NCBI RefSeq assembly: GCF_000735435.1
Contig: NZ_JMPP01000014.1
Location: 310,001-374,000 of the forward strand
Source: Klebsiella planticola ATCC 33531
Lineage (GTDB): Bacteria > Pseudomonadota > Gammaproteobacteria > Enterobacterales > Enterobacteriaceae
DNA length: 64,000 nt
Direction of reading: 5' to 3'
The notes under the pieces are model-generated. The model ran no database searches. It had not been told where the DNA came from and saw only the letters and a program-made list of their open reading frames with translations. The position numbers and the translations under genes were made by a program. Of the stretch, positions 1-64,000 are shown one piece after another. Each line of letters opens with the position of its first letter. Position 1 is the first letter of the stretch.

Positions 1-821
1 CGCACCGTGTGGCGATAGGCCTGGTTCGGGATCAGCGATTCGGCGCCATCCATCCAGAACTGATACTCCAGTTTCAGATGGTCGAGATAGCGCCGCGCGC
101 CGCGCACGCCATCCTCCTCAAACAGCTCAACCATCAGGGCAAACACCGGCGGCTGCGAGCGGCTGAGGTAGTAGGTACGGTTGCCGTTGGGGATATGACC
201 GTAGGTTTCAATCATCCACGCGAAGTTGTCCGCCATACATTTCAGCAGGTCTTCGCGGCCGCTTTCCGCCAGCCCCAGCATAGTAAAGTAGGAGTCCCAG
301 TAGTAGGTTTCGCTAAAGCGCCCGCCGGGCACGATATAAGACTGTGGTAGCGCCAGCAGCGATGACCAGGGAATATGATCCTGCGGCTCGCGGGTGAGAA
401 CGGGCCAGAGGTTATCGATATGCTCTTTCAGCGATCGCCGGGGATCGGACACGTAGTCGTCAGTGCGGTTGTCCGGCATCCAGAAGTGCTCTTCAACAAA
501 CTGGCGCAGGTCGAATCCAGGCTGGTGCTTCACCCGCCGGTAGTGGATCAAGATATCCAGCGGGTCTTGCTTTGGCGCGCAGTCGGGGAAGGTTTTGCTG
601 TCGGCAAAGATGCGTGATTTCTGCACATGCGTAAAGAGTTCCAGATAGCGGTCGGCAGGCGTCAGGGCATCAGAGGCCGGCAGGCCTTCGATGATCTCCG
701 GCTCCGGTTCGGCATCGAACATTTCATCCAGTTTTAACTCATACGGATCGGCTTCGTAGCACAGATCGCGCTCGATCTTCGGTTTATCGCCATTCTCGTT
801 GCGTAATGTCTGGCTGGACAT
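1..821 (-). CDS. treF: Cytoplasmic trehalase TreF (N-terminal part, runs off the left edge)
   Basis: Hydrolyses alpha,alpha-trehalose to two glucose in the cytoplasm (glycoside hydrolase family 37). About 273 N-terminal codons are visible, starting [20 protein letters not shown]; the catalytic C-terminal half lies outside the window. The first family signature [15 protein letters not shown] is present, followed by the conserved stretch [16 protein letters not shown]. There is no signal peptide, which separates it from the periplasmic paralogue TreA. The E. coli protein has about 549 residues, so roughly half is here. It is in the expected genomic neighbourhood, with gor and prlC nearby. Identity is secure; only the truncation by the window edge limits the description. 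Confidence 0.95.
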
Positions 822-1071
822 AGTGATACGGACCTCCGGATCGCGTCAGTTCAGGGCGCCGGGCCTCTCCCGGCCTGACTATTAAGCTTAGTCATTCGCT
901 TCGGTGTCTGGAAATAAAAGTGTGCGTCAGGTCACGTTTTTTAGCGATGAGTTTAGGTAGAGACGTGGCTAATTTATTGATTTTTTTATATCAAATTGCT
1001 CCGGGTCGGAGGGGGAAATTCGGAGCAATCGTTTTGCAACAAAATCTAATTATGCCGGATAAAACGGGGCG

Positions 1072-2220
1072 TCACTCCCACGCCGCTTCCAGCATCTCCA
1101 GCAGCTGCTCGCTATCCAGCTGCACCGGATTCGCTTTCATGGATGAGGAGCTGCTGGCTGCCAGCGCAGCAGGCTCCAGGGCCTCGTGCGGTACGCCCAG
1201 TTCGCGCAGATTCCCCAGCCCGGCGCCGCGGCTCCATTCGCGCAGGCTATCCCAGGCCGTCTCCGGCTCGACGTCCAGCCCGTCGGCCAGCCACTGGCGG
1301 ACTTCGTCAAAGCGTTCGCGGATAGCCCTGTTGCTGACCTGCGACTCATTGAGCGCCAGGCCGTAAGGCAGCAGGCTGCCGCAGAGTGCGCCGTGGGAAG
1401 CATGGCTCAGTCCCCCCAGCGGGCCGGCCAGCCCATGAATGACGCCAAGACCAGCATTCGCCAGCGCCAGGCCGCCGCACAGGCTGACCCAGGCCATCTC
1501 ATCGCGGCTGTCCGGGCACTCTTTTTCCATCAGCGTGCGGAGCGCTTTGATTCCGCGCGGAATAGCGGCCCGGCACAGCGCATCGGTAAAAGGATTGGCG
1601 CGGGTACAGAGCCAGGGCTCAATGAGCTGGGTAATCGCGTCAAGGCCGGAGCCGAGCGTCACCGCGCGCGGGGCGTTATCGGTCAGCGCCGGGTCGACGA
1701 TGGCCAGCTCCGGCAGCATCCGATCGTCGCGCAGGCTGACTTTTCGCCGCTGCTGAGGGACGTTAATCACCGCATTTTTCGTCACTTCTGCCCCGGTACC
1801 GGCGGTAGTCGGGATAGCGACAAACGGCAGCGGATGCCCTTCTAATACCCGGCCGTTGCCCACCACTTCCAGATACTCCATCACCGGGCCCGAGGCCGGC
1901 ACCAGCGCAGCAATCGCTTTTCCTGCGTCGATAACCGCGCCGCCGCCGAGGCTGACCACCGCCCCGATGCCATTTTCCCGCGCCAGACGCACCCCCTGTT
2001 CAATATCTTCCAGCGTCGGCTCATGGGCTACGGATAGCGTCATCGCTTCAAGATGATGGGCGCGCAGCTCGGTGAGTAAAAAACCGGCCCGCTGCGCGCT
2101 GGCGCCGTGGACCAGCAGTACCTTCGCGGTACGCTGGGCCAGCCAGGGGGCAGCGCTACGGGCAAGGCCGCGGCCAAAACGGATATTGCCGGGCGTGAAA
2201 ACAGTAAACGGAGTCAGCAT
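1072..2220 (-). CDS. Iron-containing alcohol dehydrogenase family protein
   Basis: A 382-residue group III alcohol dehydrogenase, predicted to interconvert an alcohol and an aldehyde or ketone with NAD(P). The nucleotide-binding GGGAVID motif lies at residues 92-98 and IPTTAGTGAEVT at 136-147. The C-terminal metal site is recognisable: Asp194, His262 in the HGLAG motif and His276 in HASHG. The position that is usually the first histidine ligand (DALTH in FucO-like enzymes) is Gln198 here (DAITQ), as in a subset of the family. The substrate cannot be told. It is a monocistronic gene between treF and a divergently placed glutathione transferase gene, with about 120 bases between the two starts. 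Confidence 0.85.
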   Translation of the reverse strand: MLTPFTVFTPGNIRFGRGLARSAAPWLAQRTAKVLLVHGASAQRAGFLLTELRAHHLEAMTLSVAHEPTLEDIEQGVRLARENGIGAVVSLGGGAVIDAGKAIAALVPASGPVMEYLEVVGNGRVLEGHPLPFVAIPTTAGTGAEVTKNAVINVPQQRRKVSLRDDRMLPELAIVDPALTDNAPRAVTLGSGLDAITQLIEPWLCTRANPFTDALCRAAIPRGIKALRTLMEKECPDSRDEMAWVSLCGGLALANAGLGVIHGLAGPLGGLSHASHGALCGSLLPYGLALNESQVSNRAIRERFDEVRQWLADGLDVEPETAWDSLREWSRGAGLGNLRELGVPHEALEPAALAASSSSSMKANPVQLDSEQLLEMLEAAWE

Positions 2221-2342
2221 GGCGGGTTCCCTGTGTCAGCAAAAAAGACTGAAATCAACTATACACATTATCCGGCAGGCTGCCTCTTTGTCGCCGGATA
2301 GAGTAGGGTGGAAGTCACGTTCCTTCGCTTAAGGATGTCACG

Positions 2343-2966
2343 ATGCTAAAAATACTGGGCAAACGCTCATCAATTAACGTTCGTAAAGTGTTATGGACCT
2401 GCGATGAAGTCGGTCTGACCTATCAGCAGGAGGATTACGGCAGCGGTTTCCAGCCGGTCGATAGCGCCGAGTTTCGCGCCCTGAACCCAAACGGCCTGGT
2501 GCCGGTGCTGCTCGACGATGACTTCGTGCTATGGGAGTCAAACAGCATCTGCCGCTATTTGACGCGCAAAGCCGGACGTGAGGATCTGCTACCGGTGACA
2601 CCTCAGGGCGCAGCGGATGTTGAGCGCTGGATGGACTGGCAGGCCACGGAGTTTAACAATGCCTGGCGCTATGCATTTATGGGTCTGGTGCGCAAAGACC
2701 CGCGTTTTCAGGATCCGGCGGCGATTAAGGAGAGCATCGCTACGTGGACCCGCTGTGTTCACATCGTTGAATCACAGCTGCAGCGCACCGGCGCATGGAT
2801 CGCCGGCCCGCAGTTTACGCTGGCGGACATCGTACTGGGTCTGTCGGTACATCGCTGGAAAATGACCCCTTTTGCCCATCCGGAGCTGCCGGCGGTTGAG
2901 CGCTGGTATATGATGCTCAATCAGCGGCCGGCGTTTATGCGCCACGGCAATAACGGTACGGCGTGA
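2343..2966 (+). CDS. Glutathione S-transferase family protein
   Basis: A 207-residue cytosolic glutathione transferase. The N-terminal thioredoxin-like domain (about residues 1-80) has the start of the glutathione site near Ser9/Ser10 (GKRSSINVRKV), the NPNGLVPVL loop with its cis-proline, and the Glu-Ser pair in WESNSICRYL that binds the gamma-glutamyl group. The all-alpha C-terminal domain (about 90-205) carries the family motif TLADIVLG. The natural electrophile is unknown. The gene stands alone and converges with the lacI-family gene downstream; the stop codons are only 16 bases apart, and I see no clear intrinsic terminator between them. Confidence 0.88.
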   Translation: MLKILGKRSSINVRKVLWTCDEVGLTYQQEDYGSGFQPVDSAEFRALNPNGLVPVLLDDDFVLWESNSICRYLTRKAGREDLLPVTPQGAADVERWMDWQATEFNNAWRYAFMGLVRKDPRFQDPAAIKESIATWTRCVHIVESQLQRTGAWIAGPQFTLADIVLGLSVHRWKMTPFAHPELPAVERWYMMLNQRPAFMRHGNNGTA

Positions 2967-2982
2967 CGGTCGACTCCAGGAG

Positions 2983-3999
2983 TTAACGCCGCGGCCGGGT
3001 ACTGCCCCTGATAATGAGCTTGCCTTTCAACACGTGCTGCACGGGGGCCGCCTCCGCACTATCCAACTGCGTCTTTAATACCGCGATCGCCGCTTCCACC
3101 ATCTCCGAGAGCGGCTGCACCCAGGTGGTGAGATCGATCAGCGGCCAGCTGGCCATCGCGATATCGTCAAAGCCGACGACCGAAATATCGTGGCCGGCCC
3201 GCATACCCATTTCGCCCACCACGACGTTTAATGCCGCGATCGCCATCATGTCATTGGCGCAAAACAGCGCATCCGGCGGGTCTGGCAGGGCCATCAGCCT
3301 GCGGGTGGCGTTCATCGCTTCTTCAATCGACCACATCCCGCTATCGCGCAACGGGGGCCTGGCCCCGCGCGTATCCAGCCGGTGGCGAAAGCCGGTTTCC
3401 CGGTCGCGGCTGGTGGATGAGGTATCTCTCCCGGCAATAAACGCCAGCTGCCGGTGGCCGGCATCCAGCAGAAAATCGGCAATCGCCGCGCCGCCGGCGA
3501 GGTTGTCGCTGGTGACGCTGGAGACGGACTGGCTGTCATTTTTACGATTGAGCAGCAAAACCGGGAGCCCGAGGTGCTGGCACTCCTGGGCGAAGTGGGA
3601 AGAGAGGCTGCTGGAAACCAGCACCAGCGCTTCGACGCGATGGCGCAGGATCTCCTCCATGATCGGCGTGGTATCGTCATCGCGATACATGGAAAACAGC
3701 AGTACCCGATATCCCATCAGATTAAGCTTATGCGAAAGCTCATCGAGGACGGCCGAATAGAACGGATTGACCAGTCCAGGTACCACAATGCCTATCAGAT
3801 TGGAGCGGCGGGTGATCAGCGATTGCGCGATAAAGCTCGGCCGATAGCCGAGCTCTGCGGCGACTTTGCGCACTTTCTCCCGGGTGGCGGGCGATATTTT
3901 CGCCCCGTCGGTAAAGGCTCTGGAAACTGCAGATTGCGAGACACCCGCCGCTTTCGCAACGTCATAACTTGTCACCGCTCGTTTGATTGAACCTGCCAT
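2983..3999 (-). CDS. LacI family transcriptional regulator
   Basis: A 338-residue repressor-type regulator with the LacI helix-turn-helix at the N terminus (TSYDVAKAAGVSQSAVSRAF) followed by a periplasmic-binding-protein-like effector domain (VPGLVNPFYSAVLDEL, then FCANDMMAIAAL and GFDDIAMASW). The open frame continues upstream to 4107, but the start at 3999 is preferred: it has a GGGAG ribosome site eight bases upstream, puts the helix-turn-helix about ten residues from the N terminus as usual, and leaves the 14-bp palindrome at 4077-4090 outside the coding region. It diverges from a HisD-like dehydrogenase and permease operon, which it very probably controls. The effector is unknown. Confidence 0.92.
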   Translation of the reverse strand: MAGSIKRAVTSYDVAKAAGVSQSAVSRAFTDGAKISPATREKVRKVAAELGYRPSFIAQSLITRRSNLIGIVVPGLVNPFYSAVLDELSHKLNLMGYRVLLFSMYRDDDTTPIMEEILRHRVEALVLVSSSLSSHFAQECQHLGLPVLLLNRKNDSQSVSSVTSDNLAGGAAIADFLLDAGHRQLAFIAGRDTSSTSRDRETGFRHRLDTRGARPPLRDSGMWSIEEAMNATRRLMALPDPPDALFCANDMMAIAALNVVVGEMGMRAGHDISVVGFDDIAMASWPLIDLTTWVQPLSEMVEAAIAVLKTQLDSAEAAPVQHVLKGKLIIRGSTRPRR

Positions 4000-4076
4000 T
4001 CCTTTGTCTCCCGCTAACGAATGCCTCGTCATTATGCGTGAATCTGCCCCGCTGTCACTCATTTTGCGATCTGCGT

Positions 4077-4090
4077 TGCATTCGAATGCA
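4077..4090. promoter_or_regulatory. Probable LacI-family operator, copy 1
   Basis: Perfect 14-bp palindrome TGCATTCGAATGCA with a central CG, the shape typical of LacI-family operators. A second near-identical copy lies 55 bp away centre to centre (4132-4145), about five helical turns, which would suit looping or tetramer binding. Both lie between the divergent regulator and dehydrogenase genes. Assignment to the adjacent regulator is inference. Confidence 0.75.
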
Positions 4091-4131
4091 TTGATCCTTT
4101 TCATCACATCTTATTCACGCCAGGATACAAA

Positions 4132-4145
4132 TGAATTCGAATGCA
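4132..4145. promoter_or_regulatory. Probable LacI-family operator, copy 2
   Basis: TGAATTCGAATGCA, the same 14-bp palindrome as at 4077-4090 with one mismatch, placed 34 bases upstream of the dehydrogenase start at 4180, where a bound repressor would block transcription or clearance of the dehydrogenase-permease operon. Confidence 0.72.
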
Positions 4146-4179
4146 TTAGCATTTTATTAACATCATAGTGAGGCAAATT

Positions 4180-5487
4180 ATGGCGACCTGGATCAAACGC
4201 GGGGCTGAATCTGAAGCGGTAAAAACGCACGATCGTTCCGTTCGTGAAGCGGTGGAAAAAATTCTGGCGGACATTGAAGCGCGCGGAGACGCCGCGGTAC
4301 GCGAGCTGTCGATTAAGTTCGACAAGCTCGACAGAGAGGACTTCCGTCTCAGCCAGCAGGAGATTGACGACTGTTATGCCCAGCTCTCCGCACGCGATAT
4401 TGCGGACATCCGTTTTGCCCAGGAGCAGGTGCGCAACTTTGCTCAGCATCAGCGTGACAGCATGAAAGATATTGAGGTGGAGACCTTACCGGGAGTCATT
4501 CTGGGCCATAAAAATATTCCGGTCAGCGCGGCGGGCTGCTACGTCCCGGGCGGCAAGTACCCGCTGCTGGCCTCGGCGCATATGTCGATCATTACGGCTA
4601 AAGTGGCCGGCGTGCCGCGCATCGTCACCTGCGCGCCGCCGTTTAACGGTAAACCGGCTCCGGCCATTGTGGTGGCGCAGCATATGGCGGGTGCGGATGA
4701 AATTTACTGTCTGGGCGGTATTCAGGCGGTGGCGGCGATGGCGGTCGGCACTGAGAGCATTGCTCCGGTCGATATGCTGGTGGGGCCGGGAAATGCGTTT
4801 GTTGCCGAAGCCAAGCGACAGCTGTTCGGCCGCGTCGGTATCGACCTGTTTGCCGGGCCAACCGAAACCCTGGTGATTGCCGATGAGAGCGTGGATGGCG
4901 AAATCTGCGCCACCGACCTGCTGGGCCAGGCCGAGCATGGCCTGGATTCACCGGCTATTCTGCTGACCACTTCCGGGAAGCTGGCGCGCGAAACCCTGGC
5001 GGAGATTGAGCGTTTGCTGGCGGTGCTGCCGACGGCGGAAATCGCTCGTCAATCGTGGGATAAATTTGGCGAGGTTATCGTCGCCCAGGACAAGGAAGAG
5101 ATGTTGAAGATTGCCAATGAGCTGGCCTTCGAACATGTGCAGGTCATGACGGAAGATCCTGACTGGTTCCTCGCCAATATGCAGAACTTCGGCGCGCTGT
5201 TCCTTGGCCCGCGTACCAACGTGGCCTATGGCGATAAGGTTATCGGGACTAACCATACGCTGCCTACGCGCAAAGCGGCGCGCTATACCGGGGGGCTGTG
5301 GGTCGGCAAATTCATCAAAACCTGCACTTATCAAAAGGTACTGACCGATAGCGCTTCCGCGCAGATTGGCGAGTACTGCTCGCGTCTGTGCGCGCTGGAA
5401 GGGTTCTCCGGACACGGCGAGCAGGCCAACGTTCGCGTACGTCGCTATGGCCATAAAGATGTGCCTTACGCCGGTATCCCCGAGTGA
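4180..5487 (+). CDS. Histidinol dehydrogenase family protein (HisD/HpsN-like NAD-dependent alcohol dehydrogenase)
   Basis: A 435-residue HisD-fold enzyme that keeps the zinc and catalytic residues of the family: Gln250 and His253 (LGQAEHG), Glu318-His319 (FEH), Asp352 (GDK, followed by GTNHTLPT) and His412 (FSGHGEQ). Its context (regulator of the LacI family, GntP-type permease) is catabolic, not a histidine operon, so it is a paralogue acting on another amino- or hydroxy-alcohol. The best-known non-histidine member is sulfopropanediol 3-dehydrogenase (HpsN), a reasonable but unproven analogue. A GTG at 4168 is in frame, but the GAGG ribosome site at 4170-4173 fits the ATG at 4180 better. A 73-base gap separates it from the permease gene, so the two are likely co-transcribed. 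Confidence 0.85.
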
Positions 5488-5560
5488 GCATTCAGCACTG
5501 AAGCGGAGGGCAGGATAAGCCCCTCTGGATAACATCGGCCGCCATATAACTCGGAGAAAA

Positions 5561-6979
5561 GTGGCGGCCACGCTGATGGATAGCCCTATGGACGTATTGA
5601 TTGCCTTACTGGCGTTAGGAGTATTGATGTTAGCCGCCTATCGTGGCTACAGCGTGATCCTCTTTGCCCCCCTGGCCGCACTTGGCGCCGTTTTGTTAAC
5701 TCAACCGGCGGCGGTTGCGCCTGTTTTCAGCGATATCTTCATGGATAAGCTGGTTGGGTTTGTGAAGCTCTATTTCCCGGTGTTTTTGCTCGGGGCGGTT
5801 TTCGGCAAGCTGATTGAGTTTTCCGGCTTTTCCCGCTCGATTGTCAGCGCCGTGACCCGCTTAATGGGCCAGAACAAGGCGATGCCGGTGATTATCCTGG
5901 TGTGCGCTCTGCTGACCTACGGCGGCGTTTCGCTGTTTGTGGTGGTCTTCGCAGTCTATCCGTTTGCCGCTGAAATGTTCCGTCAGAGCCAGATCCCTAA
6001 ACGCCTGATGCCGGCCACCATTGCGCTGGGGGCCTTTACCTTCACCATGGATGCCCTGCCGGGTTCGCCGCAGATCCAGAACATCATCCCGACCACCTTT
6101 TATGGCACCACCTCCTGGGCCGCGCCGTGGCTGGGGATTCTCGGATCGGCCTTCGTGGCGATCGGCGGCTGGCTCTATCTCGAAGCAATGCGGCGTAAAG
6201 CGCAGCGTAACGGGGAAGGTTATGGCACAAATTTAGTGAATGAGCCGGAAACCCCGGCGGACCTCAATTTGCCGCATCCGTTTATCGCGCTGTTGCCGCT
6301 GATGGTGGTCGGTATCGCCAACCTGATTTTTACCTGGCTTATTCCTCTGACCTACGGCGGCCATTTCCTGATTGACCTGCCGGGGCTGAAAGCGCCGCTG
6401 ACAAGCGATGTCAAAAAGATGGTCGCCATCTGGGCCGTCATGGCGGCGCTGTTGTGCGGTATTGTCACCATCTTTTTGTTTGCCTGGCGCAGCCTGAAAG
6501 GCAAGCTGGCGGATGGCAGTAAGGTGGCGGTCGGCGGCGCGATGCTCGCGTCGTTGAATACCGCATCGGAGTACGGTTTTGGCGGCGTCATCGCTGCGCT
6601 GCCGGGGTTTGTCCAGGTGGCCGATGCGCTGAAAGCTATCCCTAACCCGCTCATTAATCAGGCGATCACCATCAATATTCTCTCCGGGATCACCGGCTCG
6701 TCCTCGGGCGGCATGAGTATTGCGCTGGCGGCGATGGCCGATCGCTTTATTGAGGCGGCCCATGCGGCGGGGATCCCGCTGGAGGTGATGCACCGCGTCG
6801 CGTCGATGGCGGCGGGGGGAATGGATACGCTGCCGCACAACGGGGCGATCATCACGCTGCTGGCGGTGACGGGGTTAACTCATCGTCAGGCCTATAAACC
6901 GATACTCGGGATTACGCTGTTTAAGATTCTCGGGGCGTTTTTCATTATTGGCGTTTATTACGCGACGGGACTGGTGTAA
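5561..6979 (+). CDS. GntP family permease
   Basis: A polytopic inner-membrane transporter of about 472 residues with some 12 hydrophobic segments, resembling the gluconate/GntP family of proton-coupled carboxylate and sugar-acid permeases. Recognisable family blocks are YGGVSLFVVVFAVYPFA and the stretch TMDALPGSPQIQN about 160 residues in; the C-terminal half has the conserved small-residue block SGITGSSSGGMS and AGGMDTLPHNGA. The start taken is a GTG preceded by GGAG; ATG codons at 5576 and 5588 are alternatives and would only shorten the N terminus. It follows the HisD-like dehydrogenase gene and presumably imports that enzyme's substrate or a precursor. The substrate cannot be read from the sequence. 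Confidence 0.85.
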   Translation: MAATLMDSPMDVLIALLALGVLMLAAYRGYSVILFAPLAALGAVLLTQPAAVAPVFSDIFMDKLVGFVKLYFPVFLLGAVFGKLIEFSGFSRSIVSAVTRLMGQNKAMPVIILVCALLTYGGVSLFVVVFAVYPFAAEMFRQSQIPKRLMPATIALGAFTFTMDALPGSPQIQNIIPTTFYGTTSWAAPWLGILGSAFVAIGGWLYLEAMRRKAQRNGEGYGTNLVNEPETPADLNLPHPFIALLPLMVVGIANLIFTWLIPLTYGGHFLIDLPGLKAPLTSDVKKMVAIWAVMAALLCGIVTIFLFAWRSLKGKLADGSKVAVGGAMLASLNTASEYGFGGVIAALPGFVQVADALKAIPNPLINQAITINILSGITGSSSGGMSIALAAMADRFIEAAHAAGIPLEVMHRVASMAAGGMDTLPHNGAIITLLAVTGLTHRQAYKPILGITLFKILGAFFIIGVYYATGLV

Positions 6980-6996
6980 CGAGACCAATCAGAGCA

Positions 6997-7023
6997 GACC
7001 GTCTGGCAGCGTGTCAGACGGTC
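6997..7023 (+). terminator. Hairpin after the permease gene, possible terminator
   Basis: Nine-base perfect stem GACCGTCTG/CAGACGGTC with a nine-base loop, 18 bases after the permease stop. The T-run (CGTTTTT) comes only about eight bases later, so termination is likely but the signal is not canonical. Confidence 0.5.
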
Positions 7024-7129
7024 GTTCAGACGTTTTTCAGCCTGTTCGCTTTGCAATGACCGTTGACTGTCGTTACGATCTCTGACTCTTTATTCTCCCC
7101 TTGATTTCAGTACGGCAGGAAGGTGTGGT

Positions 7130-8395
7130 TTGAACAGGCAGTTGAGCCCTGTGCTATTGGCGTCGCTGCTGCTTGTAGGATGCTCCGGAACGCTTTCACA
7201 AATGAGCGTCCCCTCAGATGAAACCAGCCTGGTCGGGCAAAATAGCCATGTTCTGCCCATCGATGCGTTCGTCAGCCGCTATATGCAACGCAAGCAGGTC
7301 AGCGGCGTGGTGGTGGCGATCATTCATCACAACGGTCCGGCGGAGTTCCACTGCTATGGTGTGACCGATGCCAAAAACCGTTATCCCATTACCCCGGATA
7401 CGCTCTTTGCACTGGGTTCGCTGAGTAAAGGCACCACCGCCGAGGTGATAACCCTGCTGGTCAACGAGGGGCGACTGCACTGGGACGATACGCTACTGAC
7501 GTTGTTACCGCCGGGTACGCCGCTGAGTGATGACGCGAAAAAAATCACCTTGTTGCAGCTGGTGACGCACACTTCAGGCCTGCCGCGCCAGCCGATGAAC
7601 CTGCTGTCGCTTGAGCATTTGCTGGTTTATCTGAGTGATGGCGAAAATTTCTATCACGAACTGGATAATGAGCGGGTACTGAGTTACCTGAGCACCTTTA
7701 ACGCGCCGCTGAGCCATGAGCCGGAATACTCCAATCTGGGCTACGCAATTCTGGGTTATATCCTTACCTATCAGACCGGCGAATCCGTTGCGGCGCTGGC
7801 CTCAAGGATGATTTTCCAGCCGCTGGCGATGAGAAATAGCAGCTATCTTCCGCAGACCCTGCGCGAATATCCCCGGCGGGCCCTCGGCCATGCCGGCGAC
7901 CAGCCGAAGTTTAAACCTCGCGGCGCGCTTACGCCGGACTGGCAGTTCAGCAACAATATGGTCGGAGCGGCGAACCTGTACAGCGATGCTCGCGATCTGA
8001 TCGAATACGCCCGCGCCCATTTTTCTCCGACCCAACATGCCGCGCTGGATAAGGCTTTTGCCGACGTCAGCGTTGATTACTATCCGCGGGAAAAAGAGGC
8101 GGCCAATATCGCCTGGGTGACCGATACCCTCGCTGGGCAAAGAATCACCTATCAGGTGGGTTATATCGGTGGCTATTCCAGCTATATCGGTTTTGATAAG
8201 GCTAATCAGAATGCGGTGGTGGTGCTGCAAAACAGCTTTAACTGGAGTAACTACATCGGCCACGCTATTTTGCAAAATCGGCTATCAGCACCGTCGGTAA
8301 GTCCCCCTCTGTCTGGCGAACAGGTCAACCCCTGTAGCGGATATGACAGCGTATACCAACGTCCCCCGTTGTCTGAGCGGTCCTCACACCTGTAG
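7130..8395 (+). CDS. Serine hydrolase / beta-lactamase family lipoprotein
   Basis: A 421-residue member of the class C beta-lactamase/DD-peptidase-like serine hydrolases. A signal peptide ends in a lipobox (LLVG followed by Cys18), so the mature protein is a lipoprotein. The catalytic Ser97-Leu-Ser-Lys100 tetrad (SxxK) and Tyr200-Ser-Asn202 (YxN) are in place, and the third element is represented by the glycine-rich GYIGGYSSYIG. It starts at a TTG codon with AAGG about six bases upstream. It is a single gene with no AmpR-type neighbour, so a peptidoglycan or esterase role is more likely than antibiotic resistance; activity cannot be deduced. Confidence 0.82.
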   Translation: MNRQLSPVLLASLLLVGCSGTLSQMSVPSDETSLVGQNSHVLPIDAFVSRYMQRKQVSGVVVAIIHHNGPAEFHCYGVTDAKNRYPITPDTLFALGSLSKGTTAEVITLLVNEGRLHWDDTLLTLLPPGTPLSDDAKKITLLQLVTHTSGLPRQPMNLLSLEHLLVYLSDGENFYHELDNERVLSYLSTFNAPLSHEPEYSNLGYAILGYILTYQTGESVAALASRMIFQPLAMRNSSYLPQTLREYPRRALGHAGDQPKFKPRGALTPDWQFSNNMVGAANLYSDARDLIEYARAHFSPTQHAALDKAFADVSVDYYPREKEAANIAWVTDTLAGQRITYQVGYIGGYSSYIGFDKANQNAVVVLQNSFNWSNYIGHAILQNRLSAPSVSPPLSGEQVNPCSGYDSVYQRPPLSERSSHL

Positions 8396-8493
8396 GCGCG
8401 TCCCGTCACTCTCCTGAAGACTGAGTAAATGGATTTCTATCTACATGATAAATAATGTTTTTATTTTTACTCTGTCTTCTTGAATATCTTTTG

Positions 8494-8509
8494 TGTGATG
8501 CATAGCACA
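8494..8509. promoter_or_regulatory. CRP-cAMP binding site upstream of the PTS operon
   Basis: TGTGATGCATAGCACA matches the CRP consensus TGTGA-N6-TCACA at nine of ten positions. It lies about 60 bases upstream of a plausible transcription start for the PTS genes, a class I-like position. This fits catabolite control of a sugar operon. Confidence 0.75.
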
Positions 8510-8526
8510 AAAAAAAGCCAGCGCTA

Positions 8527-8553
8527 TTGAAGCAAGTTCGTACCAGGTATAGC
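8527..8553 (+). promoter_or_regulatory. Candidate sigma-70 promoter of the PTS operon
   Basis: TTGAAG (8527-8532) and TATAGC (8548-8553) with a 15-base spacer, between the CRP site and the palindrome at 8569-8592. The hexamers match the consensus only moderately (four of six each), as expected for an activator-dependent promoter. Confidence 0.4.
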
Positions 8554-8568
8554 TTTAAATCACTTGAA

Positions 8569-8592
8569 CATGGTTGTACATAGACAACCATG
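8569..8592. promoter_or_regulatory. Inverted repeat, probable operator of the PTS operon
   Basis: Perfect nine-base inverted repeat CATGGTTGT/ACAACCATG with a six-base spacer, just downstream of the candidate promoter. It contains TTGTACATA, shared in eight of nine positions with TTGTTCATA at 13608-13616 in front of the GntR-family gene, so it is likely the target of that regulator. Confidence 0.6.
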
Positions 8593-8646
8593 ACTGACAG
8601 TAGATATGTTACACGCAAATCTCTCACCGGGACCCGAGGTGTTTTT

Positions 8647-9111
8647 ATGTCCATTGCAACCAGTCTTGATAACGATTTTATATTGCTAAACCACCCTGGG
8701 GGTGAGCGTGAAACGTTGTTTGGCGAGGTAGGCAACCTGCTCTATAGGCATGGCTTTGTCGAAAGTACTTATCTTTCTGCCTTAATCAGCAGGGAAGAAA
8801 ATAATCCGACGGCGATGCAACTGGAGAGAATTGGTGTCGCGATTCCTCATGTGGATGTTGAGCATATTAAAGAGGAAAAACTGGTTGTAGTGACCTGCCC
8901 GGAAGGGATTGAATTTAAGCAGGCAGAAGATCCCGATGAAGTTATGTCGGTACAGGTTATATTTTTCCTGCTGTTAAAAGAAAAAGATGCGCATATTGAT
9001 TTTCTCATGAAAATGATCGGCTTGTTCAGACAAACTGACAAGATGGATGCGATTTTAAAAGCCAGTTCACCTTCAGTGGTGAAGACACTCCTCGAAGAAG
9101 TCATTAATTAA
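8647..9111 (+). CDS. PTS sugar transporter subunit IIA (fructose/galactitol-type EIIA)
   Basis: A 154-residue EIIA of the PTS_EIIA_2 fold, most like the galactitol enzyme GatA in length and layout. The phosphorylated histidine is His68 in the motif GVAIPHVD. It accepts phosphate from an HPr and passes it to the IIB protein encoded next. An in-frame ATG exists at 8590, inside the inverted repeat, but GAGGT at 8636-8640 fits the ATG at 8647. It is the first gene of the five-gene unit IIA-IIB-IIC-kinase-dehydrogenase. Base composition is AT-richer than the flanking chromosomal genes. Confidence 0.9.
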   Translation: MSIATSLDNDFILLNHPGGERETLFGEVGNLLYRHGFVESTYLSALISREENNPTAMQLERIGVAIPHVDVEHIKEEKLVVVTCPEGIEFKQAEDPDEVMSVQVIFFLLLKEKDAHIDFLMKMIGLFRQTDKMDAILKASSPSVVKTLLEEVIN

Positions 9112-9150
9112 AATAGCAACTACACCTGATAAATGTACCCGGAGATTACG

Positions 9151-9432
9151 ATGAACAAGAAAATTATTTTTGCATGTACCAGTGGTATCGCTACTTCCGC
9201 CGTAGCAACAGAGAAAGTTGTTCAGTATTGTAAAAGCCAAGGTATTAATGTTGACCCCATTCAGTCAAATATCGGAACTATTGGTAAACAGGACGGTATG
9301 GCTGATTTAATTATTGTTACTTCAGCGGTAAAAACCGAACTGACCACCCCGGTTTTGAATGGCCTTCCACTTCTGACCGGTTTTGGTGAAGAAGAGTTAC
9401 TGGAAAAAATCGTAGCCATCCTTAAAAAATAA
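9151..9432 (+). CDS. PTS sugar transporter subunit IIB (galactitol-type EIIB)
   Basis: A 94-residue cytoplasmic EIIB. The phosphocysteine is Cys9 in the P-loop-like motif FACTSGIATSAVATEKV, the arrangement of the GatB/lactose-like IIB fold. It receives phosphate from EIIA and phosphorylates the incoming substrate with EIIC. The start at 9151 has GGAG upstream; an ATG at 9133 would place that site inside the gene. It lies 39 bases after the IIA gene and eight bases before the IIC start. Confidence 0.9.
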   Translation: MNKKIIFACTSGIATSAVATEKVVQYCKSQGINVDPIQSNIGTIGKQDGMADLIIVTSAVKTELTTPVLNGLPLLTGFGEEELLEKIVAILKK

Positions 9433-9440
9433 AGGTGAGC

Positions 9441-10838
9441 ATGATGGATAAAGTATTTTCCGCAGTCCAGTTTATTCTGGGGCTCGGTCCGACGATCATG
9501 TTGCCGATAATTATTTTTATTATGGCAATGTGCCTGCAGACCGGTTTTAGCCGGGCATTACGCTCGGCCCTGACAATCGGTATGGGCTTCATCGGCATCT
9601 TCCTGGTCTTTGGTTTACTGGTCGATAGCCTTGGCCCGGCGGCGAAAGAGATGGTTAGCCACACCGGCATTGATTTACCGGTCGTCGATCTGGGCTGGAC
9701 ACCGCTTGCGGCTATTGCCTGGGCTTCACAGGTCGCGCCGTTTGTCGTGCCGATGACCATCGGTATCAACGTACTTATGTTAACCCTGAACTGGACTAAA
9801 ACGGTCGATATTGATGTCTGGAATTTCTGGCACTTCTCTATGGTCGGCGCCATGGTATATGGAGTTACCGGCAGCTTCTTCTTCGGGTTACTGATTGCCG
9901 GCGTGACGGCGGCTATCACCTTTGTGATGGCGGACTGGTGCGCGCCGATGATCCAGAAATACTTCAATCTACCTGGGATTTCACTGCCCACATTGTCGTC
10001 CGTCATCTTCTTCCCGATCGGCGTGCTGGGAAATATGGTGCTTGATAAAATCCCTGGTATTAACAAGCTGAATGCTGATCCGGAACAGATCCAGAAACGA
10101 TTTGGTGTTTTCGGCGAGCCGATGATGTTAGGGGTGATTCTGGGGGCAGGTATTGGTCTGCTGGCAGAATACGACCTGAAAGGTGTGTTGAACCTGGCTA
10201 TGAGCCTTGGGGCAGTCATGCTGATTATGCCGCGGATGGTAAAACTGTTGATGGAAGGGCTGTTGCCATTATCAGATGCCGTCAGAAGTTTCCTGCGTAA
10301 GCGTTATCCAGACCGTCACGATCTTTATATTGGTCTCGACATTGCGGTCGCCGTGGGTCACCCATCCGTACTGTCGACCGCTCTGTTACTGATTCCGGTT
10401 GGGGTGCTCCTTGCCGTTATTCTGCCAGGCAACAGACTGTTACCGTTGGGCGATCTGGCTAATATTTGGGTACCAATATCGATGGTTGTACTGGCCTGTC
10501 GTGGGAATATTGTCAGAGCATTTATTATCGGTATTCCTTGTCTTGCTGTGAACCTGTATGTGGCATCAGCGGCGGCGCCGATTCTGACTAAAATTGCCCG
10601 AGATATGAATTTCCCCATCAAAACCGATGGTGAAATATCAAGTCTGCTTGATGGCGGTAACCCTTATCGGTTCTGGGCGGTGAAAGTCTTTGAAGGTAAT
10701 GGAATTGCTTTGGCTCTTATCCCGGTCATATTCCTGTTATGTCTGTGGCTCTATCGTGTAACGAAAAAACAGCTTCAGGCAGAAGAGGCGGCTGAAAATA
10801 CAGAAGTCTCGACGAGTGATATTCCGCTAGCGAAATAA
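9441..10838 (+). CDS. PTS galactitol-type transporter subunit IIC
   Basis: A 465-residue polytopic inner-membrane permease of the EIIC-GAT family, with about ten or more hydrophobic segments from MDKVFSAVQFILGLGPTIML onward. The long conserved block ISLPTLSSVIFFPIGVLGN and LDKIPGINKLNADPEQIQ resemble galactitol permease GatC. It would phosphorylate its substrate, probably a polyol, during import. AGGTGA lies just upstream of ATGATG at 9441/9444; a GTG at 9435 is a less likely start. The substrate is not inferable, since the family also serves other hexitols and pentitols. Confidence 0.9.
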   Translation: MMDKVFSAVQFILGLGPTIMLPIIIFIMAMCLQTGFSRALRSALTIGMGFIGIFLVFGLLVDSLGPAAKEMVSHTGIDLPVVDLGWTPLAAIAWASQVAPFVVPMTIGINVLMLTLNWTKTVDIDVWNFWHFSMVGAMVYGVTGSFFFGLLIAGVTAAITFVMADWCAPMIQKYFNLPGISLPTLSSVIFFPIGVLGNMVLDKIPGINKLNADPEQIQKRFGVFGEPMMLGVILGAGIGLLAEYDLKGVLNLAMSLGAVMLIMPRMVKLLMEGLLPLSDAVRSFLRKRYPDRHDLYIGLDIAVAVGHPSVLSTALLLIPVGVLLAVILPGNRLLPLGDLANIWVPISMVVLACRGNIVRAFIIGIPCLAVNLYVASAAAPILTKIARDMNFPIKTDGEISSLLDGGNPYRFWAVKVFEGNGIALALIPVIFLLCLWLYRVTKKQLQAEEAAENTEVSTSDIPLAK

Positions 10839-10846
10839 TCCTGCTG

Positions 10847-10877
10847 ATTCTGAGGCAGAGATGTTCTGCCTCAGAAT
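10847..10877 (+). other. Perfect intercistronic hairpin between the IIC and kinase genes
   Basis: Thirteen-base perfect arms ATTCTGAGGCAGA/TCTGCCTCAGAAT with a five-base loop, nine bases after the IIC stop and followed by an A-run instead of a T-run. It is therefore not an intrinsic terminator on this strand. Such hairpins can protect upstream mRNA or mark processing sites, giving different levels of transporter and enzymes; that role is inference. Confidence 0.6.
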
Positions 10878-10917
10878 AAAAACAAACTATGTCCCTTGCA
10901 AAAAGAAGGGGAGAGTA

Positions 10918-12432
10918 ATGTATACGATCGGAATCGATGTTGGTACGACAAATTGTAAGGTGTGTTTGTTTCAGGTTCCTTCGCTTGATTTAATTGAACA
11001 GTATAGTTTCAGGACCGCCAAACTTATTGATGGCGATAATACCGATTTTGACGTCCGCCTGATATGGGAGGGTATTGTCCATGGCCTGAAAACGATAACT
11101 GGTAATCGACCCGATGTGACAGATATCCGCGCCGTTGCTGTTGCCAGCGTTGGGGAAGCCGGCGTGTTGCTCGATGAGTATGATAATATTATTGGGCCAT
11201 CTTTAACCTGGTATGATACCCGGCCAAAACGGCAGCTGGAGAGTATTATTTCGGCTGTGGATGTTGAAAGTATATATGAAATAACCGGTATCCCGGCGCA
11301 TTCAAATTACAGTATTAATAAAATTAGATGGTTGCATGACAATATTAAAAATGCCGCAGATGGAACAAAGTGGCTGTGTCTTGCCGAATATATTGCCTTT
11401 AAATTGTCAGGCATAAAACGCTCGGAGTACTCCCTGGCCTCGCGGACCATGGCATTGAATATCACGGAGAGAGGTTGGGACGAAACGATGCTGGCCGCGG
11501 CCAAACTTTCCCCATCCCTGTTTAGCCCGCTGGTTCATGCCGGAACGTCGATAGGCCATATCACCCCAGAGGTTGCCGGCCTCACCGGGCTGGCGGACGA
11601 TGTGCAGGTTGCCATTGCCGGGCATGATCATATGTGTGGTTCTGTCGCCGTCGGCTTGAATAACGAAAACCAAATATTGAATTCTACCGGCACCACGGAA
11701 GGATTGTTGGTGGTGACCGAGGCCGTCAACAACAGCAGAAGCTTTTTCCGTGCCAGGGTCTCTAACGGGGTCCATGTTTTGCCGGGGCTTCATTCACTGT
11801 ATGCTTCGCTGCCTTCGGCTGGCTACGCCATTGAATGGTTCAGAAACCTGTTTGAACTCGATATGCCTGCTTTTCTGCGCATGGTGGATACGCTGAGAAA
11901 TGAAAAAGATCGGGTTGTTGCAGGCTCACTGGACGGCATTTTTATTCCTCATTTGCGGGGTAGCGGGCCGCCGGACAGGAATACCTGGTCCAGGGCGTTG
12001 ATTTATGGACTTGATGATAAATCCCGGCCTGAAGATGTTCTGCGCTTCGTTTTCCAGGGCTTGTGTTTTGAACTGAAAAATCTTCTCGATTTGTATGAAA
12101 CCCTGACAGGGCGCCACTACCCGGTCGTCAACGTCATTGGTGCGGCGTGTAAAAACCCCTACTGGCTACAGCTGAAAGCAAACATTCTGAACAGGGAAAT
12201 TGTCGCCTGTAATGTCGATGAGGCCGTGAGCAAAGGGGCGGCAATGCTGGCGGCAAAAGCCGTCGGAGTGGATATGGATAACTGTGCCCTCACCGCGCCG
12301 GCAGAGCTGAAAAATTATCGGCCAGAGCCTGAGGTTGTCGCACATTATCAGCAAATTTTTAGCCAGGTGTATAAACCGCTTTATGAATCCAAGATGCGTG
12401 CTGAGCATCTTTGTTATGGAGTTAGCCAATGA
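10918..12432 (+). CDS. FGGY family carbohydrate kinase
   Basis: A 504-residue ATP-dependent sugar kinase of the FGGY (xylulokinase/fuculokinase) family. The N-terminal phosphate-binding segment is MYTIGIDVGTTNCKVCLF; the mid-protein blocks IAGHDHMCGSVAVG and LNSTGTTEG and the C-terminal VIGAACKNPYWLQLKANI are family landmarks. It would phosphorylate a free sugar, polyol or sugar phosphate that arises in this pathway. The start at 10918 is preferred because GGGAGAG lies just upstream; the frame is open to 10861. Its stop overlaps the next gene by four bases. An FGGY kinase beside a complete PTS is unusual, since PTS import already phosphorylates. Confidence 0.87.
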   Translation: MYTIGIDVGTTNCKVCLFQVPSLDLIEQYSFRTAKLIDGDNTDFDVRLIWEGIVHGLKTITGNRPDVTDIRAVAVASVGEAGVLLDEYDNIIGPSLTWYDTRPKRQLESIISAVDVESIYEITGIPAHSNYSINKIRWLHDNIKNAADGTKWLCLAEYIAFKLSGIKRSEYSLASRTMALNITERGWDETMLAAAKLSPSLFSPLVHAGTSIGHITPEVAGLTGLADDVQVAIAGHDHMCGSVAVGLNNENQILNSTGTTEGLLVVTEAVNNSRSFFRARVSNGVHVLPGLHSLYASLPSAGYAIEWFRNLFELDMPAFLRMVDTLRNEKDRVVAGSLDGIFIPHLRGSGPPDRNTWSRALIYGLDDKSRPEDVLRFVFQGLCFELKNLLDLYETLTGRHYPVVNVIGAACKNPYWLQLKANILNREIVACNVDEAVSKGAAMLAAKAVGVDMDNCALTAPAELKNYRPEPEVVAHYQQIFSQVYKPLYESKMRAEHLCYGVSQ

Positions 12433-13463
12433 AAGCCAGCGTCTACTACAGCAAAAATGATATTCGTTATGAAGATATCGCGGTGCCTGAAATAGGCGAT
12501 GGCGATATGCTCATTAAAATGCACTCCTGCGGTCTGTGCGGCACTGATATTCATAAGGCGCAGCACCAGACCGTAACGGGGCCTGTTATTCTCGGCCATG
12601 AAGTCTCTGGCGAAGTTGTGAAGGTCGGGAAAAACGTGACCCGCTACCGCGTGGGCGAACGCGTGGTAACCGCTATTCACGTTCCTTGTTTTAACTGCCA
12701 CTACTGCGACAGAGGATATTTTACCCTCTGCGATCAATTTAAAAAAACCAATCTTGAGCCCGGTGGTTTCAGTGAGTTCATTCGTATCCCTCAGCTACAC
12801 GTTGAGCATCTGACGCATCGAATTGTGGAGCAACTCGACTGGGATCGTGCGGCGATGATCGAACCGGTGGCCTGTTGTTTACATGGTCTGAAATTAGCAA
12901 ATATCCATGCAAAAGATACGGTGCTGGTATTGGGTTCCGGCACCATTGGCCTGGTCAGCGCACAGCTTGCCGCGCTGAAGGGGGCATCAACCGTCATCGT
13001 TTCCGACCTTTCGCGCTTCAAACGTGAACTGGCGTTGAAAATCGGCGTAACCCATGCGATCGACCCGGCGAATGAAGATCTTGAAACGCGGGTAGCTGAA
13101 ATAACCGATTGGAAAGGGCCCGACGTGGTGATTATTGCGGCCGGCGTGTCGTCATTAGTTTCTCAGGCGGTGAACGTGGTGCGGCGGGGAGGTCGGGTCG
13201 TTGTATTCTCGCCATTTGATAAAAACCCGGTGGTGGAAATTGATGCCGGACGCCTGTTCCGGGATGAAATATCCATCGTTGGCACATACTCCCTCACCCC
13301 TTACGACATGAAAGAAGCGATTGAGATCGTTGAAAAAGACAAAATCAATACCAGAGAGATGATCACGCATACCTGGCCTCTTTCTCGTCTTGAAGAAGCA
13401 ATTGAGTTTGCGGCAAATCCTGAAAACGACGTACTGAAAATAATTATTAAATCTGAGGGTTAA
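12429..13463 (+). CDS. Zinc-dependent alcohol dehydrogenase (medium-chain, sorbitol/galactitol-1-P dehydrogenase-like)
   Basis: A 344-residue medium-chain dehydrogenase. Catalytic zinc ligands are Cys37 (GLCGTD) and His57-Glu58 (GHE); the structural zinc cysteines are Cys87, Cys90, Cys93 and Cys101; the NAD-binding motif is VLVLGSGTIGLVSAQ. It most probably oxidises a polyol or polyol phosphate to the ketose, as GatD does in galactitol breakdown. It overlaps the kinase gene by ATGA, so the two are translationally coupled. It is one of two dehydrogenases in the island; the other starts at 15711. Confidence 0.88.
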   Translation: MKASVYYSKNDIRYEDIAVPEIGDGDMLIKMHSCGLCGTDIHKAQHQTVTGPVILGHEVSGEVVKVGKNVTRYRVGERVVTAIHVPCFNCHYCDRGYFTLCDQFKKTNLEPGGFSEFIRIPQLHVEHLTHRIVEQLDWDRAAMIEPVACCLHGLKLANIHAKDTVLVLGSGTIGLVSAQLAALKGASTVIVSDLSRFKRELALKIGVTHAIDPANEDLETRVAEITDWKGPDVVIIAAGVSSLVSQAVNVVRRGGRVVVFSPFDKNPVVEIDAGRLFRDEISIVGTYSLTPYDMKEAIEIVEKDKINTREMITHTWPLSRLEEAIEFAANPENDVLKIIIKSEG

Positions 13464-13484
13464 GCGGGGGAGCCCCTTCCCGCT
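13463..13484 (+). other. Hairpin at the end of the first PTS unit
   Basis: AGCGGG/CCCGCT stem directly after the dehydrogenase stop codon. No T-run follows, so it is a weak candidate for a 3'-end structure; a second small hairpin GTAAC/GTTAC lies at 13514-13528. Confidence 0.35.
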
Positions 13485-13555
13485 CAACGGTCGGGAGGGG
13501 GCCGATATGCCACGTAACGCTTTGTTACAGGGAGAACAGGGGGTTGGGCTGAAAC

Positions 13556-13571
13556 TGTGAAGTTGATCATA
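13556..13571. promoter_or_regulatory. CRP site upstream of the GntR-family gene
   Basis: TGTGAAGTTGATCATA matches TGTGA-N6-TCACA at eight of ten positions. A candidate -10 TATTAT lies at 13596-13601, which puts the CRP site near -44, a class II-like position. The motif TTGTTCATA follows at once. Confidence 0.6.
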
Positions 13572-13607
13572 TAGTTAGATTTTTAAAAAACTCTGTATTA
13601 TCGTAAC

Positions 13608-13626
13608 TTGTTCATACTTGTATACA
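13608..13626. promoter_or_regulatory. Probable GntR-family operator
   Basis: TTGTTCATACTTGTATACA contains TTGTTCATA, nearly the TTGTACATA of the operator at 8574-8582, followed by the palindrome TGTATACA at 13619-13626. Its place just after the -10 element suggests autorepression by the regulator encoded at 13653. Confidence 0.5.
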
Positions 13627-13652
13627 GATGATCTACACAGGAGAAGCACAAC

Positions 13653-14390
13653 ATGAGCACCATACTGAAAGATTCAGAAATTCCGTTGTATATGCAGGTT
13701 TCTGAATGGATCCGTGAAAACATCTATAAAGGGGAGCTGGGCAAAGGCGATCGTATTCCTTCTGAGAATCAGATTATGGAAATACTGCAGGTCAGCCGGG
13801 GCACCGTAAAGAAAGCGGTCACCATGCTGGTCAATGAAGGTTTGCTGGTCCAGGTTCAGGGGAAGGGGACATTTGTAAAAAAAGAAAATATTTCTTATGC
13901 CCTTGGCGAAGGTTTATTGTCTTTTGCTGAATCACTTGAAAGTCAGCATTTGTCATTTACTACTGAAGTTATTACTTCATATATTGAGAAAGCGTCGAAA
14001 AGTGTTGCCGAGAAATTAAGAATTGAGCCTGGCGCGCCTATTCTTTACCTTAAACGTGTACGTAGCGTGGAAGGTGAGAGAGTGATGCTGATTGAAAACA
14101 GAATCAACATTGCACTCTGCCCTGGAATTACTGATGTTGACTTTAATAAACAAAATTTGTTTCCAACGGTTGAAGAGTTATCTGGTCAAAAAATTGTCTA
14201 TTCGGAAAGCCGTTATGCAGCAAAAATTGTTGGTAGCGAACGTGGTCATTATTTAGAAGTCAATGAAGATGCCCCCGTTTTGCACCTCGAACAACTTGTT
14301 TTCCTTGAAAACAAAATGCCATTTGATTTAGGAAACGTCTGGTTAAAATCAGATAAATATTATTTAGGTACTATTCTTCAACGAAGATAG
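13653..14390 (+). CDS. GntR family transcriptional regulator (HutC/UTRA subfamily)
   Basis: A 245-residue regulator. The winged helix occupies about residues 8-75 (IPLYMQVSEWIRENIYKG, then RIPSENQIMEILQVSRGTVK and VQGKGTFV); the UTRA ligand-binding domain follows (about 90-240), ending with the usual LGNVWLKSDKYYL block. UTRA regulators of sugar operons typically respond to a phosphorylated sugar. AGGAGA sits eight bases before the start. It opens the second unit of the island (regulator, aldolase, HPr) and probably controls both units through the shared TTGTnCATA motif. Confidence 0.9.
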   Translation: MSTILKDSEIPLYMQVSEWIRENIYKGELGKGDRIPSENQIMEILQVSRGTVKKAVTMLVNEGLLVQVQGKGTFVKKENISYALGEGLLSFAESLESQHLSFTTEVITSYIEKASKSVAEKLRIEPGAPILYLKRVRSVEGERVMLIENRINIALCPGITDVDFNKQNLFPTVEELSGQKIVYSESRYAAKIVGSERGHYLEVNEDAPVLHLEQLVFLENKMPFDLGNVWLKSDKYYLGTILQRR

Positions 14391-14401
14391 AGGATAATGC
14401 T

Positions 14402-15262
14402 ATGCCATTAGTTAACGGTAAAATCTTGCTGGATCGTATCCGCGAGAAACGTGTACTTGCCGGTGCATTCAATACCACGAATCTGGAAACCACCATCTCG
14501 ATTCTCAATGCTATTGAGCGCTCAGGGTTACCAAACTTCATCCAGATTGCACCGACCAATGCGCAATTATCAGGCTATGACTATATTTATGAAATCGTTA
14601 AACGTCATGCTGATAAAATGGATGTGCCGGTTAGCCTGCACCTCGATCATGGTAAAACTTTTGATGATGTCAAACAGGCCGTACGGGCGGGTTTTACCTC
14701 CGTTATGATTGATGGCGCAGCATTTTCCTTCGAAGAAAACATTGCGTTCACCGCCGCTGCCGTTGATTTCTGTAAATCATATGGCGTTCCGGTTGAGGCT
14801 GAGCTGGGGGCGATTTTAGGTAAAGAAGACGATCATGTCAGCGAAGCCGACTGCAAAACGGAACCAGAAAAGGTACGGACATTTGTTGAACAGACCGGCT
14901 GCGATATGCTGGCTATCTCCATTGGCAACGTCCACGGTCTTGATGATGTCCCGCGTATTGATATTCCGCTGCTGCAGAGAATTGCTGAAGTCTCGCCGGT
15001 CCCTCTGGTCATTCACGGCGGTTCAGGAATTGACGAAGATATCCTGCGTAGTTTTGTGAACTATAACGTGGTCAAGGTGAATATTGCCAGCGATTTACGT
15101 AAAGCCTTTATTACCTCCGTTGGCAAAGCTTATCAACAGAACAATAACGAAGCCAATCTGGCACGAGTTATGGCATCGGCAAAACAAGCCGTTGAAGATG
15201 ATGTCTACTCTAAGATTCTTATGATGAATAAAGGGCATCAGTTTCTACGCCAGGCATCCTGA
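14402..15262 (+). CDS. Class II aldolase (tagatose-/fructose-1,6-bisphosphate aldolase family, GatY/KbaY-like)
   Basis: A 286-residue zinc-dependent aldolase, the usual length of the GatY/KbaY/FbaA class II family. Zinc and catalytic residues are visible: Asp82 and His83 in HLDHGKTFDDV, Glu132/Glu134 in VEAELGAILG, His178 in IGNVHG and His205 in IHGGSGI. It would cleave a ketose bisphosphate or ketose phosphate into dihydroxyacetone phosphate and an aldehyde. The usual GTAHG is GNVHG here, so the substrate may differ from tagatose-1,6-bisphosphate. A GAGG ribosome site lies eight bases upstream, 11 bases after the regulator gene. Confidence 0.9.
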   Translation: MPLVNGKILLDRIREKRVLAGAFNTTNLETTISILNAIERSGLPNFIQIAPTNAQLSGYDYIYEIVKRHADKMDVPVSLHLDHGKTFDDVKQAVRAGFTSVMIDGAAFSFEENIAFTAAAVDFCKSYGVPVEAELGAILGKEDDHVSEADCKTEPEKVRTFVEQTGCDMLAISIGNVHGLDDVPRIDIPLLQRIAEVSPVPLVIHGGSGIDEDILRSFVNYNVVKVNIASDLRKAFITSVGKAYQQNNNEANLARVMASAKQAVEDDVYSKILMMNKGHQFLRQAS

Positions 15263-15285
15263 AAATTATTAGAGCTAAGTGAATT

Positions 15286-15555
15286 ATGATTAGACAAAGC
15301 GTCAGAGTCGTCAACAGTACCGGACTTCACGCCAGGCCAGCGGCCACTCTTGCCCGGATCGTGAAGAAATATACCTCATCATTAACGCTGGTCAATGAAG
15401 GGCGAGAGATTCAGATAAAAGGCATGATGAGTATTCTTGGTGCTGGCGTAAAGGGTAATACCATGATTGATATTATCTGTAATGGCGAGGATGAACATGA
15501 ATTAATGAGTGAATTAAAAACTGCTTTCGCTGCGGGCTTTGGCGAAAAAGAGTAA
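15286..15555 (+). CDS. HPr family phosphocarrier protein
   Basis: An 89-residue HPr-like protein. The phosphorylatable His15 is in the canonical setting STGLHARPAA. The regulatory serine position 46 is glycine (IKGMMSI), so control by HPr kinase is not possible and was not expected in this group of bacteria. A dedicated HPr in a PTS operon suggests that phosphate from enzyme I is channelled to the local EIIA. It follows the aldolase gene by 23 bases. Confidence 0.92.
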   Translation: MIRQSVRVVNSTGLHARPAATLARIVKKYTSSLTLVNEGREIQIKGMMSILGAGVKGNTMIDIICNGEDEHELMSELKTAFAAGFGEKE

Positions 15556-15583
15556 TTCACGAAATAAATTATGCCCCTGTATT

Positions 15584-15659
15584 TTGGGTGAGATTCACAT
15601 CAGCAACAGAGGCTCGCTTATGCAGCCTCAACGGCTTTCTGTTGTCGTTTCTCACCCAA
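15584..15659 (+). other. Nested inverted repeats upstream of the second dehydrogenase gene
   Basis: A perfect ten-base inverted repeat TTGGGTGAGA (15584-15593) and TCTCACCCAA (15650-15659) encloses an inner hairpin GAGGCT/AGCCTC (15609-15614 and 15624-15629). The 155 bases between the HPr stop and the dehydrogenase start hold no convincing gene. The transcript could fold into a long hairpin that affects readthrough or translation of the dehydrogenase gene; this is inference. Confidence 0.5.
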
Positions 15660-15710
15660 TGGCTCACTCGCTTTATGACTCTCATTCACTTTTTATCCGG
15701 GAGTGATGAT

Positions 15711-16766
15711 ATGAAAGCATTAAATCTTTATTCGCGACAGGATGTGAGATATGAAGAGACGATCCAACCCGACATTGAAAATGATGACGATGTTTTAATT
15801 AAGGTCCAGGTTGCGGGCATCTGTGGCTCCGATATTTCTCGTTTTGGCAAACTGGGATCTTATAACCCTGGGCTGACCTGGGGGCACGAATTTTCTGGTG
15901 AAGTGGTGAAAACCGGTCCTGCTGTGAAGGAAGTGAAAAATGGCGATCGCGTGACGGCCTGTAATTGCTTCCCCTGTTTTCGATGCAAATATTGCCAACA
16001 AGGGCGCTATTCGCAGTGCATCGATCTCAACGTTCTCGGGGGACATAAAAACGGCGCTTTTGCTGAATATATTGTGGTGCCGTCGCGTAATGTTTTACTT
16101 CTGCCTGCGACCATGGATTTTGCGACGGCAAGCTTTATTGAACCTTCCAGCGTAGTGGTACACGCTCTACGCCAGGTCGATATGAAAGTTGGCTGCCGGG
16201 TGGCGGTGGTTGGCTGCGGTACCATCGGGCTGCTGGCAGTACAGTGGGCCCAGGTCTGTGGTGCCGGGGAAGTATTTGCTTTTGATACCGATCGAAAGAA
16301 GCTCGATATCGCCAAAGAGACCGGGGCCAGAGATGTTTTCTCGGTCGAGGATGAAGGCTATCTGTCCCGTTTTCATGAGCTCACAGAAAGCTCCGGCGTA
16401 GATATCGTTATTGAGTCTTCAGGGCATCCCGCGGGGATTGCCAGCGCAATGCTTCTGGCGGCGAAAGGTGGGGCCGTGGTCCTCCTGGGTATTCCTTATG
16501 GCGACGTCGCTTTCCCCCGGCTTAACTTTGAGAAAATCATCCGCAATGAAATTAAAGTGCTGGGTTCGTGGAATTCTATTTCAGCGCCTTTTCCAGGCCC
16601 GGAGTGGGAAACATCGATTAAGTACCTCAGTTCCGGCGTCATTGATGTTCAGCCTTTAATCACTAAACGCGTCGCGCTTAAAGATGTTCCGGCTATTTTT
16701 CCCGGGTTATATCAGCGGGAAACGTTTTTTGTAAAAGTCCTGATTGAGATAGGCGATAGCGCCTGA
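15711..16766 (+). CDS. Zinc-dependent alcohol dehydrogenase (second copy in the PTS island)
   Basis: A 351-residue medium-chain zinc dehydrogenase related to galactitol-1-phosphate 5-dehydrogenase and sorbitol dehydrogenase. Catalytic ligands Cys38 (GICGSD) and His59-Glu60 (WGHE), structural cysteines 89, 92, 95 and 103, and NAD motif VAVVGCGTIGLLAVQ are present. GGGAG seven bases upstream selects this ATG; the frame is open from 15588. It is clearly different from the dehydrogenase at 12429, so the pathway probably has two oxidation steps or takes two polyols. A 155-base structured gap separates it from the HPr gene. A terminator-like hairpin follows at 16791. Confidence 0.88.
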   Translation: MKALNLYSRQDVRYEETIQPDIENDDDVLIKVQVAGICGSDISRFGKLGSYNPGLTWGHEFSGEVVKTGPAVKEVKNGDRVTACNCFPCFRCKYCQQGRYSQCIDLNVLGGHKNGAFAEYIVVPSRNVLLLPATMDFATASFIEPSSVVVHALRQVDMKVGCRVAVVGCGTIGLLAVQWAQVCGAGEVFAFDTDRKKLDIAKETGARDVFSVEDEGYLSRFHELTESSGVDIVIESSGHPAGIASAMLLAAKGGAVVLLGIPYGDVAFPRLNFEKIIRNEIKVLGSWNSISAPFPGPEWETSIKYLSSGVIDVQPLITKRVALKDVPAIFPGLYQRETFFVKVLIEIGDSA

Positions 16767-16790
16767 AGGTATCACGCAATGAGGTTTAAA

Positions 16791-16812
16791 AGCCCCGTGA
16801 GAACACGGGGCT
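16791..16812 (-). terminator. Intrinsic terminator of gor (possibly bidirectional)
   Basis: Nine-base GC-rich stem AGCCCCGTG/CACGGGGCT with a four-base loop. On the minus strand it is followed by TTTTAAA, as expected seven bases after the gor stop. It may also stop transcription from the PTS island. Confidence 0.85.
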
Positions 16813-16819
16813 GAGAGGA

Positions 16820-18172
16820 TTAACGCATGGTTACGAACTCTTCCGCGGCCGTCGGGTGAATCGCCACGGTATTGTCGAAGTCCTTCTTGGTGGCGCCCAT
16901 TTTCAGCGCCACCGCAAAGCCCTGCAGCATTTCATCCATGCCGAAGCCGATACCGTGAATGCCGACAATCTTCTCTTCCGGGCCGACGCATACCAGCTTC
17001 ATGCGGCACGGCTGGCGGTGCGAGGTCACGGCGGTATACATGGCGGTGAAAGCGGATTTATAGACCTTCACGGCGTCATCGCCATACTGCTCGCGCGCCT
17101 GCGGCTCGGTTAAACCGACGGTGCCGATCGGCGGATGGCTGAAGACTACGGTCGGGATATTGCTGTAATCCAGATGCTCTTCCGGCTTGTTGTTGAACAG
17201 GCGTTCAGACAGACGACGACCCGCCGCTACCGCCACCGGCGTCAGCTCCACCGCCCCGGTGTTATCGCCCACGGCATAGATCCCCGGCACGTTGGTGTTC
17301 TGGAATTTATCCACCACGATATAGCCTTGGTCGTTGGTTTTTACGCCAGCGGCTGCGAGGTTGAAATTATCGGTCTCCGGCTCACGCCCAATGGCCCAGA
17401 TCAGGCAATCCACGGTCTGACTCCGGCCATCTTCCAGCTGAAGCGTCAGGCTGCCGTCCGAGTTTTTCACTACCGCTTGCGGAATGGCGTGAGTGTGCAG
17501 CTGCGGCCCTTCGCTGTTCATCACTTCGACCAGGGTATCGACGATCAGCGGATCGAAGCTGCGCAGCGGCGCATGTTTACGCACGAACAGGTGCGTTTCG
17601 GCGCCGAGGCCGTTAATGACGCCAGCCAGCTCAACGGCAATATAGCCTGCGCCCACCACGGCGACGCGCTTCGGCAGGGCCGGCAGCTCGAAGAAGCCGT
17701 TAGAGTCGATGCCGTACTCAACGCCCGGAATAGACGGATGGCTCGGACGGCCGCCGGTGGCGATCAGGATATGATCGGCGGTGATCGTTTCGCCATTCAC
17801 TTCCACGGTTTTGGCATCCACAAAACGGGCGAAGCCTTTGATGACATCAACCTTGTTTTTGCCTAACACGTTGTCGTAGGAGGTGTGGATACGGTCGATA
17901 TACGCGCTGCGGCTGGCCACCAGTTTGTCCCAGTCGAAGTGGTTAATCGTGGTATCGAAACCGTAGTCCGGGCCATACAGATGAATCGCTTCGCGAATCT
18001 GCGCCGCATGCCACATGATTTTCTTCGGTACGCAGCCGACGTTGACGCAGGTGCCGCCCAGATCTTTAGCTTCAATCAGCGCGCACTTCTGGCCATACAT
18101 TGCCGCACGGTTGATGGAGGCGATGCCGCCACTGCCGCCGCCGATAGCGATGTAATCATAATGTTTGCTCAT
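16820..18172 (-). CDS. gor: Glutathione reductase
   Basis: Cytoplasmic FAD enzyme that reduces glutathione disulfide with NADPH. At 450 residues it has the family length. The FAD-binding motif [13 protein letters not shown] is at the N terminus, the redox-active pair is Cys42 and Cys47 ([13 protein letters not shown]), the NADPH-binding motif [13 protein letters not shown] is central, and the catalytic histidine lies in the C-terminal HPTAAEE. The order gor, rlmJ, prlC matches E. coli. Start and stop are unambiguous. Confidence 0.98.
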
Positions 18173-18269
18173 AGCCTGTATCCTTAGAAGACCTATCCTG
18201 GTAGGCCCTTAATCGTTGAATGACCGCGATTGTAGCGCGAGGCGTAAAAGGTTCCACCGATGGCTGTGA

Positions 18270-19112
18270 TTACTCCGGTACGATCCAGCCAACGGTGGCA
18301 TGTCCGATGCCGGTCGGCGAGAGTTTCTTATGCAACCACGGCAGGACGTTGTTCATCTGCTGTTCCAGCTTCCACGGTGGGTTAATGACGATCATCCCGG
18401 AAGCGGTCATGCCGCGCTGGTCGCTGTCAGGACGCACGGCAAGTTCAATCTGCATGATTTTGCGAATGCCGGTCGCTTCCAGATCTTTGATCATGCGCTT
18501 AATCTGCGCGCGCAGCACCACCGGATACCACAGCGCATAGGTGCCGGTGGCAAAGCGTTTGTAGCCTTCGTGGATGCCGGCCACGACCGCCTGGTAGTCG
18601 CTTTTAATCTCGTACGGCGGATCGATAAGAATCAGGCCGCGACGGGACACCGGCGGCAGCTTCGCTTTCAGCTGCAGGTAGCCATCGGCTTTTTCCACGC
18701 GGGCACGGGCATCTTTTTGAAATTCCGAACGCAGCAGCGGAAAATCGCTCGGGTGCAGTTCGGTCATTTGCAGGCTGTCCTGCTCGCGCAGCAGCTGGCG
18801 GGCGATCAGCGGAGAACCCGGGTAGTAGCGCAGCTGGCCGCTACGGTTGAAATGCTGGATGACGGAAATGTAGGCTTCCATCTCGGCTGGCAGGTCGTCC
18901 TGCTGCCAGATACGGGAAATGCCTTCCAGGTATTCACCCGTACGTTCGGCGTGCTCGCCGCTCAGCTGATAGCGGCCCGCGCCGGCGTGAGTGTCCAGAT
19001 AGAGAAACGGTTTTTCTTTCTCTTTCAGCGATTCAATGATCAGACTCTGAACGGTGTGTTTAAGGACGTCGGCGTGGTTGCCTGCGTGAAAGCTGTGGCG
19101 ATAACTGAGCAT
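18270..19112 (-). CDS. rlmJ: 23S rRNA (adenine(2030)-N6)-methyltransferase RlmJ
   Basis: A 280-residue SAM-dependent methyltransferase that modifies A2030 of 23S rRNA. The start MLSYRHSFHAGNHADVLKHT agrees with the E. coli protein (YhiR); the frame continues upstream to 19226 but without homology. The catalytic motif DPPYE and the segment YLDTHAGAGRYQL are present. It is the usual neighbour of gor. Confidence 0.96.
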   Translation of the reverse strand: MLSYRHSFHAGNHADVLKHTVQSLIIESLKEKEKPFLYLDTHAGAGRYQLSGEHAERTGEYLEGISRIWQQDDLPAEMEAYISVIQHFNRSGQLRYYPGSPLIARQLLREQDSLQMTELHPSDFPLLRSEFQKDARARVEKADGYLQLKAKLPPVSRRGLILIDPPYEIKSDYQAVVAGIHEGYKRFATGTYALWYPVVLRAQIKRMIKDLEATGIRKIMQIELAVRPDSDQRGMTASGMIVINPPWKLEQQMNNVLPWLHKKLSPTGIGHATVGWIVPE

Positions 19113-19305
19113 GGATGCAGAGATTCCGGGAATTAAACAAGATGACCGATAGTTTACCGCAGATCCGTACAGATTACCGCTGTAGCGCCGCGCTGTTTCA
19201 ATGGGGTCAAAAGCGTTGCAAAACATGACTGCGTCATAAAAATGTCAAATATCAGCGCTAGCGTCGCGTGAAGGCAAGGTAATTGTTTGAATAAAAGGAA
19301 AAATA

Positions 19306-20577
19306 ATGAAATTGCAAATCACACTCCTGACCTCAGCGTTGATCCTGGCGCTGCCGGCCCTGGCGAAAGAGGTTCCGCTGAACCAGGCGGCAGCGATCGC
19401 CGGTAGCGTGACGCCAGCGGCGGCCAGCCCGGCGTTTGACGATCTTGAAGGTCAGACGCTGGCGCAGCTGCGCGCTGCGCTGAAGGGCGATGCCGCCACG
19501 CTCACCCGCGGTCAGCTCGCGCACGCAAAACAGAATAAAACCCAGGCGGATAAGGCCTGGCTGAAGGCCAGCGGCTACGATTTCCAGGAGAAAGCGAATC
19601 AGCAGGCGGGTATCGCGCTGCTTGCCGCCTTCAGCACGCTCCCGGATTCGGTGGTGAAGGATAACCTGGCTACGGTGACCGCAATTAATCGCGATGCGAC
19701 GCAGGCGACCCGCCATCAGGCGCTGGCGGATGCGGAAGGGATTAGCTATCTCTATTTCCTCAGCGATGCGCTGGGTCCGCGGCTCGGCAAAGCCTTCCTC
19801 ACGGCCTACGACAAAGGTGAGCTGGGTAAAGCGGCGGCGCTGATTAAGGCCAGTGAAGTCAGTACGGGGGCGGCGAAAAAGCATTATAACAATCCGCGCC
19901 CGTTCCTGATCCAGGGCAATACCATTCATCTGGTGCCGGACGATGTGGTGATAAAGGACAACCAGCCTTACACCGCCGACGGAGGTTCCTTCCCCAGCGG
20001 ACACACCAACACCGGCTACACCGATGCGCTGCTGATGGCGGAAATGATCCCGGAGCGCTTTGATGCGCTGGTGACCCGCGGCGCGCGCTACGGCTATTCC
20101 CGCATCGTGCTTGGCGTACATTACCCGCTGGATGTGATGGGTTCGCGGATGGTGGCGCAGCGTAATGTCGCGCATTACCTCAACGACGCGAAGTATCGTG
20201 CGCTGTTCAATGAAGCGCGCGATCAGCTGCGGACGGCGCTGGAAAAAGAGTGCGCGACCTCACTGGCCGAGTGCGCGAAGCCGGCCGGAAAAGATGACCC
20301 GTACCGCGACCCGGCGATGAACGCATTTTACGCGTTCACCATGACCTACAACCTGCCGCAGCAGAAGGGGGAGAAATCAGCTCTGACGGTGCCGGAAGGC
20401 GCAGAGGTTCTGCTGGAGACCGCGCTGCCGCATCTGTCCGCCGCCCAGCGCCGGGCGCTGATGGTGAAAACCGCGCTTCCGGCGGGTTATCCGCTGTCGG
20501 GCGAGACCGCCGACCAGCAGTTCTGGCAGCGGGTGAATCTGCCGGCGGCATATCAGATGGCGCAGAAAGCACATTAA
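19306..20577 (+). CDS. PAP2-type acid phosphatase, secreted
   Basis: A 423-residue phosphatase of the PAP2/class A non-specific acid phosphatase family. A signal peptide (MKLQITLLTSALILALPALA) directs it to the periplasm. The three active-site motifs are complete: Lys191-x6-Arg198-Pro199, Pro-Ser-Gly-His233 in GGSFPSGHT, and Ser265-Arg266-x5-His272-x3-Asp276. It is much longer than PhoN/PhoC enzymes (about 250 residues), with an extra N-terminal region of about 150 residues and a C-terminal extension of about 140. It is a single gene between rlmJ and prlC; the substrate is unknown. Confidence 0.87.
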   Translation: MKLQITLLTSALILALPALAKEVPLNQAAAIAGSVTPAAASPAFDDLEGQTLAQLRAALKGDAATLTRGQLAHAKQNKTQADKAWLKASGYDFQEKANQQAGIALLAAFSTLPDSVVKDNLATVTAINRDATQATRHQALADAEGISYLYFLSDALGPRLGKAFLTAYDKGELGKAAALIKASEVSTGAAKKHYNNPRPFLIQGNTIHLVPDDVVIKDNQPYTADGGSFPSGHTNTGYTDALLMAEMIPERFDALVTRGARYGYSRIVLGVHYPLDVMGSRMVAQRNVAHYLNDAKYRALFNEARDQLRTALEKECATSLAECAKPAGKDDPYRDPAMNAFYAFTMTYNLPQQKGEKSALTVPEGAEVLLETALPHLSAAQRRALMVKTALPAGYPLSGETADQQFWQRVNLPAAYQMAQKAH

Positions 20578-20958
20578 TCCAGCTTCCCGGTTTGCAGGAT
20601 GACAATGTCCCCGGCCCATATAGCCGGGGAAAACCGGCGCGAGTCAGACCAGCACTGTTTTGCTTGTCATTTTGAAGCGGGGCGACGCCCGCAACGATTT
20701 ATGTTTGAATGCCCCCTGGCGGCCCGAATGGGGAGCGAAGCGAAGCAAATCAACTCTTCACCTGCTACGTGTCCGCTCCGGTTGCTCCGCGCTGGCCGGG
20801 TGCAAACTGCCTGCGCCAATAATGCCGACTTATTGCAGCAATACCCGGCGCCTGGCACGGTGTGACATTGAAATTCCCGTCACGATCCCCCATTCTAGAT
20901 CTCATGCTAAAGCGCCGGAACGCGCGCTTCATTCACCCTTTTCAACAGGACTGCGCAT
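20578..20958. other. Intergenic region upstream of prlC
   Basis: 381 bases with no convincing gene. It holds a CCCCGGC/GCCGGGG hairpin at 20609-20629 without a T-run on the plus strand, and a sigma-32-like promoter at 20866-20897. I see nothing else definite. Confidence 0.6.
20866..20897 (+). promoter_or_regulatory. Sigma-32 (heat-shock) promoter of prlC
   Basis: CATTGAAA, a 14-base spacer, then CCCCATTCTA, close to the RpoH consensus CTTGAAA-N(11-16)-CCCCATnT. It lies about 60 bases upstream of prlC, which is known as a heat-shock gene in E. coli. Confidence 0.75.
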
Positions 20959-23001
20959 ATGACCAATCCATTATTGACGCCTTTTTCATTGCCGCCTTTT
21001 TCTGCGATCAAGCCGGAACACGTCGTCCCTGCGGTGACCAAAGCGCTGGCCGACTGTCGGGCCGCGGTAGAAAGCGTGGTCGCGCAAGGCGCGCCATACA
21101 GCTGGGAAACGCTCTGCCAGCCGCTGGCTGAAGTGGATGATGTGCTGGGACGCATCTTCTCGCCGGTCAGCCATCTGAACTCGGTCAAGAACAGCCCTGA
21201 GCTGCGTGAAGCCTATGAACAAACGCTGCCGCTGTTGTCGGAATACAGCACCTGGGTAGGTCAACATGAAGGGTTGTATCAAGCGTATCGCGATCTGCGT
21301 GACGGCGACCATTACGCCACGCTGAATACCGCGCAGAAAAAAGCGGTGGATAACGCGCTGCGCGATTTTGAACTGTCGGGGATCGGCCTGGCGAAAGAGC
21401 AGCAGAAACGCTACGGCGAAATTGCCGCACGCCTGTCTGAGCTCGGCAACCAGTACAGCAACAACGTGCTCGACGCCACCATGGGCTGGAGCAAGCTGGT
21501 GACCGACGTCGCTGAGCTGTCCGGGATGCCGGAAAGCGCGCTGGCGGCAGCCCAGGCTCAGGCTCAGGCGAAAGAGCAGGAAGGTTATCTGCTGACGTTG
21601 GACATTCCGAGCTATCTGCCGGTGATGACCTACTGCGACAACCAGGCGCTGCGTGAAGAGCTGTATCGCGCCTACTCCACCCGCGCGTCAGACCAGGGGC
21701 CGAATGCCGGCAAATGGGACAACAGCCCGGTGATGGCGGAAATTCTCGCGCTGCGCCACGAGCTGGCCCAGCTGCTGGGCTTTGACAGCTATGCCGCCAA
21801 ATCGCTGTCGACCAAAATGGCGGAGAACCCGCAGCAGGTGCTCGACTTCCTGACCGACCTGGCGAAACGCGCTCGTCCGCAGGGTGAGAAAGAGCTGGCT
21901 CAGCTGCGCGCCTTCGCAAAAGCGGAGTTCGGCGTCGACGAGCTGCAGCCGTGGGATATCGCTTACTACAGTGAAAAACAGAAGCAGCATCTCTACAGCA
22001 TCAGCGATGAGCAGCTGCGCCCTTACTTCCCGGAAAACAAAGCCGTTAACGGCCTGTTTGAAGTGGTGAACCGCATTTACGGGATTACCGCCAAAGAGCG
22101 CACCGATGTGGACGTCTGGCACCCGGAAGTGCGTTTCTTTGAACTGTATGATGAGAACCACGAACTGCGCGGCAGCTTCTATCTCGATCTGTATGCTCGC
22201 GAGCACAAACGCGGCGGAGCGTGGATGGACGACTGCGTCGGGCAGATGCGCAAGCTTGACGGTTCGCTGCAAAAGCCGGTTGCCTACCTGACCTGCAACT
22301 TTAACCGCCCGGTGAACGGCAAACCGGCGCTGTTTACCCATGATGAAGTGATCACGCTGTTCCACGAATTTGGTCACGGTCTGCACCATATGTTGACCCG
22401 TATCGATACCGCCGGCGTCTCCGGCATCAGCGGGGTGCCGTGGGATGCGGTCGAGCTGCCGAGCCAGTTTATGGAAAACTGGTGCTGGGAGCCGGAAGCG
22501 CTGGCGTTTATCTCCGGCCACTATGAAACCGGTGAACCGCTGCCGCAGGAGCTGCTGGAAAAAATGCTGGCGGCGAAAAACTATCAGGCCGCGTTATTCA
22601 TTCTGCGTCAGCTGGAGTTCGGCCTGTTCGACTTCCGTCTGCATGCGGAGTACAAACCGGAGCAAGGGGCGAAAATCCTCGAAACGCTGGCGGAAATCAA
22701 AAAGCAGGTCGCCGTGGTGCCTGGGCCGTCCTGGGGGCGCTTCCCACATGCCTTCAGCCATATTTTTGCCGGGGGCTATGCGGCAGGCTACTACAGCTAT
22801 CTGTGGGCCGATGTCCTGGCGGCGGATGCCTTCTCGCGCTTTGAAGAAGAGGGGATTTTCAATCGTGAAACCGGCCAGTCGTTCCTCGATAACATTCTGA
22901 GCCGCGGCGGTTCCGAAGAGCCGATGGTGCTGTTCAAACGCTTCCGCGGGCGCGAACCGCAGCTCGACGCGATGCTGGAGCATTACGGGATTAAGGGCTA
23001 A
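20959..23001 (+). CDS. prlC: Oligopeptidase A
   Basis: A 680-residue cytosolic zinc metallopeptidase of the M3 family (thimet oligopeptidase-like) that degrades oligopeptides such as cleaved signal peptides. The zinc motif HEFGH starts at His469, followed by LHHML. The length equals that of the E. coli enzyme. rsmJ follows on the same strand and the two are an operon in E. coli. A sigma-32 promoter is visible upstream. Confidence 0.98.
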   Translation: MTNPLLTPFSLPPFSAIKPEHVVPAVTKALADCRAAVESVVAQGAPYSWETLCQPLAEVDDVLGRIFSPVSHLNSVKNSPELREAYEQTLPLLSEYSTWVGQHEGLYQAYRDLRDGDHYATLNTAQKKAVDNALRDFELSGIGLAKEQQKRYGEIAARLSELGNQYSNNVLDATMGWSKLVTDVAELSGMPESALAAAQAQAQAKEQEGYLLTLDIPSYLPVMTYCDNQALREELYRAYSTRASDQGPNAGKWDNSPVMAEILALRHELAQLLGFDSYAAKSLSTKMAENPQQVLDFLTDLAKRARPQGEKELAQLRAFAKAEFGVDELQPWDIAYYSEKQKQHLYSISDEQLRPYFPENKAVNGLFEVVNRIYGITAKERTDVDVWHPEVRFFELYDENHELRGSFYLDLYAREHKRGGAWMDDCVGQMRKLDGSLQKPVAYLTCNFNRPVNGKPALFTHDEVITLFHEFGHGLHHMLTRIDTAGVSGISGVPWDAVELPSQFMENWCWEPEALAFISGHYETGEPLPQELLEKMLAAKNYQAALFILRQLEFGLFDFRLHAEYKPEQGAKILETLAEIKKQVAVVPGPSWGRFPHAFSHIFAGGYAAGYYSYLWADVLAADAFSRFEEEGIFNRETGQSFLDNILSRGGSEEPMVLFKRFRGREPQLDAMLEHYGIKG

Positions 23002-23049
23002 TTTCCCGTCATTCTTCAGGCTGCCTCTTTGGCAACTGCACTCACTCAC

Positions 23050-23080
23050 CCTGGCCGCATACTCTCTGTACGTGGCCAGG
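23050..23080 (+). other. Hairpin between prlC and rsmJ
   Basis: Seven-base stem CCTGGCC/GGCCAGG followed after some ten bases by TTCTTTTGTTG. It is a possible weak terminator or attenuator inside the prlC-rsmJ operon. Confidence 0.4.
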
Positions 23081-23134
23081 GACTGGTTCTTTTGTTGTCT
23101 TGAGGCAACGCGAATTCTTTAGGGTAAAGTGGAC

Positions 23135-23887
23135 GTGAAAATCTGCTTAATTGATGAAACGGGCGCCGGAGACGGCGCCTTATCTGTTCTTGCCGCTCGC
23201 TGGGGCCTGACGCAGGACGATGACAATCCGATGGCGCTGGTGATGACCCGCGAACATCTGGAGCTGCGTAAGCGCGACGAGCCGAAGCTCGGCGGGATCT
23301 TCGTTGATTTCGTCGGCGGGGCGATGGCCCACCGACGTAAATTTGGCGGCGGTCGCGGCGAGGCGGTGGCGAAAGCGGTTGGCGTCAAAGGCGACTACGT
23401 GCCGGATGTGGTGGATGCGACGGCAGGGCTGGGGCGCGATGCCTTCGTGCTGGCCTCGGTGGGCTGCCGTGTGCGCATGCTGGAACGTAACCCGGTAGTG
23501 GCGGCCCTGCTTGATGATGGGCTGGCTCGCGGCTACGCCGACCCGGAAATCGGCCCGTGGCTTCGGGAGCGTTTGCAGCTGATTCACGCCTCCAGCCTGA
23601 CGGCGCTGACGGACATTACGCCGCGCCCGCAGGTGGTCTATCTTGACCCGATGTTCCCGCATAAGCAGAAAAGTGCGCTGGTAAAGAAAGAGATGCGCGT
23701 GTTTCAGTCGCTGGTGGGGCCGGATCTGGATGCCGACGGCCTGCTGGAACCCGCGCGTCATCTGGCGACCAAACGGGTGGTGGTGAAACGTCCGGATTAC
23801 GCCCCGCCGCTGGCGGATGTCACCACGCCGAACGCAGTGGTCACCAAAGGACACCGCTTCGATATTTACGCCGGGACGCCCGAGTAG
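23135..23887 (+). CDS. rsmJ: 16S rRNA (guanine(1516)-N(2))-methyltransferase RsmJ
   Basis: A 250-residue SAM-dependent methyltransferase that makes m2G1516 in 16S rRNA (YhiQ of E. coli). The SAM-binding block [17 protein letters not shown] and the catalytic [13 protein letters not shown] are clear. The GTG at 23135 (KICLIDETG) matches the E. coli start; another in-frame GTG lies two codons upstream. It is downstream of prlC and convergent with dtpB. Confidence 0.96.
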
Positions 23888-23906
23888 CGTTTCACTGCTG
23901 TGGACT

Positions 23907-23940
23907 ATCCCGGATAGCAGCCGCAAGCCTTATCCGGGAT
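23907..23940. repeat. REP/PU-like palindromic element
   Basis: Ten-base arms ATCCCGGATA/TATCCGGGAT around a 14-base interior rich in GC, placed after the rsmJ stop. The TATCCGGG ending and extragenic position are like enterobacterial REP sequences. Single copy in this window. Confidence 0.6.
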
Positions 23941-24014
23941 GCATGTCCAACGACCTGAAGCGCCGGACGAGTTTGTCATTGAAGTGCGAGACTGGATTGC
24001 CGCGCGGAAAGGAA

Positions 24015-24042
24015 CACCTCAGCGGCGCCAGCCGCTGAGGTG
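24015..24042 (-). terminator. Intrinsic terminator of dtpB
   Basis: Twelve-base perfect stem CACCTCAGCGGC/GCCGCTGAGGTG with a GCCA loop. On the minus strand it is followed by TTCCTTT, ten bases after the dtpB stop. It may also serve rsmJ. Confidence 0.8.
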
Positions 24043-24052
24043 AAACAGGTTG

Positions 24053-25525
24053 TTATTTGTCGCTCGACGGCGTGTTAATCATCCTGTTGAGCCACGGTAC
24101 CAGCAGCGCCATCACCATGGTTACACCCAGCGTCACCAGGCCAATTTTGCTAAACACGCTGGTATAAACCGGCAGAGTTTGCAGCGGGTCGGTGATATTT
24201 TCCGGCACGGCGGTGAAAGTGGCGACGTATCCGCCCATCAGGAAGGCCGCCGCCTGAGTCAGAAACCACATTCCCAGAATAAAGCCCATCAGATGCTGTG
24301 GCACCAGCGCGGCGACCATCGCCAGCCCCAATGCGCTGATCAGCAGCTCCCCCAGACTCTGGAACAGATAAACCAGCACGATAAACCACGGCGACGTCAG
24401 CCCCTGTGCATCGGCAAACCAGATTCCCGCGGCGGCGGCGGTCAGGAAGCCCAGCGAACATAAAAACATGCCGAGGGTAAATTTCATCGGCATGGTGAGA
24501 TCTTTGCCTTTGTTGCCAAGGCGGGTATAAATCGCCGCCAGCACCGGACTGGCCACCACCACCCAGAACGGGTTCAGTGCCTGGAAGCTGACCGGGTTAA
24601 TGGTCATGCCGAGGATATCGTGGTGAACGTTATTGATGGCGAAGAAGTTCAGCGAGGTCGGCATCTGCGCGTACAGAATGTAGAACAGCACCGCTTCCAG
24701 CATCAGGATAAAGGCGACAAACATTTTGTTGCGCCCGGTTTTATCCAGCCTGAAGGCCTCGCGAAAGAAGAAAATAATGACGATGATAGAGAGGACAATC
24801 AGCACCAGGTTAGCGATTTTGACGTTATGCATCAGCCAGGCGCAAAGGAACACCATCGCCACCGTACCGACCAGCACGTACAGCAGGTTGCGCACAATAA
24901 GCGGCCGATGGTCCGGCTCCGACCCGATATCTTTCACCATCCCGCGGCAGGCGAAATAGACCAGCAGGGCGATAATCAGCCCCGCGCCGCACAGGTTATA
25001 GGTCACGGCATAGCCAAATTTTTCCGCGATCACCGGCGCCAGAGAGAGCGACAGCAGCGAGCCGATATTAATCGACATATAAAACAGGGTGAATGCGCCA
25101 TCGAGACGAGCATCTTTGGGGGGATAGCACTTTGACAGCAGGCTGGCGGGATTGGCTTTAAATAGCCCGTTCCCGACGGCAATCGTCCCGAGGGCGATAA
25201 AAATCAGGTCCGGTTTAAGCAGCGACAGCCCGGTCATGAAGTAGCCCAGCGCCAGCACCACGGCTCCAAGAACCAGCGTGCGTTTGGTGCCGAGCAGGTG
25301 GTCGCCAACATAGCCGCCGATGGAGATCAGCCCGTAAACCAGCGCGGCAAAGGCGCCAAAGGTAATAAACGCTTGTTCCTGAGAAAATCCAAGTTGTTTA
25401 ACAAAAAAGACCGCCAGGATCCCCTGAACGCCGTAATAACCAAATCGCTCCCATAATTCCACAAAAAAAATCATGAAGAACGGACGAGGTTGCTGCAACA
25501 GCCCCGTAGGTGCAGTAGTTTTCAT
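24053..25525 (-). CDS. dtpB: Dipeptide/tripeptide permease DtpB
   Basis: A 490-residue proton-coupled peptide transporter of the POT/PTR2 family in the inner membrane, with 12-14 transmembrane segments. The POT signature [13 protein letters not shown] is near the N terminus and [12 protein letters not shown] follows. The start [17 protein letters not shown] aligns with E. coli DtpB (YhiP), so the frame upstream to 25606 is not used. Position between rsmJ and uspA is as in E. coli. Confidence 0.96.
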
Positions 25526-25796
25526 ATTCCTTCGCCTTGTAGTGCAATCCCAAAAAAGTATGAACGCGTATGCCAGAACGCGCTGAAAAAGTATGGTGAA
25601 GCGCAATGATGCGGCTATTGGCTTTGACGGTAGATTATTATATAGATTATTTTTCTAATAACTGGTTGATCACACTAATCAATAATAAATACTCGGTTTG
25701 ATATCCTGGTAGTAAAGGTGGGTAAGTAATATTTGAATCGGCCAATGGAGGCAGGCAAGGGGCGCGGGCAAATATGCCCTTCGTGAAAAACAACAA

Positions 25797-25814
25797 CGCC
25801 CGCAAAGGCGGGCG
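25797..25814 (-). terminator. Intrinsic terminator of uspA
   Basis: CGCCCGC/GCGGGCG stem with a four-base loop; on the minus strand it is followed by TTGTTGTTTTTC. It lies about 30 bases after the uspA stop. Confidence 0.85.
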
Positions 25815-25845
25815 CTGGCATTCTGATGGTTAACCGCGCGAACGG

Positions 25846-26283
25846 TTATTCGTCTTCTTCATCGCGCAGCGGCACAATCAGCATATCGACGTGAACGGTG
25901 TTGATGAGCTGACGTGCGGAAGACATCAGCTTGCTCCAGAAATCCTGATGGTGACCGCAGACCACCAGGTCCATATCGTATTTTTTAATCGCATCAACCA
26001 GCACCTGACCGAGATCGCCGCTGCCGCTCAGGGTTTCGGTAATGGGGTAGCCCGCATTGGTGGACAGCTCGCTCAGCGCGTGGTGCGTCTCTTCGGAAAT
26101 ACGTTTCTGCATATCGCCCAGATTGACATCGATCAGACCGGTGTACAGGTCGGAGTAATTAACATCCACGTGAATCAGAGAGACTTTGGCATTATAAGGA
26201 CGCGCCATAGAAACGGCTTTCTCTACCAGAACTTTGCTTTCCGGGGAGAGGTCTACTGCAATAAGAATATGTTTGTAAGCCAT
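25846..26283 (-). CDS. uspA: Universal stress protein A
   Basis: A 145-residue cytoplasmic protein, almost identical to E. coli UspA over its length ([16 protein letters not shown] at the start, [17 protein letters not shown] at the end). Induced on growth arrest and many stresses; needed for survival in stationary phase. The ribosome site GGAG lies nine bases upstream. It diverges from uspB as in E. coli. Confidence 0.98.
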
Positions 26284-26415
26284 AGTGTTACTCCTTCCAT
26301 AAGTTGTCGATGACCATTGGACCAGACAGCTGGTGCTGCCGCTTCGCCCGCGTCCTGCGTGCTAATCCGCGGGGGTTCAGCCCTTTAAGGACTTAATTGT
26401 AGAAGATATTTCTAC

Positions 26416-26442
26416 CTTATAGCGCCCCTCGCGCTCCGTCAA
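26416..26442 (-). promoter_or_regulatory. Candidate uspA promoter
   Basis: On the minus strand TTGACG, a 15-base spacer and TATAAG, with a GC-rich spacer, about 130 bases upstream of uspA. The hexamers match sigma-70 at five of six positions each; the spacing is short. Confidence 0.5.
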
Positions 26443-26530
26443 TGCACCTGGTTCACCAAAAGTTAAACAAATATATTCATCTTACGTATTGATAACGATT
26501 AACCTTGTGGTAAAAAAATTGACTGATCTC

Positions 26531-26538
26531 CTACACTA
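26531..26538 (+). promoter_or_regulatory. Candidate sigma-S -10 element of uspB
   Basis: CTACACTA matches the RpoS-preferred extended -10 CTAYACT, about 130 bases upstream of uspB. uspB is known to depend on sigma-S in E. coli. The remainder of the 379-base gap between uspA and uspB shows no gene. Confidence 0.6.
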
Positions 26539-26662
26539 TTTAATGAGCCGATCGGATAAATAAACGTGATCGGAATCGCACTCTCGTATTGTATGTTGGG
26601 TTGGGTATTGGGAAGCGCTAGCTCCGGAGATGTCTCCGAGGGCGGGTCGCCGGGGAGGACGT

Positions 26663-26998
26663 ATGATCAGCACTATTGCGCTGTTTTGGGCCCTGTGTAT
26701 CGTTTGTGTGGTGAATATGGCACGCTACTTCTCATCATTGCGTGCATTATTGGTTGTGCTACGTGGTTGCGATCCCTTGCTTTATCAATATGTTGATGGC
26801 GGAGGCTTTTTTACTTCGCATGGGCAGCCGGGCAAACAGGTGCGCCTGGTGTGGTATATCTATGCCCAACGTTATCGCGATCATCACGATGAGGAGTTTA
26901 TTCGTCGCTGCGAGCGGGTACGGCGGCAGTTTATTCTGACCAGCGCCCTGTGCGGTCTGGTGGTGGTGAGTCTGATCGCGTTACTGATCTGGCACTAG
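26663..26998 (+). CDS. uspB: Universal stress protein B
   Basis: A 111-residue inner-membrane protein with one hydrophobic segment at each end ([20 protein letters not shown] and [15 protein letters not shown]), as in E. coli UspB. It is linked to stationary phase and ethanol tolerance. GGGGAGG lies just upstream of the chosen ATG; in-frame codons upstream to 26630 are not conserved. It diverges from uspA. Confidence 0.95.
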
Positions 26999-27016
26999 CC
27001 GGATGTCAGGTAAAAA

Positions 27017-27042
27017 AAACGGGCCAGTTTCCTGACCCGTTT
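27017..27042. terminator. Bidirectional terminator between uspB and pitA
   Basis: AAACGGGCCAG/CTGACCCGTTT stem with one mismatch and a four-base loop, preceded by eight A residues, which make a strong T-run for pitA transcripts on the minus strand. It also serves uspB. Confidence 0.82.
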
Positions 27043-27073
27043 ATGTTTGCTCGCTCAGCGCTAATAACCGGAC

Positions 27074-28573
27074 TTAGATAAGCTTGAGGGCTATCCAGTA
27101 CAGTCCGCCTGACAACAGAATCGCTGCCGGCAAGGTCAGCACCCACGCCATCAGAATACTGGTGACGGTCTTTCTCTGCAGGCCGCCGCCATCGACGAGC
27201 ATCGTCCCCGCTACGGAGGAGGAGAGCACGTGGGTGGTGGAAACCGGCATACCGGTGTAACTCGCCAGACCAATCGAAACCGCAGCGGTCATCTGGGCTG
27301 ACATACCTTGCGCGTAGGTCATACCTTTCTTACCGATCTTCTCGCCGATAGTGGTCGCCACGCGACGCCAGCCGATCATGGTGCCGATACCCAGCGCCAG
27401 CGCCACGGCCATAATGATCCAGATTGGCGCGTACTCGATGGTGCTCAGCATATCGGTTTTCAGTTTCTTCAGCAGGCGCTGATCGTCAGCATTCACTTCC
27501 GGCAACTTCGCGACTTTATCGGTCGTGTCGGAAATGCACAGCATGATGCGACGCAGCTGACTACGCTGATCAATGGAGAGCGAGTCATAGCTTTCAATAC
27601 CGGTCAGCGCCGTCTTCACGCGATTCAGTGCGTTGATGGTATTCGCCGGATGGCAATGGAACTCGCCGCCGCTGGCGGCCGTCCCGGCCTCCGGAGACGG
27701 AATCAGCTGATCAACGCCGGTGGCCTTTTTCAACAGCTCAGGGCGCTGTTCGAAGAAGGTTTCCACGTTGTTCACCGCATCGCGGGTCCGGGTTATCTCA
27801 TAGCCGGAGGCATTCATGTTAACCACGAAACCTGCCGGCGCCACACCGATCAGCACCAGCATGACCAGACCAATGCCTTTCTGGCCGTCGTTCGCACCGT
27901 GTGAGAACGATACGCCAATGGCGGACAGAATCAGAGCAATACGGGTCCAGAATGGCGGCTTTTTCTTACCGTCTTTCTTTTCACGTTCTGCAGGCGTCAG
28001 GTGAATACGGGCACGTTTTTTGGTACCGCTCCAGTAACGACGCAAAATGAAAATCAGGCCGCCAGCAACCACCAGACCGACAATCGGTGAGATGATAAGT
28101 GAGCCAAAAATACCGATGACTTTCGGGATATTCAACGCATCGACCACGGACGTGCCGGTCATCAGCGCATTGGTTAAACCAATACCGATGATAGCGCCGA
28201 TCAACGTGTGCGAACTGGAGGCCGGGAGGCCAAAATACCAGGTACCGAGGTTCCAGATAATCGCTGCCAGCAGCATAGAAAACACCATGGCGAGGCCATG
28301 TGCGGAACCCATGTTAAGCAGCAGGTCGGTCGGCAGCATATGCACGATGGCATAAGCGACGCTGAGACCACCCAACAGAACGCCGAAGAAGTTGAAGAGG
28401 GCCGCCATCGCAACAGCAAGTTGTGACCGCATTGCGCGTGTGTAAATCACAGTAGCAACAGCGTTTGCGGTATCATGAAAACCGTTAATCGCTTCGTAAA
28501 ACAGCACGAAAGCTAAAGCAAGCAATAGTAATAGCCCGGTATGTAAATCCAGACCGGCAAATAAATGTAGCAT
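27074..28573 (-). CDS. pitA: Low-affinity inorganic phosphate transporter PitA
   Basis: A 499-residue inner-membrane carrier that moves metal-phosphate complexes with protons (PiT family). The two inverted PiT signatures are seen: [16 protein letters not shown] near the N terminus and [14 protein letters not shown] in the middle. A long hydrophilic cytoplasmic loop (about residues 250-390) is typical. The length matches E. coli PitA, and the neighbours uspB and yhiN agree. Confidence 0.97.
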
Positions 28574-28803
28574 AGGACGTTACGCCATTTTGAGGACATG
28601 AACGCGGCGCATTATCAGTGACTTTAGCGGCGCGGGCAAAGTGAAATATAGACTTTTTTTGATTTTCTTCCTGTCTGGATTTTACCTGCTTGAGAGTAAT
28701 CCTATATCTTTCAATGATGTACATGAATACATCGATTTTCGTGCTGGTGCGACCAGCGTGAAAAATTTACAATTCCCGACAATCGGGATATGAGGAAAGT
28801 TGC

Positions 28804-29997
28804 GTGGAAAGGTTTGATGCCATTGTAATTGGCGCCGGAGCGGCGGGAATGTTTTGTGCAGCGCAGGCGGGCCAGGCGGGGCTGCGCGTGCTGTTGCTGG
28901 ATAATGGCAAAAAGCCAGGCCGTAAAATCCTGATGTCCGGCGGCGGCCGCTGCAACTTTACCAATATGTATATTGAGCCGGCAGCGTATCTCAGCCTGAA
29001 CCCGCATTTTTGCAAATCTGCGCTGGCGCGTTATAGCCAATGGGATTTTATCGAACTGGTGGGCAAACACGGCATTGCCTGGCATGAGAAGACCCTCGGC
29101 CAGCTGTTTTGTGATGATTCTGCTGAGCAAATCGTCAACCTGCTGCTGGCGGAATGTGAAAAGGGCGGCGTGCAAATTCGCCTGCGTAGCGAAATTATCA
29201 GCGTCGAACGCGATGATGAAGGCTACAGACTGCAACTTAATGGCGACGAGGTGGCGGCGAAAAAACTGGTGGTCGCCTCCGGCGGCCTGTCGATGCCCGG
29301 GCTGGGGGCGTCGCCGTTTGGCTATAAACTTGCCGAGCAGTTTGGTCTCAAGGTGCTGCCGACCCGTGCGGGCCTGGTGCCCTTTACGCTGCATAAACCG
29401 CTGCTTGAGCAGTTGCAGGTGCTCTCGGGCGTTTCGGTGCCATCAACCATTACCGCACAGGACGGCACGCTGTTCCGCGAGAATCTGCTGTTTACCCATC
29501 GCGGGCTCTCCGGGCCGGCGGTGCTGCAGATTTCCAGCTACTGGCAGCCGGGCGAGTTTGTCACCATCAACCTGCTGCCTGATTGCCATCTTGATGAGTT
29601 CCTTAACGAGCAGCGTAGCGAACATCCGAATCAAAGCCTGAAAAACACCCTCGCCATGCAGCTGCCGAAGCGGCTGGTGGAGTGCCTGCAGCAGCTGGGA
29701 CAAATTCCGGACGTCACGCTAAAACAGCTCAATGTGCGTGAGCAGGAAATGCTGGTGGAGACGCTGACCGCCTGGCGCGTGCAGCCCAACGGCACCGAAG
29801 GCTACCGTACGGCGGAGGTGACCCTCGGCGGCGTCGATACGCACGAACTGTCGTCGCGGACCATGGAAGCTCGCAAGGTGCCGGGGCTCTATTTTATCGG
29901 TGAAGTGATGGATGTGACCGGCTGGCTGGGGGGGTACAACTTCCAGTGGGCATGGTCTTCCGCCTGGGCCTGCGCCCAGGCGCTGGTCGAAGCGTAA
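28804..29997 (+). CDS. yhiN: NAD(P)/FAD-dependent oxidoreductase YhiN (HI0933/BaiN family)
   Basis: A 397-residue flavoprotein of the HI0933 family. The N-terminal dinucleotide-binding motif VIGAGAAGMFCAAQAG, the conserved KPGRKILMSGGGRCNFTN block and the C-terminal VTGWLGGYNFQWAWSSA are diagnostic. The physiological reaction is not established. The start is a GTG with GGAAAG upstream. It diverges from pitA and converges with the mgtE-like gene through a shared terminator at 30002. Confidence 0.92.
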   Translation: MERFDAIVIGAGAAGMFCAAQAGQAGLRVLLLDNGKKPGRKILMSGGGRCNFTNMYIEPAAYLSLNPHFCKSALARYSQWDFIELVGKHGIAWHEKTLGQLFCDDSAEQIVNLLLAECEKGGVQIRLRSEIISVERDDEGYRLQLNGDEVAAKKLVVASGGLSMPGLGASPFGYKLAEQFGLKVLPTRAGLVPFTLHKPLLEQLQVLSGVSVPSTITAQDGTLFRENLLFTHRGLSGPAVLQISSYWQPGEFVTINLLPDCHLDEFLNEQRSEHPNQSLKNTLAMQLPKRLVECLQQLGQIPDVTLKQLNVREQEMLVETLTAWRVQPNGTEGYRTAEVTLGGVDTHELSSRTMEARKVPGLYFIGEVMDVTGWLGGYNFQWAWSSAWACAQALVEA

Positions 29998-30001
29998 GAC
30001 A

Positions 30002-30032
30002 GGGGCAGCCTCCTGTTACGGGAAGCTGCCCC
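30002..30032. terminator. Convergent terminator between yhiN and the mgtE-like gene
   Basis: Eight-base stem GGGGCAGC/GCTGCCCC with a 15-base interior that adds a small stem, five bases after yhiN and followed by CGGTTTAT. It lies seven bases from the stop of the minus-strand gene. Confidence 0.7.
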
Positions 30033-30039
30033 CGGTTTA

Positions 30040-31053
30040 TCAGCTCAGACCAAGAAAGTGCTGGGCGATTTTGAAGTAGATAATCAGCCCGGTGCCATCA
30101 ATCAGCGTGGCGATAAACGGCGCGGAGACGACCGCCGGGTCGATGCCCACGCGCTTAAGCGTCAGAGGGATCACTGACGATACCACCGCGCTCCACAGCG
30201 TAATACATACCAGCGTCAGGCTGACAATCAGGGTGATCTCCATGCCAATGCCCATCATCCAGGCGCGCAGGCAGCCCGCCAGACCGAGAGTGATGGCAAT
30301 CAGCAGCGACGTCGTCATCTCTTTACGAATCACCCGGCCCATATCGCGCAGGCGGACTTCCCCGAGCGCCATGGAACGGACCAGCGTGGAGGTGATCTGC
30401 GTACCGCTGTTACCGCCGGTACCGATCAGCAGCGGAATAAAGAAGGCCAGCGCAATGGCCGATTCCAGCGCCTCTTCAAAATGTTGAATGACGCTGCTGG
30501 TGTAGGCTTCCGCGACGAACAGCAGCAATAACCACACCGAACGTTTTTTCCACAGCGTCCACGGGCTGATCTCCAGATAGGGCTTATCCAGCGGGAGCGT
30601 TGCGCCCTGGCGATGCACATCTTCGGTGACGTCGTCTTCCAGCAGATGGGCAATCTCTTTCTCCATCAGGCAGCCGACCAGTTCGCCTTTTTCAACCACC
30701 GGCACCAGGTCGAGTCCGCGCTCGCTCAGTTCGGCGACCACCTCCTGACGCTCATCATCGGGCTTCACGCGAAACAGGCAGCTGTCCATCAGATAGCGAA
30801 TGGATTGCGCCGTATCGCTCTCCTGAAGCAGCTTTTTAATCGATAAACTGCCGCGCAGCTTCTTTCCGGCCACCACAAAGACCTGGCCTGGAATATCATC
30901 GCTGGTGAGCTGCGAGACAAAGAGCTCCCGCGCTTCATAGACGCTGAGGTGCTCGGGCAGAGTGATAAAATCGGTACGCATGTACTGGGCGATCGCATCG
31001 CCGTCGAAGGCGGAAGTGGCCAGATGCGCGGCGCAGTGTTGCATTGAAGACAT
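30040..31053 (-). CDS. Magnesium transporter of the MgtE family, without the N domain
   Basis: A 337-residue MgtE-type Mg2+ channel. Two CBS domains occupy about residues 25-80 (MRTDFITLPEHLSVYEA) and 88-145, followed by five transmembrane helices from about residue 168. The pore motif TGGNSGTQ and the pore aspartate in IATLIDGTGLIIY are conserved. Full-length MgtE proteins have about 450 residues with a superhelical N domain before the CBS pair; that domain is missing. An M-box riboswitch precedes it, which supports Mg2+ control. The start at 31053 has AGGG nine bases upstream; ATG 31044 is an alternative. Confidence 0.9.
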   Translation of the reverse strand: MSSMQHCAAHLATSAFDGDAIAQYMRTDFITLPEHLSVYEARELFVSQLTSDDIPGQVFVVAGKKLRGSLSIKKLLQESDTAQSIRYLMDSCLFRVKPDDERQEVVAELSERGLDLVPVVEKGELVGCLMEKEIAHLLEDDVTEDVHRQGATLPLDKPYLEISPWTLWKKRSVWLLLLFVAEAYTSSVIQHFEEALESAIALAFFIPLLIGTGGNSGTQITSTLVRSMALGEVRLRDMGRVIRKEMTTSLLIAITLGLAGCLRAWMMGIGMEITLIVSLTLVCITLWSAVVSSVIPLTLKRVGIDPAVVSAPFIATLIDGTGLIIYFKIAQHFLGLS

Positions 31054-31062
31054 GGTGTAATT

Positions 31063-31086
31063 CCCTATAAAAAATCACTCATAGGG
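31063..31086 (-). promoter_or_regulatory. Predicted ribosome-site-sequestering hairpin in the mgtE leader
   Basis: On the minus strand CCCTAT (31086-31081) pairs perfectly with ATAGGG (31068-31063), which contains the ribosome site for the gene at 31053. CCCTAT can instead pair with GTAGGG (31122-31117), part of the closing helix of the M-box aptamer. This gives two mutually exclusive folds. Confidence 0.55.
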
Positions 31087-31114
31087 GCGAACAAGACAGG
31101 ATGAGCACAGGCAG

Positions 31115-31288
31115 ATCCCTACGTCCTGGTTTTAGCACTGCACAACGTATCTGTCCGGCATGAATGCCGTCAGAAGTTACCTTGGCAACACCTTGATTCG
31201 ATGGATGCCTGTATTTCCCTGAGTGGTCTCTCTCGATACCAGCAGGGCGGTAACTTGTATTTGTGCAGGAGCCTCGCCATAACGAGAT
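31115..31288 (-). ncRNA. M-box (ykoK leader) magnesium riboswitch
   Basis: The minus-strand leader has the M-box landmarks in order: GTTATGGCGAGGCTCCTG near the 5' end, ACCGCCCTG, a mid-region with GGCATTCATGCCGG, and CAGTGCTAAA (31140-31131) at the 3' side. ATCTCGTTATGG (5' end) pairs with CCAGGACGTAGGGAT (3' end) to form the closing helix. M-boxes sense Mg2+ in front of mgtE-like genes in other bacteria, and the gene downstream is such a transporter. Boundaries are set by the closing helix. Confidence 0.85.
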
Positions 31289-31304
31289 CGTTAAATGAGC
31301 GGCC

Positions 31305-31310
31305 ATTATA
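31305..31310 (-). promoter_or_regulatory. Candidate -10 element of the M-box/mgtE transcript
   Basis: Perfect TATAAT on the minus strand, which would start transcription near 31298, about ten bases before the M-box aptamer. The -35 region is weak (TTTCAC with a 16-base spacer). Confidence 0.55.
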
Positions 31311-31343
31311 GGCAGGTAGAAAAGTGGTGAAAGCATATAATTT

Positions 31344-31374
31344 ACGTGGTTTATCAACTGTTGATAAACCACGT
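31344..31374. repeat. Perfect 31-base palindrome between nikR and the mgtE leader
   Basis: Fifteen-base perfect arms ACGTGGTTTATCAAC/GTTGATAAACCACGT around a single T. It is 59 bases past the nikR stop and upstream of the mgtE promoter. It lacks a T-run on either strand, so it is not a standard terminator; it could be a protein-binding site or a 3'-end structure of the nik transcript. Confidence 0.75.
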
Positions 31375-31432
31375 TAAATTGGTCGGTTTTCAGGGCGATA
31401 CGTCGAATTGCGTTTCCGCCATCATCGGCGGG

Positions 31433-31849
31433 TCAGTCGTGCGGACCCTCGTCTTGCGCGGTTAAGCAGTGCAGATGCCCGTGACGTACGCCGCGCTGGG
31501 CAATCACCTCATCGGCAAAATGCCGCACCTCGCCCATTTCACCTTTAAGGACGGCAATCTCCAGACAGTCGTCATGGCTGATATGTACATGCAGCGTCGC
31601 AACGGACAGGTCATGATGGTGATGCTGCGTGGCGATCAGTCGGCTTGCCAGCTCGCGCTTTTCATGTTCATAGACATAGGAAAGCACCGCGTAACCGCGC
31701 TGTTCGGGCCGCTGCGCATGCTCATGCATCAACGAATTGCGCAAGATATCGCGCACCGCCTCCGAACGGTTGTGATAGCCGCGCTGGGCGCTCAGCGCGT
31801 CCAGGGTCGCCAGAAGATCGTCATCAAGAGTCAGGGTTACGCGCTGCAT
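31433..31849 (-). CDS. nikR: Nickel-responsive transcriptional regulator NikR
   Basis: A 138-residue repressor of nickel uptake. The N-terminal ribbon-helix-helix ([19 protein letters not shown]) binds DNA and the ACT-like C-terminal domain binds nickel. All four high-affinity ligands are at the E. coli numbering: His76, His87, His89 and Cys95. It is the last gene of the operon and overlaps nikE by 13 bases. Its operator is visible upstream of nikA at 36757. Confidence 0.97.
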
Positions 31850-32628
31850 GGTCGTTTCTCTATGGCAAGGGAAGGTGGAAAAGCAGGGAGGACCGCACGT
31901 TGAAGTGTCCGTCCTGCCATTGACTGAAGGCGCAGCGGCGTGTTGACCGCCGTGGTCTCAAGAATCTGCCCGCTTTCCATCACCATCACCCGCTGACAAA
32001 AGCGCTCTACCAGCCGCAGATCGTGGGTGATAAACAGGCAGGCGGTAGAAAACTGTACCTGCAGACGCTTCAGCAGCGCAACGATCTCCGCCTGCAAAAC
32101 GAGGTCAAGATTCGAGACGGCCTCATCGAGGATCAGTAAGGGGGGACGCACAACCAGCGCCCGCGCCAGGCAGACCCGCTGCAGCTGCCCGCCGCTGAGC
32201 TGGTGCGGGCGTTTGTCGAGCAGGTGTGGAGAAAGGTCCACCGCCTGCATCATCGCTTCGACCCGCGCCTGGCGCTCATCGCGCGCGAAGCGAAACAGAT
32301 GGCGCAGCGGCTCGCTGATGATCTCATTCACCGTTTTTCGCGGGTTCACCGCGCTTTGAGCATCCTGGAAAACCAGCTGGATATCACGACGAAACGCCCG
32401 TTGCGCGTCGCCTTTTAGCGTATGAATCGGCGTCCCGCGCCAGGTTATCTCGCCGTGATCCGGTGTCTCAAGGCCGACCAGCATCCGCGCCAGGGTGCTT
32501 TTACCGCAGCCGCTGCGTCCAAGCAGCGCCACCGTTTCACCCGCCTGGACGCTCAGGCTGACGTCGCGCAGCACGCCCGGATGGTGCGGGTAATCGTGGC
32601 TGACGTCGGTAACATTCAGTAGGTTCAT
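31837..32628 (-). CDS. nikE: Nickel import ATP-binding protein NikE
   Basis: A 263-residue ABC ATPase of the oligopeptide/nickel importer family. The Walker A motif [11 protein letters not shown], the signature LSGGQLQRV and Walker [13 protein letters not shown] are complete. It partners with NikD under the NikBC permease. ATG at 32628 overlaps the nikD stop by ATGA; the longer frame to 32724 is not used. Confidence 0.96.
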
Positions 32629-33389
32629 CCTGCAAACTCCATTCCGTACAGCGCCAGGTGCGCCGCCAGCAGCCGTTGACTCACCGGATGCCGGGGAGCG
32701 CTGAACAGGGTATTGACGTCGCAATGCTCGACGATGCGCCCGCGGTCCATCACCGCGACCTCGTGCGCCAGCCGCGCCACCACGCCCATGTCGTGAGTCA
32801 CCAGCAGCAGTCCCTGGCCGCGGCTGGAGACAATCTCTTCCAGCAGATCCAGAATGCGCCCCTGCGCCACGGCATCGAGGTCGGTGGTGGGTTCATCGGC
32901 GAAGATAAAGGGGGCTTTACTCAGCAGGGCGAGAGCGATCATCATTCGCTGCAACATCCCGCCGCTCATCTCGAAGGGATAGCGTTTCAGCAGCTGAGAC
33001 GGGTTTTCCAGACCGACGGCGGTCATGGCGGCAATAAGCGCCGCATCATCCGCAGGCTGGCCGGTGGCGCGGCAGGTTTCCCGCGCGTGAGTCGCCATCG
33101 TATACAGCGGATTAAAGGCGCTGCGCGGATTCTGCATAATGGTGGCAATGGTACCGCCCCGTAGCTGTTCGCCGTGCACCGGAATGCCGTCCAGCAGCAG
33201 ACGCCCGGCGGTTTGCCGGACGCCGGGGGGCAGAACGCCAAGCGCGGCGGCACAGGTCAGCGATTTTCCGCAACCGCTGCTGCCCAGCAGGGCCAGCACC
33301 TGCCCGCGACGCAGGGTCAGCGACAGCTCCGTCACCAGCGGGCGGCCGGCGCGCAGGGTAAAGTGTTCTAACTGGATCTTTTGCGGCAT
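32625..33389 (-). CDS. nikD: Nickel import ATP-binding protein NikD
   Basis: A 254-residue ABC ATPase with Walker [13 protein letters not shown], the signature MSGGMLQRM and Walker [13 protein letters not shown]. It energises nickel import with NikE. The start overlaps the nikC stop by one base, as usual in this tightly packed operon. Confidence 0.96.
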
Positions 33390-34222
33390 CAGTGGCTGTG
33401 CTCCGCGATCAGGTGAGGATCGAGACGATCGCGTAGCGCGTCGCCCACCAGGTTAAAGGCCATCACGCTGATAAACAGCGCCAGGCCGGGCCACAGCATC
33501 TGTAGCGGCTGGGTCCAGATAAACTGCCGCGCATCGTTAATCATTACCCCCCATTCCGCCGTGGGTGCGCTGACGCCAAGGCCGAGGAACGACATCCCGG
33601 CGACGTGCAGCATCATATGACCGATATCGAGGGTAGCGAGGACCAGCAGCGACGGCACCACCGCGCCGGCCAGGTGATCGAGGAAAAGCCGCCAGCGATT
33701 TGCGCCGCTCAGCCGCGCGGCGAGAATAAACTCGCGCTGGCGCAGGGACACCACCAGGCTACGAACCATGCGCGCGTACCACGCCCAGTGCGACAGGGCG
33801 ATGGCGATAATCACGTTGCTCAACCCGGTCCCCAGCACGCCGACCATAAAGAACGACAGAATGGAGGTAGGAAAGGTCATAAACATATCGGCCACCCGCA
33901 TGGTGAGCTGATCGACGCGCCCGCCCATCAAGCCGGCACAGCCGCCAATGAGGAGCCCCAGCGCCAGAACCAGCAGTAAACAGGCCATCACCGCCCCCAG
34001 CGACACCCGGGTCGCCGCCAGCAGACGGGAGAAAATATCGCGGCCAAGATGGTCGGTTCCCAGCCAGTGCTGGCCGTCTGGCGACAGCAGACGGGAAGGT
34101 AAATCAATGGCCTGCGGATCATACGGTAGCCACCACTGGCTGGTGAGCGCCACCAGCGTCAGCAGGACGATGATGACCAGCGCCGCGCGCACCGAACCGC
34201 GCGCTGAGAAGAAAAAGCTCAT
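33389..34222 (-). CDS. nikC: Nickel ABC transporter permease NikC
   Basis: A 277-residue inner-membrane permease of the DppC/OppC type with about six transmembrane segments and the EAA-like loop ([19 protein letters not shown]) that contacts the ATPases. The N-terminal block [16 protein letters not shown] is characteristic. It overlaps nikB by ATGA. Confidence 0.96.
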
Positions 34223-35163
34223 GAGCGCGCTCCTTCATGACGACGAATGCGCGGGTCCAGCGCGGCATTTACCAGATCGACCGCCAGATTACACAGGGCG
34301 AATACCACCACCATGATAAGCGTAAAGCATTGAATAACCGGATAATCACGGTTAAAAATGGCCGAAACGGCATAGCGCCCGATGCCCGGCCAGGCAAAGA
34401 TATTTTCGATGATCATCGTCCCGCCGATCAGTTCGCCAATGTGCATTCCCACGGCGGTAATCATCGGTAGCGAGGCGTTGCGTAGAATGTGGCGACGTTC
34501 GATTTGCCTGGCATTCAGGCCGCGCAGGCGAGCCCAGGTGACATGGCGCTGTCCGGCGACTTCCAGCATGCTGGCGCGCAGGAGGCGGGCGTTAATCGCC
34601 AGCGACATAAACGCAATCGACACGGCCGGCAGGATGATATGCTGCCAGCCGCCGTAGCCCAGAGCCGGCAGCCACTGTAAATAGACCGAGAAGAAGAGCA
34701 CCAGTAAAAAGGCGAGCCAGAAGTTTGGCATCGACACGCCGAGAAAGGCGATGATCCGCACGATGAAATCCGGCAAATTCTCGCGGTGACGCGCGGCCCA
34801 GATGCCCAGCGGTACCGAGGTCAGCAGGATCAGCACCAGCGCCGCGCCCGCCAGCTGCAGCGTGGCGGGCAGGAAGCGCAGCACATCGTCAAGCACCGGG
34901 CGCTGGGTGGCAAATGATACGCCAAAATCGAGATGCAGCGCCCGCCACAGCCAGCGGCCGTACTGGACGACGAGCGGTTGATCCAACCCGAGCATCGCCC
35001 GCGTAGAGGCCACCATATCCGGCGTGGGCGGCAGGTTTGAAAGCCGCAGATAGTCGAGCGCCGGGTCACCGGTGCCGAGGCGCAGCATCAGGAAGATAAT
35101 CACCGAGGCGGCAAAAATCATCGGAATCAGCAGCAGAATGCGGCGCAGCAGATAACGTTGCAT
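34219..35163 (-). CDS. nikB: Nickel ABC transporter permease NikB
   Basis: A 314-residue inner-membrane permease of the DppB/OppB type with six transmembrane segments; [17 protein letters not shown] starts the first. The EAA-like loop ([20 protein letters not shown]) is present. It forms the channel with NikC. Its start shares one base with the nikA stop. Confidence 0.96.
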
Positions 35164-36731
35164 CAGGGATTCACCGGCTGGATCTGTTCGAACGGAATTT
35201 CAGCGGTAACCGGTGCGTAAGGAATCGCTCCCAGCTCGGGTTTCGCCACCACCATCATTGAGATATAGCTGACGGGCAGATAGACCGCGTCATTGTGCAG
35301 ACGAGTCAGAATATCGCGATACAGCGCCTGACGTTGCGCATCGTTGCTGGTGGTCAGAACCTGACCAATCTCTTTATCAATCAGTGATTTGTCCGCTAGC
35401 CCTTGCTGCGCCTGGTAATCAGCGTGCGAGGGGACGCGCATTGAGCTCATAAAAGCATGCGGGTCATACGGCGCGCCCCAGGTACGGTTAAAGATCATGC
35501 CAAAGCGGCCGTCGCGCTGGCGGGCGTAAATGCTGCTCTCCTCTTCACCGACCAGCGCCACATCCACCCCGACCTGGCGCATATCCGCCTGGATTATCTC
35601 CGCCATCGACTTACTCAGGGCATCGGTACCGATAAACGACAGTTCTATGTGCAGCGGCTGGCCGTTCTTCTCGCGAATCGCTTTGCCCGCGGGCCGGATC
35701 CAACCGGCGTTCTCCAGCAGGGCGTTGGCCTGCTGCGGGTCGTAGTGGCGCGGTTTCAGACCAATGTTGGCGTATGGCACGGAAGGGGCGAAAAGCGTGT
35801 CGGCCACCTGCTGCGTACCGTACAGCGCATTGTCGATCAGCGATTTTTTGTTCACCGCATAATTCAGCGCTTCACGCACCGCCAGTTCATTGGTGGGGGC
35901 TCTGGCGGAGTTAAGCGCCAGCATCACCGTTTCCACAGGTTGAGAGAGCTGGGTACGCCAGGCCGGGTTATGGCTGAAACGGGCGAAGGTATCCAGCGGC
36001 AGCAGGCCCTCGTTACCGTAAAGCAGATCGATATCGCCGGTTTCAAAGGCCACGGCGCGGGTCATCGGATCCGGAATCACTTTCACGGTCACCTGGCGGA
36101 TCGCCGGTTTGTCACCCCAGTAGCGGTCGTTACGTACCAGCACATCATACTGGTTGAGTTTCGAAGTTTTCAGTACCCAGGGGCCGGTACCGATGGGCGC
36201 TTTGATACCGTGTTGCGTTCCCCCTTCCACAAACTGCGAAGGGGCGATAAAACGGAACGGGCGCGGCAGAGCCAGCTCCTGCAAGAAAGGGTAGTAGGCG
36301 CTTTTGAGCGTAATCTGCAGCTGCGTATCGCCGAGCGCCCGCACGTCGGTAATCTGATTGGTGAGCTCCAGCCAGGCATGGCGCTGCCGGTTAGCCAGCA
36401 CCGCCTGGAAGTTGGCGACCGCAGCCTGCGCATTGAACGGCTCGCCGTTAGAAAACTGCACGTCGTTACGCAGGGTAAAGAGCCACACTTTCCCGTCCGC
36501 AGAGTGGCTCCAGCGGGTGGCCAGCCACGGCTTTACCGCACCATCCGCCTGGTACTTGACCAGCGGCTCATACACCATGCTTTGGGCAAACATTTGGTTG
36601 GGGGTATACAGATGCGGATTCAGCGGACCCACGTTCACCGGCCAGGCGGTGGTGATGTCGTAGGAAGCGGCGGCGGTCAGCAGAGGTGCGCAGGCGAGGA
36701 GCGCCAGCAGCGTGGTGCGGAAAATAGACAA
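35163..36731 (-). CDS. nikA: Nickel ABC transporter substrate-binding protein NikA
   Basis: A 522-residue periplasmic nickel-binding protein (SBP family 5) that delivers Ni-histidine-type chelates to NikBC. A signal peptide ([21 protein letters not shown]) precedes the mature [16 protein letters not shown]. The histidine that binds the nickel chelate in E. coli NikA is conserved in YDPHAF. The start codon is TTG, not ATG; no upstream ATG is in frame. It heads the nikABCDER operon behind the NikR operator. Confidence 0.96.
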
Positions 36732-36756
36732 GGTCTTTATCTCAACAGGAAGGAAA

Positions 36757-36784
36757 GTATGATGATTTTAATAATTCATCATAC
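36757..36784. promoter_or_regulatory. NikR operator
   Basis: GTATGA-N16-TCATAC, exactly the E. coli NikR recognition sequence with its 16-base spacing, 26 bases upstream of the nikA start. Nickel-bound NikR would repress the operon here. A TTGAT half-site at 36801-36805 (minus strand) could belong to an FNR site but its second half is poor. Confidence 0.93.
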
Positions 36785-36926
36785 TTCAGGCCTAACCTGG
36801 ATCAATGTCAGGACAGAAAGTATAAGAATTTCATATACACACTTCATCATTCAGATTGTCTGCAGGTTAGCCAGGTCGAGACAACGTGAAGGATGAGTGG
36901 CCCGTAGGCCCGCGCAAGCGGGCGAT

Positions 36927-37787
36927 TCAGGGCGCTCTGAACAGCGCCAGCAGCGTGGCGAGCTGCTCATCAATGGGCGCCAGATCGCGTTTGACGATCA
37001 GGTGCAGCGGGGTAGCGCGTCGGGCGCCGTGGCTGAGCGGCAATATTTTCAACAGACCCTGATCCAACCGGGAGCGGATGCGCTCTTCCGGGAGCCAGCC
37101 GAAGCCGACCTGATAGAGCACGGCATCGATAGCGGCATCAATGGTGGAAAACGTCCACGCCTCGCGCCCCGTCTGCGGGTCGTCGCTGCGATCGGCGATA
37201 CGTACCAGCGGCCAGGAGGCCAGCGCACTGTCGTCGAGGGGGCCGCTCAGTCTGGCAAGCGGATGGTCCCGGTGGGCAACGGCAACAAAATCAATGTTCA
37301 TCAACCATTCGCCGCGCCCGGTAATATCCTGGCGGCGGGTGAGTACCATCACGTCGGCTTCGCTGCGGGCCTCCTGCTCATCTTTCATGTTTTCGAGGAC
37401 TTCGGTCAGCCTCACCTGAGTCTGCGGATGGCGCTGCTGAAACTGGCGCAGAATGGCAAACAGCCGTTCGCGAGGGAAAATACTGTCCACAACCAGGTCC
37501 AGACGGGTTCGTGCGCCGTTGTGCAGGGTCGCCGCGCGGGTTTCAACGTATGAAAATGCCTGCAGGAGCGGTTTTACCTGGCTTAGCAGCAGCTCTCCGG
37601 CCGGAGTGAGGACCGCGCGGCGGCCTGAGGGGTGCAGCAGCGCGACGCCCAGCCTTTCCTGCAACAGGGCGAGGTTATAGCTCACCGAAGACTGGCTGCG
37701 GTGAGTCTCTTCTGCTGCTTTTGCGAAACTACCGAGCGCGATGACTTTTTCCAGCAAGGCCCATTGTTCCAGCGTCGTTTTGTGCAT
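36927..37787 (-). CDS. LysR family transcriptional regulator
   Basis: A 286-residue LysR-type regulator. The winged helix-turn-helix is at about residues 5-62 (LLEKVIALGSFAKAAEE, SQSSVSYNLALLQERLG) and the substrate-binding domain follows. It diverges from the phenolic acid decarboxylase gene with 100 bases between the starts, so it very likely senses hydroxycinnamic acids or a related compound and controls that gene. It converges on the nikA upstream region. The effector is inferred from context only. Confidence 0.9.
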   Translation of the reverse strand: MHKTTLEQWALLEKVIALGSFAKAAEETHRSQSSVSYNLALLQERLGVALLHPSGRRAVLTPAGELLLSQVKPLLQAFSYVETRAATLHNGARTRLDLVVDSIFPRERLFAILRQFQQRHPQTQVRLTEVLENMKDEQEARSEADVMVLTRRQDITGRGEWLMNIDFVAVAHRDHPLARLSGPLDDSALASWPLVRIADRSDDPQTGREAWTFSTIDAAIDAVLYQVGFGWLPEERIRSRLDQGLLKILPLSHGARRATPLHLIVKRDLAPIDEQLATLLALFRAP

Positions 37788-37887
37788 TATTTATCGAAAA
37801 AGTGAATGAGTTTCATCAAAACATAGCGTTATTCATCCATTTTTTAAAGCAGTATGCTTGTTCTCAACAAATAGAGGAGAACAGATT

Positions 37888-38418
37888 ATGAGCACATTCG
37901 ACAAACATGACCTGAGCGGTTTTATCGGCAAACATCTGGTTTATACCTACGATAACGGCTGGAATTACGAAATTTACGTGAAAAACGCCAACACCCTGGA
38001 TTACCGAATTCACAGCGGTATCGTCGCGAATCGTTGGGTGAAAGATCAGCAGGCTTACATCGTTCGCGTTGGTGAAAGCATCTACAAAATTTCCTGGACC
38101 GAACCGACAGGCACTGATGTGAGCCTGATCGTCAATCTCGGCGACAAACTGTTTCACGGCACCATCTTCTTCCCGCGCTGGGTGATGAATAATCCGGAAA
38201 AAACCGTCTGCTTCCAGAACGATCATATCCCGCTGATGGTTTCTTACCGTGAAGCCGGACCGGCTTACCCGACGGAAGTGATTGACGAGTTCGCCACCAT
38301 TACCTTTATACGTGATTGCGGCGCGGATAATAACAGCGTCATTAATTGCCCGGCTAATCAATTACCGGCTGACTTTCCTGCAAATTTGTCATCTACCGGA
38401 AATGATTTTGTGAGCTAA
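37888..38418 (+). CDS. padC: Phenolic acid decarboxylase
   Basis: A 176-residue cofactor-free decarboxylase that turns ferulic, p-coumaric and caffeic acids into vinyl phenols. It aligns with Bacillus PadC across its length; the active-site set corresponds to Tyr19, Tyr21 (VYTYDNGW), Arg49 (NRWVKDQ) and Glu72 (WTEPTGTDVS). No signal peptide, so it is cytoplasmic. GAGGAGA lies upstream of ATG 37888. It is the divergent partner of a LysR gene and probably detoxifies plant phenolics. Symbol usage varies (padC, pad, padA). Confidence 0.93.
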   Translation: MSTFDKHDLSGFIGKHLVYTYDNGWNYEIYVKNANTLDYRIHSGIVANRWVKDQQAYIVRVGESIYKISWTEPTGTDVSLIVNLGDKLFHGTIFFPRWVMNNPEKTVCFQNDHIPLMVSYREAGPAYPTEVIDEFATITFIRDCGADNNSVINCPANQLPADFPANLSSTGNDFVS

Positions 38419-38501
38419 GATCTGTTTTTGAAATTCAGATTGCAGAATAAAATTCTATTTATTGTTTAACCGTTTAATGTCTGTTTACTTTACTACATCG
38501 T

Positions 38502-38528
38502 GCTCCTGTTTTGCCCATGAACGGGAGC
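38502..38528 (+). terminator. Probable terminator of the phenolic acid decarboxylase gene
   Basis: Ten-pair stem GCTCCTGTTT/GAACGGGAGC with two G-T pairs and a seven-base loop, followed by CGGTTTCCCTCTCTTCT. Confidence 0.6.
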
Positions 38529-38616
38529 CGGTTTCCCTCTCTTCTCCCGCCTCGTCATTTGTAAATTCCATTTAAAAACAATTGATTATTGTCTGTCTGG
38601 CAAATTATATTAATTT

Positions 38617-38633
38617 CTTAATATTATCCTAAG
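38617..38633 (+). promoter_or_regulatory. PmrA (BasR) box upstream of arnB
   Basis: CTTAATATTATCCTAAG fits the PmrA direct repeat (YTTAAK-N5-YTTAAG type) with one deviation in the second half. It is about 150 bases upstream of the arn operon, the known PmrA regulon member for polymyxin resistance. Confidence 0.75.
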
Positions 38634-38786
38634 CAACCCCGTCTAAATTTAATAACGTCAAATACCCTGGAATGAAAAGTGGTGCTGAAGAGATTCCATT
38701 TTCATTTTGTTTAAGTCCGCTGGCGCAGGATATTTTTTCTATCGACCCCGTAACCCTGAAAGGGTCATATACAGAACAGGAACATG

Positions 38787-39926
38787 ATGAGCGAATTTTT
38801 GCCGTTTTCGCGCCCGTCGATGGGCGACGCAGAGCTGGCTGCGCTGCGTGAAGTTTTGCAATCGGGCTGGATCACTACCGGACCGAAAAACCAGGCGTTG
38901 GAAGAGGCATTCTGTACGCTGACCGGCAACCGTCACGCCGTGGCGGTGAGTTCGGCGACTGGCGGCATGCACGTCACGCTGATGGCGTTGGGCATTGGCC
39001 CGGGCGATGAAGTCATCACGCCATCCCAGACCTGGGTTTCCACGCTGAACATGATTTGTCTGCTGGGTGCGACACCGGTGATGATCGATGTCGATCGCGA
39101 CAATCTGATGATTACCGCCGAAGCTGTGGCAGCGGCGATTACCCCCAACACCAAGGCGATTATTCCCGTGCACTATGCGGGTGCGCCTGCGGATATCGAC
39201 GCGATTCGCGCCGTGGCAGAACGTCACGGCATTCCGGTGATTGAAGATGCCGCGCACGCGGCGGGGACGTATTACAAGGGCAAACACGTGGGCGGACGCG
39301 GCTGCGCGATCTTCTCTTTCCACGCCATCAAAAATATGACCTGCGCCGAAGGTGGTCTGATCGTGACCGATGACGATGCGCTGGCATCGCGCATTCGTAG
39401 CCTGAAATTTCACGGACTTGGCGTCGATGCCTATGACCGTCAGACGCATGGCCGGGCGCCGCAGGCGGAGGTGATTTCGCCGGGCTTTAAATACAATCTG
39501 GCCGATATCAACGCCGCGCTGGCGCTGGTACAGCTGGATAAACTGGCCCATGCCAACCAGCGGCGTAGCGAGATTGCCCAACGCTATCTGCGCGAGCTGG
39601 CGGATACGCCGTTTAAGCCGCTGGCGATACCGGAATGGGAACACCAGCACGCCTGGCACCTGTTTATTATTCGCGTGGATGAAGCCACCTGCGGGATTAG
39701 CCGCGATGCGTTGATGGAAAAACTGAAAGCCATGGGCATCGGCACCGGCCTGCACTTCCGCGCGGCCCACACGCAAAAATACTACCGCGAGCGTTTCCCG
39801 ACGCTTTCCTTACCGAATACGGAATGGAACAGCGCGCGTATCTGTTCACTCCCTTTGTTCCCGGATATGACCGACGATGACGTCACTCGGGTCATTTCCG
39901 CGCTGCACCAGCTGTCAGGATGTTGA
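38787..39926 (+). CDS. arnB: UDP-4-amino-4-deoxy-L-arabinose--oxoglutarate aminotransferase ArnB
   Basis: A 379-residue PLP enzyme of the DegT/DnrJ/EryC1 family that aminates UDP-4-ketopentose with glutamate. The PLP lysine is in [15 protein letters not shown] and the conserved start is [14 protein letters not shown]. An ATG one codon upstream is possible. It opens the seven-gene arn operon for L-Ara4N modification of lipid A. arnC starts one base after its stop. Confidence 0.97.
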
Positions 39927-39927
39927 T

Positions 39928-40911
39928 ATGTTTACTTACCCACCCGTGAAAAAAGTCTCGGTCGTTATTCCGGTTTATAACGAACAGGAGAGCCTGCCCG
40001 AGCTGATTCGCCGTACGGATGCCGCCTGCGCGACGCTGGATCGCCAGTATGAGATTCTGCTGGTCGACGATGGCAGCAGCGATGAGTCTGCCCGTATGTT
40101 GACCGAGGCGGCAGAAGCCGAGGGCAGCCATGTGGTCGCGGTGTTGCTTAACCGCAACTATGGCCAGCACTCGGCCATTATGGCGGGCTTCAGCCATGCC
40201 ACCGGCGATCTGATTATTACCCTTGATGCCGACCTGCAAAACCCGCCGGAAGAGATCCCGCGCCTGGTGGCGAAGGCGGACGAAGGTTACGACGTGGTCG
40301 GTACCGTTCGGCAGAACCGCCAGGATACCTTCTTCCGCAAAAGCGCGTCGAAGATGATCAACCGCCTGATTCAACGTACCACCGGTAAAGCGATGGGGGA
40401 CTACGGCTGCATGCTGCGCGCCTATCGTCGCCACATTATTGACGCAATGCTCAATTGCCATGAGCGCAGTACGTTTATCCCGATTCTGGCAAATACCTTT
40501 GCCCGCCGGGCGGTCGAAATCCCGGTGATGCACGCGGAACGTGAATTTGGCGATTCCAAATACAGCTTTATGCGCCTGATTAATCTGATGTACGACCTGG
40601 TGACCTGTTTGACCACCACGCCGCTGCGTCTGCTTAGCGTCTTTGGCAGCGTGATTGCCCTGCTGGGCTTCGCTTTCGCCTTCCTGCTGGTGTTCCTGCG
40701 ACTGGTATTTGGCCCGCAGTGGGCGGCGGAAGGGGTGTTCATGCTGTTTGCCGTACTGTTCATGTTCATCGGAGCGCAGTTTGTCGGCATGGGGCTGCTC
40801 GGGGAGTATATCGGACGCATCTATAACGATGTCCGCGCCCGTCCCCGCTACTTTATTCAACGTGTTGTTCGTCAGCCGGAAACGGCGTCTCAAGAGGAAG
40901 ATCGTTCATGA
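39928..40911 (+). CDS. arnC: Undecaprenyl-phosphate 4-deoxy-4-formamido-L-arabinose transferase ArnC
   Basis: A 327-residue inner-membrane glycosyltransferase (GT2) that attaches the formamido-arabinose to undecaprenyl phosphate. The catalytic domain has [23 protein letters not shown] and [11 protein letters not shown]; two transmembrane helices follow near residues 235-300. It overlaps arnA by ATGA. The start [15 protein letters not shown] matches the family; the frame is open to 39877. Confidence 0.97.
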
Positions 40912-42893
40912 AAGCTGTAGTCTTCGCTTATCACGATATGGGTTGTGCTGGCATTCAGTCTCTGCTGGATTCCGGGTATGAAATCGCCGCTATTTTCACC
41001 CATCCGGATAACCCTGGCGAAAACCATTTCTTTGGCTCGGTTGCGCGTATTGCTGCTGAACAAGGTATCCCGGTGTGGGCACCAGAAGATGTTAACCACC
41101 CGCTGTGGATTGAACGCATCCGCGACATGAAGCCGGACGTACTGTTCTCTTTCTACTATCGCAACATGCTGGGCGACGATATCCTCAGCCTTGCGCCAAA
41201 AGGCGGCTTCAACCTGCACGGTTCTCTGCTGCCGCAATATCGCGGCCGCGCGCCGTTGAACTGGGTGCTGGTTAACGGTGAAACGGAAACCGGCGTGACC
41301 CTGCATCGCATGGTCAGCCGTGCGGATGCCGGCGATATCGTGGCGCAGCAGACGGTGGCTATCGGTGCTGATGATGTCGCGCTGAGCCTGCATCGCAAGC
41401 TGTGCGCCGCGGCGTCAGAGCTGCTAAACCAGGCTCTGCCGGCGATTCGTGAAGATAAAATCCAGGCTCGTGCCCAGGATGAAAGCCAGGCCACCTACGT
41501 TGGGCGCCGCACGCCGGAAGATGGCCGTCTCGATTGGGACAAACCTGCGCTGACGCTGCATAACCTGGTCCGCGCGGTTTCCGATCCGTGGCCGGGGGCG
41601 TTTGGCTATGTGGGCGCGAATAAATTTATCGTCTGGAAATCCCGCGTGCGTCAGGACCTGGCAGCGGCGAAGCCTGGAACGGTGATGTCGACCTCTCCGC
41701 TGGTGGTCGCTTGTCAGGATGGCGCGCTGGAGATCGTAACCGGTCAAACCGAGCGCGGCGTTTACATGCAGGGTACGCAGCTGGCGCAGGCGCTGGGGCT
41801 GGTATCCGGTGCGGTACTGAGCAGCAAACCGGTTGTGGCGATGAAACGTCGTACCCGCGTGCTGATCCTTGGCGTGAACGGTTTTATCGGCAACCACCTG
41901 ACCGAGCGCCTGCTCGCCGACGACAACTATGAAATCTATGGCCTGGATATCGGGTCGGACGCGATCAGTCGTTTCCTCGGCAACCCGCGCTTCCACTTCG
42001 TTGAAGGCGATATCAGCATTCACTCCGAGTGGATCGAATACCACATTAAGAAATGCGACGTGGTACTGCCGCTGGTGGCCATCGCGACGCCAATCGAATA
42101 TACCCGCAACCCGCTGCGCGTGTTCGAGCTGGACTTCGAAGAGAACCTGAAGATTATCCGCGACTGCGTGAAATACGATAAGCGCATTATCTTCCCGTCG
42201 ACCTCCGAAGTGTACGGCATGTGCACCGACAAAAACTTCGATGAAGACACCTCAAACCTGGTGGTCGGCCCGATCAACAAACAGCGCTGGATTTACTCGG
42301 TATCGAAGCAACTGCTCGACCGCGTTATCTGGGCCTATGGCGACAAGTCCGGTCTGCGCTTCACCCTGTTCCGCCCGTTTAACTGGATGGGACCACGTCT
42401 GGATAACCTGAACGCCGCGCGTATCGGCAGCTCTCGTGCGATTACTCAGCTGATCCTGAACCTGGTTGAAGGTTCGCCGATCAAGCTGATCGAAGGCGGT
42501 AAACAAAAACGCTGCTTCACCGATATTAGCGACGGTATCGAAGCGCTGTTCCGCATTATTGAGAACAAAGACGGCCGCTGCGACGGGCAGATTATCAACA
42601 TCGGTAACCCGGAAAACGAAGCCAGCATCAAAGAGCTAGCGGAGATGCTGCTGGCGTGCTTCGAGCGTCATCCGCTGCGCAATAACTTCCCGCCGTTCGC
42701 CGGTTTCCGCGACGTCGAGAGCAGCGATTACTACGGTAAGGGCTATCAGGATGTGGAGCATCGTAAGCCGAGCATTCGTAACGCGAAGCGCTGCCTGAAC
42801 TGGACGCCGACGGTTCCGATGGAAGAAACCGTGGAGCATACGCTCGACTTCTTCCTGCGCACGGTTGAGCTGGTGGACGATAAGACATCATGA
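40908..42893 (+). CDS. arnA: Bifunctional UDP-4-amino-4-deoxy-L-arabinose formyltransferase / UDP-glucuronic acid decarboxylase ArnA
   Basis: A 661-residue two-domain cytoplasmic enzyme. The N-terminal formyltransferase (about residues 1-305) shows [18 protein letters not shown]; the C-terminal decarboxylating dehydrogenase (about 315-660) starts with the NAD motif [15 protein letters not shown] and has the SDR tyrosine in [11 protein letters not shown]. It makes UDP-4-ketopentose and later formylates the amino sugar. Both halves are intact. It overlaps arnC and arnD by four bases each. Confidence 0.98.
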
Positions 42894-43792
42894 AACAGGT
42901 CGGCTTACGCATAGATGTCGATACCTTTCGCGGTACCCGGGACGGGGTACCGCGCCTGTTGAGCCTGCTGGGCCAGCACGGGGTTCAGGCAAGCTTCTTC
43001 TTCAGCGTTGGGCCGGACAATATGGGGCGTCATTTATGGCGCTTGATAAAACCGAAGTTTCTGTGGAAGATGCTGCGTTCAAACGCCGCTTCGCTGTACG
43101 GCTGGGATATTTTGCTGGCCGGCACCGCCTGGCCTGGGCGACGGATTGGCGCGGGTAATGAAGAGGTTATCCGTGCGACGGCGCAGACGCATGAAGTGGG
43201 TCTGCATGCCTGGGATCATTACAGCTGGCAGGCATGGAGCGGCGTCTGGCCACAGGAGCGGCTGGCGCTGGAGGTCGAACGTGGCCTGCTCGAGCTGGAG
43301 CGGATCATCGGCCGTTCGGTCACCTGTTCCGCCGTGGCGGGCTGGCGCGCGGATCAGCGGGTGATTAAAGCCAAAGAGTCCTTCAATTTCCTCTACAACA
43401 GCGACTGCCGGGGCTCGCGTCCCTTCCTGCCGTTGCTGGGCGACAAGGTGACAGGTACGGTGCAGATCCCCGTTACGCTGCCTACCTGGGATGAAGTGGT
43501 CGGCAGTAGCGTCGATGCCGGGGGCTTCAATCGCTATCTTCTGGATTGTATTCATCAGGATAGCGGTACGCCGGTCTACACCATTCATGCTGAAGTGGAA
43601 GGAATTGCCTTTGCCCGGCAGTTTGATGAACTGCTGACGATGGCCGCACAGGAAGAAATCCAGTTTTGCCCGCTGAGCCAACTGCTGCCCGCAGATTTTA
43701 GCGAGCTGCCGCTGGGTAAAGTGGTTCGCGGTGAATTGGCTGGCCGGGAAGGCTGGCTTGGGCGTGAACAATTATTGAGTCAGGACGTATGA
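42890..43792 (+). CDS. arnD: 4-deoxy-4-formamido-L-arabinose-phosphoundecaprenol deformylase ArnD
   Basis: A 300-residue NodB-type polysaccharide deacetylase that removes the formyl group from the lipid-linked sugar at the inner membrane. The metal-binding motifs are recognisable: [10 protein letters not shown] near the N terminus and [11 protein letters not shown] in the middle. It overlaps arnA and arnT by ATGA. Confidence 0.97.
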
Positions 43793-45444
43793 AAAGCATT
43801 CGTTATAGCGTCTCTTTAGTGGTGTTATTTGCGCTGTATTATCTACTTCCGTTGAATTTCCGCCTGCTCTGGCAGCCTGATGAAACGCGCTATGCGGAGA
43901 TCAGCCGCGAGATGCTGGCGTCCGGTGACTGGGTGGTGCCGCATTTTCTCGGGCTGCGCTATTTTGAAAAACCGATTGCCGGATACTGGATTAACAGCAT
44001 CGGGCAGTGGTTGTTTGGTCACAATAACTTTGCCGTACGCTTTGGCTCGGTATTCTCCATTAGCGTCACCGCGCTGCTGATTGCGTGGCTGGCATGGCGA
44101 ATCTGGCAGGACAAACGGGTGGCGATTCTGTCCGCCGTGATCTTCCTGACCGCTCTGCTGGTTTACGCTATTGGCACCTATGCGGTGCTGGACCCGATGA
44201 TCACCCTGTGGATGGCGCTGGCGATGTGCAGTTTCTGGGGCGCCGCTCAGGCGCAGACCCGAAACGGTAAACTCATCGGCTACGCGCTGCTGGGGGTGGC
44301 CTGTGGAATGGGGGTGATGACCAAAGGCTTCCTGGCGCTGGCGGTGCCGGTTGTCGGGGTCCTGCCGTGGGTGATTGCCCAGAAACGCTGGCGTGAAGTG
44401 CTGACCTACGGCTGGCTGGCGGTGGGCGTCTGTATCCTGACGGTGCTGCCCTGGGGCCTGGCTATCGCCAAACGCGAACCGGACTTCTGGCGCTATTTCT
44501 TCTGGGTGGAGCATATTCAACGCTTTGCCGAAAAAGATGCCCAGCACAAGGCGCCGTTCTGGTATTACATCCCGTTCCTGCTCGCCGGAAGCCTGCCGTG
44601 GCTGGCGCTGCTGCCCGGGGCGCTGAAGCGCGGCTGGAGCGAGCGCGATGACGTGCGCGGCGCGCTGTATCTGCTTGGCTGGGTGGCGATGCCGTTCCTG
44701 TTTTTCAGCATCGCCAAAGGGAAACTACCGACCTACATTCTGCCGTGCTTCGGGCCGCTATCGATTCTGATGGCACGCTATGCGCTGGATGCGGCGAAGG
44801 CGGGAGCGAAAGCGCTGCGCATTAACGGCCTCATCAACCTTGTCTTTGGTCTGGTTGGCCTGATTGCCGTGCTGGTGGTGTCGCCGTGGGGCGTGATGCA
44901 TAAACCGGTCTGGACGCAGATCGAGCTGTATAAATGTCTGCTGGCGGCGATTGCGTTTGCCGTCTGGGCGCTGATGGGCTGGCTGGCGATGAAAGATAAC
45001 GGTCGTCGCTGGACATTAGCCGCCTGCTGTCCCCTGGGGCTGGCGCTGCTGATTGGCTTTGCTATTCCTGACCGGGTGATTGATAGTAAGCAGCCGCAGT
45101 TCATGGTCGATATTATTGGTGAATCGCTGGCGCCAAGCCGCTATGTGCTGAGCAACAACGTTGGCATTGCCGCGGGTCTGGCGTGGGAACTCAAGCGCAA
45201 CGATATCATCATGTATGACAAGCAGGGCGAACTGAAGTACGGTTTAGACTGGCCGGATGCGAAGAATGGCTTTGTGAGCCAGAGTGAGTTTGCCAGCTGG
45301 CTGGCAGCGCATCGCCAGGAAGGACCGGTATCGCTGGTGCTGTTGATGGATAAAGGAGAAAACATGGCCGATTTACCGCTACCGAAACCTGACAGCAGCT
45401 ATGTGTTAGAGCGGGTTGTGTTTCTCCAGTATCTGCCGCAATGA
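43789..45444 (+). CDS. arnT: Lipid IV(A) 4-amino-4-deoxy-L-arabinosyltransferase ArnT
   Basis: A 551-residue polytopic inner-membrane GT-C glycosyltransferase that moves L-Ara4N from undecaprenyl phosphate to lipid A on the periplasmic side, giving resistance to polymyxin and cationic peptides. The first periplasmic loop holds the conserved [15 protein letters not shown] and FEKPIAGYW; about 12 hydrophobic segments follow, then a periplasmic C-terminal domain. It overlaps arnE by four bases. Confidence 0.97.
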
Positions 45445-45779
45445 GTACCTGGATCTGCCTGGCGCTGGCGAGCCTGTTAAGCTGCGCCGGGCAGCTGTGC
45501 CAGAAACAGGCGACGCGCCCGTCTAAATCACGGCGGCGCGGTCGCCATATTCTCGGCTGGCTGGGCCTTGCGCTCCTGGCGCTCGGCGGCGGTATGCTGC
45601 TGTGGCTGAGCGTGCTGCAATCCATTCCGGTGAGTGTGGCCTATCCCATGCTGAGCCTCAATTTTGTCTGGGTGACGTTAGCGGCCTGGGGGATCTGGCG
45701 CGAGCCGGTAGCCCGGCGGCACTGGGTCGGCGTAGGGCTGATTGTGGTTGGCATCGTGGTGCTCGGGAGTAGCGTCTGA
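45441..45779 (+). CDS. arnE: 4-amino-4-deoxy-L-arabinose-phosphoundecaprenol flippase subunit ArnE
   Basis: A 112-residue small membrane protein of the EamA/SMR-like fold with four hydrophobic segments ([20 protein letters not shown] is one). With ArnF it is thought to flip undecaprenyl-phosphate-L-Ara4N to the periplasmic side. Its stop overlaps the arnF start by one base (TGATG). Confidence 0.94.
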
Positions 45780-46162
45780 TGGGGTTAATCTGGGCGTTAT
45801 TCAGCGTCGGGCTGGTCAGCGCCGCACAGCTTCTGCTGCGCGGGGCGATGGTTGAGCTGCCGCCGCTGAGTGACCTGTTCGCGTTTCTCAATCATCTTCT
45901 ACACCTGCGTGCCGGAACTATCGGCCTGGGTCTGGGGCTGAGCGGCTACCTGCTGTCGATGGTCTGCTGGTACTTTGCGCTGCACCAGCTGCCGCTGGCT
46001 AAAGCCTACGCGCTGCTCAGCCTTAGCTACATTCTGGTCTGGGCCGCCGCCATCTGGTTGCCCGGCTGGCATGAGCCTTTCCACTGGCGTTCCCTGCTGG
46101 GGGTGCTGATTATCATCGCCGGCGTGCTGACAATCTTCTGGCCGGCGAAGCGTAAAGCCTGA
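45779..46162 (+). CDS. arnF: 4-amino-4-deoxy-L-arabinose-phosphoundecaprenol flippase subunit ArnF
   Basis: A 127-residue four-helix membrane protein, partner of ArnE. It is the last gene of arnBCADTEF. Its stop codon is one base away from the stop of the convergent acpT gene, so no terminator fits between them. Confidence 0.94.
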   Translation: MGLIWALFSVGLVSAAQLLLRGAMVELPPLSDLFAFLNHLLHLRAGTIGLGLGLSGYLLSMVCWYFALHQLPLAKAYALLSLSYILVWAAAIWLPGWHEPFHWRSLLGVLIIIAGVLTIFWPAKRKA

Positions 46163-46163
46163 G

Positions 46164-46733
46164 TCAGCGAATCCTGTCGGCCCTCAACGCAAACGGCGTT
46201 GGCGTGCAGACCGCCAGACTCAGATCGGCAAGCTGAATCTGACTGACCGGGAGCGTCGCGCCGCGTGTGCTGTCGACGCTGGCAATCTGCCAGGCGCTGC
46301 CGCCGCGCTGCTTAACCATCGCTTCTTTGCGTGTCCAGATACGCCAGAAGGCGTCGAGCTGCCGTTCCGGATGCTCCGCTTCGACCTCCGCATGCTCCCC
46401 GAGACTGAATACGGCGTTAGCCAGCCTGCGCCAGTTGGGGCGAGGGCGAATCACTTCGATATCGCAGCCGACCTCGCCTTCATCGCTGAGCAGCAGGGCG
46501 ATATCATCGCCACTGTGGCTGAGGTTAAACCACAGCCCCGTCTCGCCGGAGAACCCCGGTTTACCGTGTTCAGCGTAAATAATCTCAGGCAGCGGCGACA
46601 CCGCCTGCGCCAACAGGACCCGACCCGCCAGCCAGCTTGCGCGACGACTGCCCTGCGGCGCCTGAGCCGCGAGGTTCTGCGGCAGAGGCCGGGTGCTTAA
46701 CGTCGAGATTTTTCCCAGAAAAAGTCGATACAT
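46164..46733 (-). CDS. acpT: 4'-phosphopantetheinyl transferase AcpT
   Basis: A 189-residue Sfp-type phosphopantetheinyl transferase that activates acyl carrier proteins. The motifs LWFNLSHSGDD, GCDIEV and FWRIWTRKEAMVKQRG are complete. The start at 46733 is two bases past the stop of the preceding ketosynthase gene; longer frames are not conserved. In E. coli K-12 acpT has lost its neighbours, while in O157:H7 it serves the two carrier proteins of the linked cluster; the same pairing is expected here with the proteins at 58199-58721. Confidence 0.95.
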   Translation of the reverse strand: MYRLFLGKISTLSTRPLPQNLAAQAPQGSRRASWLAGRVLLAQAVSPLPEIIYAEHGKPGFSGETGLWFNLSHSGDDIALLLSDEGEVGCDIEVIRPRPNWRRLANAVFSLGEHAEVEAEHPERQLDAFWRIWTRKEAMVKQRGGSAWQIASVDSTRGATLPVSQIQLADLSLAVCTPTPFALRADRIR

Positions 46734-46734
46734 A

Positions 46735-47964
46735 TCAGGGCCAGCGCTGAATAATGATTGACGTATTGATCCCACCGAAGGCGAAGTTATTACTCTGAAT
46801 AAATTCGCAGTCGATCCGCCGGCTCTCGCCCATAATGTAATCCAGCTCGCCGCACTGTGGGTCCGGACGGCGCAGGTTGAGCGTAGGGGCAAACCAACCC
46901 TCCCGCATCATGTGCAGGCTCATCCAGGCTTCCAGCGCCCCGCAGGCGCCCAGGGTATGGCCAAAATAGCTTTTTAGCGAAGAGATCGGAACGCGGTCGC
47001 CAAACACGGCCGCGCTGGCCTGGCTCTCGGCAATATCACCGCGATCGGTCGCCGTGCCGTGCGCCGAAATATAGCCAATATCCTCGGCGCTTAAACCGGC
47101 CATTCTGAGCGATTGCTCCATGCAGATTTGCATGGTTTCCCGCTGCGGCTGGGTAATATGCGCCGCGTCGCAGTTGGTGGCGAAGCCGATGATTTCACCG
47201 TAAATCGTCGCCCCTCGGGCTTTGGCATGCTCCAGCTCTTCCAGCACAAAGGTGCCGGCGCCTTCGCCAATCACCAGTCCGTCACGGGCTTCATCGAACG
47301 GCGACGGTGTGGTTTTCGGCTCATCGTTACGCTGGCTGGTCGCGAACAACGTATCGAAAATAGCGGCTTCCGACGGACACAACTCTTCAGCGCCGCCGGC
47401 CACCATGATGGTCTGATAGCCGTGACGAATCGCCTCCCAGGCATAGCCAATCGCCTGGCTGCCGGAGGTGCAGGCGCTGGAGGTGGGAATGACCCGCCCG
47501 CGCAGGCCGAAGAACAGGCCGGTGTTCACTGCGGTTGTGTGCGGCATCATCTGGACGTAGGTAGTGCCGGTGATGTTATTGGTATGCTTTTCCGTCAGCA
47601 TGGTGGCGAATTCGCTGACCGGACCGGTGCTGCCGGTAGAGGAACCGTAGGCAATACCGGTTTCGCCATTGGTGAGAACCGCCTCGCCAATCAGTCCGGC
47701 CTGTTCCAGCGCCAGTTCGCTGGCGCGGGTGGACATCAGCGAGACGCGGCCCATGGCGCGAATACGCTTGCGCGTATAGTGCTCTGGCAGGGTGAAATCG
47801 TCGACAGGCGCGCCGAGTAGCGTATGCAGACCATCATAGATTTGCCACTCCGGCATTGCGCGCACGGCGTTCTCGTAGGCCTGTAGTCTGGCGGATACCG
47901 CCTGCCAGCTTTCACCGAAGGCGGTGACGCCGCCCATGCCGGTAATGACGACGCGACGAGTCAT
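46735..47964 (-). CDS. Beta-ketoacyl-ACP synthase (ApeR-like)
   Basis: A 409-residue FabF-type condensing enzyme. The catalytic Cys165 is in TSSACTSGSQ and the two histidines lie in SAHGTATDRGD and KSYFGHTLGACG, so it should be active. It is the penultimate gene of the acpT operon and one of three ketosynthase-like proteins in it (others at 49162 and 59511). In aryl-polyene pathways an additional ketosynthase of this kind supports chain initiation or elongation. It overlaps the reductase gene by ATGA. Confidence 0.9.
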   Translation of the reverse strand: MTRRVVITGMGGVTAFGESWQAVSARLQAYENAVRAMPEWQIYDGLHTLLGAPVDDFTLPEHYTRKRIRAMGRVSLMSTRASELALEQAGLIGEAVLTNGETGIAYGSSTGSTGPVSEFATMLTEKHTNNITGTTYVQMMPHTTAVNTGLFFGLRGRVIPTSSACTSGSQAIGYAWEAIRHGYQTIMVAGGAEELCPSEAAIFDTLFATSQRNDEPKTTPSPFDEARDGLVIGEGAGTFVLEELEHAKARGATIYGEIIGFATNCDAAHITQPQRETMQICMEQSLRMAGLSAEDIGYISAHGTATDRGDIAESQASAAVFGDRVPISSLKSYFGHTLGACGALEAWMSLHMMREGWFAPTLNLRRPDPQCGELDYIMGESRRIDCEFIQSNNFAFGGINTSIIIQRWP

Positions 47965-48692
47965 AGCATACCTCCATTGATGGAAATCACCTGACGCGTC
48001 ACATAGCCCGCAATATCCGACATCAAATAGCTGGCGAGTCCGGCGACTTCTTCGGCCTGACCCATGCGTTTCATCGGAACGATCGACATCGCCTCTTTGA
48101 GGGCGGTCTCTTCCATGGCGATCATCCCGGTATCAATCAGCCCAGGGGCAATGCAGTTGACGGTGATCTTGCGTTTTGCCAGCTCAATGGCCAGCGCTTT
48201 GGTCGCGCCGATAATGCCCGCTTTGGCGGCACTGTAGTTAACCTGCCCGCGGTTGCCCATGACACCTGACACCGAAGAGAGCGTGATAATCCGTCCGCCC
48301 TGACGGGCGCCGATCATCGGCATGATGCACGGCTGAATGACGTTATAAAAACTGTCGAGATTGGTGTGGATCACCGCATCCCAGTCGTTGTCGCTGAGCG
48401 CCGGGAAGGCGCCATCCCGGGTAATGCCGGCATTGCTCACCACGCCGTACCACGGCCCATGAGTCGCGATCTCCTGCTCCAGCACCTCGCGGCACTGTTC
48501 ACGGTTGGCGACATCAAAACTCAATGTCCGGCCTGCTCCCCCGGCGGCGCGGAGGCTCTTCAGCGTCTCCTGCGCGCCCTCTGCGTCACGATGGTAATGG
48601 ACGCCGACAATAAAGCCATCGGCCGCCAGCTGGCAGGCGATGGCACGCCCGATACCCTTGCTGGCACCGGTCACTAATACGGAACGACTCAT
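47961..48692 (-). CDS. 3-oxoacyl-ACP reductase, FabG-type (ApeQ-like)
   Basis: A 243-residue short-chain dehydrogenase. The NADPH motif VTGASKGIGRAIA and the active-site Ser and Tyr-x3-Lys (SSVSGVMGNRGQVNYSAAK) are intact, and the C terminus ends in INGGML as in FabG. It would reduce the 3-keto group after each condensation. It overlaps its neighbours on both sides by four bases. Confidence 0.93.
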   Translation of the reverse strand: MSRSVLVTGASKGIGRAIACQLAADGFIVGVHYHRDAEGAQETLKSLRAAGGAGRTLSFDVANREQCREVLEQEIATHGPWYGVVSNAGITRDGAFPALSDNDWDAVIHTNLDSFYNVIQPCIMPMIGARQGGRIITLSSVSGVMGNRGQVNYSAAKAGIIGATKALAIELAKRKITVNCIAPGLIDTGMIAMEETALKEAMSIVPMKRMGQAEEVAGLASYLMSDIAGYVTRQVISINGGML

Positions 48693-49165
48693 GGTTTCTC
48701 TCCCTGATTAAAAAGCGTCGTTAACTCTTCCTGGGTGGGCTGGAAGGTGTTGATGCGGCCCGTTGCCAGCGTGTCATTCCCGCAGCAGATGGTGCATTCG
48801 AAGCTACCGAAACGTTCATCCTGCATTAATAAGCTGACTGCGATGGTCAGCGTATGCCCGGCAGGCAGAACGCCGGCGGCGCATACCAGTTCTCTGGCTC
48901 CCAGCACCATACCGAGGGCGATGTTGTCCAGGTTTTTCTGCTGACGATGCCAGCCGGACCAGACGCCAATGGTCTGCGCCATCAGCTCCAGCGCAAACCA
49001 GCCCGGCAGATCGCCGTTGGCATCAAGAAACGGCGTCAGTACGCCCCCGGAGGCGACGGTCACGCGGCAGGCGGCCGTTTCCTCGGTCACCTCCAGCATC
49101 TCTTCGAGCAGCAGCATCGGGGCATCGTGCGGCAGATAGGCGCCGGGCGTCAGGTAATGGCTCAT
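48689..49165 (-). CDS. 3-hydroxy-fatty acyl-ACP dehydratase, hot-dog fold (ApeP-like)
   Basis: A 158-residue FabZ/FabA-like dehydratase. The catalytic histidine lies in YLPHDAPMLLL and the acidic residue in WFALELMAQTIGVW. It would remove water from the 3-hydroxyacyl-ACP to give the trans double bonds of a polyene. It overlaps the ketosynthase gene upstream by four bases and the reductase gene downstream by four. Confidence 0.88.
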   Translation of the reverse strand: MSHYLTPGAYLPHDAPMLLLEEMLEVTEETAACRVTVASGGVLTPFLDANGDLPGWFALELMAQTIGVWSGWHRQQKNLDNIALGMVLGARELVCAAGVLPAGHTLTIAVSLLMQDERFGSFECTICCGNDTLATGRINTFQPTQEELTTLFNQGEKP

Positions 49166-50331
49166 GAAACTCTCCCGAGCAAAATGCTGGCGTTGTTGCC
49201 GCCAAAGGCAAATGAGTTGGACAAAATCACCGGGCGTTCAAGAGGCTGCGCCGTGGCGATAATACCGCACTCCGCCAGCGCCGGGTCGCGCGGCGAGAGG
49301 CTGAAATCCTGGGCCGGCAGTGGCAAATGACGCTGCAAAATCAGCATCCCGATTGCCGCTTCGGTGATCCCGGCGGCGCCGAGAGTATGTCCGGTGAGGT
49401 GTTTGGTTGAGCTGCACGGCACGGTGTCGCCGAACAGCTGCTGCACGACCTGCGACTCCACCCGATCGTTAAGCGGCGTGGCGGTGCCGTGCAGGTTGAT
49501 GTAGCCCACCGCCCCGGCGGTGATGCCGGCATCGTCAAGCGCCTGGGTAATGGCGCGGATGGCGCCTTCGCCCTGTGGATGCGGGGCCGAAATATGGTGC
49601 GCATCGCTTGATTCGCCGACGCCCAGCAGTGCGATAGGCTGCGGCTCGCGCGTCAATAGCATCAGCGCCGCCCCTTCACCGATGGTAATCCCGCAGCGGT
49701 CGCGGGCAAAAGGCTGGCATCGCGTCACCGAGAGGGACTCCAGGCTATGAAAACCGTTCACCGGCATCCGGCTCAGCGTATCGGCGCCGCCGACAATCGC
49801 GACGTCGGCAAGGTCGGCTTCAATCAGCCGTCGCCCGCTGATCATGGCCCTGGCGCTGGAGGAGCAGGCGGTGGAGAGGGTGAACGCCGGGCCGTCCAGC
49901 GCCAGCCAGTGGCTCAGAAAACGCGAAGGATCGCCCAGCTCCTGCTGCGGATATTGCCAGCCAGCGCTGGCCCCGCCGTTAAGCGAGGCCGCCACGTGAA
50001 TATCACCTTCGTCGAGGCCGGAGGTGCTGGTGCCAAGCACCACCGCGACTCTGTCGCTGCCGAAGCGCGCGATGGCTTCATCGACCTGGGGACGAATCTG
50101 GGTCAGCGCCGCCAGCAGCAGCTGGTTATTGCGCGAACGGTGGGCCGCAAAATCATCGGCAATGGCAGGCAGGACGGCATCCACGCCGCCGAGTACCGCT
50201 GCGGGCTGTCCCTCTAGCCAGCCCGCACGCGGGCGCATGCCGGGGGCAACACCGCGCGTCAGATTCGCGGCGATTTCATCGCAGTTGTCGCCCAGCGCAT
50301 TGATCATGCCGACAGCAGAAATGTAGATCAT
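49162..50331 (-). CDS. Beta-ketoacyl-ACP synthase (ApeO-like elongating ketosynthase)
   Basis: A 389-residue condensing enzyme with catalytic Cys156 (STACSSSA) and the His motifs NLHGTATPLND and KHLTGHTLGAAG. It likely works as a heterodimer with the cysteine-less partner encoded at 59511-60233, as ApeO does with ApeC. The start at 50331 is one base after the DUF3261 lipoprotein stop; the frame is open to 50409. Confidence 0.9.
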   Translation of the reverse strand: MIYISAVGMINALGDNCDEIAANLTRGVAPGMRPRAGWLEGQPAAVLGGVDAVLPAIADDFAAHRSRNNQLLLAALTQIRPQVDEAIARFGSDRVAVVLGTSTSGLDEGDIHVAASLNGGASAGWQYPQQELGDPSRFLSHWLALDGPAFTLSTACSSSARAMISGRRLIEADLADVAIVGGADTLSRMPVNGFHSLESLSVTRCQPFARDRCGITIGEGAALMLLTREPQPIALLGVGESSDAHHISAPHPQGEGAIRAITQALDDAGITAGAVGYINLHGTATPLNDRVESQVVQQLFGDTVPCSSTKHLTGHTLGAAGITEAAIGMLILQRHLPLPAQDFSLSPRDPALAECGIIATAQPLERPVILSNSFAFGGNNASILLGRVS

Positions 50332-50332
50332 C

Positions 50333-50917
50333 TCAGTCACCCAGATATTGAATGGTGATGTGGTATTTAAAGGCCCGCTGCTCAATGCTGATCGGCTCGC
50401 GCTTACCATGCCGGTTCAGGTAGACGATCGCCGTCACCAGCTGGCCGCTGGCGTTGCGTAGCTCGCGGCGGTCGCCGGTGTCGGTCAGGGTCCAGCCGCC
50501 CGGCAGCTGCGGTTGCCAGGCGGCGACAGGCCAGTGGCTGAGCATCACATCGGCCAGCACCTGACTTGCCGGCGGCAGCTGCGGGGCCACGATAGACTGC
50601 TCGGTGTGCAGCCCCTTTTCATCATAGGTCACAAGAAACAGGCGGATCCCCATCGATGAGAGACCGGCGAGCGTGACTTTTTGCTCATCCGCGTTGAGCA
50701 TCACCAGCAGCGACTGAGTCTGGCCGTGAAAACGCCCGGTAAGCAGCTGCTGGGCATTCAGCGGCGGGGTGATGCCCGGCGCCGGTAACGTCACGCGGGT
50801 TCCCGGCTCCAGCCATGCCTGCGGTCGCCCTTGCATGGGGCTCGACGAGTGGCTGCACCCGGCGAGGATGAAGGTGGCGGCCAGCGCCGCGGCGCACCGG
50901 AGTCTGTGTTTAATCAT
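50333..50917 (-). CDS. DUF3261 family lipoprotein (ApeN-like)
   Basis: A 194-residue lipoprotein: the signal peptide ends in the lipobox FILAGC. The mature part matches the DUF3261 family found in aryl-polyene clusters. Its function is unknown; with the LolA-like and MMPL proteins it may help move the product to the outer membrane. It overlaps the MMPL gene by ATGA. Confidence 0.82.
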   Translation of the reverse strand: MIKHRLRCAAALAATFILAGCSHSSSPMQGRPQAWLEPGTRVTLPAPGITPPLNAQQLLTGRFHGQTQSLLVMLNADEQKVTLAGLSSMGIRLFLVTYDEKGLHTEQSIVAPQLPPASQVLADVMLSHWPVAAWQPQLPGGWTLTDTGDRRELRNASGQLVTAIVYLNRHGKREPISIEQRAFKYHITIQYLGD

Positions 50918-53238
50918 CGTCTTTTTTTCTCTTTTTTACCGGGCATCGCCAGCGGGGAGAGCAGGAAAGCGGTGAAAATACCGCTGACCAGCACAATGCC
51001 AAAACTGCTGATGGCCTGGGTGGCGCTGAAGACCAGCATGCCGAGGGTCAACAGGGTGGTCATCATGGCGAGGATGATCGCCAGCAGTGACGTCAGCGGC
51101 GTTCCGCGCGGGTTGCTGAAAAACAGGGTGTAGTTGATACCAATCCCCAGCACCAGCACCAGCGCCAGCAGTGAAAACAGATTCACCGGGTGGCCGCTGA
51201 AGGCGAGGGCCGCCAGCCCGCAGCCTAATGACAGCACGGAGGGCAGCAGGCCGATCGACCCTTTGCGCCAGCCGAGACGCAATATGGCGCCACAGGCGAT
51301 GACCGCCAGCGCAACCACCAGCAGCCCCGTCAAAATATGGCGATAGAGAGTAAACAGTTCGTCAAAGGCACTTTTTCTGTCTACCCACGCGACGCCGGGC
51401 TGTTTTTCACTCAGGGCCCGTAGCGCCGCGCTTGTTTTCACGCCGTCAACCGGAACCAGCACCCCGCTTTCGCCCCCTGGCAGCGTCAGCCACAGCAGGC
51501 GCCAGCCTTCGCGGGCCGGGCTGGCAAGCCAGTCATCGACCGTGACCGGCATGGCGGAAAGATCGGCATCGACCGTTTTGAGCCCGGCGTTTTGCAGCGC
51601 GGCGGTGACCGCCGGGGCCGCCGCGTTGAGCAGCGCCAGATCCTGGCGTTGACGGGCCAGCGAATTGAGCGGAAGCGTGCGATAACCGCTGAGCATCCCC
51701 TGACGTTGCGCCTGGGCAAGGGCAGGAGTAAAGGCCTCCAGCCGCTCCAGCGTCTGCTGCGGCGTCGCACCGTAGACCACGAACCATTTCTGATCCACGC
51801 TCTGGCCGGTCAGGGCGACGATCGCTTTTTCTTCGGCCAGAAGATGCTGCGGCAGCGCCTGGAGCTGTGAAATATCGTCATCGACCCGCAGGGTGGCGAT
51901 ACCGGCCAGCGATAAGAGCGCCAGCGTCAGCGGCAGGCCAATATACAGTTTTTTGTTGCGTCGCCATGCCGCCAGCCAGCGAAGCATAAGCCCCATCGCC
52001 GGCACCGGGCGAACCGGCAGACCGCGGGACAGCAGCGGATGCCAGAAAATCACCGTCAGGCAGGAGGCGCTCAGTCCGACGGCGGCGAACACCGACATCT
52101 GACGAATACCGGGGAAGGGGGCGAGCATCATGATAAGATAGGCCACCACGGCCGTCAGCAGCGCCAGCAGCAACGTGCGGCGGACTTTGGCAAGGCTTTG
52201 CCACGGCGTGGCATCATGCCCGTGGACCATTCGTTCCGTGAGATAGTACAGCGTATAGTCGGCGGAGATACCGATAATGCTCATGCTCATCACCAGCGTC
52301 ATCAGATGCAGTTCGCCAAACAGCAGCAGTGTGACGACGGTGCCCGCCAGCCCGCCAATGCCAACGGAAATTACGCACAGCAGCAGCGGACGAAGCGAAC
52401 GGAAAGTCGCAACGATAAGCAGGATCACGCCAAGCAGCGTGGCGATACCGAGGGTGGAGATATCCTGCTTTGCCTGCTGGCTGGCGTAGTCGCTGTAAAA
52501 CACCGTCCCGCGGGCGAGCACCTGTGCCTGCGGGTAGCGCGCTTTTAATTGCTCTTCCAGCTCCGCGAGGGTCGTCACGACGCGGTGCGTCTGCTGCATA
52601 TCGAATGAGGATCCGGCCAGCTCGCCGTGGATCAGATACCAGTCGTTTCCCTGCTTATCCTGGGTCACCAGCCAGCCATCTTTGAGCTGCAAACGCTGGC
52701 CGTTTTGCGCCATCGCCAGCTGCGAGCCGCGCATCAGCATCAGCGGATCGTTTTGCAGCTCTTTGCCGCTGACGCCGGAGAAGGCGGAGTAGAGCTGGGA
52801 GAGGACCCACTGCGCCTGCGCCGCGCCGCCGTTTTGCAGGCGGGCGCGGGTAGCATCATCGATAAGCCCGTTGCGGTGCTGCCAGAAAAATGTTCCCCAG
52901 GCCTGCTGGCTGGCGGCATCCATCGGGCCTTTCACCTCTGCGAGAGCGTGCGATTGCTGAAGGAGAGTGAGCCATTCGCCTGCCGCCTGAGGACCGGCCT
53001 GCTTGCCGGGGCTCACCAGCCAGACTATCTGCCGGTCCAGCCGCTGCATAAAGCCATCGTTCAGGGCCGGGGGAATCGCGCCAAGGGTCTGCTTCGGCAA
53101 CATCGCCAGCACGCTGCTGTTGACCCGCGATTGCGGCAGCAGCGTCAGCAGAACGCCCAGCATCAGCAGGCAGGCGCAGCCCCACAGCAGCGCGATGCTC
53201 CGGCGGTTACGGTGCAGCAAATCGTTGTCGTTCGTCAT
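50914..53238 (-). CDS. MMPL family (RND-type) lipid exporter (ApeM-like)
   Basis: A 774-residue inner-membrane protein of the MMPL/RND superfamily with about 12 transmembrane segments and two large periplasmic loops (about residues 40-250 and 440-610). The transmembrane motif MSIIGISADYTLYYL, with its acidic residue, and the second-half counterpart LGIGINYTLFF fit a proton-driven exporter. It likely exports the finished lipid. It overlaps the LolA-like gene by 32 bases. Confidence 0.9.
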   Translation of the reverse strand: MTNDNDLLHRNRRSIALLWGCACLLMLGVLLTLLPQSRVNSSVLAMLPKQTLGAIPPALNDGFMQRLDRQIVWLVSPGKQAGPQAAGEWLTLLQQSHALAEVKGPMDAASQQAWGTFFWQHRNGLIDDATRARLQNGGAAQAQWVLSQLYSAFSGVSGKELQNDPLMLMRGSQLAMAQNGQRLQLKDGWLVTQDKQGNDWYLIHGELAGSSFDMQQTHRVVTTLAELEEQLKARYPQAQVLARGTVFYSDYASQQAKQDISTLGIATLLGVILLIVATFRSLRPLLLCVISVGIGGLAGTVVTLLLFGELHLMTLVMSMSIIGISADYTLYYLTERMVHGHDATPWQSLAKVRRTLLLALLTAVVAYLIMMLAPFPGIRQMSVFAAVGLSASCLTVIFWHPLLSRGLPVRPVPAMGLMLRWLAAWRRNKKLYIGLPLTLALLSLAGIATLRVDDDISQLQALPQHLLAEEKAIVALTGQSVDQKWFVVYGATPQQTLERLEAFTPALAQAQRQGMLSGYRTLPLNSLARQRQDLALLNAAAPAVTAALQNAGLKTVDADLSAMPVTVDDWLASPAREGWRLLWLTLPGGESGVLVPVDGVKTSAALRALSEKQPGVAWVDRKSAFDELFTLYRHILTGLLVVALAVIACGAILRLGWRKGSIGLLPSVLSLGCGLAALAFSGHPVNLFSLLALVLVLGIGINYTLFFSNPRGTPLTSLLAIILAMMTTLLTLGMLVFSATQAISSFGIVLVSGIFTAFLLSPLAMPGKKEKKRR

Positions 53239-53812
53239 CGGTCAGTTGCGCGGGCGTCAGTTGATGTTGAGAGAGGACGATATCGGTACGATCGCCTTGT
53301 TTATCATTGAGTTGAATATTTTCCAGGTAGCGCTGGCCAGCCAGGTCGATGGTGGCGAAGATTTTATCCAGCGGTGTGGTTTTCGGCGTCAGGCGCAGGG
53401 TCCATCGCCCTTCGCCGGTATCGGCAAACTCAACGCGGAAGTTCTGCTCCAGCACCTGACGGTCGGCCTGAAACAGCGCGCGCAGCAGATGGTTGAACTG
53501 GAACATCTGCGGGTTGTTCTCGGCGGTGATCGTCTGCGGCGGCTGGCCGCCGATCGCCTGTACCATCCGTTTATCATCCAGCAGGAGCTGCATCGGGAAC
53601 GGTGCGGTCTGATCCCACAGCAGCCCCTGGTCGCGGGCGATCAGCATCTGGCCCTGGGATCGCAGCGGCTGCGGCAGATCCTTAATGGTACGGGTTTGAT
53701 CGAAGTGGGCGCGGATCACCGGCTGTTCGGTAAAGCGCTGCTGCAGATCGTCAAGCGTCAGGGCGCTGACCAACGGGCTAATCAGCAGCGCCAGCAGGGG
53801 CCACCATCTCAT
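53207..53812 (-). CDS. LolA-like outer membrane lipoprotein carrier family protein (ApeL-like)
   Basis: A 201-residue periplasmic protein with a signal peptide (MRWWPLLALLISPLVSA) and a LolA-type beta-sheet domain (IRAHFDQTRTIKDLPQPLRS, GLLWDQTAPFPMQL). It probably shuttles a hydrophobic product or partner across the periplasm. The start overlaps the thioesterase stop by ATGA. Confidence 0.87.
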   Translation of the reverse strand: MRWWPLLALLISPLVSALTLDDLQQRFTEQPVIRAHFDQTRTIKDLPQPLRSQGQMLIARDQGLLWDQTAPFPMQLLLDDKRMVQAIGGQPPQTITAENNPQMFQFNHLLRALFQADRQVLEQNFRVEFADTGEGRWTLRLTPKTTPLDKIFATIDLAGQRYLENIQLNDKQGDRTDIVLSQHQLTPAQLTDDERQRFAAP

Positions 53813-54231
53813 GGCTTCACCCCCATGCGCTCAAACAGGATATCCGGGCTGACGAAGCTCATCTCACGGCTCTTCTCCTCCACGGCGACCTGGATGGTAT
53901 AGCCGGTGGTGGTGCGTTTTCCGCTGTCGGCGGCAAAAATCTCATAGCCGATGCGCAGCCGGTTTTCGTACTCTTCTATCCGGGCACGCACGCGAAAACG
54001 TTGTTCAAAGGTCAGCACGTCGCGGTATTTCACCCGGGTATCCACCACCGGCCAGAGATAGCCGGATTCTTTCATCTGGCGGTAGCCATAGTTGAACTGA
54101 TTAAGCAGCGCCTCGCGGGCAATCTCAAAGTAGCGAAAGTAGTTGCCATGCCACACCACGCCCATCATATCGACGTCGTGAAACGGTACGGTCAGCTCTA
54201 CCTCGGCAGTAAAACGGGGATCGTTCAGCAC
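53809..54231 (-). CDS. Acyl-CoA/acyl-ACP thioesterase, 4HBT family (ApeK-like)
   Basis: A 140-residue hot-dog thioesterase like YbgC/FadM. The active-site aspartate lies in VPFHDVDMMGVVWHGNYFRY. It may release the chain or proof-read carrier proteins. It begins three bases after the stop of the preceding gene. Confidence 0.88.
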   Translation of the reverse strand: MLNDPRFTAEVELTVPFHDVDMMGVVWHGNYFRYFEIAREALLNQFNYGYRQMKESGYLWPVVDTRVKYRDVLTFEQRFRVRARIEEYENRLRIGYEIFAADSGKRTTTGYTIQVAVEEKSREMSFVSPDILFERMGVKP

Positions 54232-54234
54232 CCT

Positions 54235-55926
54235 TTACTCCTTCTCTTTGGCATCCGGCAGCTGCCAGAAATCGAAAAAATTGAACCAGTCCAGCGGCGA
54301 CTGCAGCGCGTAGTGCTCAAGGCGCTTTGCATAGCGGTCAATGGCATGCTGTAACGCCGCCTGGCGTTCTGCGCGAGGCAGCGTCAGCGGGTCGGCGAAG
54401 GGTTCGCAATGGATATGCAGTTTGCCCTGCTGGCGCAGCGCGAAAATCAGCTGCACCGGACAGCGCAGGATCGACGCCAGAATGAACGGCCCCTGCGGGA
54501 AAGGCGCGGGCTGCCCCATGAATTTGCTCCAGCAGACGCGCCATTCGCCGCCGCGCTGGGGCGTCACGGCGATGCGGTCGCCGACGATAGCCACCCATTC
54601 GTTACGCTCCAGCTTCTCTTTGAGCAGCATCGCGGTCTCCGGGCCGATATCGGTCACCGGCATCAGGTTGATCCCGGCCTGCGGCGCCATCTCCTCCATG
54701 ATCTGTTTAAAGCGGCGGGCGTTATCGCTAAACACCAGCGCGTTAATGACCTGACCGCCCTGCAATTGCGCCAGCGCCCGGCAGGCCTCGACATCGCCGA
54801 GATGGGAGGCCAGTAAGAGCTTGCCGCCTGGCGTGGTGTGGCTGAGCGCGTCTTCCGCTCCGGGGGCGAAAACCACATCGCGTCCGAAGCGTAATTCGCC
54901 GCGCCAGCCGGCGATTTTGTTGAGCATCGCCTCGCCAAAGCGCAGAAAATGGCAATAGCTGTTGAGGTGCGCGGGCAGCGGTTGCTGACGGGCGCTAAGC
55001 TGCGCGCGCACGCGGGAGAGCCAGTTTTGCGAGGCCTGACGGGCGCGGTGCGCGGTCAGCCAGTAGACGGCCACCACCGGGTAGAGCAGCCACGAAAACG
55101 CCCTACGCCCCAGCAGCCGCCAGACCAGCAGCATCAGACGCATTCCCCACAGCCCTTTGAGCTCCTGCTGCTGCGCCCAGTGGCTTGCCCGACGGCGAAA
55201 CAGCAGGGAAGGGATACGCGGCAGCATGCCGAGGAACAGGCGAGTGTGCATCCAGGAGATGCGACAGTTGTCCTTTAGCGCATCAAAATGAGACAGCCCG
55301 TCCGCGGGGTAGGTCACGCGGGTCGCCACAAAATGGCTGTCATTGCCCTGCCAGTAGAGACGCACCATGACCTCGGTATCAAAATCCATTCGTTTACCCA
55401 GCGCCACGCGCTGCGCCAGCTGTAGCGTCGGCGCAATCGGGTAGACGCGAAAGCCGCACATGCTGTCTTTCAGCTGGAGCGAGAGCGTTTCTATCCACAC
55501 CCAGATGTGGGTAATCCAGCGGCCATAGAGGCGCGATCGGGGAATGGTGTCGTCGTAAACGGGCCGCCCGGAGATCAGCGCGGCCGGGTGCGCTTGCGCG
55601 AGAGCCAGCAGCTGCGGAATATCCTCAATGGCGTGCTGCCCGTCGGCATCCACCTGCACGGCGTGGCTGAAACCCGCCGCGGCTGCGGCCTGTAGGCCGC
55701 GGATCACCGCCGCGCCTTTGCCGGCATTTTCCGTCAGGCGAATCAGCGTCAACCCGGGCTCCTGCGCCGCCAGTTGTTCCAGCACCCGGCGCGTCGGCGC
55801 GTCGCTGCCATCGTCGACCACGATGCACGGCAGATTGCAGGACCGTAAACGGGCCAGCACCTGGGGCATCATCGCGCCGTGGTTGTAGCAAGGGATCACC
55901 ACACAGGGCGCGAAGGTTACTGACAT
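54235..55926 (-). CDS. Glycosyltransferase family 2 / lysophospholipid acyltransferase fusion (ApeJ-like)
   Basis: A 563-residue two-domain protein. The N-terminal GT2 domain (about residues 5-240) shows CVVIPCYNHGAMM, IVVDDGSDAPTRR and QVDADGQHAIED; after a membrane-associated linker with hydrophobic segment near 270-295, the C-terminal LPLAT domain (about 330-560) has ASHLGDVEACRAL and FPQGPFILAS. It could link the acyl chain to a sugar or phospholipid-like anchor. It overlaps the dehydratase gene upstream by ten bases. Confidence 0.88.
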   Translation of the reverse strand: MSVTFAPCVVIPCYNHGAMMPQVLARLRSCNLPCIVVDDGSDAPTRRVLEQLAAQEPGLTLIRLTENAGKGAAVIRGLQAAAAAGFSHAVQVDADGQHAIEDIPQLLALAQAHPAALISGRPVYDDTIPRSRLYGRWITHIWVWIETLSLQLKDSMCGFRVYPIAPTLQLAQRVALGKRMDFDTEVMVRLYWQGNDSHFVATRVTYPADGLSHFDALKDNCRISWMHTRLFLGMLPRIPSLLFRRRASHWAQQQELKGLWGMRLMLLVWRLLGRRAFSWLLYPVVAVYWLTAHRARQASQNWLSRVRAQLSARQQPLPAHLNSYCHFLRFGEAMLNKIAGWRGELRFGRDVVFAPGAEDALSHTTPGGKLLLASHLGDVEACRALAQLQGGQVINALVFSDNARRFKQIMEEMAPQAGINLMPVTDIGPETAMLLKEKLERNEWVAIVGDRIAVTPQRGGEWRVCWSKFMGQPAPFPQGPFILASILRCPVQLIFALRQQGKLHIHCEPFADPLTLPRAERQAALQHAIDRYAKRLEHYALQSPLDWFNFFDFWQLPDAKEKE

Positions 55927-56270
55927 AGACGGATTTTCCCGCTGCTGGCGGTATGCCGCGCTTCGCCATCGTGGCGCTGATAGTTGAAAGTGAGTATCTG
56001 GCGCGCTTCCTGCCAGTGCAGGGTGAGCGTGACGGTCGCATCCGGCAGCAGCGGCGCCTGGAATTTGACGTTCTGAATGCTGTGGAACCGCCAGCCTGGC
56101 GCCAGCAGCGTGGTGGCGTAATGCATTACCCAGTCCAGCTGGGCAACGCCGGGCAGCAGCGGCTGTATGGCAAAATGGCCGCTAAACCAGAAAAGGCCAG
56201 GATCGAGGTACAAGACAATCTCAACCTGTTGCTGATGCGCCTGATTCCCTTTAATTTCATGGGGTTTCAT
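55917..56270 (-). CDS. Thioester dehydratase-like hot-dog protein (ApeI-like)
   Basis: A 117-residue single hot-dog domain of the FabA/FabZ-like type (SGHFAIQPLLPGVAQLDW). In aryl-polyene pathways a second dehydratase of this kind works with the FabZ-like enzyme. AGGAG seven bases upstream fixes the start at 56270, inside the ligase gene by 14 bases. Confidence 0.83.
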   Translation of the reverse strand: MKPHEIKGNQAHQQQVEIVLYLDPGLFWFSGHFAIQPLLPGVAQLDWVMHYATTLLAPGWRFHSIQNVKFQAPLLPDATVTLTLHWQEARQILTFNYQRHDGEARHTASSGKIRLCQ

Positions 56271-57615
56271 GAAATAACTCCTGTAATTGCGCATACACGC
56301 GCTTATTCATGCTGTTCACCGGGATCTCGTCGATACTGCGCCAGTAGCGGGGAATGGCGACCGGCTCAAGCGTTGGCCGAAGCGCTCGCCGCCACGCCTG
56401 CTCAAGGGGTTTGCTGGCGGACAGCCACTGCTGACGGGTATGGTCATTGAGCACCAGCAGGACACCGATGGCCTGTCGGCCACCGCGGCTGACGGGTAAA
56501 GCCACCGCGTCGCGAATCCCCTCCAGTTCCATCAGGCGCTGTTCAATTTCGCTGAGCGAAATCCGCTTTTCTTCAATTTTAACCACCCGTCCACGGCGCC
56601 CGGTCAGGCGAAAGTGTCCGTCGGCGGTGAGTTGCAGGGTATCGTCGAGTAACAGACCATCTCGCTCGGCAATCAGCGGCGAAAATACGCGAAACGCTTC
56701 GCCCTCGGGGAGAAGTTTGACCCCGGGGAAAGGCCGCCAGTCGCCATATTCCTGCTCGCGGCAACGCCAGGCAAGGATGCCGGTTTCGGTACTGCCGTAA
56801 ATCTCATCCGGCCAGCATTTAAGCCAGTCGGCTGCTCCGGTCACCTGTTCCCAGGGCAGTACTCCGCCGGCAGAGAACAGGATTGCCACCGGCGGCGGGG
56901 TCAGTCGGGGGTCAAGGCGCTTCAAAAAGGCCGGGCTGCTGATAAACGCATAGCGATGCCGGGGATCCAGCGCGCTGAGCTGTTCGGCATAATTCAGCAT
57001 GGCCGCATCTAGCGGCAGGCCGAGCGCCATGGGCAGGAAAATGCGAAAGGTCAGGCCGTAAAGATGCTGGGGCGCCACCGAAGCGACAATACGACAGCCG
57101 GCCAGCCGGTCGGCAAAGCGCGTGGCCAGCAGTTCAGCCTCGCGGTCGAGAACGGCCAGCGATTTGATCATTCGCTTCGGCTGCCCCGTCGAACCGGAAG
57201 TGAACAGCTCAATGGTGGCGTCATCAGCCAACTGGTGGAAGGTGACCGTCTGCGCGGGAGGGCGTCGGGAACGGCTGATGACCCATGTCGGGCCGCTCCA
57301 GCCAAGAGGCTTTTCACTGAGCACGCCATCGAACAGCGCGCGTTGCTCTTCCAGTTGAGAGAGGCGGCTATGCCCCGGGATCACCGGCGTTTTATGGGCA
57401 TGCAGCGTGGCCAGCAGCGCGACCAGAAACAGATAGCTGTCGTCAAAACAGAGCGCCCAGCGTTGACCCTGGTGCTGCTGCAGCCGCTCCACGCAGTGCG
57501 CAACGTCATCGCGCAGATGGCCCAGGGTCCAAACCTGGTCGCCTCGCCAGGCCACGAGGGTGTCGGCCGAACGCGGGGTACTCAGCCAGCGGACCACAGA
57601 AAGAGGCGGCATCAT
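56257..57615 (-). CDS. AMP-dependent acyl-ACP ligase (ApeH-like)
   Basis: A 452-residue adenylate-forming enzyme. The phosphate loop ELFTSGSTGQPKRM, the YGSTETG motif and the C-terminal lysine region (PVNSMNKRVYAQL) are visible. It likely loads the starter acid onto a carrier protein encoded just upstream. It overlaps the COG4648 membrane gene by four bases (ATGA type). Confidence 0.87.
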   Translation of the reverse strand: MMPPLSVVRWLSTPRSADTLVAWRGDQVWTLGHLRDDVAHCVERLQQHQGQRWALCFDDSYLFLVALLATLHAHKTPVIPGHSRLSQLEEQRALFDGVLSEKPLGWSGPTWVISRSRRPPAQTVTFHQLADDATIELFTSGSTGQPKRMIKSLAVLDREAELLATRFADRLAGCRIVASVAPQHLYGLTFRIFLPMALGLPLDAAMLNYAEQLSALDPRHRYAFISSPAFLKRLDPRLTPPPVAILFSAGGVLPWEQVTGAADWLKCWPDEIYGSTETGILAWRCREQEYGDWRPFPGVKLLPEGEAFRVFSPLIAERDGLLLDDTLQLTADGHFRLTGRRGRVVKIEEKRISLSEIEQRLMELEGIRDAVALPVSRGGRQAIGVLLVLNDHTRQQWLSASKPLEQAWRRALRPTLEPVAIPRYWRSIDEIPVNSMNKRVYAQLQELFHETP

Positions 57616-58193
57616 GAGGATTCTCGCTTAATCACCCGACGGCGTACCAGCCACTCTCCGGCCATCAGCGCGCCAATCAGCAGATAGGCGATCATGCCGT
57701 TCCATGCGGTCCAGAGCGCCATATCACCGTACAGCGCCGTAAAGAGGGCGATACTGCCATTGACGATAAAAAACAGGCACCAGATCTGCGTGACCCGACG
57801 GGTATAGCGCACGGCGGCGGCGGGGAGGTGAGGCTCTTGTATGCGGGCCAGGCGTTCCACCAGCGGCATGGTTGTCCACAGCGAACCGCCGAACGCAGCC
57901 AGCATCACGGCGTTGACCACCACCGGGTAAAACAGCAGCAGCTGGTGCGTTTTCAACAGCGTGCTGGCCACGCACAGGACGATCCCCGCCAGCGCAACCA
58001 CCTGGGTGACGATACGCAGCGGACCCGCCTGACGCCGGGTCTGGCGCAGGCGTAAATACAGCAGCAGCGCCATTAAAGGAAGCAGCCAGCGCAGGCTGTT
58101 ATGCGCGAGGCCCAGCCAGATAACACAAGGCCAGGCCAGCAGGAGCAGGCTTGTCAGCAGCAGAATACCCTTGCGTGAAAGTGCCCCCGACAT
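57612..58193 (-). CDS. COG4648 family membrane protein (ApeG-like)
   Basis: A 193-residue integral membrane protein with five to six hydrophobic segments (ILLLTSLLLLAWPCVIWLGL is the first). It belongs to the COG4648 group that is found in fatty-acid/aryl-polyene clusters; its biochemical role is not known. It starts five bases after the second carrier protein gene. Confidence 0.82.
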   Translation of the reverse strand: MSGALSRKGILLLTSLLLLAWPCVIWLGLAHNSLRWLLPLMALLLYLRLRQTRRQAGPLRIVTQVVALAGIVLCVASTLLKTHQLLLFYPVVVNAVMLAAFGGSLWTTMPLVERLARIQEPHLPAAAVRYTRRVTQIWCLFFIVNGSIALFTALYGDMALWTAWNGMIAYLLIGALMAGEWLVRRRVIKRESS

Positions 58194-58198
58194 GCGGA

Positions 58199-58450
58199 TC
58201 AGGCTTCCCGGGACAGGCGTTCGAGGGCATCAACCACATCCTGCACGGTGCGCACGGCTTTAAATTCTTCTGCTTTGATTTTCTTGCTGGTTTTCTTCTG
58301 CAGGTGGACGATCATATCGACCGCGTCGATACTATCCAGCTCCAGGTCTTCGTACAGCCGCGCTTCCGGTTTGATATCCTCAGGATCGATTTCAAACAGC
58401 TTAACCAGCAGTGCCGAGACGTCGGCATAAATATCATGTGATTCAGTCAT
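58199..58450 (-). CDS. Acyl carrier protein (ApeF-like)
   Basis: An 83-residue carrier protein with the phosphopantetheine serine Ser40 in DLELDSIDAVDM. GAGG lies eight bases upstream of ATG 58450; the frame upstream to 58555 overlaps the neighbouring carrier gene and is not used. Expected substrate of AcpT. Confidence 0.93.
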   Translation of the reverse strand: MTESHDIYADVSALLVKLFEIDPEDIKPEARLYEDLELDSIDAVDMIVHLQKKTSKKIKAEEFKAVRTVQDVVDALERLSREA

Positions 58451-58460
58451 GGGGCGAGCC

Positions 58461-58721
58461 TCAGGTACGTTGAGCGTCGATAAACGCGGCCAGGGTGGCA
58501 ACGGAGAAGAAATGCTGGCGCATCTCGTCGCTTTCGGCGGAGAGCACCACGCCATAGCGGTTTTTTACCGCCAGCCCTAGCTCCAGGGCGTCGATGGAGT
58601 CCAGACCCAGGCCATCGCCAAAGAGTGCCGCATCGGTGTCAATGTCGTCAGCCGACAGTTCTTCCAGATTCAACGTAGTAATTATGAGATTTTTAATTTC
58701 AAGATAGAGCGCTTGCATCAT
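58461..58721 (-). CDS. Acyl carrier protein (ApeE-like)
   Basis: An 86-residue carrier protein with the attachment serine Ser42 in DGLGLDSIDALEL. It is 11 bases before the second carrier gene, giving the two-ACP pair that is characteristic of this cluster type. It overlaps the acyltransferase gene by 23 bases; ATG 58718 is an alternative start. Confidence 0.93.
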   Translation of the reverse strand: MMQALYLEIKNLIITTLNLEELSADDIDTDAALFGDGLGLDSIDALELGLAVKNRYGVVLSAESDEMRQHFFSVATLAAFIDAQRT

Positions 58722-59514
58722 TAATTCCTGAAGTAGGCGTAGTACCTGATTGTAATTGAAGCAAAAGATGCCGGTTTAGCTGCCGTGCCGCCAGCGATGG
58801 CGTCTGTGAGCTGGCATCGAAAAACTGGTTGATACGTATCCGATCCCGCACCTCAATCGTAAACAGAGGTTTGCTGGGCGGCGCATCGTACCATTTGCAC
58901 TGCTTGCCAAGCATGTGTTCGCTGCAGCGGATTGTCACGACCCGTAAATCGCTTGCGCAGCGCACGGCAATATTGGCCGCACCGCGCTGCAACGTCATCT
59001 GCTCACCGGGGCGCGTCCGCGTGCCTTCGGGGAAAATTAAAATGGTATCACCCTGCTGAAGGCGGTTCAGGCTGGCGGGCAGCAGCGAATCCGCCTGGTC
59101 ATTAAGCAGATAATCCGCCGCGCGAATCACGCCGCTGACGAACGGGTTCTTCAGCAAGCTGCTTTTTACCATGCAGTCGGTCTCCGGCATGATCGACGCC
59201 AGCATCACGTAGTCGATCAGGCTGGGATGGTTGGCCACCACCAGACATCCGCGCTCCTGGCGTAGAATGTCACCGCCTTCAATGCGGTAATCCAGCACGC
59301 CGACGGCTCTGACCACCGCCAAAAAGAGGCGGAAGCTGGCGGCAATGCTGCGCCGCGCCAGACGGCGGCGACGGGGTTTGTTCCTGATAACTATCAGCAG
59401 CAGGTTGAACCAGATGAGAGACAGCAGCAGTCCACCAAGACCGAACAAGGCGAAACAGACGCCGGTCATGGCTCCCCGCCAGACTCGGTTCAGACGTGCC
59501 AGCAGAGGGCTCAT
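58699..59514 (-). CDS. 1-acylglycerol-3-phosphate acyltransferase-like protein (ApeD-like)
   Basis: A 271-residue LPLAT-family acyltransferase with an N-terminal membrane segment (MTGVCFALFGLGGLLLSLIW), the HX4D motif NHPSLIDY and the substrate motif FPEGTRTRPG. It may transfer the finished acyl chain to a lipid anchor. The start at 59514 overlaps the preceding stop by ATGA, with GGAG upstream; in-frame ATGs at 59526 and 59532 are less likely. Confidence 0.88.
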   Translation of the reverse strand: MSPLLARLNRVWRGAMTGVCFALFGLGGLLLSLIWFNLLLIVIRNKPRRRRLARRSIAASFRLFLAVVRAVGVLDYRIEGGDILRQERGCLVVANHPSLIDYVMLASIMPETDCMVKSSLLKNPFVSGVIRAADYLLNDQADSLLPASLNRLQQGDTILIFPEGTRTRPGEQMTLQRGAANIAVRCASDLRVVTIRCSEHMLGKQCKWYDAPPSKPLFTIEVRDRIRINQFFDASSQTPSLAARQLNRHLLLQLQSGTTPTSGINDASALS

Positions 59515-60233
59515 GTGCGACTCCATTGCCACTGCACGCGCTCGCCGGGCAGGGTAAAGGCCGGGCTGTCCTGCAAATAGTGTTGTAAAAATAACAGGCT
59601 TTGCGGCAGCGCGCTCTCTGCGGACGGTGCGCTGCGACGGGTGGCGCAGCGCAATGCCGCCCCGGCTTCAATCACCAGCGCCAGCGCATAGGGCCAGGTT
59701 GGCATTTCTGGCGATAGCTGCGGATGGTAGAACTCGGGCAGGTAGCCGTCGAAATCCACCATTAATACCCGCTGATAGCCCGCCTGCAGCAGGCACATGA
59801 CTTCGCATAGCCCTTGCTGGAAGGTATCCCGCCCGGCCGACAGAGAGGAGGAAACGATCGGCCGCTGTGCAGCAATGGTCAGATTCCCCACCGCCGAGTT
59901 ATGGACGGACAGGGCAAAGTCGGTCGGGGAGATGGCCTGCTGCGTCGCCAGGGCGTGGAGAATACGATAATTGCGTTCAAGTTCGCCGTGGCGGCTGGTG
60001 TACAGTATGGCGTCGATTTGATGACGGCGCAGCATTGCCAGCCCGCACTCAACGGCGAGTTTACTGCCGGAGCTAAGGCGTCTGGCGGTCATCATCGGTA
60101 ATTCGGTTAATTTTGCCTGTGGGGCTGAGGGATCGAAGGCGTGCGGATGCCGTGACCATTGCTGCCACTGTGTCGCTTCGCTCATTCCCGGGGCTCTGCC
60201 CTGCCAGTCAACTATGTTTAGTGCAAATTTCAT
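59511..60233 (-). CDS. Beta-ketoacyl synthase chain length factor (ApeC-like)
   Basis: A 240-residue truncated ketosynthase-like protein of the Ketoacyl-synt_2 type. The nucleophile cysteine is absent: the matching stretch reads LSVHNSAVGNLTIA. This is the hallmark of a chain-length factor, which would pair with the ketosynthase encoded at 49162. It is the first gene of the 17-gene operon. The start at 60233 is chosen; a weaker ATG at 60272 extends the protein by 13 residues. Confidence 0.82.
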   Translation of the reverse strand: MKFALNIVDWQGRAPGMSEATQWQQWSRHPHAFDPSAPQAKLTELPMMTARRLSSGSKLAVECGLAMLRRHQIDAILYTSRHGELERNYRILHALATQQAISPTDFALSVHNSAVGNLTIAAQRPIVSSSLSAGRDTFQQGLCEVMCLLQAGYQRVLMVDFDGYLPEFYHPQLSPEMPTWPYALALVIEAGAALRCATRRSAPSAESALPQSLLFLQHYLQDSPAFTLPGERVQWQWSRT

Positions 60234-60724
60234 CAACGCGTATCCGCGATAAATCGGTGATCTTAGCGCCATTTTTTAACGGCACTTTTTATTTTTGTTG
60301 TGGCACGCGTATACAGTATGGCTAACGCCTTGACCAACGGCGCATTACCGGCCTGGATTGTTTACCGTTCCGCTTTTTGCCGACCGGATATCCGGCCTCA
60401 GGGTGAGTCTGAGGGCATATCGGCAAGCATATTCACCGCATGGCAATTTATGCGGCGAAGTCAGGGCGTATTTTCGATATTTTCCTATGCCAGCGCAATT
60501 TATTATGGCAACTATTCGCGCCTGAGAGAGATATTCTGTTATTCCATCAACAGGTCAGTGACCTGACTCTGACATTTCCGCCACATATTCTACCGGGTGG
60601 CAAACGAATACATAGGATAATGCCGAATCCTGTCGAGCATCAGAATAGTCTCTGATCCTGTGCCTCTTCAGAAGTCAGCATTTGCGCGCTGACTCCTGAA
60701 TCAATGATGGGATGACGAGGACAA
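60234..60724. other. Intergenic region upstream of the aryl-polyene-like operon
   Basis: 491 bases, AT-richer than the operon, with no convincing gene (an 88-codon plus-strand frame at 60300-60566 has no recognisable features). It must hold the promoter of the operon, but I cannot identify a clear -10/-35 pair. Confidence 0.5.
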
Positions 60725-61114
60725 TCACAGGCTTGAATCAGCGGCTAAATTTACCTGAATATCTTTATCCAGATTGTGGACCCAGCGGTTATAGTTTTTA
60801 TGGATTTTCCCACCGGAGGCCAGCATATTGCTGCTGCTGACGTAGTGAATAGAATAACCGCTGGCGGAGTAATTAATACGGACCTCAACGACATGGTCGC
60901 GAGCCTGCTGACGCGCGGCGATCGCGCCAGGCGCGGTTTGCGACATGATCCACTGGCGCTGCACGCCGGCCCGCAGAATGGCCTGTTTCACCTGAGCCTC
61001 AGTATGACCGGCACTCACGGTGGTCCGGATTTGCTCAACCGGCGCGGTGCGCGCACAGCCGGCCAACGCGCCTGCAACCGCAATAGCGGCGAACCACTGC
61101 ACATACTTTTTCAT
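60725..61114 (-). CDS. Putative lipoprotein, unknown function
   Basis: A 129-residue predicted lipoprotein: signal peptide MKKYVQWFAAIAVAGALAGC with an AGC lipobox. The mature part (ARTAPVEQIRTTVSAGHTEA) is not a family I recognise; it has about 110 soluble residues with no membrane helix. GGAG sits five bases before ATG 61114. It lies on the same strand upstream of the aryl-polyene-like operon, but almost 500 bases apart, so co-transcription is doubtful. Confidence 0.75.
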   Translation of the reverse strand: MKKYVQWFAAIAVAGALAGCARTAPVEQIRTTVSAGHTEAQVKQAILRAGVQRQWIMSQTAPGAIAARQQARDHVVEVRINYSASGYSIHYVSSSNMLASGGKIHKNYNRWVHNLDKDIQVNLAADSSL

Positions 61115-61783
61115 GAACACTCCCTGTCAAATTACCGGTAATACAATGAAATGGCTGACGTTAAAAATGAATGTCGGCCACCAGAAAGTTCCGGATAAAT
61201 ATCCGGTATGGATTTTCGTGTTGTCTTAATGATGCGACGGTTTTCATCATAAAGGATAGCGAGCGAGGCCACCAGCAGTAATGAGTGATAATGAATGGTT
61301 TTATGAGGTTGAATTTTAACGGCATAGCGGGAATTTCCGAAGCTTATACCAACGACATTATTATTCGCCAGACAGTTAATTCGCGGGGGATATTCAGGTA
61401 TATCGCTGACGGTATTTAAATAAATATGCCTTAGACATCCGGTTGCGCATGTGTTGACCAGGCCCATTCACTCCGGCTATCGGGTTATCTGTGTTCCCGG
61501 GCGATCCTGGCTCCTCACCGATGCCGCCTTCGGCTATTTACATTCGTTCCTGACCAATGCGGCTCTCTTGCCGGCCGGTTCCGGCTAGCGACACAAACAT
61601 TCCCCCATGGCGAAGCGAAACTGAACGCCAGTTGCCCTGTAGCAGTCCTTGCTGGCAGAAGCTGTACCCGATGCTGAGGTTGATCGTGCGGCCCGTCGCG
61701 CGCGAATTTCTGCGCCGCGGGCTGCTTTTGAGCAGACGACGTGGTAATAGTGAAACACTGTTGTAAAAGTCTGGTGGACCCCC
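61115..61783. other. Intergenic region between the lipoprotein gene and yhhS
   Basis: 669 bases, AT-rich in its left part. A 111-codon minus-strand frame at 61132-61467 has no recognisable domain or clear ribosome site, so I leave it unannotated. I see no RNA gene. Confidence 0.45.
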
Positions 61784-63004
61784 ATGCCCGAACCCGTTGA
61801 CGAACCGGCGCTGAATGGCGTGCGCCTTAATCTGCGGATTGTCTCCGTTGTGATGTTTAATTTTGCCAGCTACCTGACAATTGGCCTGCCGTTGGCCGTT
61901 CTGCCGGGCTATGTCCATGATGTGATGGGATTTAGCGCGTTCTGGGCCGGCCTGGTCATTAGCCTGCAGTATTTTGCCACTCTCCTCAGCCGCCCTCATG
62001 CCGGACGCTACGCCGATCTTCTTGGACCGAAAAAGATCGTGATCTTCGGGCTGTGCGGCTGTTTTCTCAGCGGTTTGAGCTATCTGCTGGCGGCCGTCGG
62101 CAGCGGCTGGCCGATCTTTAGCCTGGCGCTGCTGTGCCTCGGTCGCGTGATTCTCGGCATCGGGCAAAGCTTTGCCGGCACCGGTTCAACGCTATGGGGG
62201 GTGGGCGTGGTGGGCTCGCTGCATATCGGGCGGGTTATTTCGTGGAACGGTATCGTGACTTACGGGGCGATGGCGATGGGGGCGCCGCTCGGCGTGCTCT
62301 GTTATTCCCTTGTCGGACTGCCGGGGCTGGCGTGGGCGATTATGGCCGTGGCGCTGGTCGCTATTCTGTGTGCGCTGCCGAGGGCGGCGGTCAGAGCAAC
62401 GAAGGGTAAAGCGATGACGTTTCGCGCCGTGCTGGGCCGGGTCTGGCCGTATGGGATGGCGCTGGCATTGGCTTCCGCCGGGTTTGGCACGATCGCGACG
62501 TTTATTACCCTGTTCTACGACGCCAAAGGCTGGGACGGCGCGGCGTTTGCGCTGACGTTATTTAGCTGTGCGTTTGTTGGTACGCGTCTGCTGTTCCCTA
62601 ATGGCATTAATCGTCTGGGGGGACTGAACGTCGCGATGCTGTGCTTTAGCGTTGAGATTGTCGGACTTCTGCTGGTGGGGTTGGCTGAAACTTCGCCGAT
62701 CGCCAAAGTCGGGACCTTCTTCGCTGGCGCCGGTTTTTCACTGGTCTTCCCTGCGCTGGGGGTGGTGGCGGTGAAGGCGGTGCCGCAGCAAAATCAGGGC
62801 TCGGCGCTGGCGACCTATACGGTATTTATGGATCTGTCTTTAGGCATCACCGGGCCGCTGGCCGGGCTGCTGATGGCATGGGCCGGGATTTCCACCATTT
62901 ATCTGGCGGCGGCGGGGCTGGTGGCGGTGGCGCTGTTGTTGAGCTGGCGGTTAAAAAAACGGCCCCCGGCGGTGGCGCCGGAGGCCGCTACGTCAGGCCA
63001 GTAG
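61784..63004 (+). CDS. yhhS: MFS transporter YhhS
   Basis: A 406-residue major facilitator superfamily protein with 12 predicted transmembrane segments, nearly identical in layout to E. coli YhhS (start MPEPVDEPALNGVRLNLRIV). The motif between helices 2 and 3 is HAGRYADLLGPKK, the standard MFS signature. The substrate is unclear; a drug-efflux or sugar-efflux role has been suggested for the family. Its stop abuts the convergent dcrB stop, and the dcrB terminator lies inside its last codons. Confidence 0.95.
   Translation: MPEPVDEPALNGVRLNLRIVSVVMFNFASYLTIGLPLAVLPGYVHDVMGFSAFWAGLVISLQYFATLLSRPHAGRYADLLGPKKIVIFGLCGCFLSGLSYLLAAVGSGWPIFSLALLCLGRVILGIGQSFAGTGSTLWGVGVVGSLHIGRVISWNGIVTYGAMAMGAPLGVLCYSLVGLPGLAWAIMAVALVAILCALPRAAVRATKGKAMTFRAVLGRVWPYGMALALASAGFGTIATFITLFYDAKGWDGAAFALTLFSCAFVGTRLLFPNGINRLGGLNVAMLCFSVEIVGLLLVGLAETSPIAKVGTFFAGAGFSLVFPALGVVAVKAVPQQNQGSALATYTVFMDLSLGITGPLAGLLMAWAGISTIYLAAAGLVAVALLLSWRLKKRPPAVAPEAATSGQ
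62961..62986 (-). terminator. Intrinsic terminator of dcrB, embedded in the 3' end of yhhS
   Basis: Ten-pair GC-rich stem (GGCC and CCGGCG against CGCCGG and GGCC, one mismatch) with a four-base loop. On the minus strand it is followed by GTTTTTTT (complement of the A-run 62953-62959). It lies 18 bases after the dcrB stop, wholly within yhhS. Confidence 0.82.
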
Positions 63005-63562
63005 TTACTGGATGACGAGGGTGTTGATGATGTTTTCAGCCGCGCTTTGCGCCTGCTGCTGGTTGTCTGCCGGCAGCGTGATCTGCAGGGTCAGCAGCTT
63101 ATCGTCAACCTTGCCGAGAATCACGGAAGACCAGGCGGTCTGGCCTTTGGCGGAGATGATGCTGTCCAACTGCTGCAGCGTGTGGCCTTTGATATCAATC
63201 GATTTATTGGTGACAACCTGCAGCTGCGGATCGCGGCTGCGCTGCTGATCTTCCAGGCGCTGAGCCAGCACGCTCAATTCTTCATTGGTGCTGTCGCCAA
63301 CAATCACGATCACCGCTTTCTGTCCGGTGACGTCAGAATAGACGTGCATGTTGTTGGCCTGGGTACCCAGCTTGCCGCTCTGATCGGTCATTCCTGCTGG
63401 CAGGGAAAAACTCAGCTTACCGTCCAGCAGGCTGATAGTTTGTCCGCTGGCGTTGCTTTCCGCAGCTGCCCCGGCAGTCGGCGTTTTTGTGTCGCTGTTA
63501 TCACAGGCCGCGAGCCCCATAACCAGCAGGCCAATACCGACATATTTAACCAAATTGCGCAT
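63005..63562 (-). CDS. dcrB: Inner-membrane-associated lipoprotein DcrB
   Basis: A 185-residue predicted lipoprotein with lipobox GLAAC after [16 protein letters not shown]. It is close to E. coli DcrB throughout ([37 protein letters not shown]), which phage C1/C6 need for infection and which has been linked to envelope lipoprotein handling. The start at 63562 agrees with E. coli; ATG 63568 would add two residues. Confidence 0.95.
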
Positions 63563-63635
63563 TGACATCTTCCTTTCGATAAACGGCCATTAACGGCTCA
63601 TTCGCTTATCTTATCACATCAACCTGCGAGTACTC

Positions 63636-64000
63636 TTAACCTGGCTGCAATGCGGATAAATCAGATTTATCTGCCAGTTTTTTCAGCAGCATATTCAACA
63701 ACATGCCATACATCGGCAGGAAGAAAACAATGCTAATCAGTACCTTGAAGCTGTAGTCGACAATCGCGATTTCTCCCCAGTTCGCTGCCATAAACGGGTC
63801 CGGACTGCGCCAGAAAGCGATGAAGAAAAAGGCCAGGGTATCGCTGACGTTGCCGAACAGGGTCGAGGCAGTCGGCGCCAGCCACCAGCGGCGGTTTTGC
63901 CGCAGGCGGTTAAAGACGTGGACATCGAGGATCTGGCCCAGCGCGTAGGCCATGAAACTGGCGGCGGCGATACGGGCGACGAACAGGTTAAAGTGGGTCA
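63636..64000 (-). CDS. yhhQ: Queuosine precursor transporter YhhQ (C-terminal part, runs off the right edge)
   Basis: About 120 C-terminal codons of an inner-membrane VUT-family protein that imports preQ0/preQ1, precursors of queuosine. The visible MAYALGQILDVHVFNRLR, WWLAPTASTLFGNVSDTL and VLISIVFFLPMYGMLLNM agree with E. coli YhhQ. The start lies beyond the window. It is next to dcrB as in E. coli. Confidence 0.94.
   Translation of the reverse strand, partial: THFNLFVARIAAASFMAYALGQILDVHVFNRLRQNRRWWLAPTASTLFGNVSDTLAFFFIAFWRSPDPFMAANWGEIAIVDYSFKVLISIVFFLPMYGMLLNMLLKKLADKSDLSALQPG

What the first reader, a model, noticed from the sequence alone, without database searches (positions are those of the whole stretch)
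8494..16766. AT-rich PTS island with private HPr, FGGY kinase, two polyol dehydrogenases and a class II aldolase
Seen: galactitol-type IIA, IIB and IIC, an FGGY kinase, two different zinc dehydrogenases, a UTRA regulator, a GatY-like aldolase and an HPr, all on one strand. Known: in galactitol catabolism the PTS gives galactitol-1-P, GatD gives tagatose-6-P, a PfkB-type kinase gives the bisphosphate and GatYZ cleaves it. Here no PfkB-type kinase is present, an FGGY kinase takes its place, no GatZ-like subunit is seen, and two dehydrogenases are supplied. FGGY enzymes normally use free sugars, so either this one phosphorylates a sugar phosphate or a second, unphosphorylated intermediate is produced. 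The island looks imported: 13921-13980 has 19 G+C in 60 bases against 39 in 60 at 20041-20100. I think this is a complete catabolic pathway for an unassigned polyol.
Basis: partly seen in the sequence, partly recalled or inferred. Interest (0 to 1): 0.75.

Follow-up and report, generated by a model that had tools for sequence, protein, structure and literature searches.

The report
Unassigned PTS sugar-alcohol pathway island
A block of nine genes, acquired from elsewhere, looks like a complete pathway for taking in and splitting a sugar or sugar alcohol whose identity I could not find in print, and a shorter, equally unnamed version sits in about three in ten complete E. coli genomes.

Summary
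In detail: IIA, IIB, IIC, FGGY kinase, Zn-dehydrogenase DH1, GntR/UTRA regulator, class II aldolase, HPr and a GatD-like dehydrogenase DH2, all on + at 8647-16766, 47.0% G+C against 58.4% elsewhere. A sister genome has the site empty. The cassette recurs in other Enterobacterales at several sites; two Orbus-like genomes lack HPr and DH2; a compact E. coli form lacks both dehydrogenases and is found (at least 80% of it) in 1615 of 5426 genomes. One operator core is shared by 12 distinct loci, E. coli included. It is probably not the galactitol route: 5 of 11 carrier genomes also hold a separate gat operon. Best reading: a polyol enters as a phosphate, DH1 makes the ketose phosphate, the FGGY kinase adds a second phosphate, the aldolase cuts the bisphosphate. 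Caveats: these aldolases lack the DPR arginine that most displayed bisphosphate aldolases have, and four cassettes carry a SurE phosphatase, so a free-sugar route stays open. No reaction was measured; the substrate is unknown. New variant of a known kind.

The parts
8279..16788 (.). inserted island, approximate limits
   Evidence: blastn of flanks to the empty site in G947/L092: left homology ends at window ~8279, right starts at ~16788; no shared repeat of 9 bases or more between 8201-8500 and 16701-16850
8489..8512 (.). CRP-like palindrome TTTTGTGTGATG/CATAGCACAAAA (reads TGTGA-N6-GCACA)
   Evidence: inverted repeat, 83% complementary; CRP consensus recalled; binding not tested
8570..8591 (+). 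probable operator of the island's GntR/UTRA regulator, ATGGTTGTACATAGACAACCAT
   Evidence: only match in the window at up to 3 mismatches, 0 in 100 shuffles; core present once in each of 12 distinct cassette loci, both E. coli loci included
8581..8610 (+). promoter-like TAGACA-18-TATGTT overlapping the operator
   Evidence: 15 promoter-like sites in the region against a mean of 12.4 in shuffles, so weak on its own
8647..9111 (+). IIA, PTS_EIIA_2, His in GVAIPH
9151..9432 (+). IIB, galactitol type, Cys in CTSGIATS
9435..10838 (+). IIC, EIIC-GAT
   Evidence: TIGR00827 454 bits, under its 542 cut-off; PF03611 297.5 bits, over its cut-off
10918..12432 (+). FGGY kinase of an unnamed subfamily
   Evidence: over both Pfam FGGY cut-offs; under the cut-off of each of the 12 NCBIfam models it hits (best XylB 232 against 380)
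12429..13463 (+). DH1, Zn-dependent medium-chain dehydrogenase; start overlaps the kinase stop
13653..14390 (+). GntR/UTRA regulator
   Evidence: 70% identical to the regulator of the compact E. coli cluster
14402..15262 (+). class II aldolase, NCBIfam NF005943 (PRK07998), named only 'class II aldolase'
   Evidence: 544.6 bits against cut-off 364
15286..15555 (+). private HPr with LHARP active-site motif
15711..16766 (+). DH2, GatD-like Zn dehydrogenase
   Evidence: GatD model 259 bits against cut-off 550; nearest solved structure by sequence E. coli GatD 4a2c; start codon

Best explanation
This is a horizontally acquired PTS catabolic cassette, under its own GntR regulator and probably CRP, for a polyol (and its ketose) that is probably not galactitol. 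EI and the private HPr phosphorylate IIA, IIA phosphorylates IIB, and IIC brings the polyol in as a terminal phosphate. DH1 oxidises it to a ketose phosphate; DH2 probably lets in a second isomer, or the other phosphorylated end, to the same intermediate. The FGGY kinase then phosphorylates C1 of that ketose phosphate, giving a ketose bisphosphate, and the class II aldolase cuts it to dihydroxyacetone phosphate and an aldose phosphate. The compact E. coli cluster runs the same last steps on a ketose taken up directly. Shown here: gene content, conservation, shared operator sequence, insertion, and co-existence with gat operons. Inferred: each reaction, their order and the substrate class. Stereochemistry and chain length are unknown.
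For: Gene set and families. GntR, IIA, IIB, IIC, kinase and aldolase are in 13 of 13 loci compared, DH1 in 12, HPr in 11, DH2 in 9. At least 80% of the E. coli form without dehydrogenases is present in 1615 of 5426 genomes. The operator core occurs once in 23 of 99 loci held; these are 12 distinct cassettes (window, L009-L016, L094, E. coli L017 and L018) and repeats of them. At seven positions equivalent to glycerol contacts of E. coli GlpK (positions recalled) all 13 kinases are identical, G,E,W,N,D,H,G, though the E. coli kinase is 37% identical overall; none of XylB, FucK, RhaB, LsrK or GlpK has that set, which points to one shared, distinct specificity. The E. coli aldolase is 90% identical to the window's and groups with those of the window, L009, L014, L016 and L094 (support 94/100, just under the 95 mark), while its IIC (55%) and kinase (37%) are far off; so aldolases seem to have been exchanged between the two cluster types and probably do the same job, unless the enzyme is promiscuous. 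Precedent for a galactitol-type PTS with a polyol-phosphate dehydrogenase and a second, GatD-annotated gene: the Bacillus methanolicus arabitol cluster (PMC6685057, passages read).
Against: In 13 of 13 cassette aldolases NLA or NLI stands where 1gvf, 2fjk, 4to8, 7nc7, 3q94, 7ncc and E. coli GatY have DPR; YdjI, named as acting on an octuluronate 1-phosphate, also lacks it. That Arg is recalled as the C6-phosphate ligand, so the distal phosphate may be absent or placed differently. The correlation is not clean: 8q58, deposited as a ketose-bisphosphate aldolase, has DPE, and of two further class II aldolases in the window's genome one has DPR and one DSVRK. A basic R/K one residue on is kept in all 13. 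Known FGGY kinases use unphosphorylated substrates (recalled). Four cassettes carry a SurE phosphatase. The absence of a dehydrogenase from the E. coli cluster does not show that its substrate is a ketose; an enzyme elsewhere could serve. The Orbus-like loci lack the operator core. In the B. methanolicus precedent, adding the second dehydrogenase gene made no significant difference. No reaction was measured.
Confidence: 0.55

Rival explanations
1. Free-sugar branch. The PTS product loses its phosphate (SurE where present, a housekeeping phosphatase elsewhere), a dehydrogenase makes the free ketose, the FGGY kinase makes the ketose 1-phosphate in the usual FGGY way, and the aldolase releases DHAP and an unphosphorylated aldehyde, as in the FucK/FucA, RhaB/RhaD and YdjH/YdjI pathways.
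For: DPR missing from 13 of 13 cassette aldolases and from YdjI; SurE over its curated cut-off in 4 of 13 loci; FGGY family members use free sugars (recalled).
Against: SurE is not in the cassette in 9 of 13 loci; a PTS phosphate would be spent and then thrown away; in solved structures the aldolase is closer to the tagatose-bisphosphate aldolase 1gvf (5.9e-48) than to YdjI 6ofu (5.7e-40), though overall similarity does not settle the substrate.
Confidence: 0.25
2. An alternative galactitol or other ordinary hexitol route: galactitol-1-phosphate to tagatose-6-phosphate to tagatose bisphosphate, with an FGGY enzyme standing in for the tagatose-6-phosphate kinase.
For: IIABC are of the galactitol type; DH2's nearest solved relative by sequence is GatD; the window's genome shows no gat operon at its 5 other PF03611 loci and no GatD-model match at 1e-60 but DH2. 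In all, 6 of 11 carriers gave no match near the GatD cut-off.
Against: 5 of 11 carrier genomes hold a separate gat operon; in all five the gatD lies with gatA, gatB, a GAT IIC and gatY, and one of the Orbus-like genomes also has a LacC-type tagatose-6-phosphate kinase there (409.3 bits against 409.55; over the broader 1-PFK cut-off). DH2 is missing from 4 of 13 loci. DH1, DH2, the aldolase, IIA, IIB and IIC fall below the galactitol-family cut-offs.
Confidence: 0.1
3. A pentitol PTS (arabitol, xylitol, ribitol) like that of Bacillus methanolicus, feeding pentulose 5-phosphate to the pentose phosphate pathway, with kinase and aldolase for side products.
For: Same transporter type and a pair of dehydrogenase genes in the B. 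methanolicus cluster (PMC6685057, passages).
Against: Pentulose 5-phosphates need no kinase or aldolase (pathway knowledge), yet these two are in 13 of 13 loci while the dehydrogenases are not; none of the nine genes is a pentose-phosphate enzyme.
Confidence: 0.08

Closest known systems
Galactitol operon gatYZABCD of E. coli K-12 (L032) and gat operons of carrier genomes (L061-L065)
   Same: IIA, IIB and IIC of the GAT family, a Zn dehydrogenase for a polyol phosphate, a class II aldolase, PTS logic
   Different: No GatZ, FGGY kinase present, GntR/UTRA regulator, private HPr, extra dehydrogenase; IIC 39-41% identical to the IICs of L061-L065, aldolase 37% to KbaY
Compact E. coli cluster between nikR and yhhJ (CFT073 C_RS20230-C_RS20260; L017, L018)
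   Same: Same type of regulator (70%), operator core, IIABC, kinase subfamily, HPr, and a 90% identical aldolase
   Different: No dehydrogenase; kinase 37%, IIC 55% identical; also without a named substrate in the annotation beyond the generic galactitol-type IIC label
B. methanolicus arabitol cluster atlABCD
   Same: GAT-type IIABC with a polyol-phosphate dehydrogenase and a second, GatD-annotated dehydrogenase gene (passages of PMC6685057)
   Different: No FGGY kinase and no class II aldolase among the induced genes listed in the passages I read
E. coli ydjE-L cluster (YdjH kinase, YdjI class II aldolase, YdjJ and YdjL Zn dehydrogenases; L043)
   Same: Two Zn dehydrogenases, a sugar kinase and a class II aldolase without the DPR motif
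   Different: No PTS genes in the stretch seen; kinase of the PfkB type, not FGGY (recalled)

Membership tests
Galactitol (gat) operon | GAT-type IIA, IIB, IIC | tested here: inconclusive
   Pfam cut-offs met, but the NCBIfam galactitol IIA, IIB and IIC models are hit under their curated cut-offs (67 against 139, 61 against 95, 454 against 542)
Galactitol (gat) operon | GatD equivalog | tested here: not met
   DH2 259 bits, DH1 149 bits, cut-off 550
Galactitol (gat) operon | GatY aldolase with GatZ subunit | tested here: not met
   aldolase 234 bits against the GatY cut-off 383; none of the window's listed ORFs hits GatZ or KbaZ by blastp
Galactitol (gat) operon | substrate galactitol | not testable with these tools
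   indirect only: separate gat operons in 5 of 11 carriers
NCBIfam PRK07998 class II aldolase | score over the curated cut-off | tested here: met
   544.6 against 364; E. coli 557, Orbus-like 430
Ketose-bisphosphate aldolase | DPR motif with the distal-phosphate arginine (role recalled) | tested here: not met
   NLA or NLI in 13 of 13 cassette aldolases, R/K one residue later; but 8q58, so labelled, lacks it too, so the feature may not be defining
Ketose-bisphosphate aldolase | catalytic and zinc-site motifs (HLDH, HGL/F, HGGSG; roles recalled) | tested here: met
   13 of 13
Xylulokinase (XylB) | score over TIGR01312 cut-off | tested here: not met
   232 against 380.25
FGGY kinase superfamily | FGGY_N and FGGY_C domains, catalytic Asp | tested here: met
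   domains in the window; GHDHM in 13 of 13, its Asp aligned with GlpK D245
YdjI-type ketose-1-phosphate aldolase | acts without a distal phosphate | not testable with these tools
   shares the absence of DPR

The most novel reading that the evidence does not exclude
The kinase founds a new FGGY specificity that phosphorylates a sugar phosphate made by a PTS, and the aldolase, with its distal phosphate site rebuilt, cleaves a bisphosphate that is not an ordinary ketohexose 1,6-bisphosphate, for example a heptulose 1,7-bisphosphate from a plant heptitol or heptulose. This would be a PTS route for a class of sugar for which I know of none, carried by about 30% of complete E. coli genomes.
Probability: 0.15. 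Interest if true: 0.75.

Novelty: new variant of a known kind. Interest (0 to 1): 0.5.

Why it matters
An orphan sugar pathway shared by several Enterobacterales genera, Orbus-like bacteria and 1615 of 5426 complete E. coli genomes means a nutrient used by common bacteria is unidentified. If the FGGY kinase acts on a sugar phosphate it would extend a large, well-studied kinase family. The E. coli form, with one transporter, one kinase and one aldolase, makes the question testable with purified proteins and a sugar panel.

Tried and rejected
Galactitol as substrate: judged unlikely from co-occurring gat operons, but the window's own genome shows none, so it is not excluded for this strain.

Chance or annotation artefact: rejected. 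A mobile element as vehicle: none of the nine genes is a recombinase and no shared repeat of 9 bases or more was found between the two end stretches compared.

Literature: no paper in the held library has FGGY + galactitol + HPr + class II aldolase, FGGY + galactitol + PTS + dehydrogenase + bisphosphate aldolase, or FGGY + galactitol + phosphotransferase system; guessed CFT073 locus tags c4280-c4285 gave one unrelated paper (the tags are my estimate); two broader wordings listed five papers each, none of which, by title and start of abstract, is on this cluster. The FGGY family paper PMC3245297 was searched for six terms only: PTS, galactitol and tagatose do not occur. The library holds open-licence papers only, so absence there is weak evidence.

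Distal-phosphate residues: I found no held paper that states them (five papers not held), so the role of the DPR arginine is recalled; what I tested is its presence across sequences. The kinase contact positions taken from GlpK are recalled too.

Several regular expressions (structural-zinc cysteines, DH2 cysteine motif, IIA and IIB motifs for E. coli and Orbus-like rows) were badly written and returned NONE; one search repeated them in better form.

Rows left out: the CFT073 locus L017 was left out of the 13-locus tables because its kinase is annotated frameshifted; L018, intact, stands for E. coli. L023 repeats L015, and L093, L095, L096, L097 repeat L010, L013, L012, L011 (matching contig lengths, for L097 that of the genome to which assigned L011), so they were not counted twice. 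The record of L018 is filed as a plasmid of 4.9 Mb, evidently a chromosome.

Full report
1. The observation. The window holds nine collinear genes at 8647-16766: IIA, IIB, IIC, an FGGY kinase, a zinc dehydrogenase (DH1) whose start overlaps the kinase stop, a GntR/UTRA regulator, a class II aldolase, an HPr and a second zinc dehydrogenase (DH2). Active-site motifs of HPr, IIA, IIB, aldolase and kinase, and the structural-zinc cysteines of both dehydrogenases, are present in the window (roles recalled). G+C is 47.0% in 8396-16766 against 58.4% in the rest, and third-position G+C is 34-56% in the nine genes against 66-73% in the three neighbours measured.

2. It is an insertion. Among 20 genomes of the genus, 6 have a close relative of the IIC, the window's own included. 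G947, whose gor is 99% identical and one of whose contigs has the same length as a named Raoultella ornithinolytica contig, has the upstream serine-hydrolase gene directly beside gor; window homology breaks near 8279 and resumes near 16788. That same genome has a cassette elsewhere, of the kind that also carries SurE (L010). G943 has the cassette at the gor site (L094), as do the Superficieibacter and Buttiauxella loci (L009, L014). So related species carry two cassette types at different sites, which suggests more than one acquisition or exchange.

3. Anatomy across relatives. I compared 13 loci: the window, L009-L016 (the 8 loci), E. coli L018, G943 (L094) and two Orbus-like genomes (L024, L025). 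GntR, IIA, IIB, IIC, kinase and aldolase are in 13 of 13; DH1 in 12 (not E. coli); HPr in 11 (not the Orbus-like pair); DH2 in 9 (not L015, E. coli or the Orbus-like pair). A SurE-family phosphatase is in 4 (L010-L013), each over the curated SurE cut-off. In samples the cassette is rare: a kinase match at 1e-120 in 1 of 198 family genomes, the aldolase family over its cut-off in 4 of 394 order genomes and 1 of 369 class genomes, the window's own counted each time.

4. The E. coli form. Between nikR and yhhJ, CFT073 and others carry regulator, IIA, IIB, IIC, FGGY kinase, HPr and aldolase, with no dehydrogenase. Of 5426 complete E. coli genomes 1617 match, 1615 with at least 80% of the cluster in one place, the 1617 best places at 95% identity or more. 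K-12 MG1655 has rhsB and other genes there instead. In CFT073 the kinase is annotated as frameshifted; I did not study that further.

5. One regulatory family. A 22-base palindrome at 8570-8591 is the only match in the window with up to three mismatches, and 100 shuffles gave none. Its core occurs once in 23 of 99 loci held, which are 12 distinct cassettes (window, L009-L016, L094, L017, L018) and repeats of them; the other 76 loci have none, but several of those are pieces of cassettes without the upstream stretch. The Orbus-like loci lack the core; about 70 bases upstream of their regulators they have a looser TTGT-N6-ACAA-like palindrome, exact in L025 and with one mismatch in L024. The window's site overlaps a promoter-like match, and a CRP-like palindrome lies about 80 bases upstream. 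The E. coli regulator is 70% identical to the window's.

6. One kinase subfamily, one exchanged aldolase. At seven positions matching GlpK's glycerol contacts (recalled), all 13 kinases share G,E,W,N,D,H,G, and none of the five reference kinases printed there does; 113 of 504 residues are invariant overall. E. coli's aldolase is 90% identical to the window's and groups with those of the window, L009, L014, L016 and L094 (94/100, just short of the tool's 95 mark), apart from L010-L013 and L015; its IIC and kinase are 55% and 37% identical and fall outside even the Orbus-like rows, though on long branches. Most inner branches of these trees are open, so I rely on this one grouping and on the identities. 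The simplest reading is that both cluster types end in the same aldolase reaction.

7. Not the galactitol pathway, probably. Of 11 carrier genomes searched, three have a GatD over the curated cut-off and two (the Orbus-like pair, 530 and 524 against 550) lie just under it. In all five that gene sits with gatA, gatB, a GAT IIC and gatY, and with gatZ in three. In one Orbus-like genome the gat operon also has a LacC-type kinase (409.3 bits against a cut-off of 409.55), so the tagatose-6-phosphate kinase role seems filled beside the FGGY cassette. Against this, six carriers, the window's genome among them, showed no such GatD.

8. The mechanism. PTS uptake gives a phosphate at one end; class II aldolases of this kind make or cut a bond next to a DHAP unit (family knowledge), so a phosphate is needed at C1. 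The FGGY kinase is the only kinase in the E. coli form to put it there. That gives a bisphosphate unless the PTS phosphate is removed first. Two findings argue for removal or for an unusual distal end: NLA or NLI in place of DPR in 13 of 13 aldolases, where six solved class II aldolases displayed and GatY have DPR while YdjI does not; and the SurE gene in four cassettes. The first is weakened by 8q58, deposited as a ketose-bisphosphate aldolase but with DPE, and by a class II aldolase of the window's own genome with DSVRK. The R/K next to the lost arginine is kept throughout, which would suit a phosphate held slightly differently. I put the bisphosphate route at 0.55 and the free-sugar route at 0.25.

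9. Prior art. My paper searches found no description of this gene set or a substrate for it. NCBIfam names the aldolase family only 'class II aldolase'. Of PMC6685057 I read passages: a galactitol-type PTS with an arabitol-phosphate dehydrogenase and a further GatD-annotated gene, induced on arabitol; adding that gene made no significant difference to growth.

10. Verdict. It is a new variant of a known kind: a GAT-type PTS pathway with an FGGY kinase of its own subfamily. Its substrate is unassigned.

Noticed in passing
window 31110-31293 (-) with ORF 30040-31053 (-): M-box magnesium riboswitch (Rfam RF00380, 110 bits) upstream of a 337-residue ORF with CBS and MgtE domains.
   Followed up: partly
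L010-L013, e.g. L010:14701-15483: An extra SurE-family phosphatase gene inside the cassette between HPr and DH2, in four cassettes that are not at the gor site; two other non-gor cassettes (L015, L016) lack it.
   Followed up: partly
window 7130-8395: Beta-lactamase-fold serine hydrolase (best NCBIfam hits class C beta-lactamase and AmpH, far under their cut-offs) whose 3' end differs from the sister genome's at the island junction; in G941 only a remnant is seen.
   Followed up: no
L017 (CFT073) kinase of the compact cluster: The kinase is annotated as frameshifted in CFT073 while open in L018.
   Followed up: no
window 31837-36731 (-): A nik-like nickel ABC transporter operon lies about 15 kb from the island; in E. 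coli the compact cluster sits directly beside nikR. Named by resemblance of its ORFs to the E. coli ones, not tested.
   Followed up: no
L018 against the cassettes: Of the seven genes of the E. coli cluster only the aldolase is 90% identical to the window's (the next is the regulator at 70%), as if exchanged alone.
   Followed up: yes
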